Positions 1-64,000 of a stretch of DNA of 64,000 nt are shown here, piece by piece (position 1 is the stretch's first letter; each line of letters begins with the position of its first letter). The DNA comes from JAWLHK01 sp041690355 [NCBI: bacterium] (lineage in GTDB: Bacteria > J088 > JAWLBW01). A program made the translations under genes and the position numbers. The notes beneath the pieces are model-generated. The model was not told where the DNA came from. It saw nothing but the letters and a program-made list of their open reading frames with translations, and did not search any database. The DNA is taken from positions 310,001 through 374,000 of the forward strand of contig JAWLHK010000002.1 of assembly GCA_041690355.1 (NCBI GenBank), in the 5' to 3' direction.

Positions 1-1
1 G

Positions 2-268
2 CGCGTACTGCTGGCCCAGTTCGAGGGGGAGGGGGAGCAGCGGCTGCTCGCCGGTGACGAGGTCCGGCGGCTGCTCGGCTACGCCAACCTGAAGAGCACC
101 TTCTTCGAAATCTCCGTCGAGGGCGCGACGTTTCTCTTCAAGGGGAGCGGCTCGGGGCACGGCGTCGGTCTCTGCCAATGGGGTGCGCGCGGCCAGGCCG
201 AAAAGGGGCGCACCTACCGCCAGATCCTCGCCCACTACTTTCCCGCCGCCCGCCTGGCGAACCCCTGA
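2..268 (+). CDS. SpoIID/LytB-domain protein, C-terminal fragment
   Basis: This is the last 88 codons of a gene that begins before the window. The translation ends with the typical SpoIID/LytB C-terminus: a GSGSGHGVGLCQWGARG segment followed by a TYRQIL-HYFP segment just before the stop. SpoIID is a peptidoglycan lytic transglycosylase that acts on glycan strands. In bacteria that do not sporulate, the domain occurs in exported cell-wall enzymes of unknown detailed role. The visible part includes the conserved GHGVGxCQWGA signature. The N-terminal domains and any signal peptide lie outside the window, so the exact role cannot be judged. Confidence 0.85.
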   Translation, partial: RVLLAQFEGEGEQRLLAGDEVRRLLGYANLKSTFFEISVEGATFLFKGSGSGHGVGLCQWGARGQAEKGRTYRQILAHYFPAARLANP

Positions 269-273
269 CCACC

Positions 274-302
274 TTGTCAATTTGGCAAGACTGCCCTAGC
301 CT
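274..302 (+). promoter_or_regulatory. Candidate sigma-70 promoter of the eight-cysteine lipoprotein
   Basis: TTGTCA at 274-279 and TAGCCT at 297-302 are separated by 17 bases and lie about 60 bases before the lipoprotein start. An imperfect inverted repeat (CTTGTC and GGCAAG) covers the -35 region and could be an operator. Prediction from sequence only. Confidence 0.4.
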
Positions 303-361
303 GAAACGAGAAAGCCGGGCTGCGCACTGGGGCGCGCACCGGTCGGTTTCGGGGAGGAAGC

Positions 362-706
362 ATGCGGAAGATTTTCTGCGCGCTGGGGTGGTCTTTTCTT
401 CTGGTGGCCTGCGGCACGTTCGACGGGGAACCTCCGGGGGCTTCGGGCCCGGTGTCCCTGACAGAAGTGGACGAGACCGTCATCATCAGCCAGTCGGACG
501 ATCGATGGAGCCGGTTCGAGCTTCCCGAAGAAGACGGGGAGTGTTCGCAGGACGCCGATTGCGAAATGGGGGGCTGTTCGGCCGAAGTCTGCACGACGGT
601 CACGACGGCCCCGGAGCTGTTCACGACCTGTAACGAACAGCACCCCGGCAATGGTTTCCGTTGCGGCTGCATCCGGTCGCATTGCCGCTGGCAGAAATAC
701 GAATGA
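362..706 (+). CDS. Small eight-cysteine lipoprotein
   Basis: A 114-residue predicted lipoprotein. The N-terminus MRKIFCALGWSFLLVAC has a basic start, a hydrophobic stretch and a lipobox LVAC with Cys17 as the lipidated residue. The mature part is acidic up to about residue 60. It then carries exactly eight cysteines with the CxxxxDC and CGC spacing seen in eight-cysteine-cluster proteins common in Myxococcota and related deltaproteobacteria. They probably form disulfides outside the cytoplasm. A strong ribosome site (GGGGAGGAA) precedes the ATG. The gene converges on the ABC permease and ends inside a perfect palindrome. Molecular function is unknown. Confidence 0.75.
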   Translation: MRKIFCALGWSFLLVACGTFDGEPPGASGPVSLTEVDETVIISQSDDRWSRFELPEEDGECSQDADCEMGGCSAEVCTTVTTAPELFTTCNEQHPGNGFRCGCIRSHCRWQKYE

Positions 707-733
707 GCGTTCGGGCCGGGCCCGAACGCTCAT
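703..733. terminator. Perfect palindrome over a stop codon, between convergent genes
   Basis: Bases 703-717 and 719-733 are exact inverse complements around a single central G. This gives a hairpin of about 14 bp with a 3-base loop. The lipoprotein stop codon (704-706) lies in the left arm. There is no T-run, but the site is between two convergent genes, so it may act as a bidirectional terminator or a 3-prime stabiliser. A period-7 repeat array overlaps its last two bases and continues downstream. Confidence 0.6.
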
Positions 734-809
734 TCCTGATTCCTGATTCTTGATTCCTGACCGGAACGCCCAGCGACTGCCGGCTGAAGACTGCCGCCTG
801 AAGACTGTT
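732..809. repeat. Period-7 repeat arrays ATTCCTG (x4) and GACTGCC-type (x5)
   Basis: Two neighbouring arrays with a 7-base period. Bases 732-759 hold ATTCCTG, ATTCCTG, ATTCTTG and ATTCCTG. Bases 775-809 hold GACTGCC, GGCTGAA, GACTGCC, GCCTGAA and GACTGTT. The second array reaches the stop codon of the minus-strand permease (808-810). Read in that gene's direction, the stop is followed at once by CAGTCTTCAGGCGGCAGTC. Similar arrays recur in other intergenic regions of the window. Confidence 0.85.
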
Positions 810-3387
810 ATTCGTACTCGAGCGCCGAGATGATGTTCGTCTTCGCGGCCTTCCACCCCGGATAGATGCTGGCCAGCACCGAGACGACGAAGGCGAGCAG
901 AAAGCCGCCGACGACGCTCTCGAGGGGGAACACGAACGGGGTCGTCCAGCCGATGACCTCGCGCAGCATGATCTTCGTGATGATGGCCGTGAAGCCGACC
1001 CCCGCCAGCACACCGAAGCTTCCCGCCAGAATCCCCATGACCCCCGCCTCGTTCATGACCAGCTTCTGCAGCTGCCGGCGGGTGAAGCCGATGGCGCGCA
1101 GCATCCCCAGCTCGCGGGTGCGGTCGAGCACCGAGACCATGAGCGTGTTGATGATGCCGATGACGGCGATGATGATGGCGATGATGTACATGACATCGGT
1201 GATGCGGAACGCCTGCTGGACGGCAGTCTGCACCTCGGTCTTGTACTCGGAGTTCGTCTGCAGCACGAGCCGGTAGTTTTTCCCGAACTTGGCCGTGATC
1301 GCATCCCGCACGGCGGCGATGTTGGCCCCCGGCTTGAGGAAGACGTCATAGCTGTCGACGCCGTTGTCCTGGAAGTACTTCTTGAAGGTCGACCGGTCCA
1401 TGCCGATGACTCCCTGGTCGCTCATGTAATCCACGCGCACTCCCGCAATCGAGAAGTCGTGCGCTCCGGTGGGGGTCTTGAGGGAGACCTTGTCGCCGGC
1501 ATGCAGATTGAACCGGTTCATGAAGTTCTCCGACACGTAGACTGAGTCGTTGCCGGTCACCGCGTCGTAGACCTTCTCCGCTTCGCCCTCGATCCAGATG
1601 CCCGGGCTGTACTTACGGTATTCGGGCATCTGCACGCTGTAGAGCACGATGCCCGTGCCGCCGTAGCTCTGGTTGATCATGCGGAAGCGGTTGACGTCGG
1701 CGACCCCGTCTACCTCGCGCAGAATGTCGTCGCCCAGGGTCTCGGGCATGTCGACGGCGTCGGGGCCGGGCAGGGCCGACGAGCTGCGGATGACCAGGTC
1801 GGCCGTGACCGACTGCTCGAGCCATTCGAGCACCGAGCTCTGAAAGCTGAGCATCGTACCCTTGACCGCGACGGCCAGCGAAATGCCAATCATGAGCGCG
1901 CTCACGGTCACGCTCGTGCGGCCGGGCGTACGCGTGAGGTTGTCGGCACCCAGCTTACCCTCGACGCTGAAGAGCTTGCGCAGAACCGGGCTGAAGAGGT
2001 CGCCGGCCACCACGATGAGAATCGGGGCGAGCAGCGTGAGGGCGAGAAAGCCGAGCATGCTCGATGCCGAACCGACGAAGGGATTATCGAGGAACTTCTG
2101 GGCGTACAGGCCTGCGAACTGCAGGCCGAACAGGGCGATGCCCATGTAGAAGTACTTCATGTACGCCTTGCGCTGGGTCGCCTCCATGGCCACGGGGCGC
2201 ATGGCCTCGAGCGGCGACACCGTCGCGGCCTGGCGGGCCGGCGCGATGGCCGAAAGCACCGAGGTGCCGACGCCGAGCGCGATGACGATGCCGATATGCA
2301 GCGGCGACATGGCGATCTGGTCGATGTTGATCTTGAAGTAAGCCGTGCTGATCGTCTGCGCAACGATGGACGTCAACTCGCGCGCCAGCAGAAAGCCCGA
2401 GAAGCTGCCGATGGTTGCCCCGATGAGGCCGAGCACGCCCGCCTCGACGATGAAGATGCCGCGGATCTGGGCCGCCGTCACACCGAGGGCGCGCATGATG
2501 CCGATCTCGCGGCGGCGCTGGGCGACGGCCATCGAGAAGGTGTTGTAGATGAGAAACATGCCGACGAAGAGCGACAGGGCGCTCATGATCGTGAGGATCT
2601 GCTGAAAGCTCTTGAGCATGTTCTCGACCTGCCCCGAGCGCGCGCCCGGATAGCCGATCTCGTACCCTTCGCCCAGCGTCTCGCGCAGACGCGAGACCAC
2701 GGCCTCACGCTCTTCGGCGCCGGCGTTCGGGGCCAGGATGATGTCGATCTGATCGAGGCGCCCTTCGCGCTCGAGCACGGTCATGGCGCTGTAGACGTCC
2801 ATGATCAGCAGGTTGCCGCCGAAGACCTTCGCGGCCCCTTTTTCTTCGAGAATCGCGCGCACGGTCAGCGTCTTGAGCCCCGCGCCGGTCACCAGGTTGA
2901 TCGTGTCGTCCTTCTTGATGCCGTACCGGTTCGCGAGAACGTTGGTCATCAGCACGCTGTCGGGGCTGTTGAGAAACTGCAGGGCGTCGATTTCTTCGCC
3001 CTTGTGCTCGTCATCCTCAGCCGTGAAGGTGCGAAAGTCCTTGTCGGCGAAGGTGTCGACGCCGAGCAGAATGATCGTGTCTTCGGGGTTCGACTCGAGA
3101 AAGGCGCTCGTGCGGATGATCGGCGTGGCCTTGGCAACCCCTTCGACCTGGGTCACCTGCTCGTAGACGGCCTCTTCGAAGCCGCTGCGGCCGCGGCTGA
3201 TCTCAATCTGCGCCCGCCCGGCGACGTTGTTGATCATCTGGCGGAAAGAGGTGAGCGTGGCGTCGTTGACGAGCATGATGCCCACGAAGACGGTGATGCC
3301 CAGGGCGATGCCGACGACGGTCAGCCCGGTGCGCAGCAGGTGAAGCGTGAAGTGGCGCAGGCTGACGTTGCGAAGGAAAAAGAGCAT
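808..3387 (-). CDS. ABC transporter permease with two FtsX domains (YbbP/MacB type)
   Basis: An 859-residue inner-membrane protein. An N-terminal membrane segment (about residues 17-42) is followed by a periplasmic MacB-like domain. A first FtsX block of three helices begins near residue 265 (SLFVGMFLIYNTFSMAVAQ, then RREIGIMRALG). A second periplasmic domain and second FtsX block end at the C-terminus (RTRELGMLRAIGFTRRQ). This doubled architecture and length match E. coli YbbP-type permeases rather than single LolC/LolE subunits (about 400 residues). The ATPase gene lies 70 bases upstream on the same strand. Such pairs act as mechanotransmission exporters or extractors of lipids, lipoproteins or small molecules from the inner membrane. 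The substrate is not predictable. Confidence 0.85.
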   Translation of the reverse strand: MLFFLRNVSLRHFTLHLLRTGLTVVGIALGITVFVGIMLVNDATLTSFRQMINNVAGRAQIEISRGRSGFEEAVYEQVTQVEGVAKATPIIRTSAFLESNPEDTIILLGVDTFADKDFRTFTAEDDEHKGEEIDALQFLNSPDSVLMTNVLANRYGIKKDDTINLVTGAGLKTLTVRAILEEKGAAKVFGGNLLIMDVYSAMTVLEREGRLDQIDIILAPNAGAEEREAVVSRLRETLGEGYEIGYPGARSGQVENMLKSFQQILTIMSALSLFVGMFLIYNTFSMAVAQRRREIGIMRALGVTAAQIRGIFIVEAGVLGLIGATIGSFSGFLLARELTSIVAQTISTAYFKINIDQIAMSPLHIGIVIALGVGTSVLSAIAPARQAATVSPLEAMRPVAMEATQRKAYMKYFYMGIALFGLQFAGLYAQKFLDNPFVGSASSMLGFLALTLLAPILIVVAGDLFSPVLRKLFSVEGKLGADNLTRTPGRTSVTVSALMIGISLAVAVKGTMLSFQSSVLEWLEQSVTADLVIRSSSALPGPDAVDMPETLGDDILREVDGVADVNRFRMINQSYGGTGIVLYSVQMPEYRKYSPGIWIEGEAEKVYDAVTGNDSVYVSENFMNRFNLHAGDKVSLKTPTGAHDFSIAGVRVDYMSDQGVIGMDRSTFKKYFQDNGVDSYDVFLKPGANIAAVRDAITAKFGKNYRLVLQTNSEYKTEVQTAVQQAFRITDVMYIIAIIIAVIGIINTLMVSVLDRTRELGMLRAIGFTRRQLQKLVMNEAGVMGILAGSFGVLAGVGFTAIITKIMLREVIGWTTPFVFPLESVVGGFLLAFVVSVLASIYPGWKAAKTNIISALEYE

Positions 3388-3457
3388 GGTGCTCCTCGAA
3401 CGGCTGAAAGGATGAAAGAAAGGGGAACGGCGGCCGCGAACCGGGCGGGACCCGAGC

Positions 3458-4171
3458 TCAGGCCGGCTCGAATTCCTTGCGCGAAGCTTCGCGGATCTCT
3501 TCGATGAGGCCGTCCTTCACGATGACGATGCGGTCGCCCGCCTCGGCCACCTTCGGGTCGTGGGTGACGAGCACGATGGTCTGCTTGAACTCCTCGACCG
3601 TGCGGCGCAGCAGGCGCAGGATTTCGGCCCCCGTCTTCGAGTCCAGATTGCCCGTCGGCTCGTCGGCGAGCAGCAGGGCCGGGTTGTTGGCGAGGGCGCG
3701 GGCGATGGCGACGCGCTGCTGCTGTCCGCCCGAGAGTTCTTCGGGCTTGTGGCCGAGCCGGTGCTCGAGCCCGACGAGGGCGACCAGCTCCTTCACGCGC
3801 CGGTCGATGGTGGCCTTATCGACTTTTTCGAGCACGAGCGGGAGCGAGATGTTCTCTTCGACCGTCATCGTCGGCAGCAGGTTGAAGAACTGGAAGACGA
3901 AGCCGAGGCGGCGGCGGCGCAGCAGCGTCAGCTTCTGATCGCCCATTTCCTGGGTGCCCTGGCCCTCGATGACCACCTTGCCGCTCGTCGGAATGTCGAG
4001 CCCGCCGAGCAGGTGCAGCAGCGTGCTCTTTCCCGATCCGCTCGGGCCCATGATCGAGACGATCTCGCCCTTGTGGGCCTGGAGACTGACCCCCTTGAGA
4101 GCCTGCACGGCCTTGGCGCCGGTGCCGTAGGTCTTGGTCACGTTCTGGACATCAATCATTACATCGCTCAT
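3458..4171 (-). CDS. ABC transporter ATP-binding protein (LolD/YbbA/MacB family)
   Basis: A 237-residue ATPase with a complete nucleotide-binding domain: Walker A GPSGSGKSTLLHLLGG, signature LSGGQQQRVAIARAL, Walker B LLLADEPTG and a switch histidine in VTHDPKVAEAGDR. The FQFFNLLPTMTVEENI segment is typical of the LolD/MacB/YbbA family. The start chosen is the ATG at 4171 (MSDVMIDVQNV), where homology begins. A longer in-frame ATG at 4243 lies inside the predicted promoter. It forms a two-gene operon with the FtsX permease that follows and energises it at the inner membrane. The C-terminus is slightly extended and charged. Confidence 0.9.
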   Translation of the reverse strand: MSDVMIDVQNVTKTYGTGAKAVQALKGVSLQAHKGEIVSIMGPSGSGKSTLLHLLGGLDIPTSGKVVIEGQGTQEMGDQKLTLLRRRRLGFVFQFFNLLPTMTVEENISLPLVLEKVDKATIDRRVKELVALVGLEHRLGHKPEELSGGQQQRVAIARALANNPALLLADEPTGNLDSKTGAEILRLLRRTVEEFKQTIVLVTHDPKVAEAGDRIVIVKDGLIEEIREASRKEFEPA

Positions 4172-4214
4172 GAGCCTGCCCTTTGCGGAAAGTTGGCGGA
4201 AATCCGGAAGGGCC

Positions 4215-4243
4215 ATTATACATGGATACCCGCCCTTAATCAA
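4215..4243 (-). promoter_or_regulatory. Strong sigma-70 promoter of the ABC exporter operon
   Basis: On the minus strand TTGATT (4243-4238) and TATAAT (4220-4215) are separated by exactly 17 bases, close to consensus. Transcription would start near 4208, about 37 bases before the ATG at 4171. This also rules against the longer start at 4243. Confidence 0.7.
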
Positions 4244-4383
4244 CCGTGCGTTTAATTGGCGGTACGCTCCAATTCAAACAAGGTTTTCACGGAGGGGAGC
4301 TGCTGTCGGGCCGCTGGGGGGAGGCCCGTGGGGGACGAGGCATCCGCGTATCGTTAAAACGCTGTTTTGAGCCATTTTCCGCA

Positions 4384-4413
4384 TTGACGCCGCCCAGGGG
4401 TTCCGGGTAGGGT
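4384..4413 (+). promoter_or_regulatory. Candidate promoter of the alkyl-sulfatase-like gene
   Basis: TTGACG at 4384-4389 and TAGGGT at 4408-4413 are separated by 18 bases. The start codon at 4432 would follow a short leader containing AGGAG (4419-4423). The -10 element is weak. Confidence 0.35.
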
Positions 4414-4431
4414 TTGACAGGAGTTTCTACC

Positions 4432-6159
4432 ATGTCCCGTTTTTCCCTTCGGTTCCTCGCCGCGGCCGCTCTCTTAAGCGGATGCGCTTCACAGACCTCT
4501 GTCGCCCGCCTCCGGGCCCTCCCGCCCCGCGAGAGCATCGCGGAGCACTGCCGCGAGCAGATCGGCGCGCCCCGTATCGAACGCGTCGGCGAGCGCATCT
4601 ACGCGGCGCTTGGCTACGATCTGGCCAACACGATCCTCATCCGCACCGACGACGGCAACGTCATCGTCGATCCCGGCATGAGCCCGGCCCGGGCCGCGCG
4701 CGTCCGCGAAGATCTGCTGGCCGCGGCGCCGGGACCCGTGCGCGCCGTCGTCTACACGCACAGCCATATCGATCACATCGGCGGTGCCAGCGTGTGGGTC
4801 GAGGAGGGGACCGAGATCTGGGCGACCGACGCCTTTCTGCCGCACATGCTGAAGCAGTACGGCCGGTTTCAGCGCGCCGAGGCCATGCGCGGGCAGGGGC
4901 AGTTCGGCCGTCACGTTCCCCTCGAAGCGCTCCCGTGCTCGGCCATCGGGCGGCGGGTCGACATCGACGCCGCTCTCGAGTCGGGGGTACGCGTGCCGAC
5001 CCGCACCTTCTCGGGGCAGGCGTCGTTCACGATCGGCGGCGTTCGCTTCGAGCTTCGCGAGGCGCACGGCGAGACGCACGATCAGCTCTTCGTCTGGCTT
5101 CCGGGCGAGCGGATCCTGCTGCCCGGCGACAACTTCTATCACGCTTTTCCGAACCTCTACACGATTCGCGGCACCAGCGCACGGCCCGTCGACGTGTGGA
5201 TCGAAAGCCTCGACGCCATGCGCCGCCTCGCGCCCATGGCCCTGGTACCCTCGCACACGCGGCCGGTGGTCGGCGGTGACTTGGTGGCCGGGGCGCTTCG
5301 CGATTACCGTGACGGCATCCAGTGGCTGCGCGACGACGTCGTGCGCCGGGCCAACGCGGGGATGACCGTCGAGGAGATCGTTTCTTCGGTCGGCCTTCCC
5401 CCGCATCTTGCGCAACGCCCCTTTCTCCAGGAACTCTACGGGCAGGTCGACTGGTCGGCGCGCGCCATCTACGACAACGAACTCGGCTGGTTCGACGGCG
5501 ACCCGCTGGCGCTTTATCCGCTCGCGGCCACGGAGACGGCGCGGCGCACGGTGCAGCTCATGGGCGGGAGCGAGAAGGTGCTCGCCGCTGCCCGCGAAGC
5601 GCGCGCGCAGGGAGATCCGCGTTGGGCGGCTCACCTGCTCGGCCTGCTGCGCGACGCCCGCGCAGGCGATCCCGAGATCGTCCGCGAAGAGCTCGCGCGG
5701 AGCCTCGAGGCCGTGGCCGCCGGCGTGGGCAATACGAACGGGCGCGCCTATCTGTTGGAATCGTCGGTCGCGCTCACGGAAACCAGGAGACCGCTCCCGC
5801 GTGTGCAGCTCGATGATGCGCTGCTGGAGGGAATTCCCGTCAAGGTATTCATGACGCTCATGAGCGGCCGCCTGATCCCCGAACGGTCGGCGGCCGTCCA
5901 CGAATCGGTCGTGTTCCGCTTCGGCGAGCAGCAGTTCGTGCTTACCATCCGTCGCGGCGTGGCTGAGCTGGTGGAAGGGGAACCCCTCCCCGGCACCCCC
6001 GAGCCGCTGGCGGTCGTGCATACCGATCCGTTGACGTGGAAGCGGCTGGCGCTGCAGATCGACAGCCCGGCCGCGGCCCTGCTGTCGGGGCGGCTGCGCA
6101 TCGAGGGGAGCCAGACGGGCTTTCTGGCCTTCACGAACCGCTTCGACCGCGAACTCTGA
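4432..6159 (+). CDS. Metallo-beta-lactamase-fold lipoprotein, alkyl sulfatase (SdsA/BDS1) related
   Basis: A 575-residue protein. MSRFSLRFLAAAALLSGCAS is a lipoprotein signal with lipobox LSGC. The metal-binding motif HSHIDHIGG begins at residue 110, and further histidines (REAHGETHDQLFVW, PSHTRPV) complete a two-zinc site. After the catalytic domain come a helical region of the alkyl-sulfatase dimerisation type (about residues 300-440) and a C-terminal sterol-carrier-like domain, the order known from SdsA1/BDS1 enzymes. Those hydrolyse alkyl sulfates such as SDS; here the substrate is inferred only. A predicted membrane-anchored periplasmic location is unusual but plausible. AGGAG lies 8 bases before the chosen ATG; an upstream start at 4414 would spoil the signal peptide. 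Confidence 0.8.
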   Translation: MSRFSLRFLAAAALLSGCASQTSVARLRALPPRESIAEHCREQIGAPRIERVGERIYAALGYDLANTILIRTDDGNVIVDPGMSPARAARVREDLLAAAPGPVRAVVYTHSHIDHIGGASVWVEEGTEIWATDAFLPHMLKQYGRFQRAEAMRGQGQFGRHVPLEALPCSAIGRRVDIDAALESGVRVPTRTFSGQASFTIGGVRFELREAHGETHDQLFVWLPGERILLPGDNFYHAFPNLYTIRGTSARPVDVWIESLDAMRRLAPMALVPSHTRPVVGGDLVAGALRDYRDGIQWLRDDVVRRANAGMTVEEIVSSVGLPPHLAQRPFLQELYGQVDWSARAIYDNELGWFDGDPLALYPLAATETARRTVQLMGGSEKVLAAAREARAQGDPRWAAHLLGLLRDARAGDPEIVREELARSLEAVAAGVGNTNGRAYLLESSVALTETRRPLPRVQLDDALLEGIPVKVFMTLMSGRLIPERSAAVHESVVFRFGEQQFVLTIRRGVAELVEGEPLPGTPEPLAVVHTDPLTWKRLALQIDSPAAALLSGRLRIEGSQTGFLAFTNRFDREL

Positions 6160-6162
6160 AAA

Positions 6163-6260
6163 CAGTCTTCAGGCGTCAGTCTCCGGTCCTCAGTCGGAAT
6201 TCGTCACTCGACACTCGATACCCGTCACTGAGTATTCGTCACTCGTCACTCGTCACTCAC
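6163..6260. repeat. Period-7 repeat array of 14 units after the sulfatase-like gene
   Basis: Fourteen consecutive 7-base units begin three bases after the stop codon, starting CAGTCTT, CAGGCGT, CAGTCTC, CGGTCCT, CAGTCGG, AATTCGT, CACTCGA. The last units drift to CACTCGT. The first 19 bases (CAGTCTTCAGGCGTCAGTC) match, in gene-sense orientation, the sequence after the ABC permease stop with one difference. Confidence 0.9.
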
Positions 6261-6314
6261 ACAAAGCGCCAAGCGCTGAGCACCGAGTGCTGACGAGGCA
6301 AGGGCGAAGTGTTT

Positions 6315-6408
6315 CAAGGTTCTTGCCGGAAACGCGTCACTCGTCACTCGTAACTGAACAAGGTTCTTGCCGCTCAATCGTCAATCGTCAATCGTAAATC
6401 GTCAATCG
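6315..6408. repeat. Direct repeat plus two further period-7 arrays before rseP
   Basis: CAAGGTTCTTGCCG occurs twice (6315-6328 and 6359-6372), 44 bases apart. Between the copies is a short GCGTCAC/TCGTCAC/TCGTAAC array (6334-6354). After the second copy is a five-unit TCAATCG array (6374-6408). It stops 15 bases before the predicted -10 box of rseP, so the array supplies the sequence at the -35 position. Confidence 0.8.
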
Positions 6409-6423
6409 ACGAGTGGGGCGTAG

Positions 6424-6429
6424 TATAAT
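6424..6429 (+). promoter_or_regulatory. -10 box of rseP, possible leaderless transcript
   Basis: A consensus TATAAT ends 9 bases before the rseP ATG. A transcript from this box would start within about three bases of the ATG, and no Shine-Dalgarno sequence is present. No good -35 is visible because the position falls in or just beyond the TCAATCG array. Confidence 0.45.
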
Positions 6430-6438
6430 GAGCGAATC

Positions 6439-7773
6439 ATGGGAATTCTGACATTCATCCTCGTGCTGGGGATTCTGATCTTCGTTCACGAGTTCGGCCA
6501 CTTCTATTTCGCGAAACGCGCGGGCGTCGGCGTCGAACGTTTCTCCATCGGCTTCGGCCCCAAACTTTTCGGCTTCACGCGGGGCGAAACGGAGTACCGC
6601 GTCGCCGCCATTCCGCTCGGCGGCTACGTGAAGATGGTCGGCGACAATCCCGACGAGGCCCGGCAGGGGACCGAGAAGGAATTTCTGAGCCGCCCCGTGC
6701 GCGACCGGCTGCCCATCGTGCTGGCGGGCCCCATCGTGAACCTGGCGCTCGCGTTCGTGCTCATGCCGCTGGTCTACCTGCTCGGCGTGCAGGTACCCGC
6801 CTTCGTTCAGGAAAAGCCGGTCATCGGGTATGTCGAGCCGGGGAGCCCGGCCGAGCGCGCCGGCCTGCAGACGGGGGACGAAATCGTCGCCATCAACGGC
6901 AAGCCGATGCCCGCCTGGGAAGACGTGCTCGCCTCGACCATGGCCGAGCCCGGCAAGACGATTCAGGTGCGGCTGACCCGCGGCGGCTCCAGCCTGCAGG
7001 TTCCCGTGCATCTCGAAACCGCCGAGAGCGGGGCCGCGGCCTTCGGCGTGCAGCCCCCGGCCGTGCCCGTCGTCGGGCAGGTCAATCCCGGATCTCCCGC
7101 CGCCCTGGCCGGCCTGCAGCCGGGCGACCGGATCACCAGCCTGAACGGGGTGCCGGTCGACCACTGGGTGGCCATGGCCGAACGCATCCAGTCGCTGGGG
7201 ACGCAGCCGATTGAAGTCGGCTTCGCGCGCGACGGGGGCGAGCAGCGCGTCATGCTCACCCCCGAGCGCATGGCCGACGCCGACCGGGTCATCATCGGCA
7301 TCCAGCGCAGCGAAGACCTGGTCGAGGTGCAATACGGCTTCGTCGACGCTGTGCGCGAAGGTTCGCGCCGCGTCGTACAGATGACGACCCAGACCTTCGA
7401 CATCCTGGGCAAGCTGCTGACCGGACAGCTGGGGGTGAAGACCCTGGGCGGCCCGATCCGCATCGCGCAGGTGACGTCGGCGGCGGCCGAAAGCGGCCTC
7501 TCCGACGTGCTGTCGCTGATGGCGTTTCTCTCGTTGCAGCTCGGCATTCTGAACCTGCTGCCGTTTCCGGTGCTCGACGGCGGGCACGTGCTCTTCATGA
7601 GCATCGAGGCCATCCGCCGCCGTCCGCTGTCGCGGCGCGCGCTCGAAATTTCGACGCAGGTCGGCTTCGTGCTGCTGCTCGTGCTCATGGTCGTCGTGAC
7701 CAAGAACGACATCATGCACGCCTGGGGTCCGCAGATCGAGCGCATGTTCGACACGGTCCGTAATCTGTTCTGA
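6439..7773 (+). CDS. rseP: RseP-family site-2 zinc metalloprotease
   Basis: A 444-residue polytopic inner-membrane protease. The zinc-binding HEFGH motif lies at residues 17-21 in the first membrane segment, and the third ligand is in the LDG motif near residue 380 (FPVLDGGHVL). Between them are two tandem PDZ domains (about 125-205 and 210-290), as in E. coli RseP. The enzyme cleaves membrane-spanning substrates such as anti-sigma factors and signal-peptide remnants. tsaB follows after two bases. No dxr, cdsA or bamA is adjacent, although these often neighbour rseP in proteobacteria. Confidence 0.95.
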   Translation: MGILTFILVLGILIFVHEFGHFYFAKRAGVGVERFSIGFGPKLFGFTRGETEYRVAAIPLGGYVKMVGDNPDEARQGTEKEFLSRPVRDRLPIVLAGPIVNLALAFVLMPLVYLLGVQVPAFVQEKPVIGYVEPGSPAERAGLQTGDEIVAINGKPMPAWEDVLASTMAEPGKTIQVRLTRGGSSLQVPVHLETAESGAAAFGVQPPAVPVVGQVNPGSPAALAGLQPGDRITSLNGVPVDHWVAMAERIQSLGTQPIEVGFARDGGEQRVMLTPERMADADRVIIGIQRSEDLVEVQYGFVDAVREGSRRVVQMTTQTFDILGKLLTGQLGVKTLGGPIRIAQVTSAAAESGLSDVLSLMAFLSLQLGILNLLPFPVLDGGHVLFMSIEAIRRRPLSRRALEISTQVGFVLLLVLMVVVTKNDIMHAWGPQIERMFDTVRNLF

Positions 7774-7775
7774 CC

Positions 7776-8468
7776 GTGTTTCTGCTGGCCATCGATACCA
7801 GCTCGCCCGCCTTCTCCTGCGCGCTGCTCGAAGACGGGGCCGAGCGCGCCGCGCTGCACGTGCGCGGGCGAATGGCGGCCGAGGTCGACCAGTTGCTGAC
7901 CCTCGATCGCATGCTGCAGTCGGCCGGCGTCGCCATTGCCGAGGTCGACGCCTTTGCGTGCACCATCGGGCCGGGAAGCTTCACCGGACTTCGGGTGGGT
8001 CTTTCGCTCCTCAAGGGGCTTGCGCTGCCGGGGGCGCGGCCGGTGTTCGGCATCTCGACACTCGAGGCGCTGGCGGCGGCGGTCGGTTACCCCCCGGGCC
8101 CGGTCGTCGCCTGCCTCGATGCCCGGCGCCATGAGGTCTACGCCGCTGCCTGGTCAGACGGGGGCGTCGTGGTGCCCGAGGGGGTGTATGCGGTCGAAGC
8201 GCTGCGGGAACGCGTCCGCGGCCTGGGGGGTGAGCCGCTCTGGGTTGGCGGCGGCGCCCGCGTCTGCGGCGAAGCGCTGGGGCTTGCGCCCGGTCGCCTG
8301 GCCCCGGAGTGGTTCGACGCCCCGCGCGCCGAGATCGTCGCCCGCCTCGCCTGGCACGCCTGGGAACGGGGCGAGCGGCCGGCCCCCGACCTCCTCGTCC
8401 CCAACTACCTGCGGGCTTCGGAAGCGGAACGGAAAAGGCGTCCGGCTGGCGACGGGACCGGCTCGTAA
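7776..8468 (+). CDS. tsaB: tRNA threonylcarbamoyladenosine biosynthesis protein TsaB
   Basis: A 230-residue protein of the ASKHA fold. LAIDTSSPAFSCALLEDG at the N-terminus and IGPGSFTGLRVGLSLLKGLAL near residues 66-86 are hallmarks of TsaB (YeaZ). TsaB is the platform subunit that pairs with TsaD and TsaE to make the t6A modification at position 37 of ANN-decoding tRNAs. It starts with GTG two bases after rseP, so the two genes are probably co-translated. No rimI or tsaE lies next to it. Confidence 0.92.
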   Translation: MFLLAIDTSSPAFSCALLEDGAERAALHVRGRMAAEVDQLLTLDRMLQSAGVAIAEVDAFACTIGPGSFTGLRVGLSLLKGLALPGARPVFGISTLEALAAAVGYPPGPVVACLDARRHEVYAAAWSDGGVVVPEGVYAVEALRERVRGLGGEPLWVGGGARVCGEALGLAPGRLAPEWFDAPRAEIVARLAWHAWERGERPAPDLLVPNYLRASEAERKRRPAGDGTGS

Positions 8469-8476
8469 CAGGTCCC
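8454..8476 (+). terminator. Possible weak terminator at the end of tsaB
   Basis: GGGACC (8454-8459) and GGTCCC (8471-8476) can pair around an 11-base loop that contains the tsaB stop codon. Only TTTC follows, so termination would be weak. Confidence 0.3.
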
Positions 8477-8642
8477 TTTCTACGGGCAGGAGCTGAGCGG
8501 ACAAAAAACTGTCCTTGCGGTCAATATTTTAGCCGTTTCACTTCGATACAGGGGGGCGGCTTGCCCCTTGCCCCCCGGAGCCCTCGCCTGGCGGCCAAAA
8601 AGTTGCCCGGTTGCGAATCGGACTCTCCTCTGGAAAAGCGTT
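8477..8642. other. Intergenic leader with two extra hairpins
   Basis: No gene is seen here. A GGACA/TGTCC hairpin with an A-rich loop lies near 8499-8514. A GGGGGGC/GCCCCCC hairpin lies at 8551-8576. Both are upstream of the sigma-54 promoter. They could mark 3-prime processing of the rseP-tsaB transcript or activator-binding architecture; no known riboswitch was recognised. Confidence 0.4.
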
Positions 8643-8656
8643 GGTACGGGCCTTGC
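8643..8656 (+). promoter_or_regulatory. Sigma-54 (RpoN) promoter
   Basis: TTGGTACGGGCCTTGCTT matches the -24/-12 consensus TGGCACG-N4-TTGCW. The invariant GG (8643-8644) and GC (8655-8656) are exactly 10 bases apart. It lies 43 bases upstream of the next ATG. Sigma-54 promoters need an AAA+ enhancer-binding activator, none of which is encoded in this window. Confidence 0.75.
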
Positions 8657-8699
8657 TTGAGCATGGTGCCGTTTCCTCTTTTTCCCGCTTGGAGTTTCG

Positions 8700-8957
8700 A
8701 TGCCTTCGGCCAACGTCATCCCGTTTCCGTCCCGCGAGAAGCTTTCCTGCCCGCGCGAAGACTACTTGATTCGACACGAAGAAAAAACCGATCTGCTTCG
8801 CGATGGCGTGCGGCGGGTCGTGAGCATCCGCAAGACGTTCTTTGACGGGCGCGAACGGGTCGAGCTGGAGTTCGAAACCGAGTACCAGCGCGATGCCGAG
8901 CTCGACGAGTTTCTTGCCCGTGTCGACGACGCGGTGCAGGCCTACTTCTGCTCCTGA
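8700..8957 (+). CDS. Small protein of unknown function, sigma-54 controlled
   Basis: An 85-residue soluble protein with no recognised domain. It is highly charged: an N-terminal PSANVIPFPSREKLS segment is followed by an alternating basic/acidic region and an acidic helix-like C-terminus ending CS. There is no signal peptide or membrane segment. TTGGAG lies before the ATG. It stands alone between a sigma-54 promoter and a strong intrinsic terminator, so it is a monocistronic, separately regulated unit. The function may be regulatory, but nothing in the sequence says more. Coding is supported by the flanking signals rather than by homology. Confidence 0.65.
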   Translation: MPSANVIPFPSREKLSCPREDYLIRHEEKTDLLRDGVRRVVSIRKTFFDGRERVELEFETEYQRDAELDEFLARVDDAVQAYFCS

Positions 8958-8981
8958 GGCAGAGCGCTGACTTTCTGAACG

Positions 8982-9023
8982 GGTGGCCGGGAACAGTTCC
9001 TGTTTCCGACCACCGTTTTTTTT
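8982..9023 (+). terminator. Intrinsic terminator of the small sigma-54 gene
   Basis: GGTGG-CGGGAACA (8982-8995) pairs with TGTTTCCG-CCACC (9001-9014) with one mismatch and a 5-base loop. Eight Ts (9016-9023) follow almost immediately. Confidence 0.85.
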
Positions 9024-9051
9024 GCCCGTCGCGGGGCGGCTATGTTACAAT
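9022..9051 (+). promoter_or_regulatory. Candidate promoter of the ruvCAB-kinase operon
   Basis: TTGCCC (9022-9027) and TACAAT (9046-9051) are 18 bases apart. The first follows the T-run of the preceding terminator. The leader to the ruvC ATG is about 160 bases long with no gene seen. Confidence 0.5.
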
Positions 9052-9217
9052 TCTCACTCGTCTAGGCACGCGAAATTCCTACAGGTTTCCGCTTTCGGCG
9101 TGCCGCCCGTTTTGCCCGGAGGTCGGACTTGCCCTTGAAATCCGCCAGCAGCTGCAGCCTATCGGCTTGCCCGGGCGTCGTCACGCGTCGGGTCTCCCTG
9201 CCGGAGGAATGCTGACG

Positions 9218-9706
9218 ATGCGCATTCTGGGCCTGGATCCGGGTTCGCATTTCACCGGTTACGGCGTGCTCGATTGGGCGGGGAGCCGGGCGACGCATGT
9301 CGACAACGGCGTCATCGCGCTGGCCGATGGGCCGCTTCCGTCGCGCCTGAGCGAACTTTCGACACGCCTGAACGAAGTCATCGACGCGCACGCGCCCGAC
9401 GTGGCCGCCGTCGAGTCGGTGTTCGCGCACCGCAATTTTCAATCCGCCTTCATTCTCGCCCAGGCCCGCGGTGCGCTCCTGGCCGTGCTCGGCCTGCGCC
9501 GCGTGCCGGTTTTCGAGTACGCGCCCGCCGACATCAAGAAGACCCTGACCGGCAACGGCCGCGCCGAGAAACCGCAGATGCAGCGCATCGTGCGCATGCT
9601 GCTCAAGCTGCCCGAGGATGCCGCCGCCGACGCCTCGGATGCGCTCGCGGCCGCCTTCTGCCACGTGCGCATGGCGCGCACCCACGCCGTTCTGGGGGGG
9701 CGCTGA
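9218..9706 (+). CDS. ruvC: Holliday junction resolvase RuvC
   Basis: A 162-residue endonuclease of the RNase H fold that cuts Holliday junctions with RuvAB. The acidic catalytic residues are in place: Asp7 in MRILGLDPGS, Glu66 in VESVFAHRN, and the C-terminal pair in DAAADASDALAAAFCH. Start: ATG at 9218, where homology begins, with GGAGG about 10 bases upstream. An ATG at 9209 is a near alternative adding three residues. The stop overlaps the ruvA start by one base. It is the first gene of a six-gene coupled operon. Confidence 0.95.
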   Translation: MRILGLDPGSHFTGYGVLDWAGSRATHVDNGVIALADGPLPSRLSELSTRLNEVIDAHAPDVAAVESVFAHRNFQSAFILAQARGALLAVLGLRRVPVFEYAPADIKKTLTGNGRAEKPQMQRIVRMLLKLPEDAAADASDALAAAFCHVRMARTHAVLGGR

Positions 9707-10290
9707 TGATCGCGCGGCTGCGGGGACGCATTTGGGAAAAAGGGTCCGGCGCGCTTGTACTCGACGTCAATGGCGTCGGTTACGAGGTGCACGTCACGTC
9801 GACGACCCTGGCGACGGTGGGTCCCGAGGGCCAGACGGCCGACCTCAACATTTCGACGCAGGTACGCGAAGACAGCATTACGCTCTACGGTTTCGTGCGC
9901 CCTGAAGAACGCATGCTTTTCGAGATGCTCATCGGCGTGAGCGGCATCGGGCCCACGAAGGCCATCGGCGCGCTCTCGGCGACGACGCCGTCTGATCTGG
10001 CCGTGGCCCTCGCCGGCGGCGATCTGGTGCGCCTGTCGCGCCTGCCCGGCATCGGCAAGAAGACGGCCGAGAGGCTCGTGGTCGAGCTGCGCGACAAGAT
10101 CGACGCCCTGCGCGCCACCCTGGGCGCGACGGCGGGCGTACCCGGCGGGGCGCGCGGCGACGCGCTGGCGGCCCTGCTCACGCTGGGTTACACCCGGCAG
10201 CAGGCCGAAGCGGCACTCGACGGCGTCGGCGACGGAAACGTTCAGGATCTCATCAAGACGGCCCTGCAGAGACTGAGCACGCGATCATGA
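9706..10290 (+). CDS. ruvA: Holliday junction branch migration protein RuvA
   Basis: A 194-residue protein of normal RuvA length. An N-terminal OB-fold ([12 protein letters not shown] to about residue 65, ending with YGF) is followed by two helix-hairpin-helix motifs ([16 protein letters not shown] and [15 protein letters not shown]) and a C-terminal UBA-like domain ([16 protein letters not shown]) that contacts RuvB. It forms the tetramer that holds the four-way junction. Start and stop codons overlap those of both neighbours, indicating translational coupling. Confidence 0.96.
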
Positions 10291-11312
10291 GCAGCCCGCA
10301 GGCCAACGACGTCCGTCCCGAGGGTGATGCCCTCGATACCGCATGGGAAGAACCGCTGCGTCCGGTTCGCCTTGACGACTACATCGGCCAGGCCGAAATG
10401 AAGGCCAACCTGAAAGTCGGCATCCAGGCGGCGCGCCAGCGTGGCGAACCCCTGGGGCACGCGCTGTTCTTCGGCCCGCCGGGGCTGGGTAAGACGACGC
10501 TCGCGCACATCATCGCCACCGAGATGGGGGGAGGCCTGCGCTCGACCGCGGGCCCCGTGCTGTTGCGCCAGGGAGATCTGGCGGGCATCCTGACATCGCT
10601 CGAAGCCAACGACATTCTCTTCATCGACGAGATTCACCGCCTGCCGCGGGCCGTCGAAGAAATCCTCTACTCGGCCATGGAGGACTTCAAGCTCGACATC
10701 CTGCTCGGCGCGGGGCCTGGCGCCCAGAGCGTGAAGATTGACCTGCCCCGCTTCACCCTCGTCGGCGCCACGACCCGCGCGGGCTCGCTTTCGACGCCGC
10801 TGTACGACCGCTTCACCTTTCACGAACACCTGAATTTCTACACGCCGGTCGACCTGCAGCAGATCATCGAACGGGCGGCCCGGCTCAATCGCATTCCCAT
10901 CGAACCCGAAGGGAGCCTGGCGCTCGCGGGCCGTTCGCGGGGCACCCCGCGCATCGCGCTGCGCCTGCTCAGCCGGGTGCGCGACTTTGCAGAAGTGGGC
11001 GACGGTGTGATAGATGGTAAGACGGCCTGCGAGGCTCTCGATCGGCTGCACGTCGACGAGGCAGGGCTGAATATGATGGACCAGAAGATTCTCCTGACGA
11101 TACTCGAGAAGTTCAGCGGGGGACCGGTGGGGCTTGAAACGCTGTCGGCGGCCGTGGGCGAAGAAAAAGAGACCATCGAGTTCACCATCGAACCGTACCT
11201 GCTGCAGCAGGGCTTTCTTGCGCGTACGCCGCGCGGCCGCGTGCTGACGGAGCATGCCTACCGTCATTTCGGACGGAGCATTCCTTCGTCGCAGAGGAAA
11301 CTTTTCCCGTGA
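10287..11312 (+). CDS. ruvB: Holliday junction branch migration ATPase RuvB
   Basis: A 341-residue AAA+ motor. The N-terminal RPxxLDDYIGQ segment, Walker [16 protein letters not shown], Walker [14 protein letters not shown], sensor 1 [17 protein letters not shown] and the C-terminal winged helix ([15 protein letters not shown]) are all present. It drives branch migration with RuvA. It overlaps ruvA by four bases, and the following kinase gene also overlaps its stop by four bases. This joins repair genes to signalling genes in one transcript. Confidence 0.97.
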
Positions 11313-13726
11313 ACCTTACGTCCTACCTCCTGCGCCAGACGCCTGTCGAGCCGACCCTTCTCGAGCAGATACTCGCGTTCACGCAGGACAATCCCCAGGT
11401 CATCGCCGGCGCGGGCGTGCTGCTCGTGGTGCTTCTGGTGCTGCGCAAGTTCATCGGCTCCGATGCGGGCCCCAAACCGGGCAAGCTCCCCCGCAATCCG
11501 AAACAGGCCCGCCGGTGGGCCGAGCTGTCGATTCAGGCCAACAAGTTTCGCCAGGCGGGCGACTTCTACCTCATCGCCAACGAATACGAAGCGGCTTACA
11601 ACGCGTTTGCGCGCGCCGCCGCTTACGACGAGGCCGCCGAGGCGGCGCTTGCGCTCGGTGCCAAGGAAAAAGCGGCGATGATGCTCGAAAAGGCGAAGAA
11701 GTATGTCGCCGCCGCGAAGCTGTATCAGCAGTCGGGACGCTACAACGACGCCGGCGAGGTCTTCGCGCGTGCCGGTAACGATACCCTTGCCGCCGAAGCC
11801 TTCGAGGCGGCTGGCAACTGGGGCAAGGGGGCCCTGCACTTCGAGCGCGCCCGCAACCACGTCAAGGCGGCCGACCTCTATGTGAAGGCGCGGGATTTCA
11901 AGAAGGCCGGCGCCCTGTACGAAGCTGCCTACCGCGAGGCGCGGCAGCAGTCGAAGGAGAACCCCGCGCGGACGCGCCAGGCCGGCGAGTTCGCGCTCAA
12001 GGCTGCGGGCTGCTTTGAGAAGATCAAGGAAGTGAAACCGGCCATCGCCGTTCTGAGCGACGCCGGCTTCTTCGAAAAGGCGGCCGGCCTGCTGCGCTCG
12101 ACCAACGATCTCGAGGGGGCCGCCGACCTCTACGTCAAGGCCAACCTCCCGCTGCAGGCCGCCGATCTCTACGTGCAGATGGGCGACCCCGAGCGCGCCG
12201 CCCGCCTCAAGGGCGATGTCCTGCGTTCGGAGGGGAACGAGCTGGCCGCCGCCGATAATTACCGGCAGGCCGGTGAGTATCTGGAAGCGGCCGAAATCTT
12301 CCGCCGGCACAACCATTACGCCGAAGCCGCCTCGATGTATCTGCAGGTGGGCGATTACCTGCAGGCAGGCGAAATGTTCCTGCGCGCCAAGGACCCACGC
12401 AAGGCGGCCGAGGCCTGGGAGCGCGCGGGTGACTATCGCCGGGCCGCCGAGGTCTACCAGCGGCTCGGCGACGGCCGCAAGCAGAGCGAACTGCTCGAGC
12501 GCGCCGGCGAGTCGTTCGAAGCCGGGCTGAATTACTACCGTCTGAAGCTCCCCGACGAGGCCGTGCGGGTGCTTTCGTCGATTCCCGGCGAGCATCCCTC
12601 GTTCCGCAAGGCCTGCAACCTGCTCGGCGACATCTATCGCGAAAAGGGAGACGCGGCGCAAGCCGTCAAGAAGTATCAGCAGGCGGTCGAGGGGCAGAAG
12701 GTCAGTCAGGCCAACCTGCATCCCTATTACAATCTGGCGCGCGTGCTCGAAGAGTCGGGCGACCCGCGCCTCGCCTTCGCCCTGTTTCGCAAGATTCAGC
12801 AGGAAGACAGCCAGTTTCAGGACGTGGCGGCGCGCGTCAACACGCTCAAGTCGCGCGTCGAAGAGGCCGATCGCAAAGAGCGCGAGAAGACGGCGCCCCC
12901 CGATACGAGCACGGCCACGCCCGTGGTCGCGCGCGCCAAGAAGCGTTATACGCTGTTGTCGGAGATCGGCCGCGGCGGCATGGGAATCGTCTACAAGGCG
13001 CACGATCAGGTGCTCGACCGTGTCGTCGCCTTCAAGGTGCTCCCCTCCGATCTGCGCAACAATGACGTGGCGGTGAAGAACTTCCTGCGCGAAGCCAAGG
13101 CCGCCGCCGGGCTGAACCACCCGAACATCGTCATCGTCTACGACGCCGGCGAAGAGGGTGACAACTATTATATCGCCATGGAGTACATCGAGGGGCGTAC
13201 GCTGCGCGACATCGTCGTCGCCGACGGCAAGATTCCGCTGCCCGGGCTCATGGTCATCACGGCCCAGCTCTGCCGGGCCATGGAGTACGCGCACGGCCGC
13301 AGCGTGGTTCATCGCGACATCAAGGGCTCGAACATCATGTGGACCGACGCCAAGCTCGTCAAGGTCATGGATTTCGGGCTCGCCAAGGTCATTCAGGAAG
13401 TCGTCAACTTTCAGACCGTGGTCGGCGGCACCCCGCACTACATGGCGCCCGAACAGATCCTGGGCGAAGAAATCGACCGCCGCGCCGACCTGTATTCGCT
13501 GGGGGTCACGCTCTACGAGTGCGCCACGGGCACCGTCCCGTTTCCCAAGGGCGACGTCGGCTACCATCACATCCACACCCCTGCACCCGACCCGCGCGAG
13601 TTCAACAAGGATGTACCCGAGGCCTATGCCAAGCTGCTTCTGAAGTGCCTCGTGAAGGATCCGGCGGCACGCTATCAGAGCGCCGCCGAAATCTACGAGG
13701 ACCTCAAGGAAATTCGGGTGCGATAA
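11309..13726 (+). CDS. Membrane-anchored TPR-repeat Ser/Thr protein kinase 1
   Basis: An 805-residue protein with the order: membrane segment (about residues 32-50, [18 protein letters not shown]), a long array of degenerate TPR/SEL1-like helical repeats (about 70-520), and a C-terminal Hanks-type kinase (about 544-805). Kinase motifs are complete: [11 protein letters not shown] loop, FKVL lysine, HRDIKGSN from residue 668, DFG from residue 688, APEQ and RADLYSLG. The DIKGSN loop differs from the usual DIKPSN. Having the kinase after the TPRs reverses the common kinase-then-TPR order. GTG start overlaps ruvB by four bases. Targets are unknown. Confidence 0.88.
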
Positions 13727-16155
13727 TGGACACGCAGGCCGTGCTCGAGCACCTGCAGCGCTTACCGCCCTGGGCCTGGGGCGCGGCCCTGCTGGGACTG
13801 GTGGCGCTGGTCTTCGCCGTGCGCGTTCTGAAGCGCTACGGCCGGCTGCGCCGTTACCCCGGTCTTCAGCCGCGGTTTCGATCGGCGGCCGGGGCGCGCG
13901 TGCTCGCCGCGGCCGAGGCCTCCGAAAAGCGCGGTGCGTTCGAAGAGGCGGGAGATCTGTTTCTCCAGCTAGAACTCCACGACGGCGCGCGCCGCAACTA
14001 TCATCGCGCCCAGACCGGGTTGAAGCTGGCCGGCTCTTATCTCGCCACCGGGCAGAAGCTCGAGGCCGCCACGTGGTTCGAACGTGCGGGGCGAGTCGAC
14101 GAGGCGCTCGAACTGTACCTCGAAGTGGGCCAGATCGCCCATGCGGCACGTGCGGCGCAGTCGGCCGGTGACTTTCTGCAGGCGGCCCAGCTCTTCGAGG
14201 GGGCGGGCGATTTCGCCGCCGCGGCTCCCCTTTACCGGCGCATTCAGGACATTCCCAAAGCGTTCGCCTGCTATGAGAAAGCCGGCGAGCAGGGGGCGGC
14301 GGCGGCGCTGGGCGTCGAACACGTCGGCCAGATGCTCGCCGGGCTCCGGCAGGGGAAAAAGGCGAGCGCCGCCGACGTGCGCGAACTCGAGTCGCTCGCC
14401 GAGCGCGCGGCGGCGATCCTGGCAGAGTCGGAGAAGGCGAGCGACTGGGAGCAGGGGCTGCAGCTCTATCTCTTCGCGAAGCGGTGGGCGAGCGCGGGGC
14501 ACCTTTTCCGCAAACTCGGCAAGCTCGAAAAGGCCGTCGAGCAGTTTCTGCGCGCCGGCGACAAACGCAATGCCGCCGACGTGCTCGACGAACTCGGCCG
14601 CCCCCGCGAGAGCGCGAAGCTCAAAGGCGAAGACTTTCTCGCCCGCGACATGCTGCGCGAGGCGGCCGCGCAGTTCGAGACCGCCGAACTCTGGGAGCAG
14701 GCCGCCGAAGCGCTCGTCAAACTGGGCGACAACCTGAAGGCCGCCCTTCTGTTTCGCCGCATGAACATGCCGCTGCGCACCGCAGAGCTGCTGGAAAAGG
14801 AAGGGCAGTACGGCGAGGCGGCCGCCGCCTACCGCGAGGCGGGCGACGACGAACGCGCCCTGCACTGCTACGAGCAGTTGAGCGACTGGGGCGCGTATAC
14901 GGAACTGCTCGAAGCGAAGGAGCGGTGGTACGAGGCCGGCCTGAATTACCTCAAGCGGGGGCTGAGCGACAAGGCAATCAAGGCCCTGCAGCGGGTCGAC
15001 GAGCACGATCCGCGCTACGGGGCCGCGGCCCTCGCGCTCGGCGACCTCTTCGCCGAGAAGGGCATGCATGGCCTCGCGAAAGAAAAGTACCTGGCCCTCA
15101 TCGGTGACGAGCGCATCCAGCGCCGGAACATCGAGGCCTATTACAAGCTGGCGCTCGCCTACGAAGCCAATCAGGAGCTCAACCAGGCGCTCCAGACGTT
15201 CGAGAAGATCCTCGGCCTCGACTTTCACTTCAAGGACGTCGGCCAGCGCATTCACGATCTGAAGGAACGCATCGCCCTGCGCACCCCGTTCATGACGCCG
15301 GCGCAGAGCGGGGGCCAGCCGGTCGATCCCTTCGCCGCCACGCTCATGCAGCCGGCCCAGGCGGCCAAACGCCGGTATGAAATCGTCTCTGAACTCGGCC
15401 GCGGCGGGATGGGTGTCGTCTACAAGGCGCGCGATACGGTACTCGACCGGGTCGTGGCCCTCAAGGTGCTCCCCCCCATGTTCCGCCAGAACGAGCTGGC
15501 CCTGCGCAACTTCTTTCGCGAAGCCAAGAGCGCGGCGGCACTTCAGCACCCCAATATCGTCACCGTCTACGATACGGGTGAAGAAGCGGGCAGTCCCTAT
15601 ATTACAATGGAATTCGTAGAGGGGCGCGATCTCAAGCAGATCGTGTCGGAGTCGGGGGCGTTTGCGCTGGGGCCGCTTCTGCTGGTGTTCGGGCAGATGT
15701 GCCAGGCGCTCACCTATGCGCACGAGCGATCCATCGTGCACCGGGATATCAAACCGAGCAACGTGCTGTGGACCAAGGACAAGCAGGTCAAGGTAACCGA
15801 CTTCGGCCTCGCCCGCGCCCTGAACCAGGGTGCGAACACCATGACCACGACCGGCGGCACCCCCTACTACATGAGCCCCGAGCAGACGCTGGGCAAGAAC
15901 CTCGATCACCGCACCGACATCTACTCGCTGGGGGTCATGATGTTCGAGCTGGCGACGGCGCGCCTGCCGTTCGAGGAGGGGGACATCGGGTACCACCACG
16001 TTCACTCCGAGGCGCCGAACCCGTCGGTGCACCGCAACGACCTGCCCCCGGCCATGAGCCGTATCATCCTGCGCTGCCTGGCCAAGAAGGCCGACGAGCG
16101 CTATGCGACGGCCGCCGACGTTTTTCGCGAGCTGCGCGAGTCCTTCGGCAGCTGA
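13726..16155 (+). CDS. Membrane-anchored TPR-repeat Ser/Thr protein kinase 2 (tandem paralogue)
   Basis: An 809-residue paralogue of the preceding gene with the same layout: N-terminal membrane helix (about 18-36, WGAALLGLVALVFAVRVL), helical TPR-like repeats (about 60-520) and a C-terminal kinase (about 548-809). Motifs include GRGGMGVVYKA, LKVLPP, HRDIKPSN from residue 672, DFGLA and a SPEQTLGKN activation segment. The two kinases share closely matching kinase domains and repeat regions, which implies tandem duplication. TAATG overlap with the first kinase gives one-base coupling. The repeats are predicted to face the same side as the kinase. Confidence 0.88.
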   Translation: MDTQAVLEHLQRLPPWAWGAALLGLVALVFAVRVLKRYGRLRRYPGLQPRFRSAAGARVLAAAEASEKRGAFEEAGDLFLQLELHDGARRNYHRAQTGLKLAGSYLATGQKLEAATWFERAGRVDEALELYLEVGQIAHAARAAQSAGDFLQAAQLFEGAGDFAAAAPLYRRIQDIPKAFACYEKAGEQGAAAALGVEHVGQMLAGLRQGKKASAADVRELESLAERAAAILAESEKASDWEQGLQLYLFAKRWASAGHLFRKLGKLEKAVEQFLRAGDKRNAADVLDELGRPRESAKLKGEDFLARDMLREAAAQFETAELWEQAAEALVKLGDNLKAALLFRRMNMPLRTAELLEKEGQYGEAAAAYREAGDDERALHCYEQLSDWGAYTELLEAKERWYEAGLNYLKRGLSDKAIKALQRVDEHDPRYGAAALALGDLFAEKGMHGLAKEKYLALIGDERIQRRNIEAYYKLALAYEANQELNQALQTFEKILGLDFHFKDVGQRIHDLKERIALRTPFMTPAQSGGQPVDPFAATLMQPAQAAKRRYEIVSELGRGGMGVVYKARDTVLDRVVALKVLPPMFRQNELALRNFFREAKSAAALQHPNIVTVYDTGEEAGSPYITMEFVEGRDLKQIVSESGAFALGPLLLVFGQMCQALTYAHERSIVHRDIKPSNVLWTKDKQVKVTDFGLARALNQGANTMTTTGGTPYYMSPEQTLGKNLDHRTDIYSLGVMMFELATARLPFEEGDIGYHHVHSEAPNPSVHRNDLPPAMSRIILRCLAKKADERYATAADVFRELRESFGS

Positions 16156-17018
16156 TCTTCGCGCCGCTCGCTCTGGCCGGCCTGCTGCTGCCCGCCCCGG
16201 CGTCGGCGACCCAGACCCTGCTCTTCGAGCGTGCCGAGACGCCCGCCGCGGGCACGTTGACGCTCGGGCTGGGGGCCGACTGGCGGATGCGCGACTACCA
16301 GGCGCTCGACCCTGAGGCCGAACGGGGCAGCCCCGCCTCCGATTTCGAGCAGAAATACACGCTCGGCCGGCTCACCGCCGGATACGCGGCCGGCGACCGG
16401 GTCGAACTGCGGGCCTGGGGCACGGGCATGAACGTCTTTCGCCCGGGCGCGGGGAGCGTGCGCAACCTGCGCGAGTACCGGACGGTCGACGATCTGGTGA
16501 CCGGCTTCAAGTGGCGCTTCTGGCCGTGGAACACGATTGCGGGCGCCCCGCTTCTCGCCGCCCTGCGCTTCGACACGAAGTTCCCGAACACGAACGAGCG
16601 CTATTTCGCGGGAACGAACAACATCGACCTGGCCTTCGGCGCCCTGGCCGATCTGACCCTCACCCGCGACGTGACGCTGCACCTGCAGGCCGGCCTCAAC
16701 ATCGTCGGCGACCCCCGCCGGGCCAACCACCAGGACGACTGGGCCGAATATCGGATTGCCCTCGGCCCGTCGGCCGCGCACCGCCGTGCCCGCCGCTGGG
16801 GGCTTGCTGGGGGCCTGCAGGGCTACCGCGGCTACTATGACCGCCATGACGACAAGGGGCGCATCTTTCTGCAGACGAGCTGGCGCCCCGGCGAGCGCTG
16901 GGAGGTGCTCGGCGCCCTGACCCGGCAGGTCTACGGCGACCGGGCCGAACCGTTCGAGGTCTTTCACTTCACGGAACAGGCGGGGGTCGCCGTCGATGTC
17001 CTCTGGCGTCTGCCCTAG
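16152..17018 (+). CDS. Predicted outer-membrane beta-barrel protein with non-canonical start
   Basis: A reading frame continuing from within the kinase gene gives a convincing exported protein: LIFAPLALAGLLLPAPASA is a signal peptide with an ASA cleavage site. About 260 residues of alternating-pattern, glycine- and aromatic-rich sequence follow, typical of a transporter-like barrel. There is no ATG, GTG or TTG near the signal peptide. The only codon in the right place is CTG at 16152, which overlaps the kinase stop (CTGA) as ATGA overlaps do elsewhere in this operon. About 288 residues. The function is unknown; it resembles hypothetical MetA-pathway or OM porin-like proteins only in general pattern. 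Confidence 0.65.
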   Translation: MIFAPLALAGLLLPAPASATQTLLFERAETPAAGTLTLGLGADWRMRDYQALDPEAERGSPASDFEQKYTLGRLTAGYAAGDRVELRAWGTGMNVFRPGAGSVRNLREYRTVDDLVTGFKWRFWPWNTIAGAPLLAALRFDTKFPNTNERYFAGTNNIDLAFGALADLTLTRDVTLHLQAGLNIVGDPRRANHQDDWAEYRIALGPSAAHRRARRWGLAGGLQGYRGYYDRHDDKGRIFLQTSWRPGERWEVLGALTRQVYGDRAEPFEVFHFTEQAGVAVDVLWRLP

Positions 17019-17039
17019 CAGGGTCTTGAAATATTTGAG

Positions 17040-17068
17040 CGAGCGCGAAATATCGATTCCTGCGCTCG
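17040..17068 (+). terminator. Possible weak terminator after the kinase operon
   Basis: CGAGCGC (17040-17046) and GCGCTCG (17062-17068) can pair around an AT-rich 15-base loop, followed by GGTTT. The T-run is poor. Confidence 0.3.
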
Positions 17069-17071
17069 GGT

Positions 17072-17100
17072 TTGCGGAGCCCGGCTTCCCATGGTAGAAT
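17072..17100 (+). promoter_or_regulatory. Promoter of the rimP-nusA-infB operon
   Basis: TTGCGG (17072-17077) and TAGAAT (17095-17100) are separated by 17 bases. The start of transcription would be near 17107, giving a leader of about 75 bases that contains a terminator-like hairpin. Confidence 0.55.
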
Positions 17101-17127
17101 CATCTACTAACTTGGGTATTTCTACCG

Positions 17128-17157
17128 AGTGGATTTCCGTCAGGTATCCACTTTTTT
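17128..17157 (+). promoter_or_regulatory. Leader attenuator hairpin before rimP
   Basis: AGTGGAT (17128-17134) pairs with ATCCACT (17146-17152), followed directly by TTTTTT (17152-17157). This is an intrinsic terminator shape placed between promoter and first gene. The upstream GGTA/TACC pairs could form a competing structure. The rimP-nusA-infB leader of E. coli also contains terminators read through under NusA autoregulation, so a similar circuit is likely but not proven. Confidence 0.6.
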
Positions 17158-17181
17158 CGTTTATGAGAGGGAGAGTTCGGG

Positions 17182-17685
17182 GTGGAGCCGCGGTCCAAAG
17201 CCGACGACCAGCTGCGCGAGTCGATTGAAAACCGGGTCCGCGAGGTCGCAGACCTGCGACTGGCCCGGATCGGACTCGATCTGGTCGACGCCGAGTACAA
17301 GCGGGAACCCGGCGGCGTCGTCCTGCGGCTCTACATCGACAAGGAGGGCGGGGTCAGCCTCGACGATTGTCAGTCGGCCAGCCGCACGCTCGAACCGGTG
17401 TTTGAAACCGAGGGGGTAGACGACCTGATTCCGGGGCCGTACAACCTCGAGGTTTCGAGCCCGGGACTTTTCCGCCAGCTGAAGCGGCCGCGCGATTTTG
17501 AACGCGCCGTCGGCCGGCGGATCAAGATTCGGACCCATCGCGCCCTCGAGGGGCAGAAGGTCTTTGTAGGCATCCTCGACCGGCTGGGCGAGGATCATCT
17601 GTTTCTGCGCACCGGTGACGCCGTCTTCGAAATCGAGATGGACAACATCGGCAAAGCGAATCTGGAACCGGAATTGCATTTCTGA
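17182..17685 (+). CDS. rimP: Ribosome maturation factor RimP
   Basis: A 167-residue protein with the two RimP parts. The N-terminal domain holds DLRLARIGLDLVDAEY and VLRLYIDKEGGVSLDDC, followed by the EVSSPGLFRQLKRPRDFERAVG core. A C-terminal SH3-like domain (about 95-165) ends the protein. RimP is needed for 30S subunit maturation. GTG start. It heads the conserved rimP-nusA-infB cluster, behind a leader with a terminator-like hairpin. Confidence 0.95.
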   Translation: MEPRSKADDQLRESIENRVREVADLRLARIGLDLVDAEYKREPGGVVLRLYIDKEGGVSLDDCQSASRTLEPVFETEGVDDLIPGPYNLEVSSPGLFRQLKRPRDFERAVGRRIKIRTHRALEGQKVFVGILDRLGEDHLFLRTGDAVFEIEMDNIGKANLEPELHF

Positions 17686-17728
17686 CGAGCCGGCGCCCGG
17701 CCATACGGGTGTCGCACAGGAGGATACG

Positions 17729-19261
<1,533 letters not shown>

Positions 19262-19367
19262 GGATGACCGATCCGGCGCCCGGGGTTCGCGTCAACCTCG
19301 AACCCGGCGCTCCTGCCGTGCTCTGTGCGTCGCGATGACGTAAGATAGACAGGTTGAGGAAATATTG
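19262..19367. other. nusA-infB intergenic region with a stable stem-loop
   Basis: A 12-bp stem with a 2-base bulge forms from GCGCC and GGGTTCG (19276-19289) with CGAACCC and GGCGC (19299-19310). No T-run follows, so it looks more like a processing or pausing structure than a terminator. A 24-codon frame (19264-19338) spans it but shows no YlxR features. A ylxR gene is often found at this position and is absent here. Confidence 0.45.
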
Positions 19368-22028
<2,661 letters not shown>

Positions 22029-22056
22029 TCGCGCGGCCCGGCCCCGCTCGCGCCCG

Positions 22057-22353
22057 ATGTACGTCGGCGTCCTGACCCTGCGGCTGTACCTTCACGGGGT
22101 GCGCGACCTCAAGGCCAAGCGGCGCATCGTTCAGTCGGTTCGTGAGCGTGTCCGATCGCGCTTCAACTGCGCCGTTGCCGAAGTCGACGATCTCGACCGC
22201 TGGCAATCGGCCGTCCTCGGTGTGAGCGTCGTCAGCAACGACGGCGCCCACGCCGATTCTTCGCTGCAGCATATCGCAGACTTCGTCGACGGCCTCGGGC
22301 TCGCCGAAGTTCTCGACCGATCCGTAGAGATCCTCGTCGTCCGGGAGGAGTAA
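22057..22353 (+). CDS. DUF503 family protein (YlxP-like)
   Basis: A 98-residue protein matching DUF503: it begins YVGVLTLRLYLHGVRDLKAKR and contains the conserved KRRIVQSVRERVRSRFNCAVAEV block. The family is found in many bacteria between infB and rbfA, exactly as here, and is thought to assist translation or ribosome biology, although its activity is not established. It has no signal peptide. Its stop codon (TAATGG) overlaps the rbfA ATG by one base, so the two are translationally coupled. Confidence 0.88.
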   Translation: MYVGVLTLRLYLHGVRDLKAKRRIVQSVRERVRSRFNCAVAEVDDLDRWQSAVLGVSVVSNDGAHADSSLQHIADFVDGLGLAEVLDRSVEILVVREE

Positions 22354-22712
22354 TGGCCAGAGAATTCAAACGCAGCGATCGGGTGGGCGAACAGATTCAG
22401 CGGATCCTCGGGGAGCTGCTGCTGTACGAAGTGAAGGACCCGCGCCTCACCGGCGTCACGCTGACAGGGGTCAAGGTCACCGACGATCTCTACCATGCGA
22501 CGGTCTACTTTTTCGTCCACGGCGGCGAGAAGGAGCGCGACGAAGCCCTGGCCGGATTTCGCTCGGCGGCCGGCTATTTCCGCAGCGTCATCCGCAAGCA
22601 GACCGATCTGCGCACCACCCCCGAACTCCACTTCTCCTGGGACCGCTCGCTCGACGAGGGGGAGAAGATGGACCGCATTTTCCGCGAGCTGCAGGATCGT
22701 GGCGGCGAGTGA
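22353..22712 (+). CDS. rbfA: 30S ribosome-binding factor RbfA
   Basis: A 119-residue RbfA of normal length. The KH-like fold is indicated by REFKRSDRVGEQIQRILGEL at the N-terminus, KDPRLTGVTLTGVKVTDDL in the middle and the TTPELHFSWDRSLDEGEKM segment near the end. It binds the 5-prime helix region of 16S rRNA and supports late 30S maturation and cold adaptation. It overlaps the following DHH phosphoesterase gene by 14 bases. Confidence 0.95.
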   Translation: MAREFKRSDRVGEQIQRILGELLLYEVKDPRLTGVTLTGVKVTDDLYHATVYFFVHGGEKERDEALAGFRSAAGYFRSVIRKQTDLRTTPELHFSWDRSLDEGEKMDRIFRELQDRGGE

Positions 22713-23694
22713 GCTCGAGCGGGCCGCCGCTGCCCTGCGCGCGGCCGAAACCGTGCTCGTGACCGCCCATGCCCAGCCCGAGGGTGATGCACTCGGATCC
22801 AGCCTCGCGCTCGCTCTCCTGCTCGAACGCATGGGCAAGCGCGTACAGCTTTTCAATGCCGATCCGGTTCCGCGCAACTTGCGCTTTCTCCCGCAAATCG
22901 CGCGCCTGCTGACCCACGCGCTCCCCTCGGGCCCGGTCGATGCCGTCGTGCTCTGCGACGTCGCCGAGCCCGAACGCGTGTCCGAGGGCCTCGAGTCGCT
23001 ACCTGCGCGAATCCGCATCGTCTTCGACCACCACCTGACCACCCGCGCCTTCGGCGATATCCTCGTGCGCGATGCCGATGCCCCGGCCACCTGTGAACTC
23101 ATCCTGCAGCTGGCCGACGCCCTCGCGGTTCCCCTCGACGCCGAGCTGGCGACCTGTCTTTATGCGGGAATCGCCGTGGATACCGGAAATTTCCGCTTCT
23201 CGAATGCCGGGACGCGCGCCTTTGCCGCCGCCGCCCGGCTCGTCGCGGCCGGGGCTGATGCGCCCGCCATCGCCCACGAGCTGTTCGAAGAGCTTCCGCT
23301 CAGCCGCCTGCGCCTGCTGGCATGCGCGCTCGGGTCGCTCGAACTCGATCTCGAGGGGCGCGTCGCTTCGCTGACGGTCGACGCCGCCATGCTCGAGGCC
23401 TGCGCCGCCGGGACGGAAGATCTGGACGGGCTCGTCAACTATCCGCGCGCGCTCGCCGGTTGCGCCGTCGCGTTGCTGCTCTATCCGAGGTCTTCGGGTG
23501 AGACCCGCATCAGCCTGCGCACGAGCGTGAACGCAGTCGATGTGGAATCGGTGGCGCGCGTCTTCGGGGGCGGCGGCCACCAGCACGCGGCGGGGTGTAC
23601 GATTGCCGCGCCGGCGCCGGAAGCGCGCCGCAGGGTCGTCGCCGAAATCGAACGCATGCTCGCGCGCGTTCTGCCGTCTGCGGAGCAGGCCTGA
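22699..23694 (+). CDS. DHH/DHHA1 phosphoesterase, NrnA-like oligoribonuclease
   Basis: A 331-residue protein with a DHH domain (AHAQPEGDALGSSLAL near residues 25-40, VVLCDVAEPERV, VFDHHLTTRAFG) and a C-terminal DHHA1 domain with GGGGHQHAAG. NrnA-like enzymes degrade 2-5 nt RNAs and pAp, and the neighbourhood rbfA-nrnA-truB-rpsO-pnp is common. The Asp/His metal ligands appear intact. The usual NPDGD motif reads QPEGD here, a conservative change. Start: GTG at 22699, where homology begins, inside the end of rbfA. Confidence 0.88.
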   Translation: MAASELERAAAALRAAETVLVTAHAQPEGDALGSSLALALLLERMGKRVQLFNADPVPRNLRFLPQIARLLTHALPSGPVDAVVLCDVAEPERVSEGLESLPARIRIVFDHHLTTRAFGDILVRDADAPATCELILQLADALAVPLDAELATCLYAGIAVDTGNFRFSNAGTRAFAAAARLVAAGADAPAIAHELFEELPLSRLRLLACALGSLELDLEGRVASLTVDAAMLEACAAGTEDLDGLVNYPRALAGCAVALLLYPRSSGETRISLRTSVNAVDVESVARVFGGGGHQHAAGCTIAAPAPEARRRVVAEIERMLARVLPSAEQA

Positions 23695-24620
23695 TGAACG
23701 GCGTGCTCCTGGTCGACAAGCCGGCCGGGCTGACGTCGCGCCAGGTCGACGACCGGGTGAAGCGCGGCCTGGGCCGCGGCGCCCGTGTCGGTCACGCCGG
23801 CACGCTCGATCCTTTCGCCACGGGGCTGCTGCCCGTGCTCATCGGCGAGGCGACCAAGCTGAGCCCGTGGCTCACCGGGTGCGAAAAGGCCTATGAAGCG
23901 GAACTCGTGCTCGGGCGCGCGACCGACACGGCCGACCGAGAGGGGGCGGTCGTGGCCGAGGCCGCCATCGGTGCGCTCGATCCCGCGCGCATCCGGGCGG
24001 CGATGGACGCACTTACGGGCACCTTTCCCCAGCGCGTCCCCGCCTACTCGGCCGTCAAGCAGGGGGGCGAGGCGCTTCATGCGAAGGCCCGCCGCGGCGA
24101 GGCCGTCGACGCGCCCGTGCGCGACGTGACCGTCTACGCCTGGGATCTGCTCGGGACGACCCCGACGTCCATCCGCTTCTCGGTGCGCTGCGCGGCGGGC
24201 ACGTTCGTGCGCGCGCTGGGCGAACAGCTGGCCGAGCGGCTGGGGACGATCGGATACCTGGAGACCCTGCGGCGCACGGCCGCCGGCCGGTTCTCGGTTG
24301 CCGACGCGCGCCCCCTCGACGAGGCTCTCGCGCGCATGTCGCTGCTGCCGCTCGAAGCGGCCCTGGATCTTCCCGTCGTTCACCTCGACGCCCGCACGGC
24401 CTGGCAGATGGCCAACGGCCAGCGCGTTTCTGCCCCCGACGGCCCCGCGCGGGCGCAGGCGTGGACTCCCGAAGGGCGGCTCCTGGCCGTCGTCGAGCGC
24501 CGCGAGACGGCCGAGGATACCCCCCCGGTCTGGCGGGTCGTGCGCGGCTTTCGTCTCGGCAGCCCCCAGCGGCCAGAAAGGCCCGGCGCCCCGGGGGAGG
24601 CGGCGGCCAAAGCCCCTTGA
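23694..24620 (+). CDS. truB: tRNA pseudouridine(55) synthase TruB
   Basis: A 308-residue TruB. It starts NGVLLVDKPAGLTSRQVDD, and the catalytic Asp39 lies in GHAGTLDPFATGLL. The KAYEAELVLGRATDTADREG and FVRALGEQLAERLGT blocks also match the family. It makes the T-loop pseudouridine 55 of tRNAs. The ATG overlaps the stop of the preceding gene by one base (TGATG). The last about 40 residues are a charged and proline-rich tail with no clear PUA domain, shorter than in E. coli. Confidence 0.95.
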   Translation: MNGVLLVDKPAGLTSRQVDDRVKRGLGRGARVGHAGTLDPFATGLLPVLIGEATKLSPWLTGCEKAYEAELVLGRATDTADREGAVVAEAAIGALDPARIRAAMDALTGTFPQRVPAYSAVKQGGEALHAKARRGEAVDAPVRDVTVYAWDLLGTTPTSIRFSVRCAAGTFVRALGEQLAERLGTIGYLETLRRTAAGRFSVADARPLDEALARMSLLPLEAALDLPVVHLDARTAWQMANGQRVSAPDGPARAQAWTPEGRLLAVVERRETAEDTPPVWRVVRGFRLGSPQRPERPGAPGEAAAKAP

Positions 24621-24637
24621 CGGGGATTTGCGATTCC

Positions 24638-24666
24638 TTTACAGGGACGCGCCCGGGTGGTAGACT
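24638..24666 (+). promoter_or_regulatory. Promoter of rpsO-pnp
   Basis: TTTACA (24638-24643) and TAGACT (24661-24666) with a 17-base spacer lie between truB and rpsO, 49 bases before the rpsO ATG. A separate rpsO promoter at this place is also known from E. coli. Confidence 0.55.
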
Positions 24667-24714
24667 ATCGGATTACCTCTATTTAGAGAAGACAAGGAAA
24701 GGAGTGCGCGAGCC

Positions 24715-24984
24715 ATGCCGCTTGCCGTCGAAAAAAAGGGCGAAATCATCACCTCGCATCGTAAGCACGAAAACGATACGGGCAGCCCCGAAGTCCAGAT
24801 TGCGCTGTTGACTGAACGTATCACGTACCTCACCGAGCATTTCAAGACCCACAAGAAGGATCACCATTCCCGCCGGGGTCTGCTCAAGCTCGTCGGCCGT
24901 CGCCGCAAGTTGCTCGACTACTTGCGCCGCAACGACATCGAGCGCTACCGGTCCATCATCGAAAAGCTCGGAATCCGCAAGTAA
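24715..24984 (+). CDS. rpsO: 30S ribosomal protein S15
   Basis: An 89-residue S15, the standard length. It contains the conserved [16 protein letters not shown] segment ([19 protein letters not shown]) and the [21 protein letters not shown] helix pair that binds the 16S central domain. It has its own promoter and lies upstream of pnp, an order conserved across bacteria. In E. coli S15 represses its own translation; whether it does so here is not visible. Confidence 0.98.
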
Positions 24985-24993
24985 TCTGCGGAT
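24973..24993 (+). other. rpsO-pnp intercistronic hairpin
   Basis: ATCCGCA (24973-24979) pairs with TGCGGAT (24987-24993) around a 7-base loop that holds the rpsO stop codon. The stem ends just before the pnp ribosome site. In E. coli this junction carries a terminator and an RNase III site through which PNPase regulates itself; this short stem is a candidate equivalent. No T-run is present. Confidence 0.5.
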
Positions 24994-25007
24994 GGGAATG
25001 AGGTTCC

Positions 25008-27119
25008 ATGCTCTACACGCCCAAGATCTATGAAACGCAGATCGATGGCAAGACGATCCGGATTGAAACGGGTCGTATGGCCAAGCAGGCAGACGGCAGC
25101 GTGCTCGTCTCCTGTGGCGGCAGCGTCGTTCTCGTCGTTGCCGTCTCTGCCGAAAAGCCCAAGGAAGGCATCGATTTCTTTCCGCTGACCTGCAACTACC
25201 AGGAGCAGGCCTACGCCGCCGGCAAGATTCCCGGCGGGTATTTCAAGCGCGAAGGCAAGCCGCCCGAGAAGGAAGTGCTCACGAGCCGGCTCATCGACCG
25301 CCCGCTGCGCCCGCTGTTTCCGGAAGGCTACAGCAACGAAACCCAGGTCATGGCTACGGTCATCTCGGCCGACACCGAGAATGATACGGACGTGCTCGCC
25401 ATGATCGGCGCTTCGGCCTGCCTGACGATTTCGAACATCCCGTTTCACGGACCGATCGCGGCCGTGCGCGTGGGGCGTGTCGACGGCAAGCTGGTGGCCT
25501 ACCCGACGCGCTCGCAGCTGAAGACCAGCGACATGAACATCGTCCTGGCCGCCAGCAAGGAGTCGCTCGTCATGGTCGAAGGGGGCGCCCAGTTCGTTCC
25601 CGAAGCCGACGTGCTCGCCGCGCTGGAGTTCGGCCACAAGTCGATTCAGCCGCTCATCGAGCTGCAGGAGAAGATGCAGGCCGACGTGGGCCGCCCGAAG
25701 CGCGAATTCTCGACCAAGACCTTCGATAAGGAGTGGGTCGACAAGGTGCGCCCGTTCGCCGAAGCCAAACTTCGCGATGCCTTCCAGACGGCCGACAAGG
25801 CCGAACGCCGCGGCAAGCTGAGCGCCATCGGCGAAGAGGTGCTCGCGCACTTTGCGGGAACTGAAGACACCGCCGCAAACGCCGGCGAAGTCAAGGCCGC
25901 CTTCGAAGAAGTCAAGTGGCGCATCATGCGCCTGCTGATCAAGGAAGGCAAGCGCATCGACGGCCGCGGGCTCAAGGACATCCGTCCCATCGTCTGCGAA
26001 GTCGGCGTGCTCCCGCGCGCCCATGGTTCGTCGCTGTTCACGCGCGGCGAAACCCAGGCGCTCGTGGCCGCCACGCTCGGTACCAGCGAAGACGCGCAGT
26101 GGATTGACACGCTGGAAGGCGACTTCCAGAAAACGTTCATGCTCCACTACAACTTTCCCGCCTACTCGGTGGGCGAGGTGCGTCGGCTGGCCCCTCCGGG
26201 CCGCCGCGAAATCGGCCACGGCGCGCTGGCCGAACGGGCCGTGCGTCCGGTGCTGAACCAGGAAGAGCTCCCCTACACGATCCGCATCGTGAGCGACATT
26301 CTCGAATCGAACGGTTCGAGCTCGATGGCCTCGGTCTGCGGCGCGACCTTGAGCCTGCTCGACGCCGGCATCAAGATCAAGGCGCCGGTGGCCGGCATCG
26401 CGATGGGACTCATCAAGGAAGACGACCAGTTCATGGTGCTCTCCGACATCCTCGGCGACGAGGACCATCTGGGGGACATGGACTTCAAGGTCTGCGGCAC
26501 GCGCGAAGGGATCACGGCCCTGCAGATGGACATCAAGGTCACCGGCGTGACCGGAGCCATCATGCAGCAGGCGCTCGACCAGGCGCGCGAAGGCCGTCTG
26601 CACATCCTGGGCAAGATGGCCGAGGCGCTGTCCGAACCGCGTCCCGAGCTCTCGCCCTATGCACCGCGCCTCACGACGATTAAGATCAACCCCGACAGGA
26701 TCCGGGACGTCATCGGCTCGGGCGGCAAGACCATTCGCGGTATCGTCGCCGAAACCGGCGTCAAGATCGACGTCGAAGATGATGGCACCGTGACGATCTT
26801 CTCGGCCGACGCCGACAGCATGCGCCGGGCGGTTCAGATCGTCAAGAACCTCACCGAAGAGGCCGAGGTCGGCGCTCTGTACGTGGGCAAGGTGCGCAAG
26901 ATCATGGACTTCGGCGCCTTCGTCGAGATTCTCCCCGGAACCGACGGACTCGTTCACATCTCGCAGCTGTCGCACGAACGTGTGGCGTCGGTGAGCGATG
27001 TGCTGAAAGAGGGTGACGAAATACTGGTGAAGGTGCTCGGCATCGACAACGCAGGCAAGATCAAGCTCTCCCGCAAGGAGGCGCTGGACGCTAATCCGGA
27101 GCACGCCGTCAACCGGTAA
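25008..27119 (+). CDS. pnp: Polyribonucleotide nucleotidyltransferase (PNPase)
   Basis: A 703-residue PNPase with two RNase PH domains separated by a helical linker (about 1-215, 235-320 and 325-560). A KH domain follows ([23 protein letters not shown], about 565-620), and a C-terminal S1 domain begins near residue 624 ([23 protein letters not shown]). Phosphate- and metal-site motifs such as [17 protein letters not shown] and [16 protein letters not shown] are intact. It performs 3-prime to 5-prime phosphorolysis in the degradosome. It follows rpsO by 23 bases. Normal family length. Confidence 0.98.
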
Positions 27120-27142
27120 TTCGCTGCAGGGGGTTATCAGGG

Positions 27143-28402
27143 GTGTATCGAAAAACGCAGCTTGACAACGGCATCCGCGTCGTTACCGAAGAAGTCGGAT
27201 CTTTTCACACGGTGGCCCTCGGGCTGCATGTCGGGGTCGGCTCCCGCTTCGAGAGCGAAGCGGAAGCCGGCTACTCGCACTTTCTCGAACACATGCTTTT
27301 CAAGGGGACGCCGACCCGGTCGGCGTCCCGCATTGCACGGGAAATCGAGTCGGTCGGCGGTATCCTCAACGCCTACACCGCCAAGGAATACACCAGCTAC
27401 TACTGCAAGGTTCTCTACGAGAACTTCGAGACGGCCGTCGATCTGCTGACGGACATCTTCCTGAACTCCACCTTCGATCCCGAAGAGCTTGAACGCGAGC
27501 GCGAGGTTATCAAGGAAGAAGTCCGCATGGTCGACGACACGCCCGACGACCTGGTGGTCGACCTCTTCTATCGCGATCTGTTTCCCGGGCATCCGCTCGG
27601 GCGCCCGATCCTGGGCACCTTCGACACGCTTGACGCCTTGACCCGAGACAGCCTCGTCGCCTACAGAGACCGGCATTACCGTCCCCACAACGTCGTCATC
27701 TCGGCCGCCGGGCGGGTCGATCACGATCGGCTCGTCGAAACGATCGCCCGCGTCTTCGACGGCGTGCATGGGGCCGCGACCCATCCGCTCGACGCGCCGC
27801 CGCCCATCGACCGCAAGGCCAGCCTGCACCACAAGCCCACCGAGCAGGTACACATCTGCCTGGGCACGCAGTGTTTCGCCTACGGCGATCCGCGGCGCAT
27901 CCCGCTGCTCGTGCTCAACACTGAACTCGGCGGCGGCATGGGGAGCCGTCTGTTTCAGGAAGTGCGCGAAAAGCGGGGGCTCGCCTACACGGTGGGTTCA
28001 CACGCCAGCGGCTATCTGGATGCGGGGCTCTTCGAAATCTTTCTCGGCACGGCCAAGAAGAACGTCGCCGACGCCGTAAACGTCTGCCTCGACGAACTCG
28101 AAAAGCTCGTGCGCCATCCGCTCACCGAACAACAGCTGCGCGAAGCCAAGAGCCAGCTCAAGGGGGCCCTGCTCATGTCGCTCGAGAGCAGTGACGCGCG
28201 CATGGGAAGGCTCGCCCGCAACGAGCTCTACCTCGGCCGCGCACAGAGCATCATGGACCTCATCGAGCAGGTCGACGCCGTGACCCAGGACGACATGGAC
28301 GCGGTCGCCCGCCAGGTGTTCAATCCCGAACGCATGGTGCTCACCATGCTCGGCGACGGCGACGGCATCCGCGTGCCCGACAGTTTCGCGGTCCGGACAT
28401 GA
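27143..28402 (+). CDS. M16 family zinc peptidase (YmxG/PqqF type)
   Basis: A 419-residue peptidase of the M16B group. The inverted zinc motif HFLEH is at residues 46-50, with the distal glutamate in the [15 protein letters not shown] region. Both M16 halves are present (N-terminal about 10-160, C-terminal about 170-400). GTG start with AGGGG upstream. It follows pnp by 23 bases, the same order as in Bacillus (pnpA-ylxY-mlpA region) and many deltaproteobacteria. It is probably cytoplasmic because no signal peptide is visible. The physiological substrate is not known. Confidence 0.92.
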
Positions 28403-28848
28403 CCGTCCGCGTTCCCGTCCGCGTCCTGCCGCACGCGGCCGACCTCCCGCTGCCTGGCTACGCGACGGCTCACGCCGCCGGACTCGATCTGCTCGCCGCC
28501 GTCGACGCCGACGTCCTGCTGGCTCCGATGCAGCGCGCCGTTATCCCCACCGGGCTGTGCGTGGCGATCCCCGAAGGGTGGGAGGCGCAGGTGCGCCCCC
28601 GGTCGGGGCTTGCCCGCAATCACGGCGTCACCTGCCTGAACACGCCCGGAACGATCGATGCCGATTACCGCGGCGAGATCGGCGTTCTGCTCGTCAACCT
28701 CGGCGCCGAGCCCTTCGCCGTGTCTCGCGGCATGCGCATCGCCCAGCTCGTCGTGTCTCCGGTGGGCCGCATCGAGTGGGAACCTGCGACCGAGCTTCCG
28801 CCCACGGTGCGCGGCGCGGGCGGCTTCGGCAGTACCGGCGTCGCCTGA
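28399..28848 (+). CDS. dut: dUTP diphosphatase (deoxyuridine triphosphate nucleotidohydrolase)
   Basis: A 149-residue trimeric-type dUTPase. Motifs in order: [10 protein letters not shown] (motif 1), [11 protein letters not shown] (motif 2), [18 protein letters not shown] (motif 3), RIAQLVV (motif 4) and the C-terminal [10 protein letters not shown] arm (motif 5). It hydrolyses dUTP to dUMP, which keeps uracil out of DNA and supplies thymidylate synthesis. Its start overlaps the M16 peptidase stop by four bases (ATGA). Confidence 0.96.
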
Positions 28849-28883
28849 GGCGCCCACCCGGAAATCTTCTGCCGGCAGGGTCC

Positions 28884-28912
28884 TTCAGCAGACGGTCGCC
28901 CCGGTTTACAAT
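28884..28912 (+). promoter_or_regulatory. -10 box next to the PHP phosphatase start
   Basis: TACAAT (28907-28912) is 6 bases upstream of the GTG start, with a weak TTCAGC 17 bases further up. Transcription would begin at or next to the start codon, and no Shine-Dalgarno is present, so the mRNA may be leaderless. Confidence 0.4.
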
Positions 28913-28918
28913 GGGCCT

Positions 28919-29692
28919 GTGCCCCGCGTCGATCTCCACTCTCATCTCATCCCCGGCGTCGACGACGGCGTGCGCACCCTTGATGATGCTCTGCGGTGCA
29001 TCGAGGGGCTCGTCGAGCGTGGATACGATTGCCTCTGCACGACGCCCCACCAGGCCGACCGCTGGCGCCCCGACGCCGCCTTCCTGACCGCCGCCCTGCG
29101 CGGGTTGCGCGAAGAGATCGACCGGCGCGGGTGGCCCGTGCGGCTCGCCCTCGGCGCCGAGAACCATCTCGACGAGGTCTTTCTGACACGACTCGAGCAG
29201 GGGACCCTGCCCACGTACGGCCTCGCCGGCCGCGACGTGCTCGTGGAGTGCCCGGTTTGGTCCCGGCCGCCGTTTCTTGAAGAAATCCTCTTCCGCCTGC
29301 AGACAGGCGGGATACGGCCGGTTCTTGCCCACCCTGAGCGCTATCCGTGGCTGGTGCGCGACAGGGCGCGCGTTGCGGCCCTCCGGAACGCGGGGTGCCT
29401 GTTCCAGGTCGACCTCGGGAGCTTCGCCGGGGCATACGGCAGCGAGGCAAGACAGGCGGCGCGGCGGCTCGTGCGCGAGAAAGCCGTCGATCTCGTCGCG
29501 ACCGACCTGCACGGTGCCGGCCGCCTGCCCGCCCTGGTCGACGCCGGGTGGCAGGCGCTGGCCGAACTGGCCGGCCCGGCCGAGCTGGCGCGGTGGGGAT
29601 CTGCGACCCCCGGCGAGATCTTCGCGCGTGCCTGGACGGGCGCCTGGGGGCAAGAAATCGCTCACCCCCCCGAACCGTCTGCCGATATCTAA
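28919..29692 (+). CDS. PHP-type protein-tyrosine phosphatase (CpsB/CapC/YwqE family)
   Basis: A 257-residue PHP-domain phosphatase. It has the metal-binding N-terminus VDLHSHLIPGVDDGVRTLDD, the CTTPHQ motif, a central GAENHLDE motif, LAHPERYPW and a C-terminal VATDLHGAGR motif. The CpsB family dephosphorylates tyrosine kinases that control capsule and exopolysaccharide export. No polysaccharide genes lie near. GTG start at 28919, where homology begins; the only possible promoter is six bases away. Downstream, about 85 bases separate it from the chemosensory cluster. Confidence 0.9.
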   Translation: MPRVDLHSHLIPGVDDGVRTLDDALRCIEGLVERGYDCLCTTPHQADRWRPDAAFLTAALRGLREEIDRRGWPVRLALGAENHLDEVFLTRLEQGTLPTYGLAGRDVLVECPVWSRPPFLEEILFRLQTGGIRPVLAHPERYPWLVRDRARVAALRNAGCLFQVDLGSFAGAYGSEARQAARRLVREKAVDLVATDLHGAGRLPALVDAGWQALAELAGPAELARWGSATPGEIFARAWTGAWGQEIAHPPEPSADI

Positions 29693-29715
29693 GCGGCTGA
29701 TATCTCAGCAGTCCA

Positions 29716-29745
29716 TTGCTGATTCACCCGGCCATTCGGTACAAT
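29716..29745 (+). promoter_or_regulatory. Promoter of the chemosensory cluster
   Basis: TTGCTG (29716-29721) and TACAAT (29740-29745) with an 18-base spacer precede the DUF4388 gene. The next 14 kb of mostly overlapping or abutting genes could be transcribed from here. Confidence 0.5.
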
Positions 29746-29776
29746 GGTCGTTTGGCCTCGCGATGTGGCGTCGCCG

Positions 29777-31657
29777 ATGTCACACGGGAATTTCGCCTGG
29801 GCGCAGCGCATGAGTCTTGTCGGCAACATTGAGGATCTTCCGCTCACGGACATCCTCCAGATCGTTTCGCTCAGCCGAAAGTCGGGTGTTCTGGCATTGA
29901 AGCGCGAGGGGGCTGAGGCCGCGATCTGCTTTCAGAACGGGCTCGTCGTCGCTGCCTCCATCACCGACTTCCCGCTCGACCTGCTGGCGTTTCTGCGCCG
30001 CAAGGGCCTGCTGACCCCGGCCGACGAAGCCGACGTCCGCCAGCAGGTACAGGACGGCATTCCGGTGGCCGAAGCGCTTGCAAACTTCGCGGTCCCCGAC
30101 ACCGTCATCGAAGGCTTTTCCCGCGCGGCGATCGAAAAGGTGGTCTACCGTCTGTTCACCTGGCGCGAAGGCTCGTTCACATTCGATCTGATGGATGGGG
30201 CCGAAGAGCGTTTCCGCGCGAATCCGCTGCATCCGTTTCTCGCCCAGGGGGTGAACCCGCAGTTTCTCGCCATGGAAGGGGCGCGCCTGCAGGACGAGAG
30301 CGACTATTTCACGACGAAAAGCCCCGGCGCTGCGCCTTCGCCTGACCCCGCGCCGGCCCCGGCCGCGAAGCCCGAGCCCCGTCCCGCGCAGGCGGCCCCG
30401 AGCGAGCCTCCGGTCGCGCCTGCGCCGCCTCCCGCTCAGCCTGCGCGCGCCGCCGCCCCCGCGACGGCCCCCGCGACGGCCTCCGGTGCGGCCTCCAGTG
30501 CGGCCCCCCGGCCGTCGGCCGCCGCCGCTCCGGCGCCGGCCCTCAACGACCGGCCGCTCGTCGCCATCGTCGACAACGACGCCGTCGCGCTCAAGAACAT
30601 CGAAAACGTGCTCCTGCAGCGCGGCTACGAAGTGGCCGCCTTTGCCCGCGTCGAGACCGTCATCAACGCCGTGCGCGAGCTCCTGCGCAAGGGGCGGCCG
30701 CTCATCGTGCTGGCCGACCTCGTCATGCCCAAGCGCGATGCGAGCGGGATGCTGGGCGGTCTCGAGGTGCTCGAGCTGCTGCGCGCCGAAGAGCAGGACG
30801 TGCCGATCGTCGTGCTGGCCGACATCAACAATGCCGATGCCGAAGCGCGCGCCCGCGAACTGGGGGCCGACGGCTACGTCTCGAAGCCGGGCCGCAAGTT
30901 CTACGTCAAAGAAAAAGAAAACAACACGCCCGAGTTTCTGACCTTCATGGCCGGCCTGGCCGCCGAGATCGAGCGGCTGACCGAGAAGGCACGCGGCATT
31001 TCGGCGTCTCCGGCCGCCTCGCCGTTCGTCGATCTGAGCACCGAGCTCAAGGGCGAGCTCGAGGCTGCGACCCATGCCGTGAGCGCCACGGCCCCCGTCA
31101 TGGTGCCGGGCATCGAAAAATCGCGCGGCCTCGACATGCTCAAGGAGATGGTTCGCGAACTCAACGATCCGCACTTCAACGCCGACGTCTCGCTGCTTGT
31201 GCTCCGTTTCGCCGTCGAGCTCATGGATCGGGCGGTGATCTTCGCCGTGACGCCGCAGGAAGTCATCGGCCTCGGGCAGGCAGGCATCGACGCCCCCGAC
31301 GCGACGGCGCGCGTGCGCTCCATGCGGGTGCCCCTCGCCGGGAGCTCGATTTTCTCCGACGTCGTGCGCATGAACGGCGCGGTGCGCCGCAAACTCGATT
31401 CCAGTGAGTGGAACCGGTATATTCTCGACCAGCTCGGCGGCCAGCGCCCCGAAGAATCCTTCGCGGCCCCGATTTTCACGAGCCGGCGCATGGCCGCCGT
31501 CGTCTACGGCGACAATGCGTCGAGCGGGCGCCCCATCGGAGACGTCGATGCCCTCGAAATTTTTCTTTCGCACGCCGGCATCGCCATGGAGCGGGCGCTG
31601 CTCGAGCGGCGGCTGCGCGACTTGACAGGCAGCCAACGCATCCACTATGCTGATTGA
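29777..31657 (+). CDS. DUF4388 (PATAN) - receiver - GAF-like signalling protein
   Basis: A roughly 626-residue protein. The N-terminal DUF4388/PATAN domain begins SLVGNIEDLPLTDILQIVSL and runs to about residue 170. An Ala/Pro linker (about 180-255) precedes a receiver-type domain. That domain has VAIVDND at its start, the acceptor Asp in VLADLVMPKRD and a lysine in YVSKPG. The C-terminal about 180 residues look GAF-like (VSLLVLRFAVELMDRAVIF, FLSHAGIAMERALLERRL). PATAN-receiver proteins control type IV pili in cyanobacteria; here that role is inference. Start uncertain: ATG 29777 or 29810, the latter nearer to the domain. It leads the chemosensory operon. Confidence 0.82.
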   Translation: MSHGNFAWAQRMSLVGNIEDLPLTDILQIVSLSRKSGVLALKREGAEAAICFQNGLVVAASITDFPLDLLAFLRRKGLLTPADEADVRQQVQDGIPVAEALANFAVPDTVIEGFSRAAIEKVVYRLFTWREGSFTFDLMDGAEERFRANPLHPFLAQGVNPQFLAMEGARLQDESDYFTTKSPGAAPSPDPAPAPAAKPEPRPAQAAPSEPPVAPAPPPAQPARAAAPATAPATASGAASSAAPRPSAAAAPAPALNDRPLVAIVDNDAVALKNIENVLLQRGYEVAAFARVETVINAVRELLRKGRPLIVLADLVMPKRDASGMLGGLEVLELLRAEEQDVPIVVLADINNADAEARARELGADGYVSKPGRKFYVKEKENNTPEFLTFMAGLAAEIERLTEKARGISASPAASPFVDLSTELKGELEAATHAVSATAPVMVPGIEKSRGLDMLKEMVRELNDPHFNADVSLLVLRFAVELMDRAVIFAVTPQEVIGLGQAGIDAPDATARVRSMRVPLAGSSIFSDVVRMNGAVRRKLDSSEWNRYILDQLGGQRPEESFAAPIFTSRRMAAVVYGDNASSGRPIGDVDALEIFLSHAGIAMERALLERRLRDLTGSQRIHYAD

Positions 31658-31683
31658 CGTTTTGCCTCCGGAGCCGCTATCGC

Positions 31684-32067
31684 GTGGGAAAAAAACTCCT
31701 GGTGGCCGAGGATTCGGCTACCATGCGACAACTGATCGTCGCCGCCCTCAGTCGGATTCCCGACCTTGAGATCGTCGAGTGCCAGAGCGGCTTTGAAGCC
31801 CTCAAGGCCATCCCACGGGTGCGTTTCGACATGGTGCTCACCGACATCAACATGCCCGACATCAACGGGCTCGAGTTGATCGGTTTTCTCAAGAGCAACC
31901 CCGATACCCGGAACATTCCCATCGTCATCATCACGACCGAGTCGAGCAAGCGTGATCAGGTGAAAGGCCTCGCCCTCGGGGCCAGCGAGTACCTGATCAA
32001 GCCGTTCTCTCCCGAGCGGCTGCAGGAGCTCGTCAGCCGGCACCTCCAGATACAGCTTCCCCAATGA
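31684..32067 (+). CDS. CheY-like single-domain response regulator 1
   Basis: A 127-residue receiver-only protein. Acidic pocket Glu9/Asp10 (VAEDS), phosphoacceptor Asp54 in LTDINMPDINGLE, switch Thr in IITTES and Lys in YLIKPF are all present, so it should be phosphorylated by the adjacent CheA. GTG start at 31684; GGAG lies about 10 bases upstream. Its stop overlaps the cheA ATG by four bases. It closely resembles the second CheY at 44279 (both share a DSxTMRQLIVxAL start), so the cluster has two parallel output regulators. Confidence 0.93.
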   Translation: MGKKLLVAEDSATMRQLIVAALSRIPDLEIVECQSGFEALKAIPRVRFDMVLTDINMPDINGLELIGFLKSNPDTRNIPIVIITTESSKRDQVKGLALGASEYLIKPFSPERLQELVSRHLQIQLPQ

Positions 32068-34139
32068 AAGACGACAAGGCCCTCCAGGAGTTTGTTTCGG
32101 AGAGCGAAGAGATCATCGAGGAGATCTTTCAGAACCTCCATGAGATCGAGGGGAGCATCGATCAGGGGCGCTACAACCCCGAAACCCTGAACGCAATCTT
32201 CCGCGGCGCGCACTCCATGAAGGGGCTCGCGGGGATGTTCGGTTTCGAGGGGATCCAGAGCTTCGCCCACCATCTCGAGGACCTGCTCGACAAGCTGCGC
32301 CTGGGCAAGCTCACGTTCGACAAGCCGATTCTCAACCGGCTGTTTTCCAGCATGGAGTACCTGCGCAGCCTGGTGGCCGACCGGGCGCAGGGAAAAGCCG
32401 ACGACATGGCCGCCATCGACGAGCGCATCCGCGAGCTGCAGGCCATGCTCGCCGGGGGCAAGGGCGGGGCAGAGTCGAACCCCTTCGAGGGGGTAGCCCT
32501 CGATCCTGGCCTGCTCGGCGTGCTGACGGAGTACGAAGAATACCGCCTGAAGACCAACATCGAACAGGGTCATAACCTGTTCCGCGTGCGGGCGACGTTC
32601 GACATCATGAGTTTCGATCAGGAGCTCGACGGCATCACGAAGAAGCTCAAGGGGATGGGGGCCGAGCTCATCACGACCCTCCCGAGCCCCGAGCCGGCCA
32701 AGGAGATGGAGATCAAGTTCGATCTCGTCGCCGGAGGCGATCGGCCGCTGGCCGACCTCGAAGCCGAACTGGCCGCCCCGAACGTGACCGTTACCGAAAT
32801 CGAGCAGGCGAGCAAAAAAAAAAGGCCGTCGCCGGGAGTAGCCGGCACGGTTGAGAGCTTCCTCCAGGCGCAGGCGCCGAGTGGAACCGTGGTCGACGAT
32901 GACGACGCCGGCCGCAGAGACGAGGCCACCTCAATCCGCAGCGTTTCGAAAACGGTGCGCGTCGATATCGACAAGCTCGATACGATCATGAACGTCGTGG
33001 GCGAGCTCGTTCTCTACTCGTCGCAGATCAACCGCTTCGCCGAAAAACTGCGCCTCGAGCAGGGCAACACGGGCCCCTCGGCGCAATTCTTCAAGGCCAG
33101 CCGCGCCCTCGAACGCAAACTGCGCGAACTGCAGGACGGCGTCATGGATACGCGCATGGTGCCGCTCAAGCAGGTGTTCGACAAACTCCAGCGCATCGTG
33201 CGCAAGATTGTGCAGGACGTCGGCAAAGAAGCCGAGCTGGTCATTCTGGGCGGCGAGACCGAGCTCGATAAGCTGATCATCGAAGACCTCGGCGATCCGC
33301 TCATGCACATCATCCGCAATTCCGTCGACCACGGGCTCGAAACCCCCGACGAGCGCGAGAAGGCCGGCAAACCGCGCAAGGGAACGATCCGCATCCACGC
33401 CTACCAGCGCGGCAACCACGTCAACCTCGAGGTTGAGGACGACGGCCGCGGCATCGACCGCGAGCGCATCCGCAGGAAGGCGCGCGAAAAGCGGCTGGTC
33501 GACAACGTAGATGCCCTCAAGGACGACGAGGTGCTCAGCCTGATCTTCCTCCCCGGCTTCTCGACGGCCGAGAAGGTCTCTGAGCTTTCGGGGCGCGGCG
33601 TGGGACTCGATGTCGTCAAGGAGAACATCGCGCAGATGCGCGGGCTCATCAACATCGATACCGAACTCGGCAAGGGAACCAAGTTCACGCTCACCCTGCC
33701 GATCACGCTGGCCATCATCCGCGCCCTCATCATCGAGGCCCGCGGACGGCTCTATGCGATTCCGCTCAGTTCGATTCTCACCTCGCTCATGATCGAGCCC
33801 CGGCAGATACGCACCATCGAGCGGCGCGAGGTCATGGAGTTCCGTCATCAGAATGCGGTGCAGACGCTGCCGCTGCTGCGGCTCGAGCGCATCTTCGACC
33901 TGCGCCGCGACACGGCCGAGGCGGGCGAAAGCCTCTACGTCGTCGTGCTCGAGCTGGCCGATCGCCGCCTGGGGCTGATCGTCGACCGCCTGCACGGACA
34001 GCAGGATATCGTCATCAAGTCGATCAGCGACGTCCTGCGCACGCGCGGCATCGCGGGGGCCACGGATCTGGGGAACCAGCAGACGATTCTCGTCCTGGAC
34101 GCCGCGGCCCTGATCGACGAGGCCGCGCGCGGAGTCTGA
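32064..34139 (+). CDS. cheA: Chemotaxis histidine kinase CheA
   Basis: A 691-residue CheA. HPt domain with phosphorylation site His50 in RGAHSMKGLAG. A middle region (about 140-250) may replace P2. Then come the dimerisation domain (VRVDIDKLDTIMNVVGELV, about 297-360), the ATPase domain (HIIRNSVDHG, DDGRGID, GRGVGLDVV, about 400-545) and a C-terminal CheW-like domain (about 550-685). It passes phosphate to the CheY proteins and CheB of this cluster. An AAAAAAAA run at 32815-32822 encodes KKK in the linker and could be a slippage site. It overlaps cheY by four bases. Confidence 0.96.
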   Translation: MKDDKALQEFVSESEEIIEEIFQNLHEIEGSIDQGRYNPETLNAIFRGAHSMKGLAGMFGFEGIQSFAHHLEDLLDKLRLGKLTFDKPILNRLFSSMEYLRSLVADRAQGKADDMAAIDERIRELQAMLAGGKGGAESNPFEGVALDPGLLGVLTEYEEYRLKTNIEQGHNLFRVRATFDIMSFDQELDGITKKLKGMGAELITTLPSPEPAKEMEIKFDLVAGGDRPLADLEAELAAPNVTVTEIEQASKKKRPSPGVAGTVESFLQAQAPSGTVVDDDDAGRRDEATSIRSVSKTVRVDIDKLDTIMNVVGELVLYSSQINRFAEKLRLEQGNTGPSAQFFKASRALERKLRELQDGVMDTRMVPLKQVFDKLQRIVRKIVQDVGKEAELVILGGETELDKLIIEDLGDPLMHIIRNSVDHGLETPDEREKAGKPRKGTIRIHAYQRGNHVNLEVEDDGRGIDRERIRRKAREKRLVDNVDALKDDEVLSLIFLPGFSTAEKVSELSGRGVGLDVVKENIAQMRGLINIDTELGKGTKFTLTLPITLAIIRALIIEARGRLYAIPLSSILTSLMIEPRQIRTIERREVMEFRHQNAVQTLPLLRLERIFDLRRDTAEAGESLYVVVLELADRRLGLIVDRLHGQQDIVIKSISDVLRTRGIAGATDLGNQQTILVLDAAALIDEAARGV

Positions 34140-34141
34140 TC

Positions 34142-34957
34142 ATGTACGAGGAATTTTTCGGACTCAGCGCCCGCCCGTTTCAGAAGACCCCCGATCCCGC
34201 ATTTCTCTATCGCGGACGCAAGCACGCCGAGGCGCTCACGCGCATGATATACGCGGCCGAAGAGCGCGAGCTCATGGTGCTCACCGGTGAGATCGGCGCC
34301 GGCAAGACCACGCTCACGCGCGCCCTCGCCGACGAACTTCCCGAAGACCGGTATCGCATCGTCCTGCTCATCAATCCCCGCATCTCGGCGCTGCAGCTGC
34401 TTCAGGCCCTGGCCGAGCGGCTCGGGCTCGAGAACGCGCCCCGGCAGCGGGTGCGCCTGCTCGAGGCCGTCCAGGCGCGCCTTTACGAGCTCGATCAGCA
34501 GGGGGTGACGCCTGTGCTGATCATCGACGAAGCCCAGATGCTCCCCGGCAAGGACATCTTCGACGAGCTGCGGCTCATTACGAACTACCAGCTCGACGAT
34601 CGCAATCTGCTGGCCGTTCTTCTCGTCGGTCAGCCCGAACTGAGCAGGCGCCTCGCACACCCGAGCTATCGCGCATTGCAGCAACGAGTGGGAATCCGGT
34701 ATCATCTTGAGGCACTGGATGAACAGGAAGTGCGGGAATATGTTGACTTTCGCACGGAAGTTGCCGGGCGCGGCGCGCCGCTTTTCACCACAGAGGCGGT
34801 CGCCGCACTGTTCCGTCTGAGCGGCGGCATACCCCGCGTCATCAACAATCTTGCGGCCAGCGCGTTGCTGAGCGGCTTCGGCAAGGGCGAAGACCCGGTC
34901 GACGCCGCTTCGGTCGAAGACGCGGCCCGCGAGCTTCAGCTGGTGCAGGTGGGGTGA
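34142..34957 (+). CDS. ExeA/GspA-like AAA ATPase embedded in the chemosensory operon
   Basis: A 271-residue ATPase that opens YEEFFGLSARPFQKTPDPAFLY, the typical start of ExeA/MshM/GspA-like proteins. It has Walker A GEIGAGKTTL, Walker B VLIIDEAQML, sensor VLLVGQPELSRRL and a sensor-2-like GGIPRVINNLA. In ExeA a periplasmic peptidoglycan-binding domain follows; here the protein ends after the ATPase part, with no membrane segment. Relatives help assemble type II secretion or pilus machinery. Its place between cheA and cheW (2-base and 1-base gaps) is unusual and suggests a job tied to this signalling pathway. Confidence 0.88.
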   Translation: MYEEFFGLSARPFQKTPDPAFLYRGRKHAEALTRMIYAAEERELMVLTGEIGAGKTTLTRALADELPEDRYRIVLLINPRISALQLLQALAERLGLENAPRQRVRLLEAVQARLYELDQQGVTPVLIIDEAQMLPGKDIFDELRLITNYQLDDRNLLAVLLVGQPELSRRLAHPSYRALQQRVGIRYHLEALDEQEVREYVDFRTEVAGRGAPLFTTEAVAALFRLSGGIPRVINNLAASALLSGFGKGEDPVDAASVEDAARELQLVQVG

Positions 34958-34958
34958 G

Positions 34959-35825
34959 GTGGATTTACTCGAGATCCGCAAGAAAGCGCGCGCGCAGAAG
35001 AAAGCCGGGTCGACCAAGGACGATGCCCCCGGGGCGTCTGCGCCTGCCGTCGTCCCGGAGGCAGCTGCTGTTGCCGAAGCGCCTCCTGCGGCCGCATGGC
35101 CGGCCGGGGCCGTGCAGCACGTGCCCGCGCCTGCGGCGACCCCTGCGGCTTCAGACGAACCGGAAGTGCCCGCCTGGACGGCCGACGAGTTCGAGCATTT
35201 CCTGCAGAGCGGACCTTCTGCGCCCCCGGCGGCGGCCTTCGCCGCGCCTGCGTCACAGGCTGTGCCGGGCGGCTATCCCGCAGGGTCGGCCAGGGGCGAC
35301 AGCCTGCGCGACTCGCTGCTCAACGCCGACTTTCTCGAACTGGCGACCGAAGAGCTTTACCGCCACACGTACGACGTCGAGACGCCCGACACGGCATTCC
35401 GGCAGGTGCTGGCCTGTCTGCTCGCCGACGAGGAGTACGGCATCGACATTCACGGCATCCGCGAAATCATCAAGCCGCGCGACATCACCGAGGTGCCGCG
35501 CGCCCCGCGCTACGTGCTCGGGATCATCACCCTGCGCGGCCGGGTCATCCCGGTGCTCGACCTGCGCGAGCGCCTGGGACTCAGCGTGTCGCCGTTGGGG
35601 CGCCAGAGTAAAATTGTCGTCGTGGCGCACCGGGAGAGCTTCTTCGGGCTGCTCGTCGACGCCGTCATCGACGTCGCCAAGATTCCCGAGCCCTCCATCG
35701 AGAGCACGAGCGCGGTCATGGTCGGGGTCGACGGCAAGTATCTCGAAGGGATCGGCCGCGTCGGAGATGAAATGATCATCCTGCTCAACCTCGGCGAAGT
35801 TCTGAATATCGAGGGCCAGTCGTGA
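34959..35825 (+). CDS. CheW-domain adaptor with long N-terminal extension
   Basis: A 288-residue protein. The C-terminal about 150 residues are a CheW domain (LACLLADEEYGIDIHGIREII, PRYVLGIITLRGRVIPVLDLRERLG). The N-terminal about 140 residues begin MDLLEIRKKARAQKKA and continue as an Ala/Pro-rich, low-complexity segment with a short DEFEHFLQSG motif. CheW couples MCP receptors to CheA. The extension is seen in some deltaproteobacterial CheW proteins and could add a docking site. GTG start one base after the ATPase stop; it overlaps the next cheW by four bases. Confidence 0.88.
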   Translation: MDLLEIRKKARAQKKAGSTKDDAPGASAPAVVPEAAAVAEAPPAAAWPAGAVQHVPAPAATPAASDEPEVPAWTADEFEHFLQSGPSAPPAAAFAAPASQAVPGGYPAGSARGDSLRDSLLNADFLELATEELYRHTYDVETPDTAFRQVLACLLADEEYGIDIHGIREIIKPRDITEVPRAPRYVLGIITLRGRVIPVLDLRERLGLSVSPLGRQSKIVVVAHRESFFGLLVDAVIDVAKIPEPSIESTSAVMVGVDGKYLEGIGRVGDEMIILLNLGEVLNIEGQS

Positions 35826-36349
35826 AGACCGAATACCGTAGCCGGCACGATGAGATTCAGCTTGCGGTGCTCGTGGTCGGGGGCGAGAAGTTCGCGCTCG
35901 ACATCATGCGCATCATGGAAATACAGCGGTCGCAGACCATCACGCGCATGCCCAAGGTGCCCGACTTTCTCGAAGGGGTCATCAACCTGCGCGGTGCGGT
36001 CATTCCGGTCGTCGACATGCGCAAGCGGCTGGAGCTCACCGTCACGCCGACCTCGCGCAAGACGCGCATCGTCATCGCCAACGTCGGTGGCAAGATCGTC
36101 GGCCTGCTCGTCGACGAGGTCAGCGAAGTCATTCGCGTCGCCCGCTCAGACATCGGTCCGGCGCCCGCCCTGACCCGCGGCATCGGATCCGAGTACATCA
36201 TGGGGGTCGTCAAGCGCAAAGACGAGCTGCTCCTGCTGCTCGATTTCGAACGCATCCTCAGCACCGAAGAACGCGTGAAGATCGACGAGATCAAGAAGCG
36301 CGCCCGCGAAACGGCGCAGCCGGCGGGAGAGGCGGTGAAGCCGGCATGA
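35822..36349 (+). CDS. cheW: Chemotaxis adaptor protein CheW
   Basis: A 175-residue CheW of ordinary domain content. [45 protein letters not shown] and [13 protein letters not shown] match the two beta-barrel subdomains that bind CheA and the MCP tip. The C-terminal tail is helical and charged. It overlaps both neighbours by four bases. The presence of two CheW proteins beside one MCP suggests either two array positions or one adaptor specialised for other receptors elsewhere in the genome. Confidence 0.94.
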
Positions 36350-38463
36350 GCGCGCGCAACTCCAGCATCGCCAGGCAGTTCATCACCTTCATTTCGGTCG
36401 TCGTGGCCGTTCTGTCGGGCGTGCTCTCGATCGTCTTCTTCTTCAATTCCCGGACGCTGCTGAACGAAGAGCTCGATCGGCGCGGCCTGCTCATCACGCG
36501 GCAGCTCGGCTACGGGGCCGACGTCGCGATCATGAACAACTCGCTGATGTACCTCGACCAGAAAATCGACAATTTTCTCGGCGACAGCGACATCGCGTTC
36601 ATCATCTATCGGAACAAGGAAGGGCTCGTCCTGCGCGACTGGTATCAGGAGCAGGACATGCGCGACGAGGTCAACAAGGACCCGCAGGCCGACCGGTACC
36701 GATTTCGCGGCTACGAGATCCGCCACATCACGCGGCCGGTGACCTCGGTGACGACGACGCTCAGCGCCGATATCTTCGCCGTCTTCGGTGAAGAAGAAAG
36801 CGCCGGTGAGTCGGCCGCCACGTCGACGGTCGAGACGGTAGGCCTGGTCGAAGTCGGCATCAGCACGAAGAACATTCTCGAGCGCCTGCAGGACATCCTC
36901 TACAAGGCCATCGGCATCGCCGTGACGGGCGTGCTCATGGCCATTCTGCTCTCGTATTTCTACATTACCTACACGACGCGTCCCCTGAAGCGCATGGTGG
37001 GTGCGGCGCGCAGCGTGGCCGAGGGCAATCTGGCCGTTTCGATTGACGTCGACTCCACCGACGAGATCGGCGACCTGGCCCGCTCCTTCAACTTCATGCT
37101 CGATAACCTGCGCGAGCTCTTCTCCCGGATCCAGACGGCCAGCCTGAGCCTCTCGGAGGTCACCGGCAAGCTCAGTCACGCCAGCCGCGAAGTGCACGAA
37201 GGGGCAAGCACGCAGGGCGTATCCATCGAAGACATGAGCACGTTCATCAAGGAGATGAACAACGCGCTGCTCGAAACCCGCGAACAGACCGATCAGCTCT
37301 CGGTCTCGGCCGTCGAAAGCTCGACCTCCATTGCCGAAATGAGCGCGACCATCAATCAGGTCGACGGCTCGATGGAGACGCTCAATGAGAGCGTGCGCGA
37401 AACCAAACTCTCCATCGACGAGATCGCCGCTTCGATTCGCGAGGTTTCGACCAACGTGGCGCGGCTCACCGAGGCGGCCAACGAGACGGCGACCTCGATG
37501 ACCGAAATCGACAGTTCGGTGAAGCAGGTCGAGAGCAATTCCCGCGAAACGACCGCTCTGTCCGAAAAGGTCAAACAGGACGCCGAACGCGGACGCGAGA
37601 GCGTCCAGAAGACCATCGAGGGGATCAATAAGATCCGCGTGTCTTCGCTCGAAATCGACAAGGTCATCGGCAGCCTCGACGAAAAGACCAGCCGCATCGG
37701 CAACATCCTGAACGTCATCGACGACATCGCCGACCAGACGAACCTGCTGGCCCTGAATGCCGCCATCACGGCCGCGCAGGCGGGCGAGCAGGGGAGGGCG
37801 TTCACGGTTGTAGCCGATGAGATCAAGGAGCTGGCCGAGCGCACGACGAAGTCGACCCGCGAGATCTCGGATCTCATCCTTTCGGTTCAGGACGAAAGCC
37901 GCCGGGCCGTGCAGGCGATGGATCTCGGAAACCGGAACATCGAGGCGGGCGTGCGGCTGGCCAATGCCGCGGGCGAGGCCCTGGAGCAGATCTACGACAG
38001 CGCCGAGCGCAGCTCGTCGATGGTGACGGCCATCAGCCGCGCGACGAACGAGCAGGCCAAGGGGAGCCATCAGGTCACGATGGCCATCAACCAGATCTCC
38101 GATATGTCCGGCAAGATCAGCCGCGCCATGGAGGAGCAGAAATCCCGCAGCCAGCAGATCGCCGACGCCGCCGAGCGCATGAAGCAGATCGCCGAGCAGG
38201 TGAAACGCACGACGCGCGAGCAGAGCCAGGGGAGCCGCTTCATCAATACGGCCATCGAAACCATCAATGCGAGCATCGGCCGCATCGCCCAGAATGCCGA
38301 AGAACAGACCCACGGCAGCGGACGGATCGTGCGCAGCGTCGACACGATCCGTGAGATTGCCAACCGCAATCAGAACAACGTCGCCAAGGTCGAAGAGGTC
38401 ACCGAGGTCCTGAAACGGCAGACAGAGACGTTGATGGAACTCGTCCGAAGATTTAAACTGTAG
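36346..38463 (+). CDS. Methyl-accepting chemotaxis protein
   Basis: A 705-residue transmembrane receptor: TM1 at about 12-33, a periplasmic sensor domain of about 155 residues (34-188), TM2 at about 189-210 ([21 protein letters not shown]), HAMP (about 211-263) and a long cytoplasmic signalling hairpin. The hairpin tip, from residue 459, reads [20 protein letters not shown] then [22 protein letters not shown]. The C-terminus ends VRRFKL without the NWETF-type tether pentapeptide for CheR. The sensor domain is not a recognised ligand-binding type. It overlaps cheW by four bases. Confidence 0.95.
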
Positions 38464-38495
38464 CTTACAAGCCGCACCACGCAGGAAACGGACCT

Positions 38496-39539
38496 ATGAT
38501 CGTCAAGTGCCCAAGTTGCGAAGCCAAGTACAAACTCGACCCCGCGAAGCTCTCGTCGCCCGAGCCGAAGATCCGCTGCAAGAAGTGCGGCAACGTGTTC
38601 AAAGCCGTGGATGAGGCGGCCGCCAGGCCCGCCGCTCCGGCCGCTCCGCCGGCTCCGCCCCCGACGCCCCCGGCCGCCCCGGCCTCCGCGGCTCCGGCCC
38701 CCACGCCCGCCCCCTCGCCGGCGCCGGCCCCCGCCCCCGCTGCGGGCGGCAGCCCTGTCGTGGTCGTGGCCCACGAGAGCCCAGAAGTGACCGGAATGGT
38801 TGAGGAATTGCTCGGCGAGGCCGGCTACTCGGTCGTCCGGGCTCACGATGGCGTGCATGCCCTGATGGAGATCGAGCAGCGCCGCCCGGCCGTGGCCATC
38901 CTCGACGTCGCCTTGCCCAAGATGTTCGGGTTCGAGGTGGTCGAGGTCGTGCGCCGCGACAAAGCCCTGGACACGACCAAGCTTCTCCTGATTGCCGCCA
39001 TCTACGACAAGACGCGCTACAAGCGCTCGCCCGTCAACCTCTATGGCGCCGACGATTACGTCGAGAAGCATCAGATTCCCGAAACCGTCGTCGACAAGGT
39101 CAAGGGGCTCATCGGTGACGCGCCTGCCGTCGCGCCCGTTGCGGCGCCCGCCGCCGCAGCTCCTGCGCCGGTCCCCACGCCAGCCCCCACGCCGGCGGCG
39201 GCGCCGGCCGCCGCACCTGTTCCTGCGAGCACTCCGACGGCGTCCGCCGGCGCCTTCGACGAATCGTCGTTGACTCCGCAGGAGAAAGAGGATCACGAGA
39301 AGGCCAAGCGCCTCGCCCGGATCATTGTTTCAGACGTGGCTCTCTACAATCCCGAAGCCCTCGTCGAGGGGCTCAAGCAGGGCAACGCGCTCGAAGCGCT
39401 CAGCGGAGACATTGAAGAGGGCCGCAAGCTCTTTCATCAGCGCGTGCCCGCCTCGGTGCGCGACAAGTTCGACTACCTGGCCCACGCCCTCGAAGACCTT
39501 TTCGAGAAGAAGCGGAAAGAGCTCGGACTTGCATCGTGA
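38496..39539 (+). CDS. MJ0042 zinc-ribbon plus degenerate receiver protein
   Basis: A 347-residue protein. The N-terminal MJ0042-type zinc ribbon (IVKCPSCEAKYKLDPAKL then KIRCKKCGNVFKA) has four cysteines in two CxxC pairs. An Ala/Pro linker leads to a receiver-like domain (about 88-208). It keeps the acceptor Asp (VAILDVALPKMFG) but has AHES in place of the usual acidic pair, so normal Mg-dependent phosphorylation is doubtful. A second Ala/Pro linker and a helical C-terminal domain (about 270-347, EEGRKLFHQRVPASVRDKF) follow. Possibly a scaffold or pseudo-receiver in the cluster. It overlaps the HEAT gene by four bases. Confidence 0.8.
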   Translation: MIVKCPSCEAKYKLDPAKLSSPEPKIRCKKCGNVFKAVDEAAARPAAPAAPPAPPPTPPAAPASAAPAPTPAPSPAPAPAPAAGGSPVVVVAHESPEVTGMVEELLGEAGYSVVRAHDGVHALMEIEQRRPAVAILDVALPKMFGFEVVEVVRRDKALDTTKLLLIAAIYDKTRYKRSPVNLYGADDYVEKHQIPETVVDKVKGLIGDAPAVAPVAAPAAAAPAPVPTPAPTPAAAPAAAPVPASTPTASAGAFDESSLTPQEKEDHEKAKRLARIIVSDVALYNPEALVEGLKQGNALEALSGDIEEGRKLFHQRVPASVRDKFDYLAHALEDLFEKKRKELGLAS

Positions 39540-41497
39540 CCCAGCCGCGGCCCGACCGTGCAGAGACCGACCGCTATGATGCGGCCCTGGCGCTGGAGGG
39601 GCTCGCTTTACCCGGGATTCTCGACGCGGCCAGGCCTCTGCTGAGCGATGAGTCGTGGCGCGTGCGCAGGGCCGCCTGGGAGTCGCTCGCCAAGGTCTGC
39701 ACCGGGCCGGTCGGCCGCGACGCGCTCGTCGAGTTTCTCCTGTCACAGCTCGAAACTTCCGAAGACGAGCGCGAGCGCGCCAGTCTTCTCGACGCTCTCA
39801 CGACGCTCGCCCGCGAAGGCGCGGCCGCCATGGTCGCCTCGCTCTCCCGCCGCAGCGCGCGGGGTAGAAAATTCGTGCTCGACGTCCTCGCCGGTATCGA
39901 GGACCCGGCCGTCTGTCCGGCCGCCCGCGCCCTGCTCGATGATCCTGACGAGAACACCGCCTTTGCGGCGGCCGAGGTGCTGGGGGCCTCGGGCGACGCC
40001 GCCGACGCCGAGCATCTGCTGAGCCGGGCCGGCGGCAATCGGGCGCTTACGTTTGCGGTGCTCTCTGCCGTAGCCGCGATTGCCCGGCGGCATCCGGTGA
40101 CCCTTGACCCGGCCGTGGTGCGCCCGGCCCTCGACGATGCCATTACGGCGCTGCCCGTGCTGCAGCTGCTGGGGGCCACCGGTGACGAAGCTTCGGTCGA
40201 GCTCCTCCGCGCGCACCTGCGCGTCGGGCCGACGCTCGAGCCGGCCATCCTGGCGCTGCGCGAGCTGCTCACGCGCATGCCCCGCCTGATTCCGCCGCTC
40301 GAGAACGCCGAGGGGGATGTCCTGTTGCAGCGGGCAGCCCTGCCCACCGCGCGGACGGACGTCCGCCGCGCCGTGTTCACGATAATGGCCCGCTGCCTGC
40401 CGCAACGCCTGCGCGAAGCCTGCGACGCTCTGGTCGACGAAGATCCGCTCTGGGTCGGAGACCAGCTTGCCGAACAGCCGGATTCCATCCTGCGCGGCCT
40501 TCTCTCGCCGCTGGCGGAATGGAGTGCAGGACGCGTCGCCGTCGCACGCGTGCTCGCGCGGCGCCCCGACCTCGAAGGCGAGGCGCTGCTGCTTTCGCTG
40601 GTCAGCCAGATGGGCACCCATCAACCCGAGGCCATCGAAGCGCTCGGGCAGATCGGATCGGCGCGCTGCGTTCCCCATCTCCTGCCGACTACGATCGCCG
40701 ACGAGCAGTCGGCCGAGGTAGCCGTGGGCGCTCTGCTGCGCCTCATCCGGCGCGGCGTCCCGGGTGCCGCCGAGGCGCTGCTGCGCGCCGTTCCCGGGTT
40801 GGACTCCCATGGCCTTGCTCGCGTGCTGCCGGCAGTCGCCGCTATCGGCAGCCCGGAGTCTTCTGCGGTCGTCGAGCAGGCCCTGCGGGATTCGGACGGC
40901 GAGCAACGGCGCGCGGCCGTCTATGCGCTTCGGTTCGGCGGGGGAGCGGTGTTCGAAGCCGCGCTGGTCGCGCGTCTGGCTGACGAGTCTGACGAGGTCC
41001 GGGCGGCGGCGGCGACCGTCGTGGGCGAACTCGGCCTGCAGCGGGCCGTCGAAGCGCTGAAGGTCCTGCTCGACGACGAGAGCCCCTGGGTGCAGGCCAG
41101 CGCCGTCCGGGCGCTGGCGGCGCTCGGCGAACCCCTGTCGCCCGATCTGCTGATCGAGTTGCTCAGCCGGGGGGGTATCGTCGCCGCCGAGGTGGCGCAC
41201 GTCGTGGGCGAACGCATCGATGAGAACGCCTTCCCGCGGCTGGTGGCCGCGCTGGGGGAACTTGAAGACGACGCCCTCGCCGAACTGATCCGCTCGCTCG
41301 CCGGCTACGCGCAGGAGATTCCGCGCGAGGAGGCCGACAGACTGCTTGGGCACCGCGCGTGGTCGGTGCGGGCGGCCGTCGCCGGCTATCTCGCCGGACG
41401 GGCGATGCCCTGGATGCGCGAGCTGGCGCGCACGCGGCTGGGAACCGAGGCCGACGCGCTCGTGCGCTTCAGGCTCGAAGAGGCAGCCCGGGGATAA
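39536..41497 (+). CDS. HEAT-repeat protein of the chemosensory operon
   Basis: A 653-residue protein built almost wholly of HEAT/PBS-lyase-like helical repeats (for example LLSDESWRVRRAAWESLAK near the start and LADESDEVRAAAATVVGELG and LLDDESPWVQASAVRALAAL later). No signal peptide, membrane segment or catalytic motif is visible. HEAT solenoids are protein-binding scaffolds. HEAT proteins occur in some chemosensory operons of deltaproteobacteria and cyanobacteria, but the role here is unknown. GTG start overlaps the preceding stop by four bases, and cheR starts one base after its stop, so it is an integral operon member. Confidence 0.85.
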   Translation: MTQPRPDRAETDRYDAALALEGLALPGILDAARPLLSDESWRVRRAAWESLAKVCTGPVGRDALVEFLLSQLETSEDERERASLLDALTTLAREGAAAMVASLSRRSARGRKFVLDVLAGIEDPAVCPAARALLDDPDENTAFAAAEVLGASGDAADAEHLLSRAGGNRALTFAVLSAVAAIARRHPVTLDPAVVRPALDDAITALPVLQLLGATGDEASVELLRAHLRVGPTLEPAILALRELLTRMPRLIPPLENAEGDVLLQRAALPTARTDVRRAVFTIMARCLPQRLREACDALVDEDPLWVGDQLAEQPDSILRGLLSPLAEWSAGRVAVARVLARRPDLEGEALLLSLVSQMGTHQPEAIEALGQIGSARCVPHLLPTTIADEQSAEVAVGALLRLIRRGVPGAAEALLRAVPGLDSHGLARVLPAVAAIGSPESSAVVEQALRDSDGEQRRAAVYALRFGGGAVFEAALVARLADESDEVRAAAATVVGELGLQRAVEALKVLLDDESPWVQASAVRALAALGEPLSPDLLIELLSRGGIVAAEVAHVVGERIDENAFPRLVAALGELEDDALAELIRSLAGYAQEIPREEADRLLGHRAWSVRAAVAGYLAGRAMPWMRELARTRLGTEADALVRFRLEEAARG

Positions 41498-41498
41498 G

Positions 41499-42356
41499 AT
41501 GCTGTCGCCGGCAGCCGCCATCCGCATCACGCCCGAAGAGTTCCGGCTCGTTCAGGAGCTGATCCGTCAGCACTGCGGACTGCACTTCGACGATCACAAT
41601 CAGTATCTGATTGAAAGCCGCCTCTCGCCGCGGCTCCAGGCGCTGGGCCTGCGCACGTTCCGCGACTACTATCTCTACCTTCGCTTTCACAAGTCGCGCG
41701 AAGCCGAGCTCGAGCACCTCGTCAACGTTCTGACGACGAACGAGACCTATTTCTTTCGTGAGCCGCAGCAGCTGCGGGCATTCACGCTCGAAGTTCTGCC
41801 GGCGCTGCGCGAAAAGAAGCTCGCCGCCGGGCAGCGCACTCTGCGCGTGTGGAGCGCCGGGTGTTCGAGCGGCGAAGAGCCCTATACGATTGCCATGCTC
41901 ATCCTCGATTCGGGGCTCTTTTCGAGCTGGCAGGTCGAAATCGTGGGTACCGACATTTCACAGCGCGTTCTGCAGCTCGCTCGTCAGGGGGTCTATGGCT
42001 CGAGCTCATTCCGGGCCACGGAGCGCCACTATCTGGACCGCTATTTCGAGCCGAACGGAACCCGCTACCGCATCCGCGACTCGGTGCGCAGGCTGGTGAG
42101 TTTCGGCCACCTGAACCTGCTCGACCAGCGCCGCTTGCGCTTGCTCGAGCCGGTCGACGTCATTTTCTGCCGCAACGTCATCATCTATTTCGACCAGGAG
42201 ATCAAGCGCCAGGTCATCGACAGCTTCTACGATCGCCTGGTTCCCGGCGGCTACCTTCTGCTCGGGCATGCCGAAAGCCTGATCAACCTCAGCACGCGCT
42301 ACGTCATGGCCCCGATGCGCCATGACGTCGCTTATCAACGGCCGCCTCACGTATGA
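41499..42356 (+). CDS. cheR: Chemotaxis protein methyltransferase CheR
   Basis: A 285-residue CheR. The N-terminal helical domain (ITPEEFRLVQELIRQHCG) is followed by the SAM-binding domain with RVWSAGCSSGEEPYTIAM, VGTDISQRVLQLARQGVY and VIFCRNVIIYFD. It methylates glutamates on the MCP. There is no TPR extension. The ATG at 41499 follows the HEAT stop by one base. It overlaps cheB by four bases, so the adaptation pair is coupled. Confidence 0.96.
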   Translation: MLSPAAAIRITPEEFRLVQELIRQHCGLHFDDHNQYLIESRLSPRLQALGLRTFRDYYLYLRFHKSREAELEHLVNVLTTNETYFFREPQQLRAFTLEVLPALREKKLAAGQRTLRVWSAGCSSGEEPYTIAMLILDSGLFSSWQVEIVGTDISQRVLQLARQGVYGSSSFRATERHYLDRYFEPNGTRYRIRDSVRRLVSFGHLNLLDQRRLRLLEPVDVIFCRNVIIYFDQEIKRQVIDSFYDRLVPGGYLLLGHAESLINLSTRYVMAPMRHDVAYQRPPHV

Positions 42357-43402
42357 CCCGCTCCCGAGTCCTCATCATCGACGATTCTGCCTACAACCGG
42401 ACGACGCTGTCGCGCATCGTGGCTGCCGATCCGGAGTTCGAGGTGCTGCCGACCGCTTCAAACGGCGAAGAGGGACTGCGCCGGCTGCTCAGCGAGAAGC
42501 CCGACATCGTCACCCTCGACCTCGACATGCCGCGCATGGACGGCTTCACGTTCCTGCGCATCGTCATGCAGAAGATGCCGGTCCCGGTCGTGGTCGTAAG
42601 CTCGCAGTCGACCGCCGAAAACGTTTTTCGCGCCCTCGAACTGGGCGCCATCGATTTCATTCCCAAGCCCACGAGCTCGATCAGCGAACGCCTGTCCGAG
42701 GTGGGCGAAGAACTTCTGACGAAGCTGAGGGCCGCACGCCGCAGTCGCACCCAGGCGATACGTCCGGCCGCCGAGGCGCCTTCTGAGCCGCGGGTGAAGC
42801 CGGTCATTCAGCAGGGGGTGACGGGACTCGTCGTCATCGGCACATCGACCGGAGGCCCCGGAGCCCTGCAGCATCTTTTCTCGAACCTTCCGGTGCTGCC
42901 GGTCGGTTTCGTGGTGGCTCAGCACATGCCCGCCGGCTTCACGCGCACGTTCGCCGAACGCCTCGATCGTCTGAGCCCGTACCATGTATCCGAGGCCAGG
43001 GGGGGCGAAGAGATTGCGGCCGGGCACGTCTTCATCGGGCCGGGCGGACGCAACATCCTCGTCAACCGCGGACGCACGGGGCTGCGGGTGCGGCTGCAGA
43101 ATCCGGAGGGTGACCGGTACGTTCCCAGCGTCGATCGCCTCTTCACGTCGGCGGCGAAGGTCGGTCTGCCGACGCTCGCGCTCATTCTGACCGGCATGGG
43201 CGACGACGGCGCCGTCGGGGCGCAGGCTATCCGCGTCGAGGGGGGCACGCTGTTCGTCGAGAGCGAAGAGACCTGCATCGTGCACGGCATGCCCCGCGAG
43301 GCGGCGCGTCGGGCCGGAGCGCAGCGGGTCCTGCCGCTGGGCGACATCGCCCGCGCCATCGAGGGCTGGGTGCAGAACCTGCGACCCGGCGCCGCGACAT
43401 AA
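42353..43402 (+). CDS. cheB: Chemotaxis protein-glutamate methylesterase CheB
   Basis: A 349-residue CheB with a receiver (acidic pair Asp10/Asp11, acceptor Asp56 in LDLDMPRMDGF), a linker and the methylesterase domain. The Ser nucleophile lies in IGTSTGGPGALQ, the His in VAQHMPAGFTRTFAERLD and the Asp in LTGMGDDGAVG. It removes methyl groups from the MCP after phosphorylation by CheA. It ends the tightly overlapping part of the operon. Confidence 0.96.
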   Translation: MTRSRVLIIDDSAYNRTTLSRIVAADPEFEVLPTASNGEEGLRRLLSEKPDIVTLDLDMPRMDGFTFLRIVMQKMPVPVVVVSSQSTAENVFRALELGAIDFIPKPTSSISERLSEVGEELLTKLRAARRSRTQAIRPAAEAPSEPRVKPVIQQGVTGLVVIGTSTGGPGALQHLFSNLPVLPVGFVVAQHMPAGFTRTFAERLDRLSPYHVSEARGGEEIAAGHVFIGPGGRNILVNRGRTGLRVRLQNPEGDRYVPSVDRLFTSAAKVGLPTLALILTGMGDDGAVGAQAIRVEGGTLFVESEETCIVHGMPREAARRAGAQRVLPLGDIARAIEGWVQNLRPGAAT

Positions 43403-43406
43403 GTAT

Positions 43407-43436
43407 TTGAAACCGTTCGCACGTCTGTGATATCAA
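43407..43436 (+). promoter_or_regulatory. Internal promoter before the GAF gene
   Basis: TTGAAA (43407-43412) and TATCAA (43431-43436), 18 bases apart, lie in the 56-base gap after cheB. They may drive the GAF-cheY-small gene unit separately. Confidence 0.45.
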
Positions 43437-43458
43437 TAAGGGAGCCTCTGGTAACCCG

Positions 43459-44277
43459 ATGAGTGACGACAAAGAGAAGCTGTTGGTCCGCGGCGAAGAA
43501 TTCCTCCAGGTCTTCAAGAAGGGAGCCGAATTCACGCAGGAACTCCTCAAGGAGAACGAGCGCCTGCGCTTTCGCACGGCTTCGCTCGAAGAAGAGAATC
43601 GCGCCCTGAAAGACAGCGGAGGCAGTTCAGACCACCTGCATTCGCTGCGCGCACAGCTCAAGCGGCTCGAAGAAGAGCTCGAGCAGATGCACAACCGGTT
43701 CCGCGAGACCGAGGCCGAGAACAAGGATTTCGCCCAGCGGTATGTGGAGATCGAAGAGGAGAACAACAACCTCGCGAATCTCTACATCGCCAGCTACCAG
43801 TTGCACAGCACGCTGAACTTCAAGGAAGTCCTGCAGATCATTCTCGAGATCGTCATCAATCTCGTGGGCGCCGAGCAGTTCGGCATTCTCCTGCTCGACG
43901 AGAAGACCCGCCAGCTGGCGCCCGTGGCCTCGGAGGGAATCGAGATCAGCGAGCTGCCGACCATTCAGCTCGGTAAGGGCGTGATTGGCGAAATCGCCCA
44001 GAATGGCGAAAATTACATCCGCAAGGATCTGGACGGGCCGGTAGACCTGCACCATCCGCTCGTGTGCATTCCGCTCAAGATCAAGGACCACATCATCGGC
44101 GTCATCGTGCTTTACAAGCTGCTCGAGCAGAAAAGCCAGTTCGCCGATGTCGATTACGAGCTGTTCACGCTGCTCGCGGGGCATGCGGCGACCGCCATCT
44201 TCAGTGCCCGCATGTACAGCGAGAGTGAGCGCAAGCTATCCACGATTCAGGGCTTCCTGGATCTGCTGACGAAGTGA
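43459..44277 (+). CDS. Coiled-coil GAF-domain protein
   Basis: A 272-residue protein. Residues about 5-110 form a long coiled coil rich in Glu, Arg and Leu (LLKENERLRFRTASLEEENR and LKRLEEELEQMHNRFRETEA). Residues about 115-262 are a GAF domain (LHSTLNFKEVLQIILEIVIN, GILLLDEKTRQLAPVASEG, CIPLKIKDHIIGVIVLYKL). GAF domains bind small ligands or mediate dimers; no chromophore cysteine or cyclase motif is evident. It stands before the second CheY by one base, which suggests a sensor or scaffold for that regulator. Confidence 0.85.
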   Translation: MSDDKEKLLVRGEEFLQVFKKGAEFTQELLKENERLRFRTASLEEENRALKDSGGSSDHLHSLRAQLKRLEEELEQMHNRFRETEAENKDFAQRYVEIEEENNNLANLYIASYQLHSTLNFKEVLQIILEIVINLVGAEQFGILLLDEKTRQLAPVASEGIEISELPTIQLGKGVIGEIAQNGENYIRKDLDGPVDLHHPLVCIPLKIKDHIIGVIVLYKLLEQKSQFADVDYELFTLLAGHAATAIFSARMYSESERKLSTIQGFLDLLTK

Positions 44278-44278
44278 C

Positions 44279-44659
44279 GTGAAGACGCGCATCCTGGTCG
44301 TCGAAGATTCGCCAACGATGCGCCAGCTCATCGTCATGGCGCTCAAGCGCATTCGCGACGTCGAAGTCGAACAGGCCGCCGACGGGGTCGAGGGGCTCAA
44401 GAAGATCAAGTCTTCGACCGAGGCCTTCGCCATGCTGGTAACCGACATCAACATGCCGATGATGGACGGCCTCAAGCTCGTCAGCCTCGTGCGTCAGGAC
44501 GAGCGCCACGCCGGCATCCCGATCATCATCATCACGACCGAAGGGGGCGCCGAAGACCGCTCGCGCGCCATGGCCCTCGGCGCCAACGCCTACATCACCA
44601 AGCCCATCCAGGCGGCTGCCGTGCAGGCGAAGGTTAAAGAACTGCTCCAGCTGGCCTGA
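44279..44659 (+). CDS. CheY-like single-domain response regulator 2
   Basis: A 126-residue receiver with Glu9/Asp10, acceptor Asp56 (VTDINMPMMDGLKL), switch Thr (IIIITTEGG) and Lys (YITKPI). It is a close relative of the CheY at 31684. GTG start one base after the GAF gene stop. A dedicated partner beside the GAF protein suggests the two regulators serve different outputs. No CheZ or CheC phosphatase gene is in the window. Confidence 0.93.
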   Translation: MKTRILVVEDSPTMRQLIVMALKRIRDVEVEQAADGVEGLKKIKSSTEAFAMLVTDINMPMMDGLKLVSLVRQDERHAGIPIIIITTEGGAEDRSRAMALGANAYITKPIQAAAVQAKVKELLQLA

Positions 44660-44671
44660 ACGTTCCCACCG

Positions 44672-44944
44672 ATGACATCCGCGCTGCATGAGGTCGACGC
44701 CTGGATGGAGCAGCTGGTCGAGCACCAGCGGCGCAAGGTTCTGCGCCTCGCCCGCGAGATCGTGCCGCACATCACGGCCGAAGACGTGCTCAACCCGCAG
44801 GATTATCCCGAGCTCATGCGGGATCAGAACTTCAACTTCGAAGACGGCATGCTTGCCGGCTTTCTCAGCGCGCGGCTGGCCTTTCGGGCACGTTTTCTGG
44901 CCGACGCCGCTCCGGCGTCCGGATCCGATCGCGACGGCGAGTAA
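44672..44944 (+). CDS. Small conserved-looking protein at the end of the chemosensory cluster
   Basis: A 90-residue soluble, helical, acidic protein (HEVDAWMEQLVEHQRRKVLRL near the start) with no recognised domain. The segment HITAEDVLNPQDYPELMRD may be a short helix-turn. It lies 12 bases after the second cheY and before a terminator, so it is probably the last gene of that unit. No good Shine-Dalgarno is visible. Function unknown; a small partner of the CheY/GAF pair is one possibility (inference). Confidence 0.6.
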   Translation: MTSALHEVDAWMEQLVEHQRRKVLRLAREIVPHITAEDVLNPQDYPELMRDQNFNFEDGMLAGFLSARLAFRARFLADAAPASGSDRDGE

Positions 44945-44966
44945 GGATTCACGCTCTACCGCCGAA

Positions 44967-45005
44967 CGGCACGGGAAACGACTGCTCCGTGCCGCGCGTT
45001 TTCTT
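44967..45005 (+). terminator. Terminator at the end of the chemosensory cluster
   Basis: CGGCACGG (44967-44974) and CCGTGCCG (44987-44994) form an 8-bp stem with a 12-base loop. It is followed after four bases by TTTTCTT. Confidence 0.65.
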
Positions 45006-45033
45006 GCACCCCTCGTGCGGGGGTGAGTATAAT
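45004..45033 (+). promoter_or_regulatory. Strong promoter of the first TRAP operon
   Basis: TTGCAC (45004-45009) and a consensus TATAAT (45028-45033) are separated by 18 bases. The start codon follows at 45066 with AGGAG at 45054-45058. Confidence 0.7.
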
Positions 45034-45065
45034 CAGCGAGCGCATTGACTACGAGGAGATTACGT

Positions 45066-46088
45066 ATGCGGCTTCTGGCTACGCTTACCGCCCTGTCCCT
45101 GACCCTTGGCCTTTCGAGCACCCCGGCTCAGGCCCAGGACAAGACCTATGTCATCAAGATGGCGACGGTCGCCCCCGAAGGCTCGCCCTGGCATGACAGC
45201 CTGAAGCGCATTCAGAAGCGCTGGGAGTCGGAGAGCAAGGGCCGTCTGAAGCTGCGCCCGTACCTGGGCGGAAAGCTCGGCGACGAGAACCAGACCATCG
45301 CCGAGACCAAGCGCGGCAACATCCAGATGGTCGGCGCCTCGACGGGTGCCATCGGATCGCTGGTTCCCGAAGTGAACGTGCTCGAGCTCCCCTTCCTCTT
45401 CCGCAGCGTCGAAGAGGCCGACTACATTCTCGACCAGGTCATTCAGGACGACATGGAGAAGATCTTCCGCGACCGCGGCTTCGTCTTCATGATGTGGTCC
45501 GAGAACGGCTACCGGAATTTCGGAACCCAGTTCGGCTTCGTGAAGAGCCCCGCCGATCTGAAGGGGCGCAAGATCCGCTCGCAGGAAAACCGCATCCACC
45601 TGGCGACCTACCGGGCGCTGGGCGCGCTGCCCGTCCCGATTCCGACGACGGAAGTCATTCCGGCCATGCAGACCGGCGTGGTCGAAGGCTATGACCAGAC
45701 GCCGCTCTTCACCTACGCCATCGGCCTGCAGACGCAGACGAAATACTGGACGGTCAGCGATCACATCTATCAGCCGGCCGCCATTCTGGTGAACCGCGAC
45801 TTCTACGAGAGCCTCCCGGCCGACCTGCAGAAGCTGCTGCTCGATAACCGGGACAAGGAGACCAAGGACAGCCGGGCGGGCATCCGCGCCCTGACGCCGC
45901 TGCTCCTGCAGAACCTCAAGAACGCGGGTCTGCAGATGCACGAGTTGGCCCCTGCCGAGCGGCAGACCCTCGAGAAGGCGGTCAAGCCTGTGTATGCGGA
46001 TTTCGAAAAGGAAGCTCCGCCGCGCAGCAAGGAACTCTACAAGAAAATCACCGTCGCCCTTGAGAAGTACCGCAAAGGGAGCAAATGA
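45066..46088 (+). CDS. dctP: TRAP transporter substrate-binding protein DctP (cassette 1)
   Basis: A 340-residue periplasmic binding protein with a signal peptide cleaved after AQA (21-23). The DctP family pattern is clear: VIKMATVAPEGSPWHDSLKRI, LGGKLGDENQTIAETKRGNIQ, MMWSENGYRNFGTQ, DLKGRKIRSQENRIH and the C-terminal region. TRAP DctP proteins bind organic acids, often carboxylates, through a conserved arginine (here in GRKIRSQENR). The actual ligand cannot be told. The start is fixed by AGGAG seven bases upstream and by the signal peptide. It overlaps dctQ by four bases. Confidence 0.93.
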   Translation: MRLLATLTALSLTLGLSSTPAQAQDKTYVIKMATVAPEGSPWHDSLKRIQKRWESESKGRLKLRPYLGGKLGDENQTIAETKRGNIQMVGASTGAIGSLVPEVNVLELPFLFRSVEEADYILDQVIQDDMEKIFRDRGFVFMMWSENGYRNFGTQFGFVKSPADLKGRKIRSQENRIHLATYRALGALPVPIPTTEVIPAMQTGVVEGYDQTPLFTYAIGLQTQTKYWTVSDHIYQPAAILVNRDFYESLPADLQKLLLDNRDKETKDSRAGIRALTPLLLQNLKNAGLQMHELAPAERQTLEKAVKPVYADFEKEAPPRSKELYKKITVALEKYRKGSK

Positions 46089-46900
46089 GCGATCCGCGTT
46101 CATCGGTCATCGATCGCGTCGACGATGCGATCTATGCCGTCGAGAAGTTCATCGTGTCGGCCTTCACGGTCGTGATGACCGTGGCGGTCTTTTTTGACGT
46201 GGTCCACCGCATCTTCGTGAGTCCGCAGAGCCGCTTCGCGGCCCTCTGGCAGGCGGCGGGCGTCTCCGAGGGCACGGCGGCGACGCTGGGCATGGTGACG
46301 CTGCTGCTGGTTGCCCTGCTGATCGTCTACGGCGCCGTGCGGGAGCGCAGCCTGTCGCGGCAGCGCAAGGCCCGCGAGCGCGGTGAAGACATCGCCGCCC
46401 GCACGCCGCTTGCGAGCCTCGGGGTCGCCGCGGGAATCGTGGCGGCCCTCGCCATCGGCATCAAGCTCTTCGTGACCCTGATGCCCAACGGCCTGGTGTG
46501 GAGCCAGACGCTGGGCTTGTCGCTCATGCTGTGGATCGGGCTGATGGGGGCGAGCATGGCCGCCAAGCAGCGCCGTCACCTGGCGCTGGAAATCGGCAAG
46601 AAGATCTGGCCGCAGGCCTGGCAGAAGTACGTGCGGGTCGTCGCCGGCGTTCTCGTGGCGGCGCTCTGCGGCTTTCTGGGCTGGCTGGCCTGGACGCTCA
46701 TCGTCTCGGAATTCCACGACTACGATCCGGTCTACCGTACCGGGATGTTCACGGGGCTGCCGCTGCCCAAGTTCGTGGTCTTCTCGATTCTCCCCTACGG
46801 CTTCATCATGATCGTCGTGCGCTACCTGCGCGGCAACATCGCCGCCGGTGACGTAAGCGAACTCGACCACATCCTCAAGACCAGCGAGACTCAGTCGTGA
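46085..46900 (+). CDS. dctQ: TRAP transporter small membrane subunit DctQ (cassette 1), enlarged
   Basis: A 271-residue four-helix-type subunit. The N-terminal segment IYAVEKFIVSAFTVVMTVAVF, central LSLMLWIGLMGASMAAKQRRHLALEI and C-terminal helices match DctQ. Typical DctQ proteins have about 160-200 residues. Here an insertion of about 75 residues (roughly 45-115), including an extra hydrophobic helix and the charged REDIAAR-like segment, lies between helices 1 and 2. DctQ stabilises DctM and binds DctP. It overlaps both neighbours by four bases. Confidence 0.88.
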   Translation: MSDPRSSVIDRVDDAIYAVEKFIVSAFTVVMTVAVFFDVVHRIFVSPQSRFAALWQAAGVSEGTAATLGMVTLLLVALLIVYGAVRERSLSRQRKARERGEDIAARTPLASLGVAAGIVAALAIGIKLFVTLMPNGLVWSQTLGLSLMLWIGLMGASMAAKQRRHLALEIGKKIWPQAWQKYVRVVAGVLVAALCGFLGWLAWTLIVSEFHDYDPVYRTGMFTGLPLPKFVVFSILPYGFIMIVVRYLRGNIAAGDVSELDHILKTSETQS

Positions 46901-48492
46901 TCATCGTTCTGCTCGCGCTTCTCGGTTCGGCCCTGGTCGGCGCCCCGCTCTTCGTCATCATGGGTGCGACGACCATCGCGCTGTTCATCGCCTTCGGCGG
47001 CAGCCAGTACGAGCACCTGCACGGATTTCAGACGCTCGTCGTCTCGATGACCGACCTGACGACGAAGAACGTCTTCCTTGCAATTCCGTTCTTCATCGCC
47101 GCCGGCGCCGTCATGACCGAAGGGGGCATCGCCGGCCGCCTGATCCGCCTGGCGAAGGCCGTCGTCGGCTGGCTTCCAGGCGGGCTGGCGGTATCGACCG
47201 TCGGCTCGGCCATGATTTTCGCGGCCATCTCGGGCAGCAGCCCGGTGACGCTCATCGCCGTCGGCACGATCATGTTTCCCGCCCTGGTGCAGGCCGGCTA
47301 CCGCGAAAACTTCGCCCTCGGCCTGGTCACCAGCGCCGGCAGCCTCGGCATCCTGATTCCGCCCTCGGTACCGATGATCATCTACGCCCTGGCGGTCTCG
47401 GGGGTCCTCGACTCGCCGGTCGACGTGGGCGATCTGTTCCTCGGCGGCGTCGGACCGGGCCTGCTCATGGGCGGCCTGCTGGCCTTGTGGAGCGTCTGGC
47501 AGGGGATCCGCATGCCCGAGACCCGCATCCCGTTCTCCTGGGCGGAACTGCGGGATGCCGTGCGCGAGGGGATCTGGGCCCTGCTGCTTCCGGGCATCAT
47601 TCTGGGCGGCATCTACAGCGGCTTCTTCACGGCGACCGAGGCGGCCGCCGTCGCGCTCGTCTACTCCATCGTCGCCACGGTGTGGATCTACGGGGATCTC
47701 AAGCTGAGCCAGATTCCGTCGCTCTTCGTCGAGAGCGCCGTGCTGATCGGCTCGATCATCCTCATCATCGTCTTCTCGTTCTCGCTGAACGGATTCCTCG
47801 TCGAAGCCGAAGCGGCCGACTGGGTGCTGGCGCAGATCGACCGGATGGATCTGAGCCCGGCCGGATTCTTCCTGGTCCTCAACTTCTTCCTCATCATCAT
47901 CGGCGCGCTGATGGATCCGATTTCGGCCATCCTGATCTTTGCGCCGCTGCTCGCGCCCGTCGCCGCCGAACTCGGCATCGACCCGGTGCACCTGGGCGTC
48001 GTGTTCATCGTGAACATGGAGATCGGATACCTGACGCCCCCCGTCGCGACCAATCTCTTCGTGGCCGCCGCCGTGTTCCGCAAGTCCTTCGGGCAGGTGG
48101 CGAAGTCGGTGCTGCCGAGCCTGGGTTTCATGGTCGCCGGGCTGATCATCGTCATGTACGTGCCGACGGTCACCGTCGGTCTCGTCAACGTGCTGCACGA
48201 CCGCCCGTTCTACGTCGCCTTTCCCTGGGACGGCAAGCCGCAGGTTGCCGCTGAGGAAGAGGAAGATGCCGCCCCCGCGGCCGGCGGCGTGATGTCGCTG
48301 CAGGAGATGATGAGGGCGGCCAAGCAGAATGCCGAGGGAAGCGAGGTCGAGGCGAGCGTGAAGCCCGCCGACGCCCAGCCGCGCGTCATGTCGCTGCAGG
48401 AGATGATGAAGGCCGCCAAGGCGCAGGCCGAATCGGAATCCGCCGGCGAAGACGAAGCGGCTTCCGACGACGCCGGAGAGGAGACGCCGTGA
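46897..48492 (+). CDS. dctM: TRAP transporter large permease DctM (cassette 1) with duplicated C-terminal motif
   Basis: A 531-residue permease. The first about 450 residues match DctM (AIPFFIAAGAVMTEGGIAGRL, GSSPVTLIAVGTIMFPAL, LGVVFIVNMEIGYLTPPVATN). Residues about 450-531 are an unusual acidic, Ala/Glu-rich tail. Within it VMSLQEMMRAAK (465-476) is repeated as VMSLQEMMKAAK (497-508), a helical element spaced 32 residues apart. Ordinary DctM ends near 425-430. The tail probably faces the cytoplasm and could dock a partner (inference). The alpha/beta hydrolase gene overlaps its stop by four bases. Confidence 0.9.
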   Translation: MIIVLLALLGSALVGAPLFVIMGATTIALFIAFGGSQYEHLHGFQTLVVSMTDLTTKNVFLAIPFFIAAGAVMTEGGIAGRLIRLAKAVVGWLPGGLAVSTVGSAMIFAAISGSSPVTLIAVGTIMFPALVQAGYRENFALGLVTSAGSLGILIPPSVPMIIYALAVSGVLDSPVDVGDLFLGGVGPGLLMGGLLALWSVWQGIRMPETRIPFSWAELRDAVREGIWALLLPGIILGGIYSGFFTATEAAAVALVYSIVATVWIYGDLKLSQIPSLFVESAVLIGSIILIIVFSFSLNGFLVEAEAADWVLAQIDRMDLSPAGFFLVLNFFLIIIGALMDPISAILIFAPLLAPVAAELGIDPVHLGVVFIVNMEIGYLTPPVATNLFVAAAVFRKSFGQVAKSVLPSLGFMVAGLIIVMYVPTVTVGLVNVLHDRPFYVAFPWDGKPQVAAEEEEDAAPAAGGVMSLQEMMRAAKQNAEGSEVEASVKPADAQPRVMSLQEMMKAAKAQAESESAGEDEAASDDAGEETP

Positions 48493-49316
48493 GCCTCGAA
48501 GAGCGTACGCTGAAGACTTCCGACGGCCTCGACATGCACGTCCGCGTGTGGCGGGCCGCCGAACCGAAGGCGAATATTCTGCTCAGCCACGGCCACGGCG
48601 AACACGGCGGGCGCTACGAGCACGTCGCCGCGCACTTCAACGCCGAAGGCTGGACCGTCATCGTTCCCGACCACCGTGGCCATGGCCGCAGTGGGGGCGT
48701 GCGCGGCCACACGCCGCGCTGGTCCAACTACGTGGAGGATTTCGATCAGGTCGCCCGCGAGGTCGCCGGATCGGCGCTTCCGATGGCGCTCTTCGGCCAC
48801 TCCATGGGGGGTCTGATTGCGGCCTCCTATGCGCTTGCGCACGCCGACCGCCTGCGCGCGCTCGTCCTCTCGGCCCCGCTGCTGGGGCTGGCCATGCCGG
48901 TGCCGCCCATCAAGGCCGCCGTCGGCCGCCTGCTCTCGGGCGTCTGGCCGTCGCTCAACCTGCCCACCGGCCTCGATTCCAAGGCGGTCAGCCGCGACGC
49001 CGAAGTCGTGCGCAAGTACGAACAGGACCCCCTCGTGCACGACCGGGCCAGCACCCGCTGGTTCACCGAGATGATGGCGGCCATGGACGAGGTGCAGCGG
49101 CGCGCGGCAGAACACCGGCTCCCCATCCTCGTCTTCCACGGCGACGCCGATCGGCTGACCGATCTGGAAGGGTCGCGCCGTTTCTTCAGCGGGCTGACGG
49201 CCGAGCACCGGCACTTCAAGGTCTGGAACGGCCTCTACCACGAAATCTGCAACGAGCCCGAGCAGGAGCAGGTCATCGGCGAGATCGTCGCCTGGCTGCG
49301 CCCGCACCTCGCTTGA
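48489..49316 (+). CDS. Alpha/beta hydrolase, monoacylglycerol-lipase-like
   Basis: A 275-residue serine hydrolase of the hydrolase_4 family. Ser105 lies in GHSMGG, the Asp in VFHGDADRLTD and the His in GLYHEICNEP. The ILLSHGHGEHGGRYEHVA and VVPDHRGHGRSGG segments are typical of monoacylglycerol lipase-like enzymes. GTG start overlaps dctM by four bases, so it is the last gene of the first TRAP operon. It may act on an imported ester or on lipids; the pairing with a TRAP system is suggestive only. Confidence 0.88.
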   Translation: MSLEERTLKTSDGLDMHVRVWRAAEPKANILLSHGHGEHGGRYEHVAAHFNAEGWTVIVPDHRGHGRSGGVRGHTPRWSNYVEDFDQVAREVAGSALPMALFGHSMGGLIAASYALAHADRLRALVLSAPLLGLAMPVPPIKAAVGRLLSGVWPSLNLPTGLDSKAVSRDAEVVRKYEQDPLVHDRASTRWFTEMMAAMDEVQRRAAEHRLPILVFHGDADRLTDLEGSRRFFSGLTAEHRHFKVWNGLYHEICNEPEQEQVIGEIVAWLRPHLA

Positions 49317-49398
49317 GCCCCTGAGCCGGCCGCGGGGAAGGGGACCCTTCCGCTTAGCGGAGCCGCCCGTGGTATCCTGTGGTTTTGCAGGGGGAACC

Positions 49399-50196
49399 AT
49401 GTCCCGATTCCAGGCCAGTGACGGCATCACGCTCGCCTACCGGATTCAAGGCCGGCAAGAGGGCGATCCGCTGCTTCTCCTCCACGGTTTTCCGCTTTCT
49501 TCCGCGCTCTGGGATCGCGTACTCGCGCCGCTGGCCGCCTACGGCCCGGTCGTGACTCCCGACCTGCGCGGGTTCGGCGCTTCGGACGCGCCGGCCGGTC
49601 CGTACACGATGGAGCGCCTGGCCGATGACCTGGTGGAACTGCTCGACACGCTCGGCATCGAACGCGCCTGGGTAGCCGGCCATTCCATGGGCGGCTACGT
49701 CGCGCTGGCCTTGGCAGAAAAACATGCGCACCGGGTCGCCGGGCTCGGACTGCTCCACAGCCACCCCTATGCCGATACCCCCGAGCAGCGCGCCCGCCGG
49801 TATGCGCTTGGCGGCAGCATCTACAGTGACCGCGCGGTGTTCGACGAGACGACTCCCCGGAATCAGATCGGGGATCCCGACGGACGGCCCGACCTGGTGG
49901 CCGCAGCGCGCGCGCTCGTGCGCCAGGCCCACGGGCGCGCCATCGTCGCGGCCTCGGTGGGCATGGCCCTGCGGCCCGACCGGTCGGCGGTCTGGCGGTC
50001 GTTTGCAGGGCCCACGCTGCACGTCAGCGGGAGCGCCGACGGGATCATCCCGCCGGCGCGCGCTGCCCAGGTGCAGGCCGAACGGCCCCATGGCTTGCAT
50101 GTGGAGCTGGCGACGGGGCACCTGGGCATGCTCGAAGATCCGCCCGCCCTGGTTACGGCGCTCCTGCAGTGGTGGCGCCCCGGAACCCACGGCTGA
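49399..50196 (+). CDS. Alpha/beta hydrolase (AB hydrolase-1 family)
   Basis: A 265-residue enzyme. Oxyanion HGFP motif (LLLLHGFPLSSALWDRVL), nucleophile Ser96 in AGHSMGGYVALALAEKH, Asp in GSADGIIPP and His in ATGHLGMLE make a complete catalytic triad. It belongs to a large group of esterases, C-C hydrolases and haloperoxidase-like proteins, so the substrate is open. It is not overlapped by its neighbour and has its own AGGGGGAA ribosome site before ATG 49399. A TATCCT box (49373) is a weak promoter hint. Confidence 0.88.
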   Translation: MSRFQASDGITLAYRIQGRQEGDPLLLLHGFPLSSALWDRVLAPLAAYGPVVTPDLRGFGASDAPAGPYTMERLADDLVELLDTLGIERAWVAGHSMGGYVALALAEKHAHRVAGLGLLHSHPYADTPEQRARRYALGGSIYSDRAVFDETTPRNQIGDPDGRPDLVAAARALVRQAHGRAIVAASVGMALRPDRSAVWRSFAGPTLHVSGSADGIIPPARAAQVQAERPHGLHVELATGHLGMLEDPPALVTALLQWWRPGTHG

Positions 50197-50208
50197 CCCA
50201 AACAGCGT

Positions 50209-50237
50209 TTGACCCTCATCGGAGGCGCATGTTAGAT
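50209..50237 (+). promoter_or_regulatory. Promoter of the TatT / second TRAP operon
   Basis: TTGACC (50209-50214) and TTAGAT (50232-50237) with a 17-base spacer start about 12 bases after the preceding gene's stop codon. Confidence 0.6.
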
Positions 50238-50315
50238 TGAAGGTCCTTTGTTTTCAAGGGGCTGCGGGGCCATTGCTCCGTGCTCCGGATGCTCACTTCA
50301 CAGAACGTTTCCACC

Positions 50316-51176
50316 ATGCGTATCCGTTTCGCAGTTCTTGCCCTCGGACTCTCGCTGGCCGCCTGCGCCGGCGCCCAGAAGGCGGTCGTAACCCCGCTGG
50401 CCGGCGTCCCCTCCGGCGCCGACGCCGAGTCGCTCCGCAAGGCCGCCGATGAACTCTGGGAGCAGCGCCTCGACGAAAAGTCGCTGCGGGAGGCCATCGG
50501 CCTGTATGAACAGCTCTATGCGCTCGAGCCGGCCAACCCGGCGCTGCTCGATCGCCTGACGCGCGCCTACTACCTGGTCGGATACGCCTACACCGAAGAC
50601 GCCGAAGGCAAGATTGCCGCCCATGACCGGGGCCGGCAGTTCGGCCTGAAGCGCCTCGAGCTGCACTCCGGCTACAAGGAAGTCGTCGACGGGGGCGGCA
50701 GCATGCAGGACGCCGTGGCCCGCATCGACGACCCCGCCTACGTGCACGCGCTGCTCTTCACCTCGAGCAACTGGGGCTGGTGGGCCGAGCAGAAGGGCAT
50801 TTCGAAGGTCGCCTTCGACATCCCCAAGGTCAAGGCGCTCTTCCTGCGTGCCATGGCGCTCGACGAGACGTACCTGTGCGGCGGTCCGAAGCTGATGGCG
50901 GCCGCGTTCTATGCCAAGGCCGGTGCGTTCGGCGGCGACATGGAGCTCGCCCGGAAGTTCTACGAAGACGTCACGCAGGATGCGACCTGTCTCGACAACA
51001 AGGTTCTCTACGCACGGTTCTACGCCATCCCCCTCGACGATCAGCTGCTGTTTCACCGGCTGCTGACCGAAGTGGTCGAAGCCGAGGCCGATCCGGCGCT
51101 CGATCACAAACTTGAAAACGCCGTGGCCAAACGCAACGCCGCGGCCCTGCTCGCGCAGGAAAACGATCTGTTCTGA
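50316..51176 (+). CDS. TRAP-associated TatT-family lipoprotein
   Basis: A 286-residue predicted lipoprotein with MRIRFAVLALGLSLAACAG (lipobox LAAC) and helical TPR-like repeats. Segments such as LYEQLYALEPANPALLDRLTRAYYLVGYAY and KVKALFLRAMALDETYLCGGP match the TatT family. In Treponema pallidum the TatT protein forms a trimer that caps the DctP-like TatP protein. Here it lies directly before dctP (6 bases), as in other TRAP-TatT operons. Start: ATG 50316, chosen because the signal peptide begins there; an in-frame ATG at 50289 would add nine residues. Confidence 0.88.
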   Translation: MRIRFAVLALGLSLAACAGAQKAVVTPLAGVPSGADAESLRKAADELWEQRLDEKSLREAIGLYEQLYALEPANPALLDRLTRAYYLVGYAYTEDAEGKIAAHDRGRQFGLKRLELHSGYKEVVDGGGSMQDAVARIDDPAYVHALLFTSSNWGWWAEQKGISKVAFDIPKVKALFLRAMALDETYLCGGPKLMAAAFYAKAGAFGGDMELARKFYEDVTQDATCLDNKVLYARFYAIPLDDQLLFHRLLTEVVEAEADPALDHKLENAVAKRNAAALLAQENDLF

Positions 51177-51182
51177 GGTCCC

Positions 51183-52202
51183 ATGAAAACCACCCGTCTC
51201 CTGTCCCTGCTGCTTGGCCTGATCCTCCTTCTGCCGGCGAACCTTACGGCCGCCGAGAAGGTCTACAAGATCAAGTTCGGAACCCTGGCCCCCGACAACA
51301 CCCCCTGGTCGAAGCTCCTGCAGGAGTTCGATCAGAAGGTCTCGACCCGCTCGGGCGGCCGCGTCAAGACCAAGCTGTTTCTGAACGGCGTCATGGGCGA
51401 CGAACGGGCCATGCTGCAGAAGATGCGGTTCGGCCAGCTGACCGGAGGCGGCTTCTCGACGGGGGGCATCTCGACGGTCGTGCCCGAACTGCAGCTGCTC
51501 GAGCTCCCCTTTCTCTTCCGCAACAACGACGAGGTCGATTACGTGCTCGACAAGGTCGTGCGCGAAGACATGCAGGAGCTGCTTAAGAAGCGCGGCCTCT
51601 ACCTGCTCATGTGGGCCGAGAACGGCTGGCTCGACTTCGGCAACCAGACGCGTCCGGTCACGAAGCCCGAAGACCTGAAGGACATCAAGTGGTTCGCCCA
51701 GGAGAGCGACGTCATGTTCGCCTTCTGGGAGGCCCTCGGCGTGACCCAGGTGCCGCTGGCCGTGCCCGAGGTGCTGAGCGCCCTGCAGACAGGCCTCGTG
51801 GGCGGATACCACAACACCCCCGTGTTCGCGAGCGGCGCCCAGTGGTACTCACAGACGAAATACTGGACGATCAGCCACCACATCTACCAGCCGGCGGCCG
51901 TCGTCGTCGACCTGAAGTTCTGGAACAGCGCCCCCGATGACCTGAAGAAGATCGTGCTCGACGTCTCGGCCGAACTGGAACCGCGTGTGCGCTCCGAGGT
52001 GCGCGGCCTCGACGCCGACCTGCTCAAGGGCTTCAAGGAAAACGGCATCTCCATCAACGAATTGAACCCCGCTCAGCGCGCCGCCTTCGAGAAGATGACC
52101 GAGAAGGTGGGCGACAAGCTCGTGCAGAAGGGGGTCTTCTCGAAGGAGCTGTTGACCAAGGTGCGCACGGCCCTGGCCGAGTACCGGAAGGGGAAGAAGT
52201 GA
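51183..52202 (+). CDS. dctP: TRAP transporter substrate-binding protein DctP (cassette 2)
   Basis: A 339-residue periplasmic binding protein with a signal peptide (LLSLLLGLILLLPANLTAA). Family pattern: KIKFGTLAPDNTPWSKLL, LFLNGVMGDERAMLQKMRFGQ, LMWAENGWLDFGN and DLKDIKWFAQESDVMFAFW. Compared with cassette 1, the segment normally holding the ligand-binding arginine reads DIKWFAQE, so this subunit may bind a different type of ligand (inference). It overlaps dctQ by four bases. Confidence 0.93.
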   Translation: MKTTRLLSLLLGLILLLPANLTAAEKVYKIKFGTLAPDNTPWSKLLQEFDQKVSTRSGGRVKTKLFLNGVMGDERAMLQKMRFGQLTGGGFSTGGISTVVPELQLLELPFLFRNNDEVDYVLDKVVREDMQELLKKRGLYLLMWAENGWLDFGNQTRPVTKPEDLKDIKWFAQESDVMFAFWEALGVTQVPLAVPEVLSALQTGLVGGYHNTPVFASGAQWYSQTKYWTISHHIYQPAAVVVDLKFWNSAPDDLKKIVLDVSAELEPRVRSEVRGLDADLLKGFKENGISINELNPAQRAAFEKMTEKVGDKLVQKGVFSKELLTKVRTALAEYRKGKK

Positions 52203-52834
52203 GCGACGTCGCCGTTCCGGTGGCCGGGCCTGAGTCCGAACCGGCGCTCCCCCACGCCGTTCCCGAGATTGCCGAGCCGTCCCAGCCCCCTTCGGGGCCG
52301 ATCCTGCGCGTGCTGCACGCCCTCGACCGGCTCGTGCTGCGCGTTGAGCAGGGGCTGATTCTTCTCGTCGTCGTCGTCATGCTCGGTTCGGTCGTAATCC
52401 AGGTCGTCGGCCGCCTTCTCAATCAGAGCATCACCGGCGCCATGGAGACCAGCGTCTTCGGCATGCTGGCGCTCGCGCTGCTGTCGGCCAGCGTGACGAC
52501 CCACTACCGGCGGCATATCTCCATCGACATTCTTTCGCGCGCCATTCCGCCCCCGGCGCGCACGGTGCTCATGACGGGCATCAACCTGATCGGGGCCGTG
52601 CTGCTGCTCTATCTGGCCCGGGTGGCCTGGTTCTTCATGGCCGTCAACCGGGAGTTCGGCGACGTTTCGCCCGCGCTCAAGGTTCCCTACTGGTGGCTGC
52701 AGTCGCTGCTGCCGTTCGCCTTCGCCGTCATCGCCTGCCGCTTCTTTCTGCACTTTCTCGAAGACGGCAAGCGCGTGCTGACCCGTAACTGGCTGCCGCG
52801 GGATCTGCACGGGCACGCCGATATCCGCATGTAA
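52199..52834 (+). CDS. dctQ: TRAP transporter small membrane subunit DctQ (cassette 2)
   Basis: A 211-residue subunit with an Ala/Pro/Glu-rich N-terminal about 40 residues followed by four predicted helices: LVLRVEQGLILLVVVVMLGS, TSVFGMLALALLSASVTTHYR, INLIGAVLLLYLARVAWFF and SLLPFAFAVIACRFFLHFL. It bridges DctM and DctP. GTG start overlapping dctP by four bases; dctM follows after 11 bases. Unlike cassette 1 it has no large inserted segment. Confidence 0.9.
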   Translation: MSDVAVPVAGPESEPALPHAVPEIAEPSQPPSGPILRVLHALDRLVLRVEQGLILLVVVVMLGSVVIQVVGRLLNQSITGAMETSVFGMLALALLSASVTTHYRRHISIDILSRAIPPPARTVLMTGINLIGAVLLLYLARVAWFFMAVNREFGDVSPALKVPYWWLQSLLPFAFAVIACRFFLHFLEDGKRVLTRNWLPRDLHGHADIRM

Positions 52835-52845
52835 ACGAGTCTCCT

Positions 52846-54216
52846 GTGTCGACCAGTCTGATCATCACCCTTGTCTTCATCGCGCTCATGCTGACCGGAG
52901 CGCCGTTGTTTCTGGCCATTGCGGTCTCGACGGCCCTGTCGCTGGCGCTCATCGAAAGCGGCGGCGGGTTGTCGGAGCTGCTCGCCCTGCTCTGGTCGGG
53001 CTCCGAGACGATTCAGGAGAGCGAAGCGCTCTTCGGCGTCATGGCCCGGCTCGTCAACATCCCCCAGGAGATGTTCGACAAGACGACGGCCATGCCGATC
53101 ATGATCGCCATCCCGCTCTTCACGCTGGCCGGCACGATCATCACCGAGGGGCAGATTTCGAAGCGCCTCATCAACATCATCAAGGCCCTGTTCGGGTTTC
53201 TGCCGGCCGGGCTCGCCGTCGCCGCCCTGGTCGGATGCGCGTTCTTCGCCGCCCTCTCGGGCTCGAGCGCCGTGACGATCATGGCCATCGGCGGCATTCT
53301 CTATCCGGCCATGATGCGCGACGGGTACAGCGACCGCTTCTCGCTGGGCCTCATCACGACGGCCGGCGCCATCGGCATCCTGGCCCCGCCGAGCCTGCCG
53401 CTCATCATCTTCGGCGCCGTGAGCCAGGCCGATATCAACCAGCTCTTCATCGCCGGCATCGTGCCGATCATCGTCACCATCGGCGCCCTGTCGCTCTACT
53501 CCTTCTACTTCGTACTCACGAACAAAGAGGTCAAGCGCGAGCGCTTCTCGGGGGCCGAGGTGCTCACGACCCTGAAGTCCGGCGTCTGGTCCATGGCGTT
53601 TCCGCTCATCCTGCTCGTGACCATTTACGGGGGATACGCGACGCCGACCGAAGCGAGCGCCCTGGCCGTGCTATACGCCATCGTCGTCGAGGTCTTCATC
53701 CACCGCGCCATCCGGCTGCGCGATCTGTCGAAGCTCACGATCGAGACCATGGTGCTCGTGGGGGGCATTCTCTCCATTCTGCTCATCGCCCTGGCGTTCA
53801 CGTACTATCTGGCCGACCAGCAGGTGCCCGACAAGATGACGGCGCTGATGAAGGAGTACGTCTCGTCGAAGACCGGCTTCCTCATCGCGGTCAACATTCT
53901 GCTGCTCATCGTCGGCTGCCTGATGGACATCTTCAGCGCAATCCTCATCTTCGCGCCGCTCATCGTCCCGGTAGCCCTGGCCTACGACGTCGACCTCGTG
54001 CACTTGGGCATCATCTTCATCATCAACCTGGAAATCGGCTTCATCACACCGCCAATGGGGCTCAGCCTGTTCGTCTCGTCGAACTTTTTCCGCCGCCCCT
54101 CCAACGAGATCATCTACGCGACCCTGCCGTTCGTCATCATGCTCTTTCTGGCGCTGGGGGTCATCACCTTCGTGCCCGAAGTGAGCCTGTTTCTGGTGGA
54201 ACTCTCGAAGGGGTAG
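52846..54216 (+). CDS. dctM: TRAP transporter large permease DctM (cassette 2)
   Basis: A 456-residue permease of near-normal length, with about 12 predicted helices and family segments MIAIPLFTLAGTIITEGQIS, ALSGSSAVTIMAIGGILYPAM, GILAPPSLPLIIFGAVSQAD and GIIFIINLEIGFITPPMGLSL. It moves the substrate with a sodium gradient. GTG start. It has no C-terminal acidic tail, in contrast to the cassette 1 permease. No terminator is visible after it. Confidence 0.93.
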   Translation: MSTSLIITLVFIALMLTGAPLFLAIAVSTALSLALIESGGGLSELLALLWSGSETIQESEALFGVMARLVNIPQEMFDKTTAMPIMIAIPLFTLAGTIITEGQISKRLINIIKALFGFLPAGLAVAALVGCAFFAALSGSSAVTIMAIGGILYPAMMRDGYSDRFSLGLITTAGAIGILAPPSLPLIIFGAVSQADINQLFIAGIVPIIVTIGALSLYSFYFVLTNKEVKRERFSGAEVLTTLKSGVWSMAFPLILLVTIYGGYATPTEASALAVLYAIVVEVFIHRAIRLRDLSKLTIETMVLVGGILSILLIALAFTYYLADQQVPDKMTALMKEYVSSKTGFLIAVNILLLIVGCLMDIFSAILIFAPLIVPVALAYDVDLVHLGIIFIINLEIGFITPPMGLSLFVSSNFFRRPSNEIIYATLPFVIMLFLALGVITFVPEVSLFLVELSKG

Positions 54217-54300
54217 CTGTCAAGAGCCCGGCGACCGCCCGCCCCCCGAGGCCCCGCCGCTCCTTGCTTCCGTGGTGGAATGGAGGCAGGGAGGATGGTT

Positions 54301-54918
54301 ATGGGGCATATCCGCATTGCATTCCGTACATGGGCGGGGGCCGTGAGCCTCGTCGCGCTGGCCGCTTCGGGGGCCGGGGCGCAGCAGGTTGATCCGGCGC
54401 CCGAACCGTCGCCGTCGGAGGCCCCTTGGGGGAGCGCCGAGAGCGAACCCGATGCCGCCGGACGCATCGAAGGTGTGCCGCAGCCCGGCCCCGGCAACCA
54501 GGGGGTGCTCGGGACCCCCGAGGTGCAGGAAGACATCATCCGCCGCCCCGGCTACCAGGAACCCGGAACCGCGTCGACGGGCGAGCTCGTGCCGACGACC
54601 CCCGAAGCCGGGGGAAACGTCAATCAGCCGACCTTTCAGGAAGACGTGATCCCGGCCGATCCCGAGGCGCTGCCCCGGGCCCGCGAGCCCGAAGCGCCGG
54701 AAACGGACGCCGCACCCGGGGACGCGGAATCCGGCGCCGGCGCCGCGGTTCCCGATGCCGGCGCAGAGACCGATGTCGCGCCGACCCAGGTGCCCCGCGG
54801 CGAGCCGGATCGGCGCTTCGAGGCCTTTGAAATTCCCGTCCCGGCCCCGGGATTCAGCGAACCCGAACGTGGCGCGGGCCGGCTCGAGGGGGGGTTCGGC
54901 GTCGAGGGGGAATTCTGA
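54301..54918 (+). CDS. Secreted proline/glutamate-rich protein of unknown function
   Basis: A 205-residue exported protein: signal peptide MGHIRIAFRTWAGAVSLVALA ending at AGAQQ, then a low-complexity acidic Pro/Glu/Ala-rich region without domains. A QEDIIRRPGYQEP segment and a related QEDVIPADPEALP segment form a loose internal repeat. It is probably disordered and may tether or fill the periplasm. ATG 54301 is chosen because AGGGAGG lies six bases upstream; two in-frame ATGs at 54280 and 54295 are less suited. Coding is supported by the signal peptide and start signals. Confidence 0.6.
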   Translation: MGHIRIAFRTWAGAVSLVALAASGAGAQQVDPAPEPSPSEAPWGSAESEPDAAGRIEGVPQPGPGNQGVLGTPEVQEDIIRRPGYQEPGTASTGELVPTTPEAGGNVNQPTFQEDVIPADPEALPRAREPEAPETDAAPGDAESGAGAAVPDAGAETDVAPTQVPRGEPDRRFEAFEIPVPAPGFSEPERGAGRLEGGFGVEGEF

Positions 54919-54922
54919 CGGC

Positions 54923-54952
54923 TTGAACGGGCGCGCCGGGCTTCGCTACAAT
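54923..54952 (+). promoter_or_regulatory. Promoter of the Rieske protein gene
   Basis: TTGAAC (54923-54928) and TACAAT (54947-54952) with an 18-base spacer lie just after the preceding stop codon, about 46 bases before the ATG. Confidence 0.55.
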
Positions 54953-54997
54953 GTGCCCTTGCCCGCGGGCGCCTGCCCCCGGCCGCACAAGAGGCAC

Positions 54998-55345
54998 ATG
55001 AGCGAAGAGTGGAAGGATCTGGGCCCGGCCGACCTCGCCCCCGGCGAACACCGCGGCGTCAAGCTGGGGCGCGAAGAGTTCGTCCTGGTCGCCAACCTGG
55101 GGGGCGAGTACTGGGCCATCGACGACTGGTGCAACCACGCCGGCTGCCTGCTTTCGCACAGCCGCGTCGAGGGAGAGACCATCCTCTGCCACTGCCACTA
55201 TGCGGAATTCCACCTGAAAACCGGCGCCCTGCTGACCGAGCCGCGCATCTGCGAAGACCAGGCCCGCTATGAACTGCGGGTCGAGAACGGGCGGCTCTAC
55301 GGTCGCCGCCTGCCCGAGCCCGAACCCAGGCTGCTCGATTCCTGA
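54998..55345 (+). CDS. Rieske [2Fe-2S] ferredoxin-like protein
   Basis: A 115-residue protein of Rieske fold. The cluster ligands are in WCNHAGCLL (C-x-H) and LCHCHYAEF (C-x-x-H), with normal spacing for a small Rieske ferredoxin such as those of dioxygenases and nitrite reductase small subunits. No membrane anchor or signal peptide is seen, so it is a soluble electron carrier or subunit. No oxygenase or reductase gene is adjacent. The short leader carries an AGAGG ribosome site. The start at 54998 is set by homology. Confidence 0.92.
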   Translation: MSEEWKDLGPADLAPGEHRGVKLGREEFVLVANLGGEYWAIDDWCNHAGCLLSHSRVEGETILCHCHYAEFHLKTGALLTEPRICEDQARYELRVENGRLYGRRLPEPEPRLLDS

Positions 55346-55523
55346 CGATATCCGGTTCTACTGTCCAAAATCGGACATACGAGCTGTCGACAACCGTGAA
55401 GTTTCGCCTGGTTCGCTGTCGTCCTCGTCGCATCCATGAAGCAGGTTGGCACCTTCATCATCTTGCGGATATCCGTTCGCCTGAACGGTCACGCGATGAT
55501 ACTTGATAATATCGTCCTCTTAC

Positions 55524-55565
55524 GACTGATGACTCATGACTGCCGACTGCCGACTGACGCCTGGG
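55524..55565. repeat. Period-7 array (GACTGCC type) between convergent genes
   Basis: Units GACTGAT, GACTCAT, GACTGCC, GACTGCC, GACTGAC and GCCTGGG occupy 55524-55565, four bases before the minus-strand FecR stop at 55570. Read with the FecR gene the sequence after the stop begins GCGACCCAGGCGTCAGTC. This shares CAGGCGTCAGTC with the array at 6163. The rest of the interval (55346-55523) is moderately AT-rich, and no gene is seen. Confidence 0.85.
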
Positions 55566-55569
55566 TCGC

Positions 55570-56145
55570 TCAGCGCGCCCGCAGTTCGGCGATGTCGTCG
55601 TCGGTATGGCCCAGCATCGGGGCGTCTTCGGGCGCCGCGCCGATGCGGAATCCCCGGTGATGCTCGGCCGCGACCTGGGCGATCTTTTCGCGGCCCGTCG
55701 GGTCGTGGATGTCGAGTTCCCCGTTGCAGATGCAGATGTAGGTGCGCTCGCCGGCTTCCGAGGCCACATAGAATGTAGTTCCGCGCACGCCCGCCACGGC
55801 CGTGTCTCCCTGCACGCTGTACGGGCGTCCGGTCACGATGCTGAGCAGGCGGCCCGCGAGAAGCCGCACCGGATTCCGCCTGGATTCCGCCGGAATGACA
55901 AGGTCGGTCTTCCCGAACAGACGCATGCGTACGTCGCTCTCCATGACCACGTCGGCCCGCGAGCCCTGTCCGGTCTTCAGCCGATCGCCCTCGCGAACCG
56001 GTGTTCCCTGAACGGCCGGCTTTCCGTTCACGGTCAGGGTTCCCTCGAGAAAGGCGACCTTGCCCCGGTCGGCGGCGACGGCGGCGCCCGGAAAGAGCAG
56101 GGCGGTGAGCATCAGGGTGGGCAGGAGGCGCAGGCAGCGGGTCAT
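55570..56145 (-). CDS. FecR-domain exported protein
   Basis: A 191-residue predicted periplasmic protein. The signal peptide (MTRCLRLLPTLMLTALLFPG, cleavage near AVAAD) is followed by a FecR-type domain: GKVAFLEGTLTVNGKPAVQG, VREGDRLKTGQGSRADVVME, VRMRLFGKTDLVI and TAVAGVRGTTFYVASEAGE. FecR domains in stand-alone proteins are found in secretion, sensing and repeat-rich surface systems; a TonB-linked sigma factor is not nearby. A short CICNG segment with two cysteines follows. Start 56145 is fixed by signal peptide and GGAG site. Confidence 0.85.
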   Translation of the reverse strand: MTRCLRLLPTLMLTALLFPGAAVAADRGKVAFLEGTLTVNGKPAVQGTPVREGDRLKTGQGSRADVVMESDVRMRLFGKTDLVIPAESRRNPVRLLAGRLLSIVTGRPYSVQGDTAVAGVRGTTFYVASEAGERTYICICNGELDIHDPTGREKIAQVAAEHHRGFRIGAAPEDAPMLGHTDDDIAELRAR

Positions 56146-56249
56146 CGGATTCTCCGGGGATCGTGCTGAAACCTTAGCACCTTCGGGATGCATTGCGCCA
56201 GCCTGCGGTTGCTTTCTGGTTCCTGGAGCCGCAACGGGTCATGTCGGTC

Positions 56250-56298
56250 GACTGACGACTGAGGCTCGAGGACTTGGGACTGCGGACTGACGACTGCG
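56250..56298. repeat. Period-7 array GACTGAC-type before the metallophosphoesterase
   Basis: Seven units: GACTGAC, GACTGAG, GCTCGAG, GACTTGG, GACTGCG, GACTGAC and GACTGCG. They lie in the divergent intergenic region between fecR-like and metallophosphoesterase genes. No other gene is seen in 56146-56383. Confidence 0.85.
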
Positions 56299-56383
56299 GC
56301 GCCGCTCGCCGACCCGGCCCTGCGTGGGAGCGCCGCATCGACTCCCGTCTGGCGAAAGAATCCAGTACAGTAAGAAGATCACC

Positions 56384-57742
56384 ATGATCATGACGACGCT
56401 CTTTCCCTGGCTGGTGCTTGCGCTCGCGGCGGTGCCGGCGTTTCTGCTCGCGCGCGAGAACTGGCGGTACCTCGTCGGGACGCTGGTCTTTCTCGCGCCG
56501 CACACCGTGACGCTGCTGATCTTTCGCGACCACCTCGCCGCATTGCTGGCCGACGGTCTTCTGCGCGCGGCTGCGGATGGGGTCCTGCTCTTCTTCTATG
56601 CGGCCTTCATCGTCACCTTCGTCACCCACTTCATTCTCGTGAGCGCGCCGCGGCGGCCGCATATGTTCTGGGTGGTGCCGGGGCAGTTCTTCTTCGTCTC
56701 GATCTTCTTTTACCTCGTGTACTATCTGGGGCGCGGCGCGGCCGGCCTGTTCGGCATTGAACTGAGCCGGGGATCGATCGCCGCGGGCGTTCCGCTGGTC
56801 ATCACGGCCGTCGCGCTCCTGACCACGCACCGGGTGCGCCGCGTGCGCGAACAGGTTCCCCTCGCGGGACTCACGGCGCCGCTGCGCGTGGTGCAGCTCT
56901 CCGACATCCATGTCAGCCACCACATGGACGATGCCCGGCTCGCCCGGCTCGCCCGGGACGTGAATGCGGAGGGTGCGGATATCCTCGTGATGACCGGCGA
57001 TTTCGTGACGCTGCAGAGCGAGCATGATTACACCCCGCTGCTGCGGTTCGTGGCGGAACTGGAACGGCCGCCGATGGGGATCTTCGCCTGTCTGGGGAAT
57101 CACGACCTGGGAATCGCGGCGCCGCTGACGCGCGACCTCGAGGCCGCCGGGGTGCGCATGCTGCGCGACGCCGGCGAGACGGTGACCACGCCGCGGGGCG
57201 ACGCGGTGCGCGTGGCGGGCCTGGGGTTCTTCTGGCGCCGCCGACGCGCGCGCTACGCCGCCGCCTTCGCCCAGGCTGCCGGCGAGGGTGACGCGCCGGT
57301 GCTTCTGCTCTGCCACGATCCGGCGGCGTTCGATTACCTGCCTGCGGACTGGCGGGGGATCATGTTCGCCGGCCACCTGCACGGCGGCCAGATCGGGCTG
57401 ACCAGTCTCGGGCTGCGTCTCTCGGTACTGACGCCGCTCGGCATGTACGACCAGGGGCTCTATCACCGCGGTGAGCATTGGCTCTACAGCCACCGGGGAA
57501 CGGGGCTGTACGGATTTCCCGCGCGTCTGGGGGTGCCCGCCGAGGTCGCGGTGCTCGATCTCGTGCCGGAGGCCGAAGCGGATCGCCGCCGGGTCCGTTC
57601 CCGTCCCGCGCGCCCGGCGCGGGCCAGTGTGTCGGTCAGTGCCGCTGCGCCGGTCGAGCTGACGGGTTGGCGGGCGGTGGCGGCGCGCCTCTTCTTTTCC
57701 ACCCGCGAAGCCGCGCCGGCGTTCGAGGACGACGAGGGCTAG
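56384..57742 (+). CDS. Membrane metallophosphoesterase
   Basis: A 452-residue protein. The N-terminal about 160 residues hold four or five predicted membrane helices (LFPWLVLALAAVPAFLLA, VLLFFYAAFIVTFVTHFIL, QFFFVSIFFYLVYYLGRG). The C-terminal domain is a calcineurin-like phosphoesterase with VQLSDIHVSHH, VMTGDFV, CLGNHDLG, LLCHDPAAFDYL and MFAGHLHGGQ, so all metal ligands are present. This matches YaeI/YkuE-type membrane phosphoesterases, which act on lipid or cell-envelope phosphoesters. A charged, Arg-rich tail follows residue 395. Start 56384 (or 56390) where the first helix begins; no good ribosome site. Confidence 0.88.
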   Translation: MIMTTLFPWLVLALAAVPAFLLARENWRYLVGTLVFLAPHTVTLLIFRDHLAALLADGLLRAAADGVLLFFYAAFIVTFVTHFILVSAPRRPHMFWVVPGQFFFVSIFFYLVYYLGRGAAGLFGIELSRGSIAAGVPLVITAVALLTTHRVRRVREQVPLAGLTAPLRVVQLSDIHVSHHMDDARLARLARDVNAEGADILVMTGDFVTLQSEHDYTPLLRFVAELERPPMGIFACLGNHDLGIAAPLTRDLEAAGVRMLRDAGETVTTPRGDAVRVAGLGFFWRRRRARYAAAFAQAAGEGDAPVLLLCHDPAAFDYLPADWRGIMFAGHLHGGQIGLTSLGLRLSVLTPLGMYDQGLYHRGEHWLYSHRGTGLYGFPARLGVPAEVAVLDLVPEAEADRRRVRSRPARPARASVSVSAAAPVELTGWRAVAARLFFSTREAAPAFEDDEG

Positions 57743-57744
57743 GC

Positions 57745-57793
57745 GGACGCCGGACGCCGGACGTCGGACGTCGGACGCCGGACGTCGGACGTC
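57745..57793. repeat. Period-7 array GGACGTC/GGACGCC, seven units
   Basis: Units GGACGCC, GGACGCC, GGACGTC, GGACGTC, GGACGCC, GGACGTC and GGACGTC, then GGTAAAG. The last 21 bases match the array at 61891-61918 closely, including the GGTAMAG end. Confidence 0.9.
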
Positions 57794-57823
57794 GGTAAAG
57801 CAAGGGCAAAGCAAGAACCCGTG

Positions 57824-58014
57824 CGACCCCGCTGGGGTCGAAATTCCGTACCCAAACGCGCGAGAGCTCAGAAGTGCGACCCCGCTGGGGTCGTGAGGGG
57901 GCGCCGCAGGCGAGTCGAAGCGGGTGCTGCACGATGCGACCCCTCCGGAGTCGAAATGCGTCAAAAAGGGCGCGCGTGCTAAGTGATGCGACCCCGCTGG
58001 CGGCGTGCGGGGTC
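57824..58014. repeat. Four copies of a CGACCCC-palindrome element
   Basis: Copies: CGACCCCGCTGGGGTCG at 57824-57840 and 57877-57893 (identical, 53 bases apart), a diverged copy at 57937-57953, and an expanded one with GACCCC (57990) and GGGGTC (58014) around a longer loop. Each can form a hairpin. The unit is preceded by TGCGA or GATGCGA in all copies. They resemble short palindromic repetitive elements. Confidence 0.85.
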
Positions 58015-58034
58015 CGCAAGACGCCCTTGTTTCC

Positions 58035-58066
58035 CCAGCGCCCAGCGTCCAGCGACCAGCGCCCAG
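58035..58066. repeat. Period-7 array CCAGCGN near the dehydrogenase stop
   Basis: CCAGCGC, CCAGCGT, CCAGCGA, CCAGCGC and CCAG(GAT), ending 8 bases before the dehydrogenase stop codon. Confidence 0.8.
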
Positions 58067-58073
58067 GATCCCC

Positions 58074-59339
58074 TCAGGCCGCCGGCCCGGCCAGCGAAAT
58101 CTCGTGCCCCTCGGCGCGCAGCAGGTCACGCGCGATGCTGAGCAGCTGAATGTCGCTCGTGCCCCCGCCGATGCGCAGCAGCTGGGCGTCGCGCATCAGG
58201 CGCTCGACCCGCATCTCGCGCATGTAGCCGGCGCCGCCCATCAGTTGCACGGCTTCGAGCGCCACCTCGGTGGCCACTTCGGCGCAGTAGTACTTCGCCG
58301 CGCAGGCGTCGCGCATGTTCCCCTTGCCCTTCTTCTGCAGCCAGATCTGCTTGAACGCCATGTTGCGCACGTTCTCATAGGCCACGAACATCTTCGCGAG
58401 GCGCGCCTGCACGAGCTGGAAGTCGGCAATCGGGCGGCCGAACTGCTTGCGCTGAATGGAATAGCGGACGCATTCCTCCAGGCACCGCTCCATGATCCCC
58501 ATGGCCATGTACGGGGTGCCGCTGCGCTCGCCCTCGAAGATGGCCTTGGCCTGCTCACGCGAGGATTCCGTCAACGAGCCGAGCAGGTTCGCCTTGGGCA
58601 CCCGGACGTCGTCGAGAAAGACTTCGCCCGTGGGAGACCCGCGCATGCCCATCTTGTCCATCGGCTCGCTCGTGCTGAGCCCCGGCATCCCGCGTTCGAC
58701 GACGAAGGGGTAGACGCGCGATTTATCCTGCCGGGCGCCGTCGATCTTGGCGTAGATGACGAAGATGTCGGCGTGGGGGGCGTTCGTGATGAACGTCTTG
58801 CTGCCGTTCAGCACGAAGTCGTCGCCGTCTTCGCGGGCCACCGTCTGCAGGGCGAACGCGTCGCTGCCGCTGTTCGGCTCGGTCATCCCCCAGGCGCCGA
58901 TCTTCTCGAGCGTCATGACGGGGATGGCATACTTCTCAATCTGTTCGGCATTGCCGCGCGTGATGAGCGTGAAGCCGCAGAGCCCCATCTGGGCGGCCAT
59001 GCTGAGAAAGAAGCCCGGGCTGACCCGCGCGGCCTCTTTGCCGAGCATGGCCATGATGGCGGGATCGCCGGCAAGGCCGCTCGGATCGTCCTGTTCTCCG
59101 GTCAGCTCCCGCACCGACACGCCGCCGCCGGCTTCGCCGGCCCGCAGCTTGGCGGCCCGTTTCTGCAGGCCGGCCCGCAGAGGCTCGACCATGCCGAAGG
59201 TCGTGAGCATCTTGCGGATGATCGGATAGGGGAGCATCTCTCCGTTCTCGAGCGCCTCGACGTGGGGTTCCAGCTCTTCCTTGAAGAAGGCCCGCAGGGC
59301 GCTTTCGAGCATCAGATGCTGTTCCGACCATGTGAACAT
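58074..59339 (-). CDS. Acyl-CoA dehydrogenase
   Basis: A 421-residue flavoenzyme. N-terminal helical domain (LESALRAFFKEELEPHVEAL), FAD-binding GAWGMTEPNSGSDAFALQT, middle beta-domain (NGSKTFITNAPHADIFVIYAK) and C-terminal domain (RKQFGRPIADFQLVQARLA and VQLMGGAGYMREMRVERLMRDAQLLRIGGGTSDIQ in outline). The region after RDAQ reads IGGGTS, not YEGT, so the catalytic Glu is probably in CLEECVRYSIQRKQFG, as in isovaleryl- and long-chain-type enzymes. It oxidises an acyl-CoA to enoyl-CoA. Start ATG 59339 (MFTWSEQHLMLE), four bases after the upstream barrel gene stop. Confidence 0.92.
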   Translation of the reverse strand: MFTWSEQHLMLESALRAFFKEELEPHVEALENGEMLPYPIIRKMLTTFGMVEPLRAGLQKRAAKLRAGEAGGGVSVRELTGEQDDPSGLAGDPAIMAMLGKEAARVSPGFFLSMAAQMGLCGFTLITRGNAEQIEKYAIPVMTLEKIGAWGMTEPNSGSDAFALQTVAREDGDDFVLNGSKTFITNAPHADIFVIYAKIDGARQDKSRVYPFVVERGMPGLSTSEPMDKMGMRGSPTGEVFLDDVRVPKANLLGSLTESSREQAKAIFEGERSGTPYMAMGIMERCLEECVRYSIQRKQFGRPIADFQLVQARLAKMFVAYENVRNMAFKQIWLQKKGKGNMRDACAAKYYCAEVATEVALEAVQLMGGAGYMREMRVERLMRDAQLLRIGGGTSDIQLLSIARDLLRAEGHEISLAGPAA

Positions 59340-59343
59340 GAGA

Positions 59344-59943
59344 TTACCTGTCGCCGAAGTAGTAGTGGAAGAGGACGTTGCCGTTGGGGAGCGCGCCCAG
59401 GCTGACGTCGACCCCGCTGTCACTCGAGATTACGATCGTATTGGCGGCCGTGGGGGTTTCGACGGTGTGACTCAGCGAGAGAATCGTGATGCCGGCGTCG
59501 GCCGAGAGGCTGAACCGCTTCGAGCCGGGAAGGAAATATTCGGCGCCGGCCCCCGCGTATACCCCCACCCGGTCGGTGGTCATGGTCTGGGTCACGATGG
59601 TGTTGCGGCCGATATCAACTTCGCGATCGAACTGCTGCGACTCATAGCGCAATCCGCCCAGGACGAGAAACGAGACCGGATCGGTATTCACGATGCGGCG
59701 CGCATACTGCAGGCCGAATCCGAAGGCCGTTTCCTGGCCCAGCCCCAGCGCCGTCGTCCGATCGATCTGCGACAGGCTCGAGAAATCGAGAAACAGATCG
59801 ACGACGTTGTCGTTCATGATCTCGGCACGCACGCCGAGCTGGTCGATTCCCAGATCGGCCCCGAGGCGGAAATCGGCGGCCTGCGCGGCCGTCGAGACAA
59901 GGAGCGTTCCCAGAAGAGCGGTCAGAGAAAGAATGCTTCGCAT
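59344..59943 (-). CDS. Small exported outer-membrane beta-barrel-like protein
   Basis: A 199-residue protein with a signal peptide MRSILSLTALLGTLLVSTAAQ (cleavage after AQA). The mature part has alternating hydrophobic strands and glycine/aromatic residues (FRLGADLGIDQLGVRAEIM, FGFGLQYARRIVNTDPVSF, VGVYAGAGAEYFLPG), consistent with an OmpW/OmpX-like eight-stranded barrel or opacity-family protein. No domain is firmly assigned. GAGAGGAT precedes ATG 59943. It is followed four bases later by the acyl-CoA dehydrogenase on the same strand, so the two may be co-transcribed; the functional link is not evident. Confidence 0.75.
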   Translation of the reverse strand: MRSILSLTALLGTLLVSTAAQAADFRLGADLGIDQLGVRAEIMNDNVVDLFLDFSSLSQIDRTTALGLGQETAFGFGLQYARRIVNTDPVSFLVLGGLRYESQQFDREVDIGRNTIVTQTMTTDRVGVYAGAGAEYFLPGSKRFSLSADAGITILSLSHTVETPTAANTIVISSDSGVDVSLGALPNGNVLFHYYFGDR

Positions 59944-60048
59944 GGTAATCCTCTCGGCAGAGTAAGTGTACCGAAATGCTAGCATGCCGCCGTAAAGCGC
60001 GGCAAATCCGCGTACGGCGCGTTGCGTCAGGGTTTCGGCGGCCTCGGT

Positions 60049-60077
60049 TTGAATCCGGGCGGATCGAGGGGTAAGCT
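60049..60077 (+). promoter_or_regulatory. Promoter of the TatT-like gene
   Basis: TTGAAT (60049-60054) and TAAGCT (60072-60077) with a 17-base spacer, 33 bases before the GTG start. Confidence 0.5.
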
Positions 60078-60109
60078 GATGAACAGCCTGCCAACAAGGA
60101 GGTGCTCTC

Positions 60110-60964
60110 GTGTTCCTTCGTGTCATCAACCTTCCCCTGCGCGCGCGAGGGGCCGTGCTGAGCCTGGGCTTCGTGCTCGGGGTCATCGCCGTTCCGACCG
60201 TCGCCCCGGCTTCGTCTGCCGCGCTGTTCGAACGGGCCAATCGCATCGACTGGTCGGCGCTCGGCACCCCGGCGCCGGTGCAGCGCCATCTGGAGCAGTT
60301 TCTCCAGGTCGTCAAAGCCGACCCGGAACATCGCGAGGCCCGCATCCGGGCGCTCGAATTTACGTTTTATGCCTGGCGCATGGAGCCCGATCGCACCAGG
60401 CGGCTTGCGCTCGTCAAGAACGGGCTGCGCCTGGCCCAAGACGCGCTGAAGCGTTTTCCCCGCAGCGGGCCGATCCATTACTGGCACGGGTCCATGGTGG
60501 CCATGCTCGGGCTGACGCAGGGGGTGCTCAACAGCCTTCAGCTCATTCCCGCGGGCAAGGCGAGCCTCGAGAAGGCGGTGGAGCTGGACGAGGGCTACCG
60601 CGACGGTCAGGCGATCGCGAACATGGCGCGCGTGTACACGGTCGTGCCGGGGTTCCCCATCAGCCTCGGCGACAAGGAGAAGGGGAAGAAGATGCTGCGC
60701 GAGGGATACCGGAAATACCCGAACAGCAGCTACTTTCCGCTCTTTCTCGCTGACGCCGAATGGGCCGACGGCAATGTCGAAGCCGCGCTCCGGTTGGCCC
60801 GCGAAGCTCAGCACAAGCCGCGGCGGAACGATTATTCGGGGCTCGTGAACGCCATCAACGCGCGCAAGGCGAAGGAGCTCGAGAAGCTCATCCGCAGCGG
60901 GGCGGTGCGGGATCGCTTTCACGACGTGCTGAGCGATCACGAAGCGGCGGGCGTGCTCAACTGA
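60110..60964 (+). CDS. TPR-repeat TatT-like exported protein
   Basis: A 284-residue protein. A hydrophobic N-terminus (LSLGFVLGVIAVPTVAPASS) suggests a signal peptide or anchor. The rest is helical TPR-like repeats, with IHYWHGSMVAMLGLTQGVLN and KASLEKAVELDEGYRDGQA resembling TatT/TRAP-associated proteins and the lipoprotein at 50316. GTG start with a very strong AAGGAGGT six bases upstream. There is no TRAP gene next to it, so it may be an orphan TatT-like subunit or a general periplasmic repeat protein. Confidence 0.75.
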   Translation: MFLRVINLPLRARGAVLSLGFVLGVIAVPTVAPASSAALFERANRIDWSALGTPAPVQRHLEQFLQVVKADPEHREARIRALEFTFYAWRMEPDRTRRLALVKNGLRLAQDALKRFPRSGPIHYWHGSMVAMLGLTQGVLNSLQLIPAGKASLEKAVELDEGYRDGQAIANMARVYTVVPGFPISLGDKEKGKKMLREGYRKYPNSSYFPLFLADAEWADGNVEAALRLAREAQHKPRRNDYSGLVNAINARKAKELEKLIRSGAVRDRFHDVLSDHEAAGVLN

Positions 60965-60984
60965 ACGGCGGGCCTGGCGTGCGG

Positions 60985-61013
60985 TTGGCGCTGCGCAGCC
61001 TGCGTGGTAAGAT
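60985..61013 (+). promoter_or_regulatory. Promoter of the lipoprotein gene
   Basis: TTGGCG (60985-60990) and TAAGAT (61008-61013) with a 17-base spacer, 83 bases before the ATG. Confidence 0.5.
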
Positions 61014-61096
61014 ACGGGGCCGCGGACGGATCAGCGTTCCGTGAGTCGGCTGGCGGCGATCCCTTTTTTGGACTCTTGCAGCATTCAGGAGAGAAC

Positions 61097-61738
61097 ATGA
61101 CCCGGAAAGTACTTCAGTTTCTTGGACTCGCCGTCGCGCTGGCGGCCTGCACGCCGACCTACTACGTCAAGGTTTCGCCGACGGGCGACTTCAAGAAAGC
61201 CAAGGAGCAGCCGAAGCTGCGCTATGCCGTCGCGGTGCGTCCGCTCGAAGACGGCCGCAAGGTCAGCAGCGACCCCGAAGCCGTGCGCCGCATCGGCCGC
61301 GTCGGCCAGGGGCTTTTCGACTCTGACGCCGCCTTCATCGAACCGGAGCAGACCGTAGTCCTGTCCGAAGAAGTCACTGAGGGGCTGGTCGACGCCCTGA
61401 AGGCCCGGGGCGTGGTCATCGCCCCCGAAGACAAGGCCAGCCTGTTTCTCGAGGGAAAGATTACGAAGTACTCCATCAACGGCCGCTACACGAACATGCC
61501 GATCGGTCCGGGCATCGCCATTGAAGGCACGTTCCGGGCGACGCTCGCGCTGGTCGCCAAGACCAAGAGCGGCAAGGTCGTGTGGAAGGACACCATCAAG
61601 TATCAGAAGCGCGACGAAGACGCGATCATCCTCGTGACGCAGGGCAAGATTGAAGAGTTCTACCACTCGCTCGCCAAGAAGGGCGCGAAGGGCGTGCTCG
61701 TGAAGGCCGCGAAGACCGTGGCTGAAGTCAAGCTCTGA
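61097..61738 (+). CDS. Predicted lipoprotein of unknown function
   Basis: A 213-residue lipoprotein. MTRKVLQFLGLAVALAACTP has a lipobox LAAC. The mature part includes KLRYAVAVRPLEDGRKVSS, VVLSEEVTEGLVDALKARG and LEGKITKYSINGRYTNMPIG, a pattern often seen in envelope-associated lipoproteins with an LptE/CsgG-like or DUF-type fold, but no family can be named. AGGAGAG lies four bases before the ATG at 61097. A strong intrinsic terminator follows, so it is a monocistronic gene. It probably faces the periplasm. Confidence 0.75.
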   Translation: MTRKVLQFLGLAVALAACTPTYYVKVSPTGDFKKAKEQPKLRYAVAVRPLEDGRKVSSDPEAVRRIGRVGQGLFDSDAAFIEPEQTVVLSEEVTEGLVDALKARGVVIAPEDKASLFLEGKITKYSINGRYTNMPIGPGIAIEGTFRATLALVAKTKSGKVVWKDTIKYQKRDEDAIILVTQGKIEEFYHSLAKKGAKGVLVKAAKTVAEVKL

Positions 61739-61759
61739 GCTCCGCTCTTTTCCACGAAC

Positions 61760-61794
61760 AAGGGCCGCTCCCGGCAGGGAGCGGCCCTTTTTTT
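61760..61794. terminator. Strong intrinsic terminator
   Basis: AAGGGCCGCTCCC (61760-61772) pairs with GGGAGCGGCCCTT (61777-61789) around GGCA, a 13-bp perfect stem, followed by a T-run up to 61794. The reverse direction also has a short A/T run, so it could serve both sides. Confidence 0.92.
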
Positions 61795-61812
61795 GTCTGG
61801 AGGAGCGGGAGG

Positions 61813-61896
61813 CTACTTCTGGCAGTCTTCGAAGACCTGCAGCTCCTGATGGGAATCCTCGATCTCGCCGGGCGGGTCGAGCCTGTAACAGGACAT
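61813..61896 (-). pseudogene. Possible remnant of a minus-strand gene C-terminus
   Basis: On the minus strand a frame ends DPPGEIEDSHQELQVFEDCQ then K and TAG at 61813-61815. The amino-acid mix looks like a real C-terminus, and it stops beside the terminator. Going upstream the frame runs into a period-7 repeat array at 61891-61918, and only about 27 codons remain. It may be a gene cut off by the repeat region, or a chance frame. Confidence 0.3.
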
Positions 61897-61918
61897 CGGA
61901 CGTCGGACATCGGACGTC
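61891..61918. repeat. Period-7 array GGACATC/GGACGTC, left arm of the S23 cassette
   Basis: Units GGACATC, GGACGTC, GGACATC and GGACGTC, then GGTACAG. Bases 61893-61920 match the inverse complement of 62436-62463 at 24 of 28 positions. Confidence 0.9.
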
Positions 61919-62463
61919 GGTACAGACAAATGCTGTCCGCGGGGGAGCATTTACTCGCTCGAAAAGGAGGGGGTATGCGAGGGAAATCGTTCAAGGACCT
62001 GGACGTGTGGCAGGGGGCAATGGATCTCGCGGAGGAGGTCTATCGGCTGTCGAAGAACTTCCCGAAAGAGCAGCGTTATTCACTGTGTCAGCAGATCGAG
62101 CGTGCTGCCGTGTCGGCCCCGTCGAATATCGCGGAGGGCCACGGCCGAAGAAGCGACAACGAGTTCATTTACCACCTTCGTGTCTCCCGAGGTTCGCTTT
62201 GCGAGCTTGAGACGCAGCTTCTGCTGGCCGAGCGTTTGCAATTCATGGATCCGGAAAGCGGGCGTGCGGTAGGCGAAGCGCTGCATCGGGTTGGACGCCA
62301 GCTCAACGGTCTGCTACGGTATTTATCGAATGGCAATACCGGCTTCCCGAGTCCAGAGCCCCGACAGCCGACCCGAGCGTCCCAATGGACGCCGTAGGCC
62401 CTTTCCACCCCGGCTGACCAATGCTCGTTCTGTCACCGACGTCCGGCGTCTGACGTCCGATGA
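61893..62463. other. S23-family gene flanked by inverted repeat arrays
   Basis: Inverted copies of the GGACGTC-type array bound a segment of about 570 bases: left arm 61893-61920 and right arm 62436-62463. The only gene inside is the four-helix-bundle protein at 61975. The layout resembles a mobile or recombination-prone cassette, but no transposase is present. Confidence 0.55.
61975..62397 (+). CDS. Four-helix-bundle protein, S23 / 23S rRNA intervening-sequence family
   Basis: A 140-residue protein. FKDLDVWQGAMDLAEEVYRL, LCQQIERAAVSAPSNIAEGH and the FIYHLRVSRGSLCELETQL block match the S23/IVP family (TIGR02436). That family is named for genes inside 23S rRNA intervening sequences and is related to the Avd accessory proteins of diversity-generating retroelements. 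Here it is in neither context. The S23 core ends near residue 118; a Pro-rich tail follows. AGGAGGGG precedes ATG 61975. Cysteines and a basic surface suggest nucleic-acid binding (inference). Confidence 0.88.
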   Translation: MRGKSFKDLDVWQGAMDLAEEVYRLSKNFPKEQRYSLCQQIERAAVSAPSNIAEGHGRRSDNEFIYHLRVSRGSLCELETQLLLAERLQFMDPESGRAVGEALHRVGRQLNGLLRYLSNGNTGFPSPEPRQPTRASQWTP

Positions 62464-62468
62464 CCGGC
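62441..62468. repeat. Period-7 array GTCCGGC/GTCTGAC, right arm of the S23 cassette
   Basis: Units GTCCGGC, GTCTGAC, GTCCGAT and GACCGGC, the inverse of the GGACGTC family. They lie directly before the Rhs fragment. Confidence 0.85.
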
Positions 62469-62470
62469 CA

Positions 62471-63193
62471 GTGCAAGTCTTCCGCGAGTATCCGGAATTG
62501 CGGGAGGCGATGAACTACGCGCTTCGCGGCGCCGCGTGGGTGCTCGAGTTCTGGATCACGCCGGCGCATGCGGCGCCGGTGGAGCAGCGGTCGACGGCGG
62601 TCTACTGGTACCACAACGGCATCCTCGGCGAACCGATTCTCCTCACGGATGAAAGCGGCGCCATCGTCCGCCACGTGGAGCATGATCCGTTCTGGTCGGA
62701 CACGATTCCCCTCGTGGACGACGTGGACGACCGGTTCATGTTCCCGGGGCAGTTCCGCGATGACGAGTCGGGGCTCGCGTACAATTGGAACCGGTGGTAT
62801 GCGGCGGATGTGGGACGGTATGTGCAGGTGGATCCGCTTACCATTGCTACTACTCGATTACTCAAAGACCGTCTCCCTAAGCACTTCTCATCTAAAGACG
62901 TACTCTTTGTACGCTCACTTCTTGGAGTGGAGGTGTACGGATATGTAAGGGGGAACCCTGTTCGATACCAGGATCCGTTAGGCTTGATAGAGATTGAGGG
63001 CCAAGATCCCCGGCGCCTGCCTCCCGGAGCAAAGATTCTTTGCTCATGCTCTATGGATGGATCGTGCGCTGGAACTTCAAGCGTGGATTGGGATGACGCT
63101 TGGGATAGTTATAAAGCAACGTGCAGGGATTGCAGAGGGAATGTCCTTGGTTATTCCCTGGATTGCGAAGTTCGGGAACACACTTGCTGTTAG
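62471..63193 (+). CDS. Orphan Rhs core with cysteine-rich C-terminal tip
   Basis: A roughly 240-residue protein whose middle is the Rhs repeat-associated core: VYWYHNGILGEPILLTDESG, FMFPGQFRDDESGLAYNWNR and GRYVQVDPLT, then after a 30-residue insertion YGYVRGNPVRYQDPLGL. The large N-terminal Rhs shell is missing, so it is an orphan or 5-prime-deleted module. The tip after DPLGL (about 65 residues) is unlike known toxins and has eight cysteines. Base composition drops from GC-rich to about 50 percent near 62840. GTG 62471 is one possible start; ATG 62510 (MNYALRG, signal-like) is another. Confidence 0.7.
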   Translation: MQVFREYPELREAMNYALRGAAWVLEFWITPAHAAPVEQRSTAVYWYHNGILGEPILLTDESGAIVRHVEHDPFWSDTIPLVDDVDDRFMFPGQFRDDESGLAYNWNRWYAADVGRYVQVDPLTIATTRLLKDRLPKHFSSKDVLFVRSLLGVEVYGYVRGNPVRYQDPLGLIEIEGQDPRRLPPGAKILCSCSMDGSCAGTSSVDWDDAWDSYKATCRDCRGNVLGYSLDCEVREHTCC

Positions 63194-63208
63194 ATTGTAG
63201 GAGGCAGG

Positions 63209-63913
63209 ATGGTTGCCGTTGTTCTGATTCTACTCGTTGGGGCGTCGCCGACCGGCGTGCCCGAAACTAGAAATCTGATATGGGCTAGACCAGGCGAAGC
63301 CTTAATCACCTGGTTTGATGCTAAGTCTGCATGCGAGGCGTTGTCGAGCGACAAGAAATGGAGGTTGCCAAGTCGCAGGGAGCTCTCCACCCTGATTGCT
63401 GACCATGGTATTCCAGAATTCATCAAGCCTACAATAAACAAGGGCTTTCGATTCTGGACAAGCGATACATATGCCGAGCCGTGGGTTAATGGGGAGAAGG
63501 CGGGGGCAGCGTGGCTAGTAAACTTTCAAGATGGAGGGACTGGGGTAAACCGTAAGCGGGTCCCAAGCGCAAGACATATTTGCGTTTCCGGAGTGTACGA
63601 ACCTCTAATCCAAGCTACTTGGAACGTGCGACGTGAGTATGTTAGTTGGGAAAAAGCTTCTCAATTGTGTTCAACTCATGGTGGCAGGCTAGCAACAATA
63701 GAGGAGCTCAGAGCCGTAGTTGACACAAGTAAGATTAGCCCTGCGGCTATTGACTCGGTTCCGGTAAGTCCTGCGTGGTATTGGAGCGGTACTACGACGA
63801 CCGTAACTAACAGCAGCTGCTCTCACTCCTGTGTTCGAGCTGTTGAATTTTCCAAGGGGTTTGAGGGTCTGCGTTCTGCCAACTCCTTGGCATACCCGCT
63901 TTGTGTTAACTAG
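63209..63913 (+). CDS. Exported protein with two DUF1566-like (Lcl_C) domains
   Basis: A 234-residue low-GC gene 15 bases after the Rhs stop, with AGGAGG four bases before the ATG. The N-terminus MVAVVLILLVGASPTG looks like a signal peptide. Two similar halves follow: one with WRLPSRRELSTLI, FRFWTSDTY and ARHICV, and one with GGRLATIEELRAVVD, YYWSG-like YWSGTTTT and YPLCV. These are DUF1566 hallmarks, a C-type-lectin-like fold. A gene right behind an Rhs tip is often its immunity gene, but immunity proteins are usually cytoplasmic for cytoplasmic toxins, so this is inference. Confidence 0.7.
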   Translation: MVAVVLILLVGASPTGVPETRNLIWARPGEALITWFDAKSACEALSSDKKWRLPSRRELSTLIADHGIPEFIKPTINKGFRFWTSDTYAEPWVNGEKAGAAWLVNFQDGGTGVNRKRVPSARHICVSGVYEPLIQATWNVRREYVSWEKASQLCSTHGGRLATIEELRAVVDTSKISPAAIDSVPVSPAWYWSGTTTTVTNSSCSHSCVRAVEFSKGFEGLRSANSLAYPLCVN

Positions 63914-63921
63914 CCACTTTC

Positions 63922-64000
63922 TGCGCTCCGAAGGCGTGCGTCCGAGCGCGGCGCTCGCCCGCGTGCTCGACGAGCCGGGTGTGGTCGAGCGCATCCTGCG
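63922..64000 (+). other. Resumption of GC-rich sequence at the window end
   Basis: GC-rich sequence returns abruptly right after the DUF1566 gene. In one plus-strand frame it reads LRSEGVRPSAALARVLDEPG then VVERIL to the window end, plausible coding sequence without a visible start in this window. It may be a neighbouring gene or a displaced fragment. Confidence 0.3.

What the first reader, a model, noticed from the sequence alone, without database searches (positions are those of the whole stretch)
61893..62463. S23-family protein gene enclosed by inverted period-7 arrays
The four-helix-bundle (S23/IVP) gene at 61975-62397 sits alone between inverted GGACGTC-type arrays that match at 24 of 28 positions. 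The left array shares its unit and its GGTAMAG end with another array at 57745-57793. S23 proteins have no known job outside 23S intervening sequences. A physical link to the repeat arrays suggests the protein may act on the repeats (binding, spreading or stabilising them). This is a candidate new repeat/protein system.
Basis: partly seen in the sequence, partly recalled or inferred. Interest (0 to 1): 0.75.

Follow-up and report, generated by a model that had tools for sequence, protein, structure and literature searches.

The report
S23 genes mobilised with heptamer arrays
A small bacterial protein gene of unknown job sits inside what looks like a mobile element whose two ends are mirror-image runs of a 7-base repeat, and in the bacterial family tested, genomes with such genes are mostly the ones rich in matching repeats, which may help explain why 7-base repeats are so common in bacteria.

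Summary
In the window, S23/PF05635 gene 61975-62397 lies between inverted period-7 arrays (27 of 31 positions match; 0 of 300 shuffles as good). Of 86 S23 loci from many phyla, 43 have a period-7 array within 150 bp on at least one side and 22 on both, against 18 and 2 of 259 control ORFs; the flanks are inverted repeats in 54 of 86 against 5 of 259. In one family, 42 of 54 genomes with S23 and 11 of 65 without are rich in heptamer arrays. Between accB and accC, related genomes show three states: empty, a hairpin of arrays only, or arrays plus S23. At that site S23 proteins sort by array unit and the host gene does not; arrays elsewhere in a genome tend to match its own S23 unit. I conclude that S23 genes are the protein-coding form of a family of minimal mobile elements with heptamer-array ends, and that 23S rRNA intervening sequences belong to it. 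Inferred, not shown: that S23 recognises the unit and drives its spread.

The parts
61891..62465 (+). whole S23 element: 5' array, S23 gene, inverted 3' array
   Evidence: inverted match 27/31 between its two ends; RNA fold closes on the arrays, z -5.2
61891..61921 (+). 5' heptamer array, unit GGACRTC (G-rich strand at the 5' side)
61975..62397 (+). S23 / four helix bundle protein gene (PF05635, TIGR02436), 140 aa; AGGAGG at 61965-61970 as likely Shine-Dalgarno
   Evidence: predicted structure matches 2gsc (XCC0516) at rmsd 0.6
62435..62465 (-). 3' heptamer array, reverse complement of the 5' array
57744..57795 (+). solo array with the same unit (GGACGYC, about 7 copies), no inverted partner among the window's matches nearby

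Best explanation
The window feature is one copy of a widespread minimal mobile element. Its ends are inverted arrays of a variable 7-base unit (G-rich strand at the 5' side) and its only gene is S23. Shorter forms, perhaps deletion derivatives, that keep two inverted arrays and a spacer are scattered as non-autonomous hairpins. I propose that the S23 protein, a four-helix bundle of the Avd fold that is a pentamer in its solved relative, recognises its own unit in the array (as RNA hairpin or single strand) and lets the element copy itself into, or replace, arrays elsewhere with host enzymes. Inside a transcript the paired arrays make a hairpin that RNase III can cut, so insertions into rRNA (IVS) or operons are tolerated. 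Shown by sequence: element anatomy, the three allele states, agreement of unit and S23 type, genome-level association in one family. Inferred: binding, unit recognition, the copying route, host enzymes.
For: Arrays flank S23 in 43/86 loci (both sides 22/86) against 18/259 and 2/259 controls; inverted 54/86 against 5/259. Over 130 de-duplicated S23 loci the best period is 7 in 76, 8 in 10, 12 in 1, none in 43. Polarity: 5' arrays have G>C in 56 and G<C in 4 of 63; shared core YAG|G in the 46 arrays outside the L075 family, 3.46 bits against 20 nulls with mean 2.82, largest 3.06. accB-accC site, 30 loci: 8 empty (10-11 bp), 3 with 59-105 bp and no arrays, 2 with a 136-140 bp hairpin, 16 with a 439-464 bp S23 element, 1 unreadable; the hairpins of G001 and G107 carry the unit of those genomes' own S23 elsewhere. 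On cyanobacterial plasmids L297, L298, L299 the likeness (78-82%) spans about 418 bp and ends at the arrays; no other match over 60 bp between them. In G038 and G113 a dispersed hairpin sits at the same site with matching flanks but a different unit and spacer, and the S23 cassette differs likewise. S23 tree: unit classes AAT/ATT need 1 change (99/99); accC tree needs 4 (66-83 of 500 shuffles as low). GTGAAT arrays: 535 and 77 matches in G047 and G117, 8 or fewer in the other 117 genomes; these two are the only ones of 30 read S23 flanks with GTGAATC. Own-class share of arrays 0.617 against 0.309 shuffled, 0 of 20000 as high. Genome association. Fold. S23 in a 23S gene with inverted arrays: L006.
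Against: 11 of 65 S23-negative genomes are array-rich, G127 with 158 matches; 12 of 54 S23-positive genomes have under 10 matches. Host-tree contrasts are too few: of 5 independent pairs 3 agree, 0 oppose, 2 do not differ, p 0.25. Only 13 of 20 genomes have their own S23 class as the commonest class. 43 of 130 S23 loci show no array, and 18 of 259 control ORFs have one. In 8 of 86 loci the flanks match better as direct than as inverted repeats. No target-site duplication was seen. S23 has no known catalytic domain. The exchanges between G038 and G113 could be recombination with other strains. No binding or mobility was measured.
Confidence: 0.7

Rival explanations
1. S23 is a passenger. Heptamer hairpins spread by other means (replication slippage plus recombination between arrays) and S23 is cargo that rides in some of them.
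For: Printed proposal that 7-nt repeats come from polymerase slippage (PMC4679880, PMC4692102, passages). 11 of 65 S23-negative genomes are array-rich. The element has no known enzyme.
Against: Unit-blind samples: 0 period-7 arrays in 40 S23- genomes against 17 in 40 S23+ (score 14; 2 against 22 at score 12), although no sample holds an S23 gene. A passenger does not explain why arrays elsewhere match the S23 unit or why listed neighbouring arrays are inverted with one polarity (18 of 19 opposite-strand neighbours within 600 bp, four genomes).
Confidence: 0.15
2. The S23 cassettes and hairpins do not transpose; allelic replacement by homologous recombination in shared flanks moves them between strains.
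For: Near-identical flanks around exchanged cassettes and hairpins.
Against: The same element lies at unrelated sites in L297, L298 and L299 with the likeness ending at the arrays; one site has empty, hairpin and S23 states; PF05635 has 1 to 17 matches per genome in 22 genomes.
Confidence: 0.1
3. S23 works exactly as Avd does: with a resident reverse transcriptase that copies the array RNA.
For: Fold match to Avd alone and in the DGR reverse-transcriptase complex (4dwl, 8ube, 8ub7; rmsd 1.7-2.4, Foldseek E 0.011-0.035); weak bAvd profile match (31.9 bits, cut-off 40).
Against: RVT_1 is in 11 of 54 S23+ and 13 of 65 S23- genomes, and in only 7 of the 20 most array-rich ones.
Confidence: 0.04
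4. The arrays are only cis signals of the S23 gene (ribosome-binding site and RNase III stem).
For: In some elements the 5' array carries an AGGAG at Shine-Dalgarno distance (L297-L299); array stem in the RNA fold.
Against: Hundreds of array matches in genomes with only one or two S23 genes, and hairpins without S23 at the accB-accC site.
Confidence: 0.01

Closest known systems
23S rRNA intervening sequences (IVS) with an S23p ORF (Coxiella, Leptospira, Brucella)
   Same: S23 gene between complementary ends that form a stem. The Azospirillum lipoferum 4B copy L006 (2501-2852) lies inside a bacterial LSU rRNA gene (Rfam RF02541 at 1286-4484) and has inverted ends (score 23.5) of period-7 type, though each array alone is weak (10.5). 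Warrier et al. 2016 report tandem heptamers GACAGAT before the Coxiella S23p ORF (PMC4990558, passages).
   Different: The window copy is not in an RNA gene known to Rfam, and of 129 other loci only L006 matches 23S flanks (blastn). IVS papers seen treat the stem as an RNase III substrate; I found no paper stating the general array rule or a dispersed family.
RAYT transposases with REP/REPIN repeats
   Same: Protein gene flanked by inverted repeats plus a genome-wide set of non-autonomous hairpin repeats with matching sequence (comparison recalled; REPIN paper PMC3116915 seen in search listings only).
   Different: S23 is not a Y1/HUH transposase (Pfam gives only PF05635 and a weak bAvd match); the ends are tandem 7-nt arrays, not single palindromes.
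Avd of diversity-generating retroelements
   Same: Same fold: 4dwl and 8ub7 at rmsd 1.7. PF05635 is said in print to resemble Avd (PMC10053308, passage).
   Different: No RVT_1 dependence, profile matches below the curated cut-offs, and no reverse transcriptase among the 8 window ORFs scanned.
Heptamer repeats of Xanthomonas and Nostoc (GGGAATC, GGGGAYT), cyanobacterial STRR, Beggiatoaceae TAACTGA repeats
   Same: Intergenic period-7 arrays; GGGAATC is one of the S23-flanking units seen here.
   Different: The main texts of PMC4692102 and PMC4679880 hold no mention of S23 or four helix bundle ('find'); I saw passages only.

Membership tests
S23 / PF05635 / TIGR02436 | profile score over the curated cut-off | tested here: met
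   123.2 bits against 33.8 and 116.3 against 24
S23 / PF05635 / TIGR02436 | four-helix bundle as in 2gsc | tested here: met
   AlphaFold2 model pLDDT 88.5, rmsd 0.6-0.8 to 2gsc chains
S23 / PF05635 / TIGR02436 | homopentamer | not testable with these tools
   2gsc and 2rld list five chains each; the pentamer of the Xanthomonas protein is stated in PMC4990558
23S rRNA IVS | lies in an rRNA gene | tested here: not met
   no Rfam family in window 56000-64000; L006 does lie in one
23S rRNA IVS | complementary ends that close a stem | tested here: met
   27/31 match and fold
23S rRNA IVS | excised by RNase III | not testable with these tools
   needs an RNA experiment
REPIN/RAYT | Y1 (HUH) transposase gene | tested here: not met
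   no such family among the Pfam hits of the S23 ORF
REPIN/RAYT | dispersed repeats that match the protein gene's flanks | tested here: met
   own-class share 0.617 against 0.309 in 20 genomes; GTGAAT case; tested in relatives of L075, not in the window's genome
DGR accessory protein Avd | Avd profile over cut-off | tested here: not met
   bAvd 31.9 of 40; DivGenRetAVD 34.2 of 80
DGR accessory protein Avd | works with a reverse transcriptase | tested here: inconclusive
   no association in genomes (RVT_1 11/54 against 13/65); a partner outside RVT_1 or supplied from elsewhere is not excluded
DNA transposon / MITE with terminal inverted repeats | empty, full and short alleles at one site | tested here: met
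   accB-accC site
DNA transposon / MITE with terminal inverted repeats | target-site duplication | tested here: inconclusive
   none apparent by eye at the accB-accC site, but the empty and filled alleles compared are too diverged to be sure

The most novel reading that the evidence does not exclude
S23 proteins are unit-reading factors that make and spread period-7 arrays: a class of mobile element with no enzyme of its own, in which a toroidal four-helix-bundle protein reads a 7-base unit and drives its copying into new sites and its replacement at old ones. Protein and unit co-evolve (residue 15 A/S with ATT/AAT units, residue 64 Y/L with GGG/GTG units). This would be a cause of the long-noted excess of 7-base repeats in bacterial genomes, and 23S IVSs would be its rRNA-inserted members.
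Probability: 0.55. Interest if true: 0.95.

Novelty: categorically new. Interest (0 to 1): 0.88.

Why it matters
It gives a testable job to a protein family with a structure solved in 2006 and no known function. It offers a cause for the excess of heptamer repeats in bacterial genomes, put down in print to polymerase slippage. It joins 23S rRNA intervening sequences, intergenic four-helix-bundle genes and heptamer arrays into one element family. It also warns that S23 genes found in CRISPR-cas loci may be inserted elements rather than CRISPR parts: the copy L003, between cas6 and cas4, has long period-7 arrays on both sides, here mostly in the same rather than inverted orientation.

Tried and rejected
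Resident reverse transcriptase as a required partner: no support. Period 8 as one S23 clade: not supported, 7 changes against a shuffled mean of 8.6-8.8 (6 of 500 shuffles as low, so weak clustering), tree of 111 of 130 proteins poorly resolved. Using G038:C1 as a homologous stretch to G113 failed; the matches were about 70% paralogues. The single-protein scans of genome contigs and viral contigs and the phage search found no relative. Phylogenetic contrasts: underpowered. Residue links 15 and 64 rest on 20 sequences of one site; residue 15 coincides with a single deep split and counts as one event; residue 64 = L occurs in at least two separate places of the S23 tree, once in the AAT and once or more in the ATT part. 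Rows dropped: 18 of 148 S23 loci that shared an identical 120-bp stretch of the gene; 2 of 88 loci with too little flank; 10 of 30 genomes whose S23 flank fitted none of four unit classes; 2 of 22 loci without a found accC start; 1 of 30 accC loci likewise; one search counted places of four genomes whose lists showed both strands, and left out G044 and G096. For the unit-blind samples I took 40 of 54 S23+ and 40 of 65 S23- genomes, one contig end each, up to 20 kb.

Full report
OBSERVATION. The gene at 61975-62397 is an S23/PF05635 protein. It stands between arrays 61891-61921 and 62435-62465, which match in inverted orientation at 27 of 31 positions; 0 of 300 shuffles and 2 of 1500 random window places do as well. 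A third array at 57744-57795 has the same unit. The folded RNA closes on the two arrays (z -5.2). No whole genome is held for the window, so the tests below use other genomes.

S23 GENES ELSEWHERE. In 86 of these 88 with enough flank, a period-7 array (score 14 or more, within 150 bp) lies on at least one side in 43 and on both sides in 22. Among 259 control ORFs of the same loci the figures are 18 and 2. At that threshold periods 4-6, 9 and 11-13 occur in 0 of 86, period 10 in 1, period 8 in 8; period 14 (29) is the harmonic of 7. The two flanks match as inverted repeats in 54 of 86 against 5 of 259 controls, as direct repeats in 14 against 4. With 59 more loci and the window, and loci with an identical gene stretch removed (130 left), 75 of 128 with enough flank have an array on one side or more (score 12 or more) and 37 on both. 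The unit letters differ from locus to locus, but the 5' array is mostly the G-rich strand (56 G>C, 4 G<C, of 63), and the units outside the L075 family share a core YAG|G (46 arrays, 3.46 bits; 20 nulls, mean 2.82, sd 0.12).

GENOME LEVEL. In the family of the Pseudoxanthomonas locus L075 (G001), 54 of 119 genomes have S23. A four-unit heptamer pattern has 10 or more matches in 42 of 54 genomes with S23 and 11 of 65 without; medians 124 and 0, totals 8809 and 590 overlapping matches, reversed-pattern control 176 and 10; 24 of the 65 have at least one match. Unit-blind: contig ends of up to 20 kb from 40 of the S23+ genomes (696 kb) hold 17 period-7 arrays in 11 genomes, those from 40 S23- genomes (679 kb) none, at score 14; at score 12 it is 22 and 2. 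Periods 6, 9 and 12 are similar in both sets (7, 9, 11 against 8, 7, 8). None of these 80 samples holds an S23 gene (tblastn), so the arrays counted are not S23 flanks. Genomes are not independent: on a host tree of 33 genomes 5 supported independent pairs could be formed, 3 agree, 0 oppose, 2 do not differ (p 0.25).

DISPERSED ARRAYS OFTEN FORM HAIRPINS. In the places listed for four genomes, neighbouring arrays within 600 bp run G-rich then C-rich in 18 cases (one of them the S23 element of G060), the reverse in 1, same strand in 2. Several sequences read show array, short spacer, inverted array.

THREE STATES AT ONE SITE. In many of these genomes S23 sits between the stop codon of accB and the start of accC (in G113 the neighbours match TIGR00531 BCCP and TIGR00514 accC over their cut-offs). 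Of the 30 loci closest to G113, one could not be read. The site is empty (10-11 bp) in eight (G126, G066, G120, G099, G093, G032, G051, G075) and 59-105 bp without arrays in three (G073, G092, G127). It holds a 136-140 bp array hairpin in two (G107, G001) and an S23 element of 439-464 bp in the other 16. The two hairpins carry the unit that flanks S23 elsewhere in the same genome (GGGACCC in G107, GGGACCG in G001).

EXCHANGE AND BOUNDARIES. G038 and G113 are 98-99% identical beside this site, yet their S23 proteins are 70% identical and their units differ (GGGATT, GGGAAT). At a second site a dispersed hairpin has matching outer flanks but a different unit and spacer. On plasmids of Trichormus, Aulosira and Nostoc (L297-L299) the S23 element is 78-82% identical over about 418 bp and the likeness ends at the arrays, with different genes outside. 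Other plasmid pairs share more than the element (L292/L293, L294/L295, L001/L291).

UNIT AND PROTEIN GO TOGETHER. For 20 S23 elements of the accB-accC site the S23 tree divides into ATT (14) and AAT (6) units with a single change, support 99/99; the tree of the neighbouring accC needs 4 changes, which 66-83 of 500 shuffles also reach. Since arrays and gene are one cassette, joint transfer alone would give this; the stronger test is arrays elsewhere in the genome. GTGAAT arrays: 535 matches in G047, 77 in G117, 8 in G090, 2 or fewer in the rest (6 of 119 genomes with any); among the 30 S23 flanks of this family that were read, G047 and G117 are the two with GTGAATC. Over 20 classed genomes the own class makes up 0.617 of arrays, shuffled 0.309, 0 of 20000 as high, though it is the commonest class in only 13 of 20; one S23 copy per genome was classed. 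Residue 64 is L in all four S23 with GTG units (at least two separate places in the S23 tree) and Y in all 16 with GGG units; residue 15 is S with AAT and A with ATT.

LINK TO IVS. The S23 gene L006 of Azospirillum lipoferum 4B lies in an LSU rRNA gene (Rfam) and has inverted ends of the same kind (inverted score 23.5), though each array alone is weak (10.5). Warrier et al. 2016 (PMC4990558; abstract, introduction, discussion and passages read) describe variable tandem heptamers before the Coxiella S23p ORF and recall older suggestions that IVSs are mobile. So one instance is in print; I found no paper that states the general rule (eight searches; open-licence library only).

MECHANISM. The predicted structure matches XCC0516 (2gsc) and, more weakly, Avd alone and in the DGR reverse-transcriptase complex (rmsd 1.7-2.4, E 0.011 to 0.035). 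Avd-like RNA binding is therefore plausible, but reverse transcriptase genes are equally common with and without S23 (11 of 54, 13 of 65) and absent from 13 of the 20 most array-rich genomes. S23 lies on the strand of its left neighbour ORF in 75 of 101 cases and of its right neighbour in 65 of 101, as expected if the element lives in transcripts. My favoured reading: S23 binds its own unit in the array hairpin and directs copying by host replication or recombination enzymes; RNase III cutting keeps insertions harmless. Binding, copying and enzymes are inferred.

LIMITS. One family carries the genome-level test. Pattern matches are overlapping positions, not arrays. 43 of 130 S23 loci lack a detectable array. 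No target-site duplication or observed transposition is in hand. The window's organism was not identified.

Noticed in passing
window 729-760, 775-807, 6236-6258, 6374-6408, 55524-55563, 58034-58066: Further period-7 (one period-14) arrays with other units (ATTCCTG, GACTGCC type, TCGTCAC, TCAATCG, CCCAGCG), while periods 5, 8, 10, 11 and 13 give none at the same threshold and period 6 gives one. They suggest other S23 types in the same unknown genome.
   Followed up: partly
window 62470-63193: Rhs core fragment close behind the 3' array (RHS and Rhs_assc_core matches); the ORF scanned just upstream of the S23 element (61097-61738) matched no family, so no N-terminal Rhs part was seen.
   Followed up: no
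L003 2393-2970: S23 gene with long AAAAGCT/AAAAGCC arrays, in the same orientation, between cas6 and cas4 of a type I-D locus; a 2013 paper lists 18 S23 genes in cas loci as an associated function (PMC3936711, passage).
   Followed up: partly
L005, L010, L027, L037, L051, L066, L078, L086, L099, L144: S23 loci whose flank arrays have period 8 instead of 7.
   Followed up: partly
genomes G026, G034, G054, G062, G071, G077, G096, G119, G127, G136, G137: Array-rich genomes without a PF05635 match; they may have lost S23, have a gap in the assembly, or carry an unrecognised one.
   Followed up: no
window 57794-57820; L200 about 11575; L243 accB-accC hairpin: A similar stretch (AAAGCAAG or AACAGCAAGAGC) follows the 5' array in the window's solo array and in two dispersed hairpins; it may be a shared subterminal motif.
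   Followed up: no
genomes G006, G141, G194, G203, G212, G224 and others: Many PF05635 matches per Flavobacteriaceae genome (up to 16), several with stop codons inside, as decaying mobile genes have.
   Followed up: no
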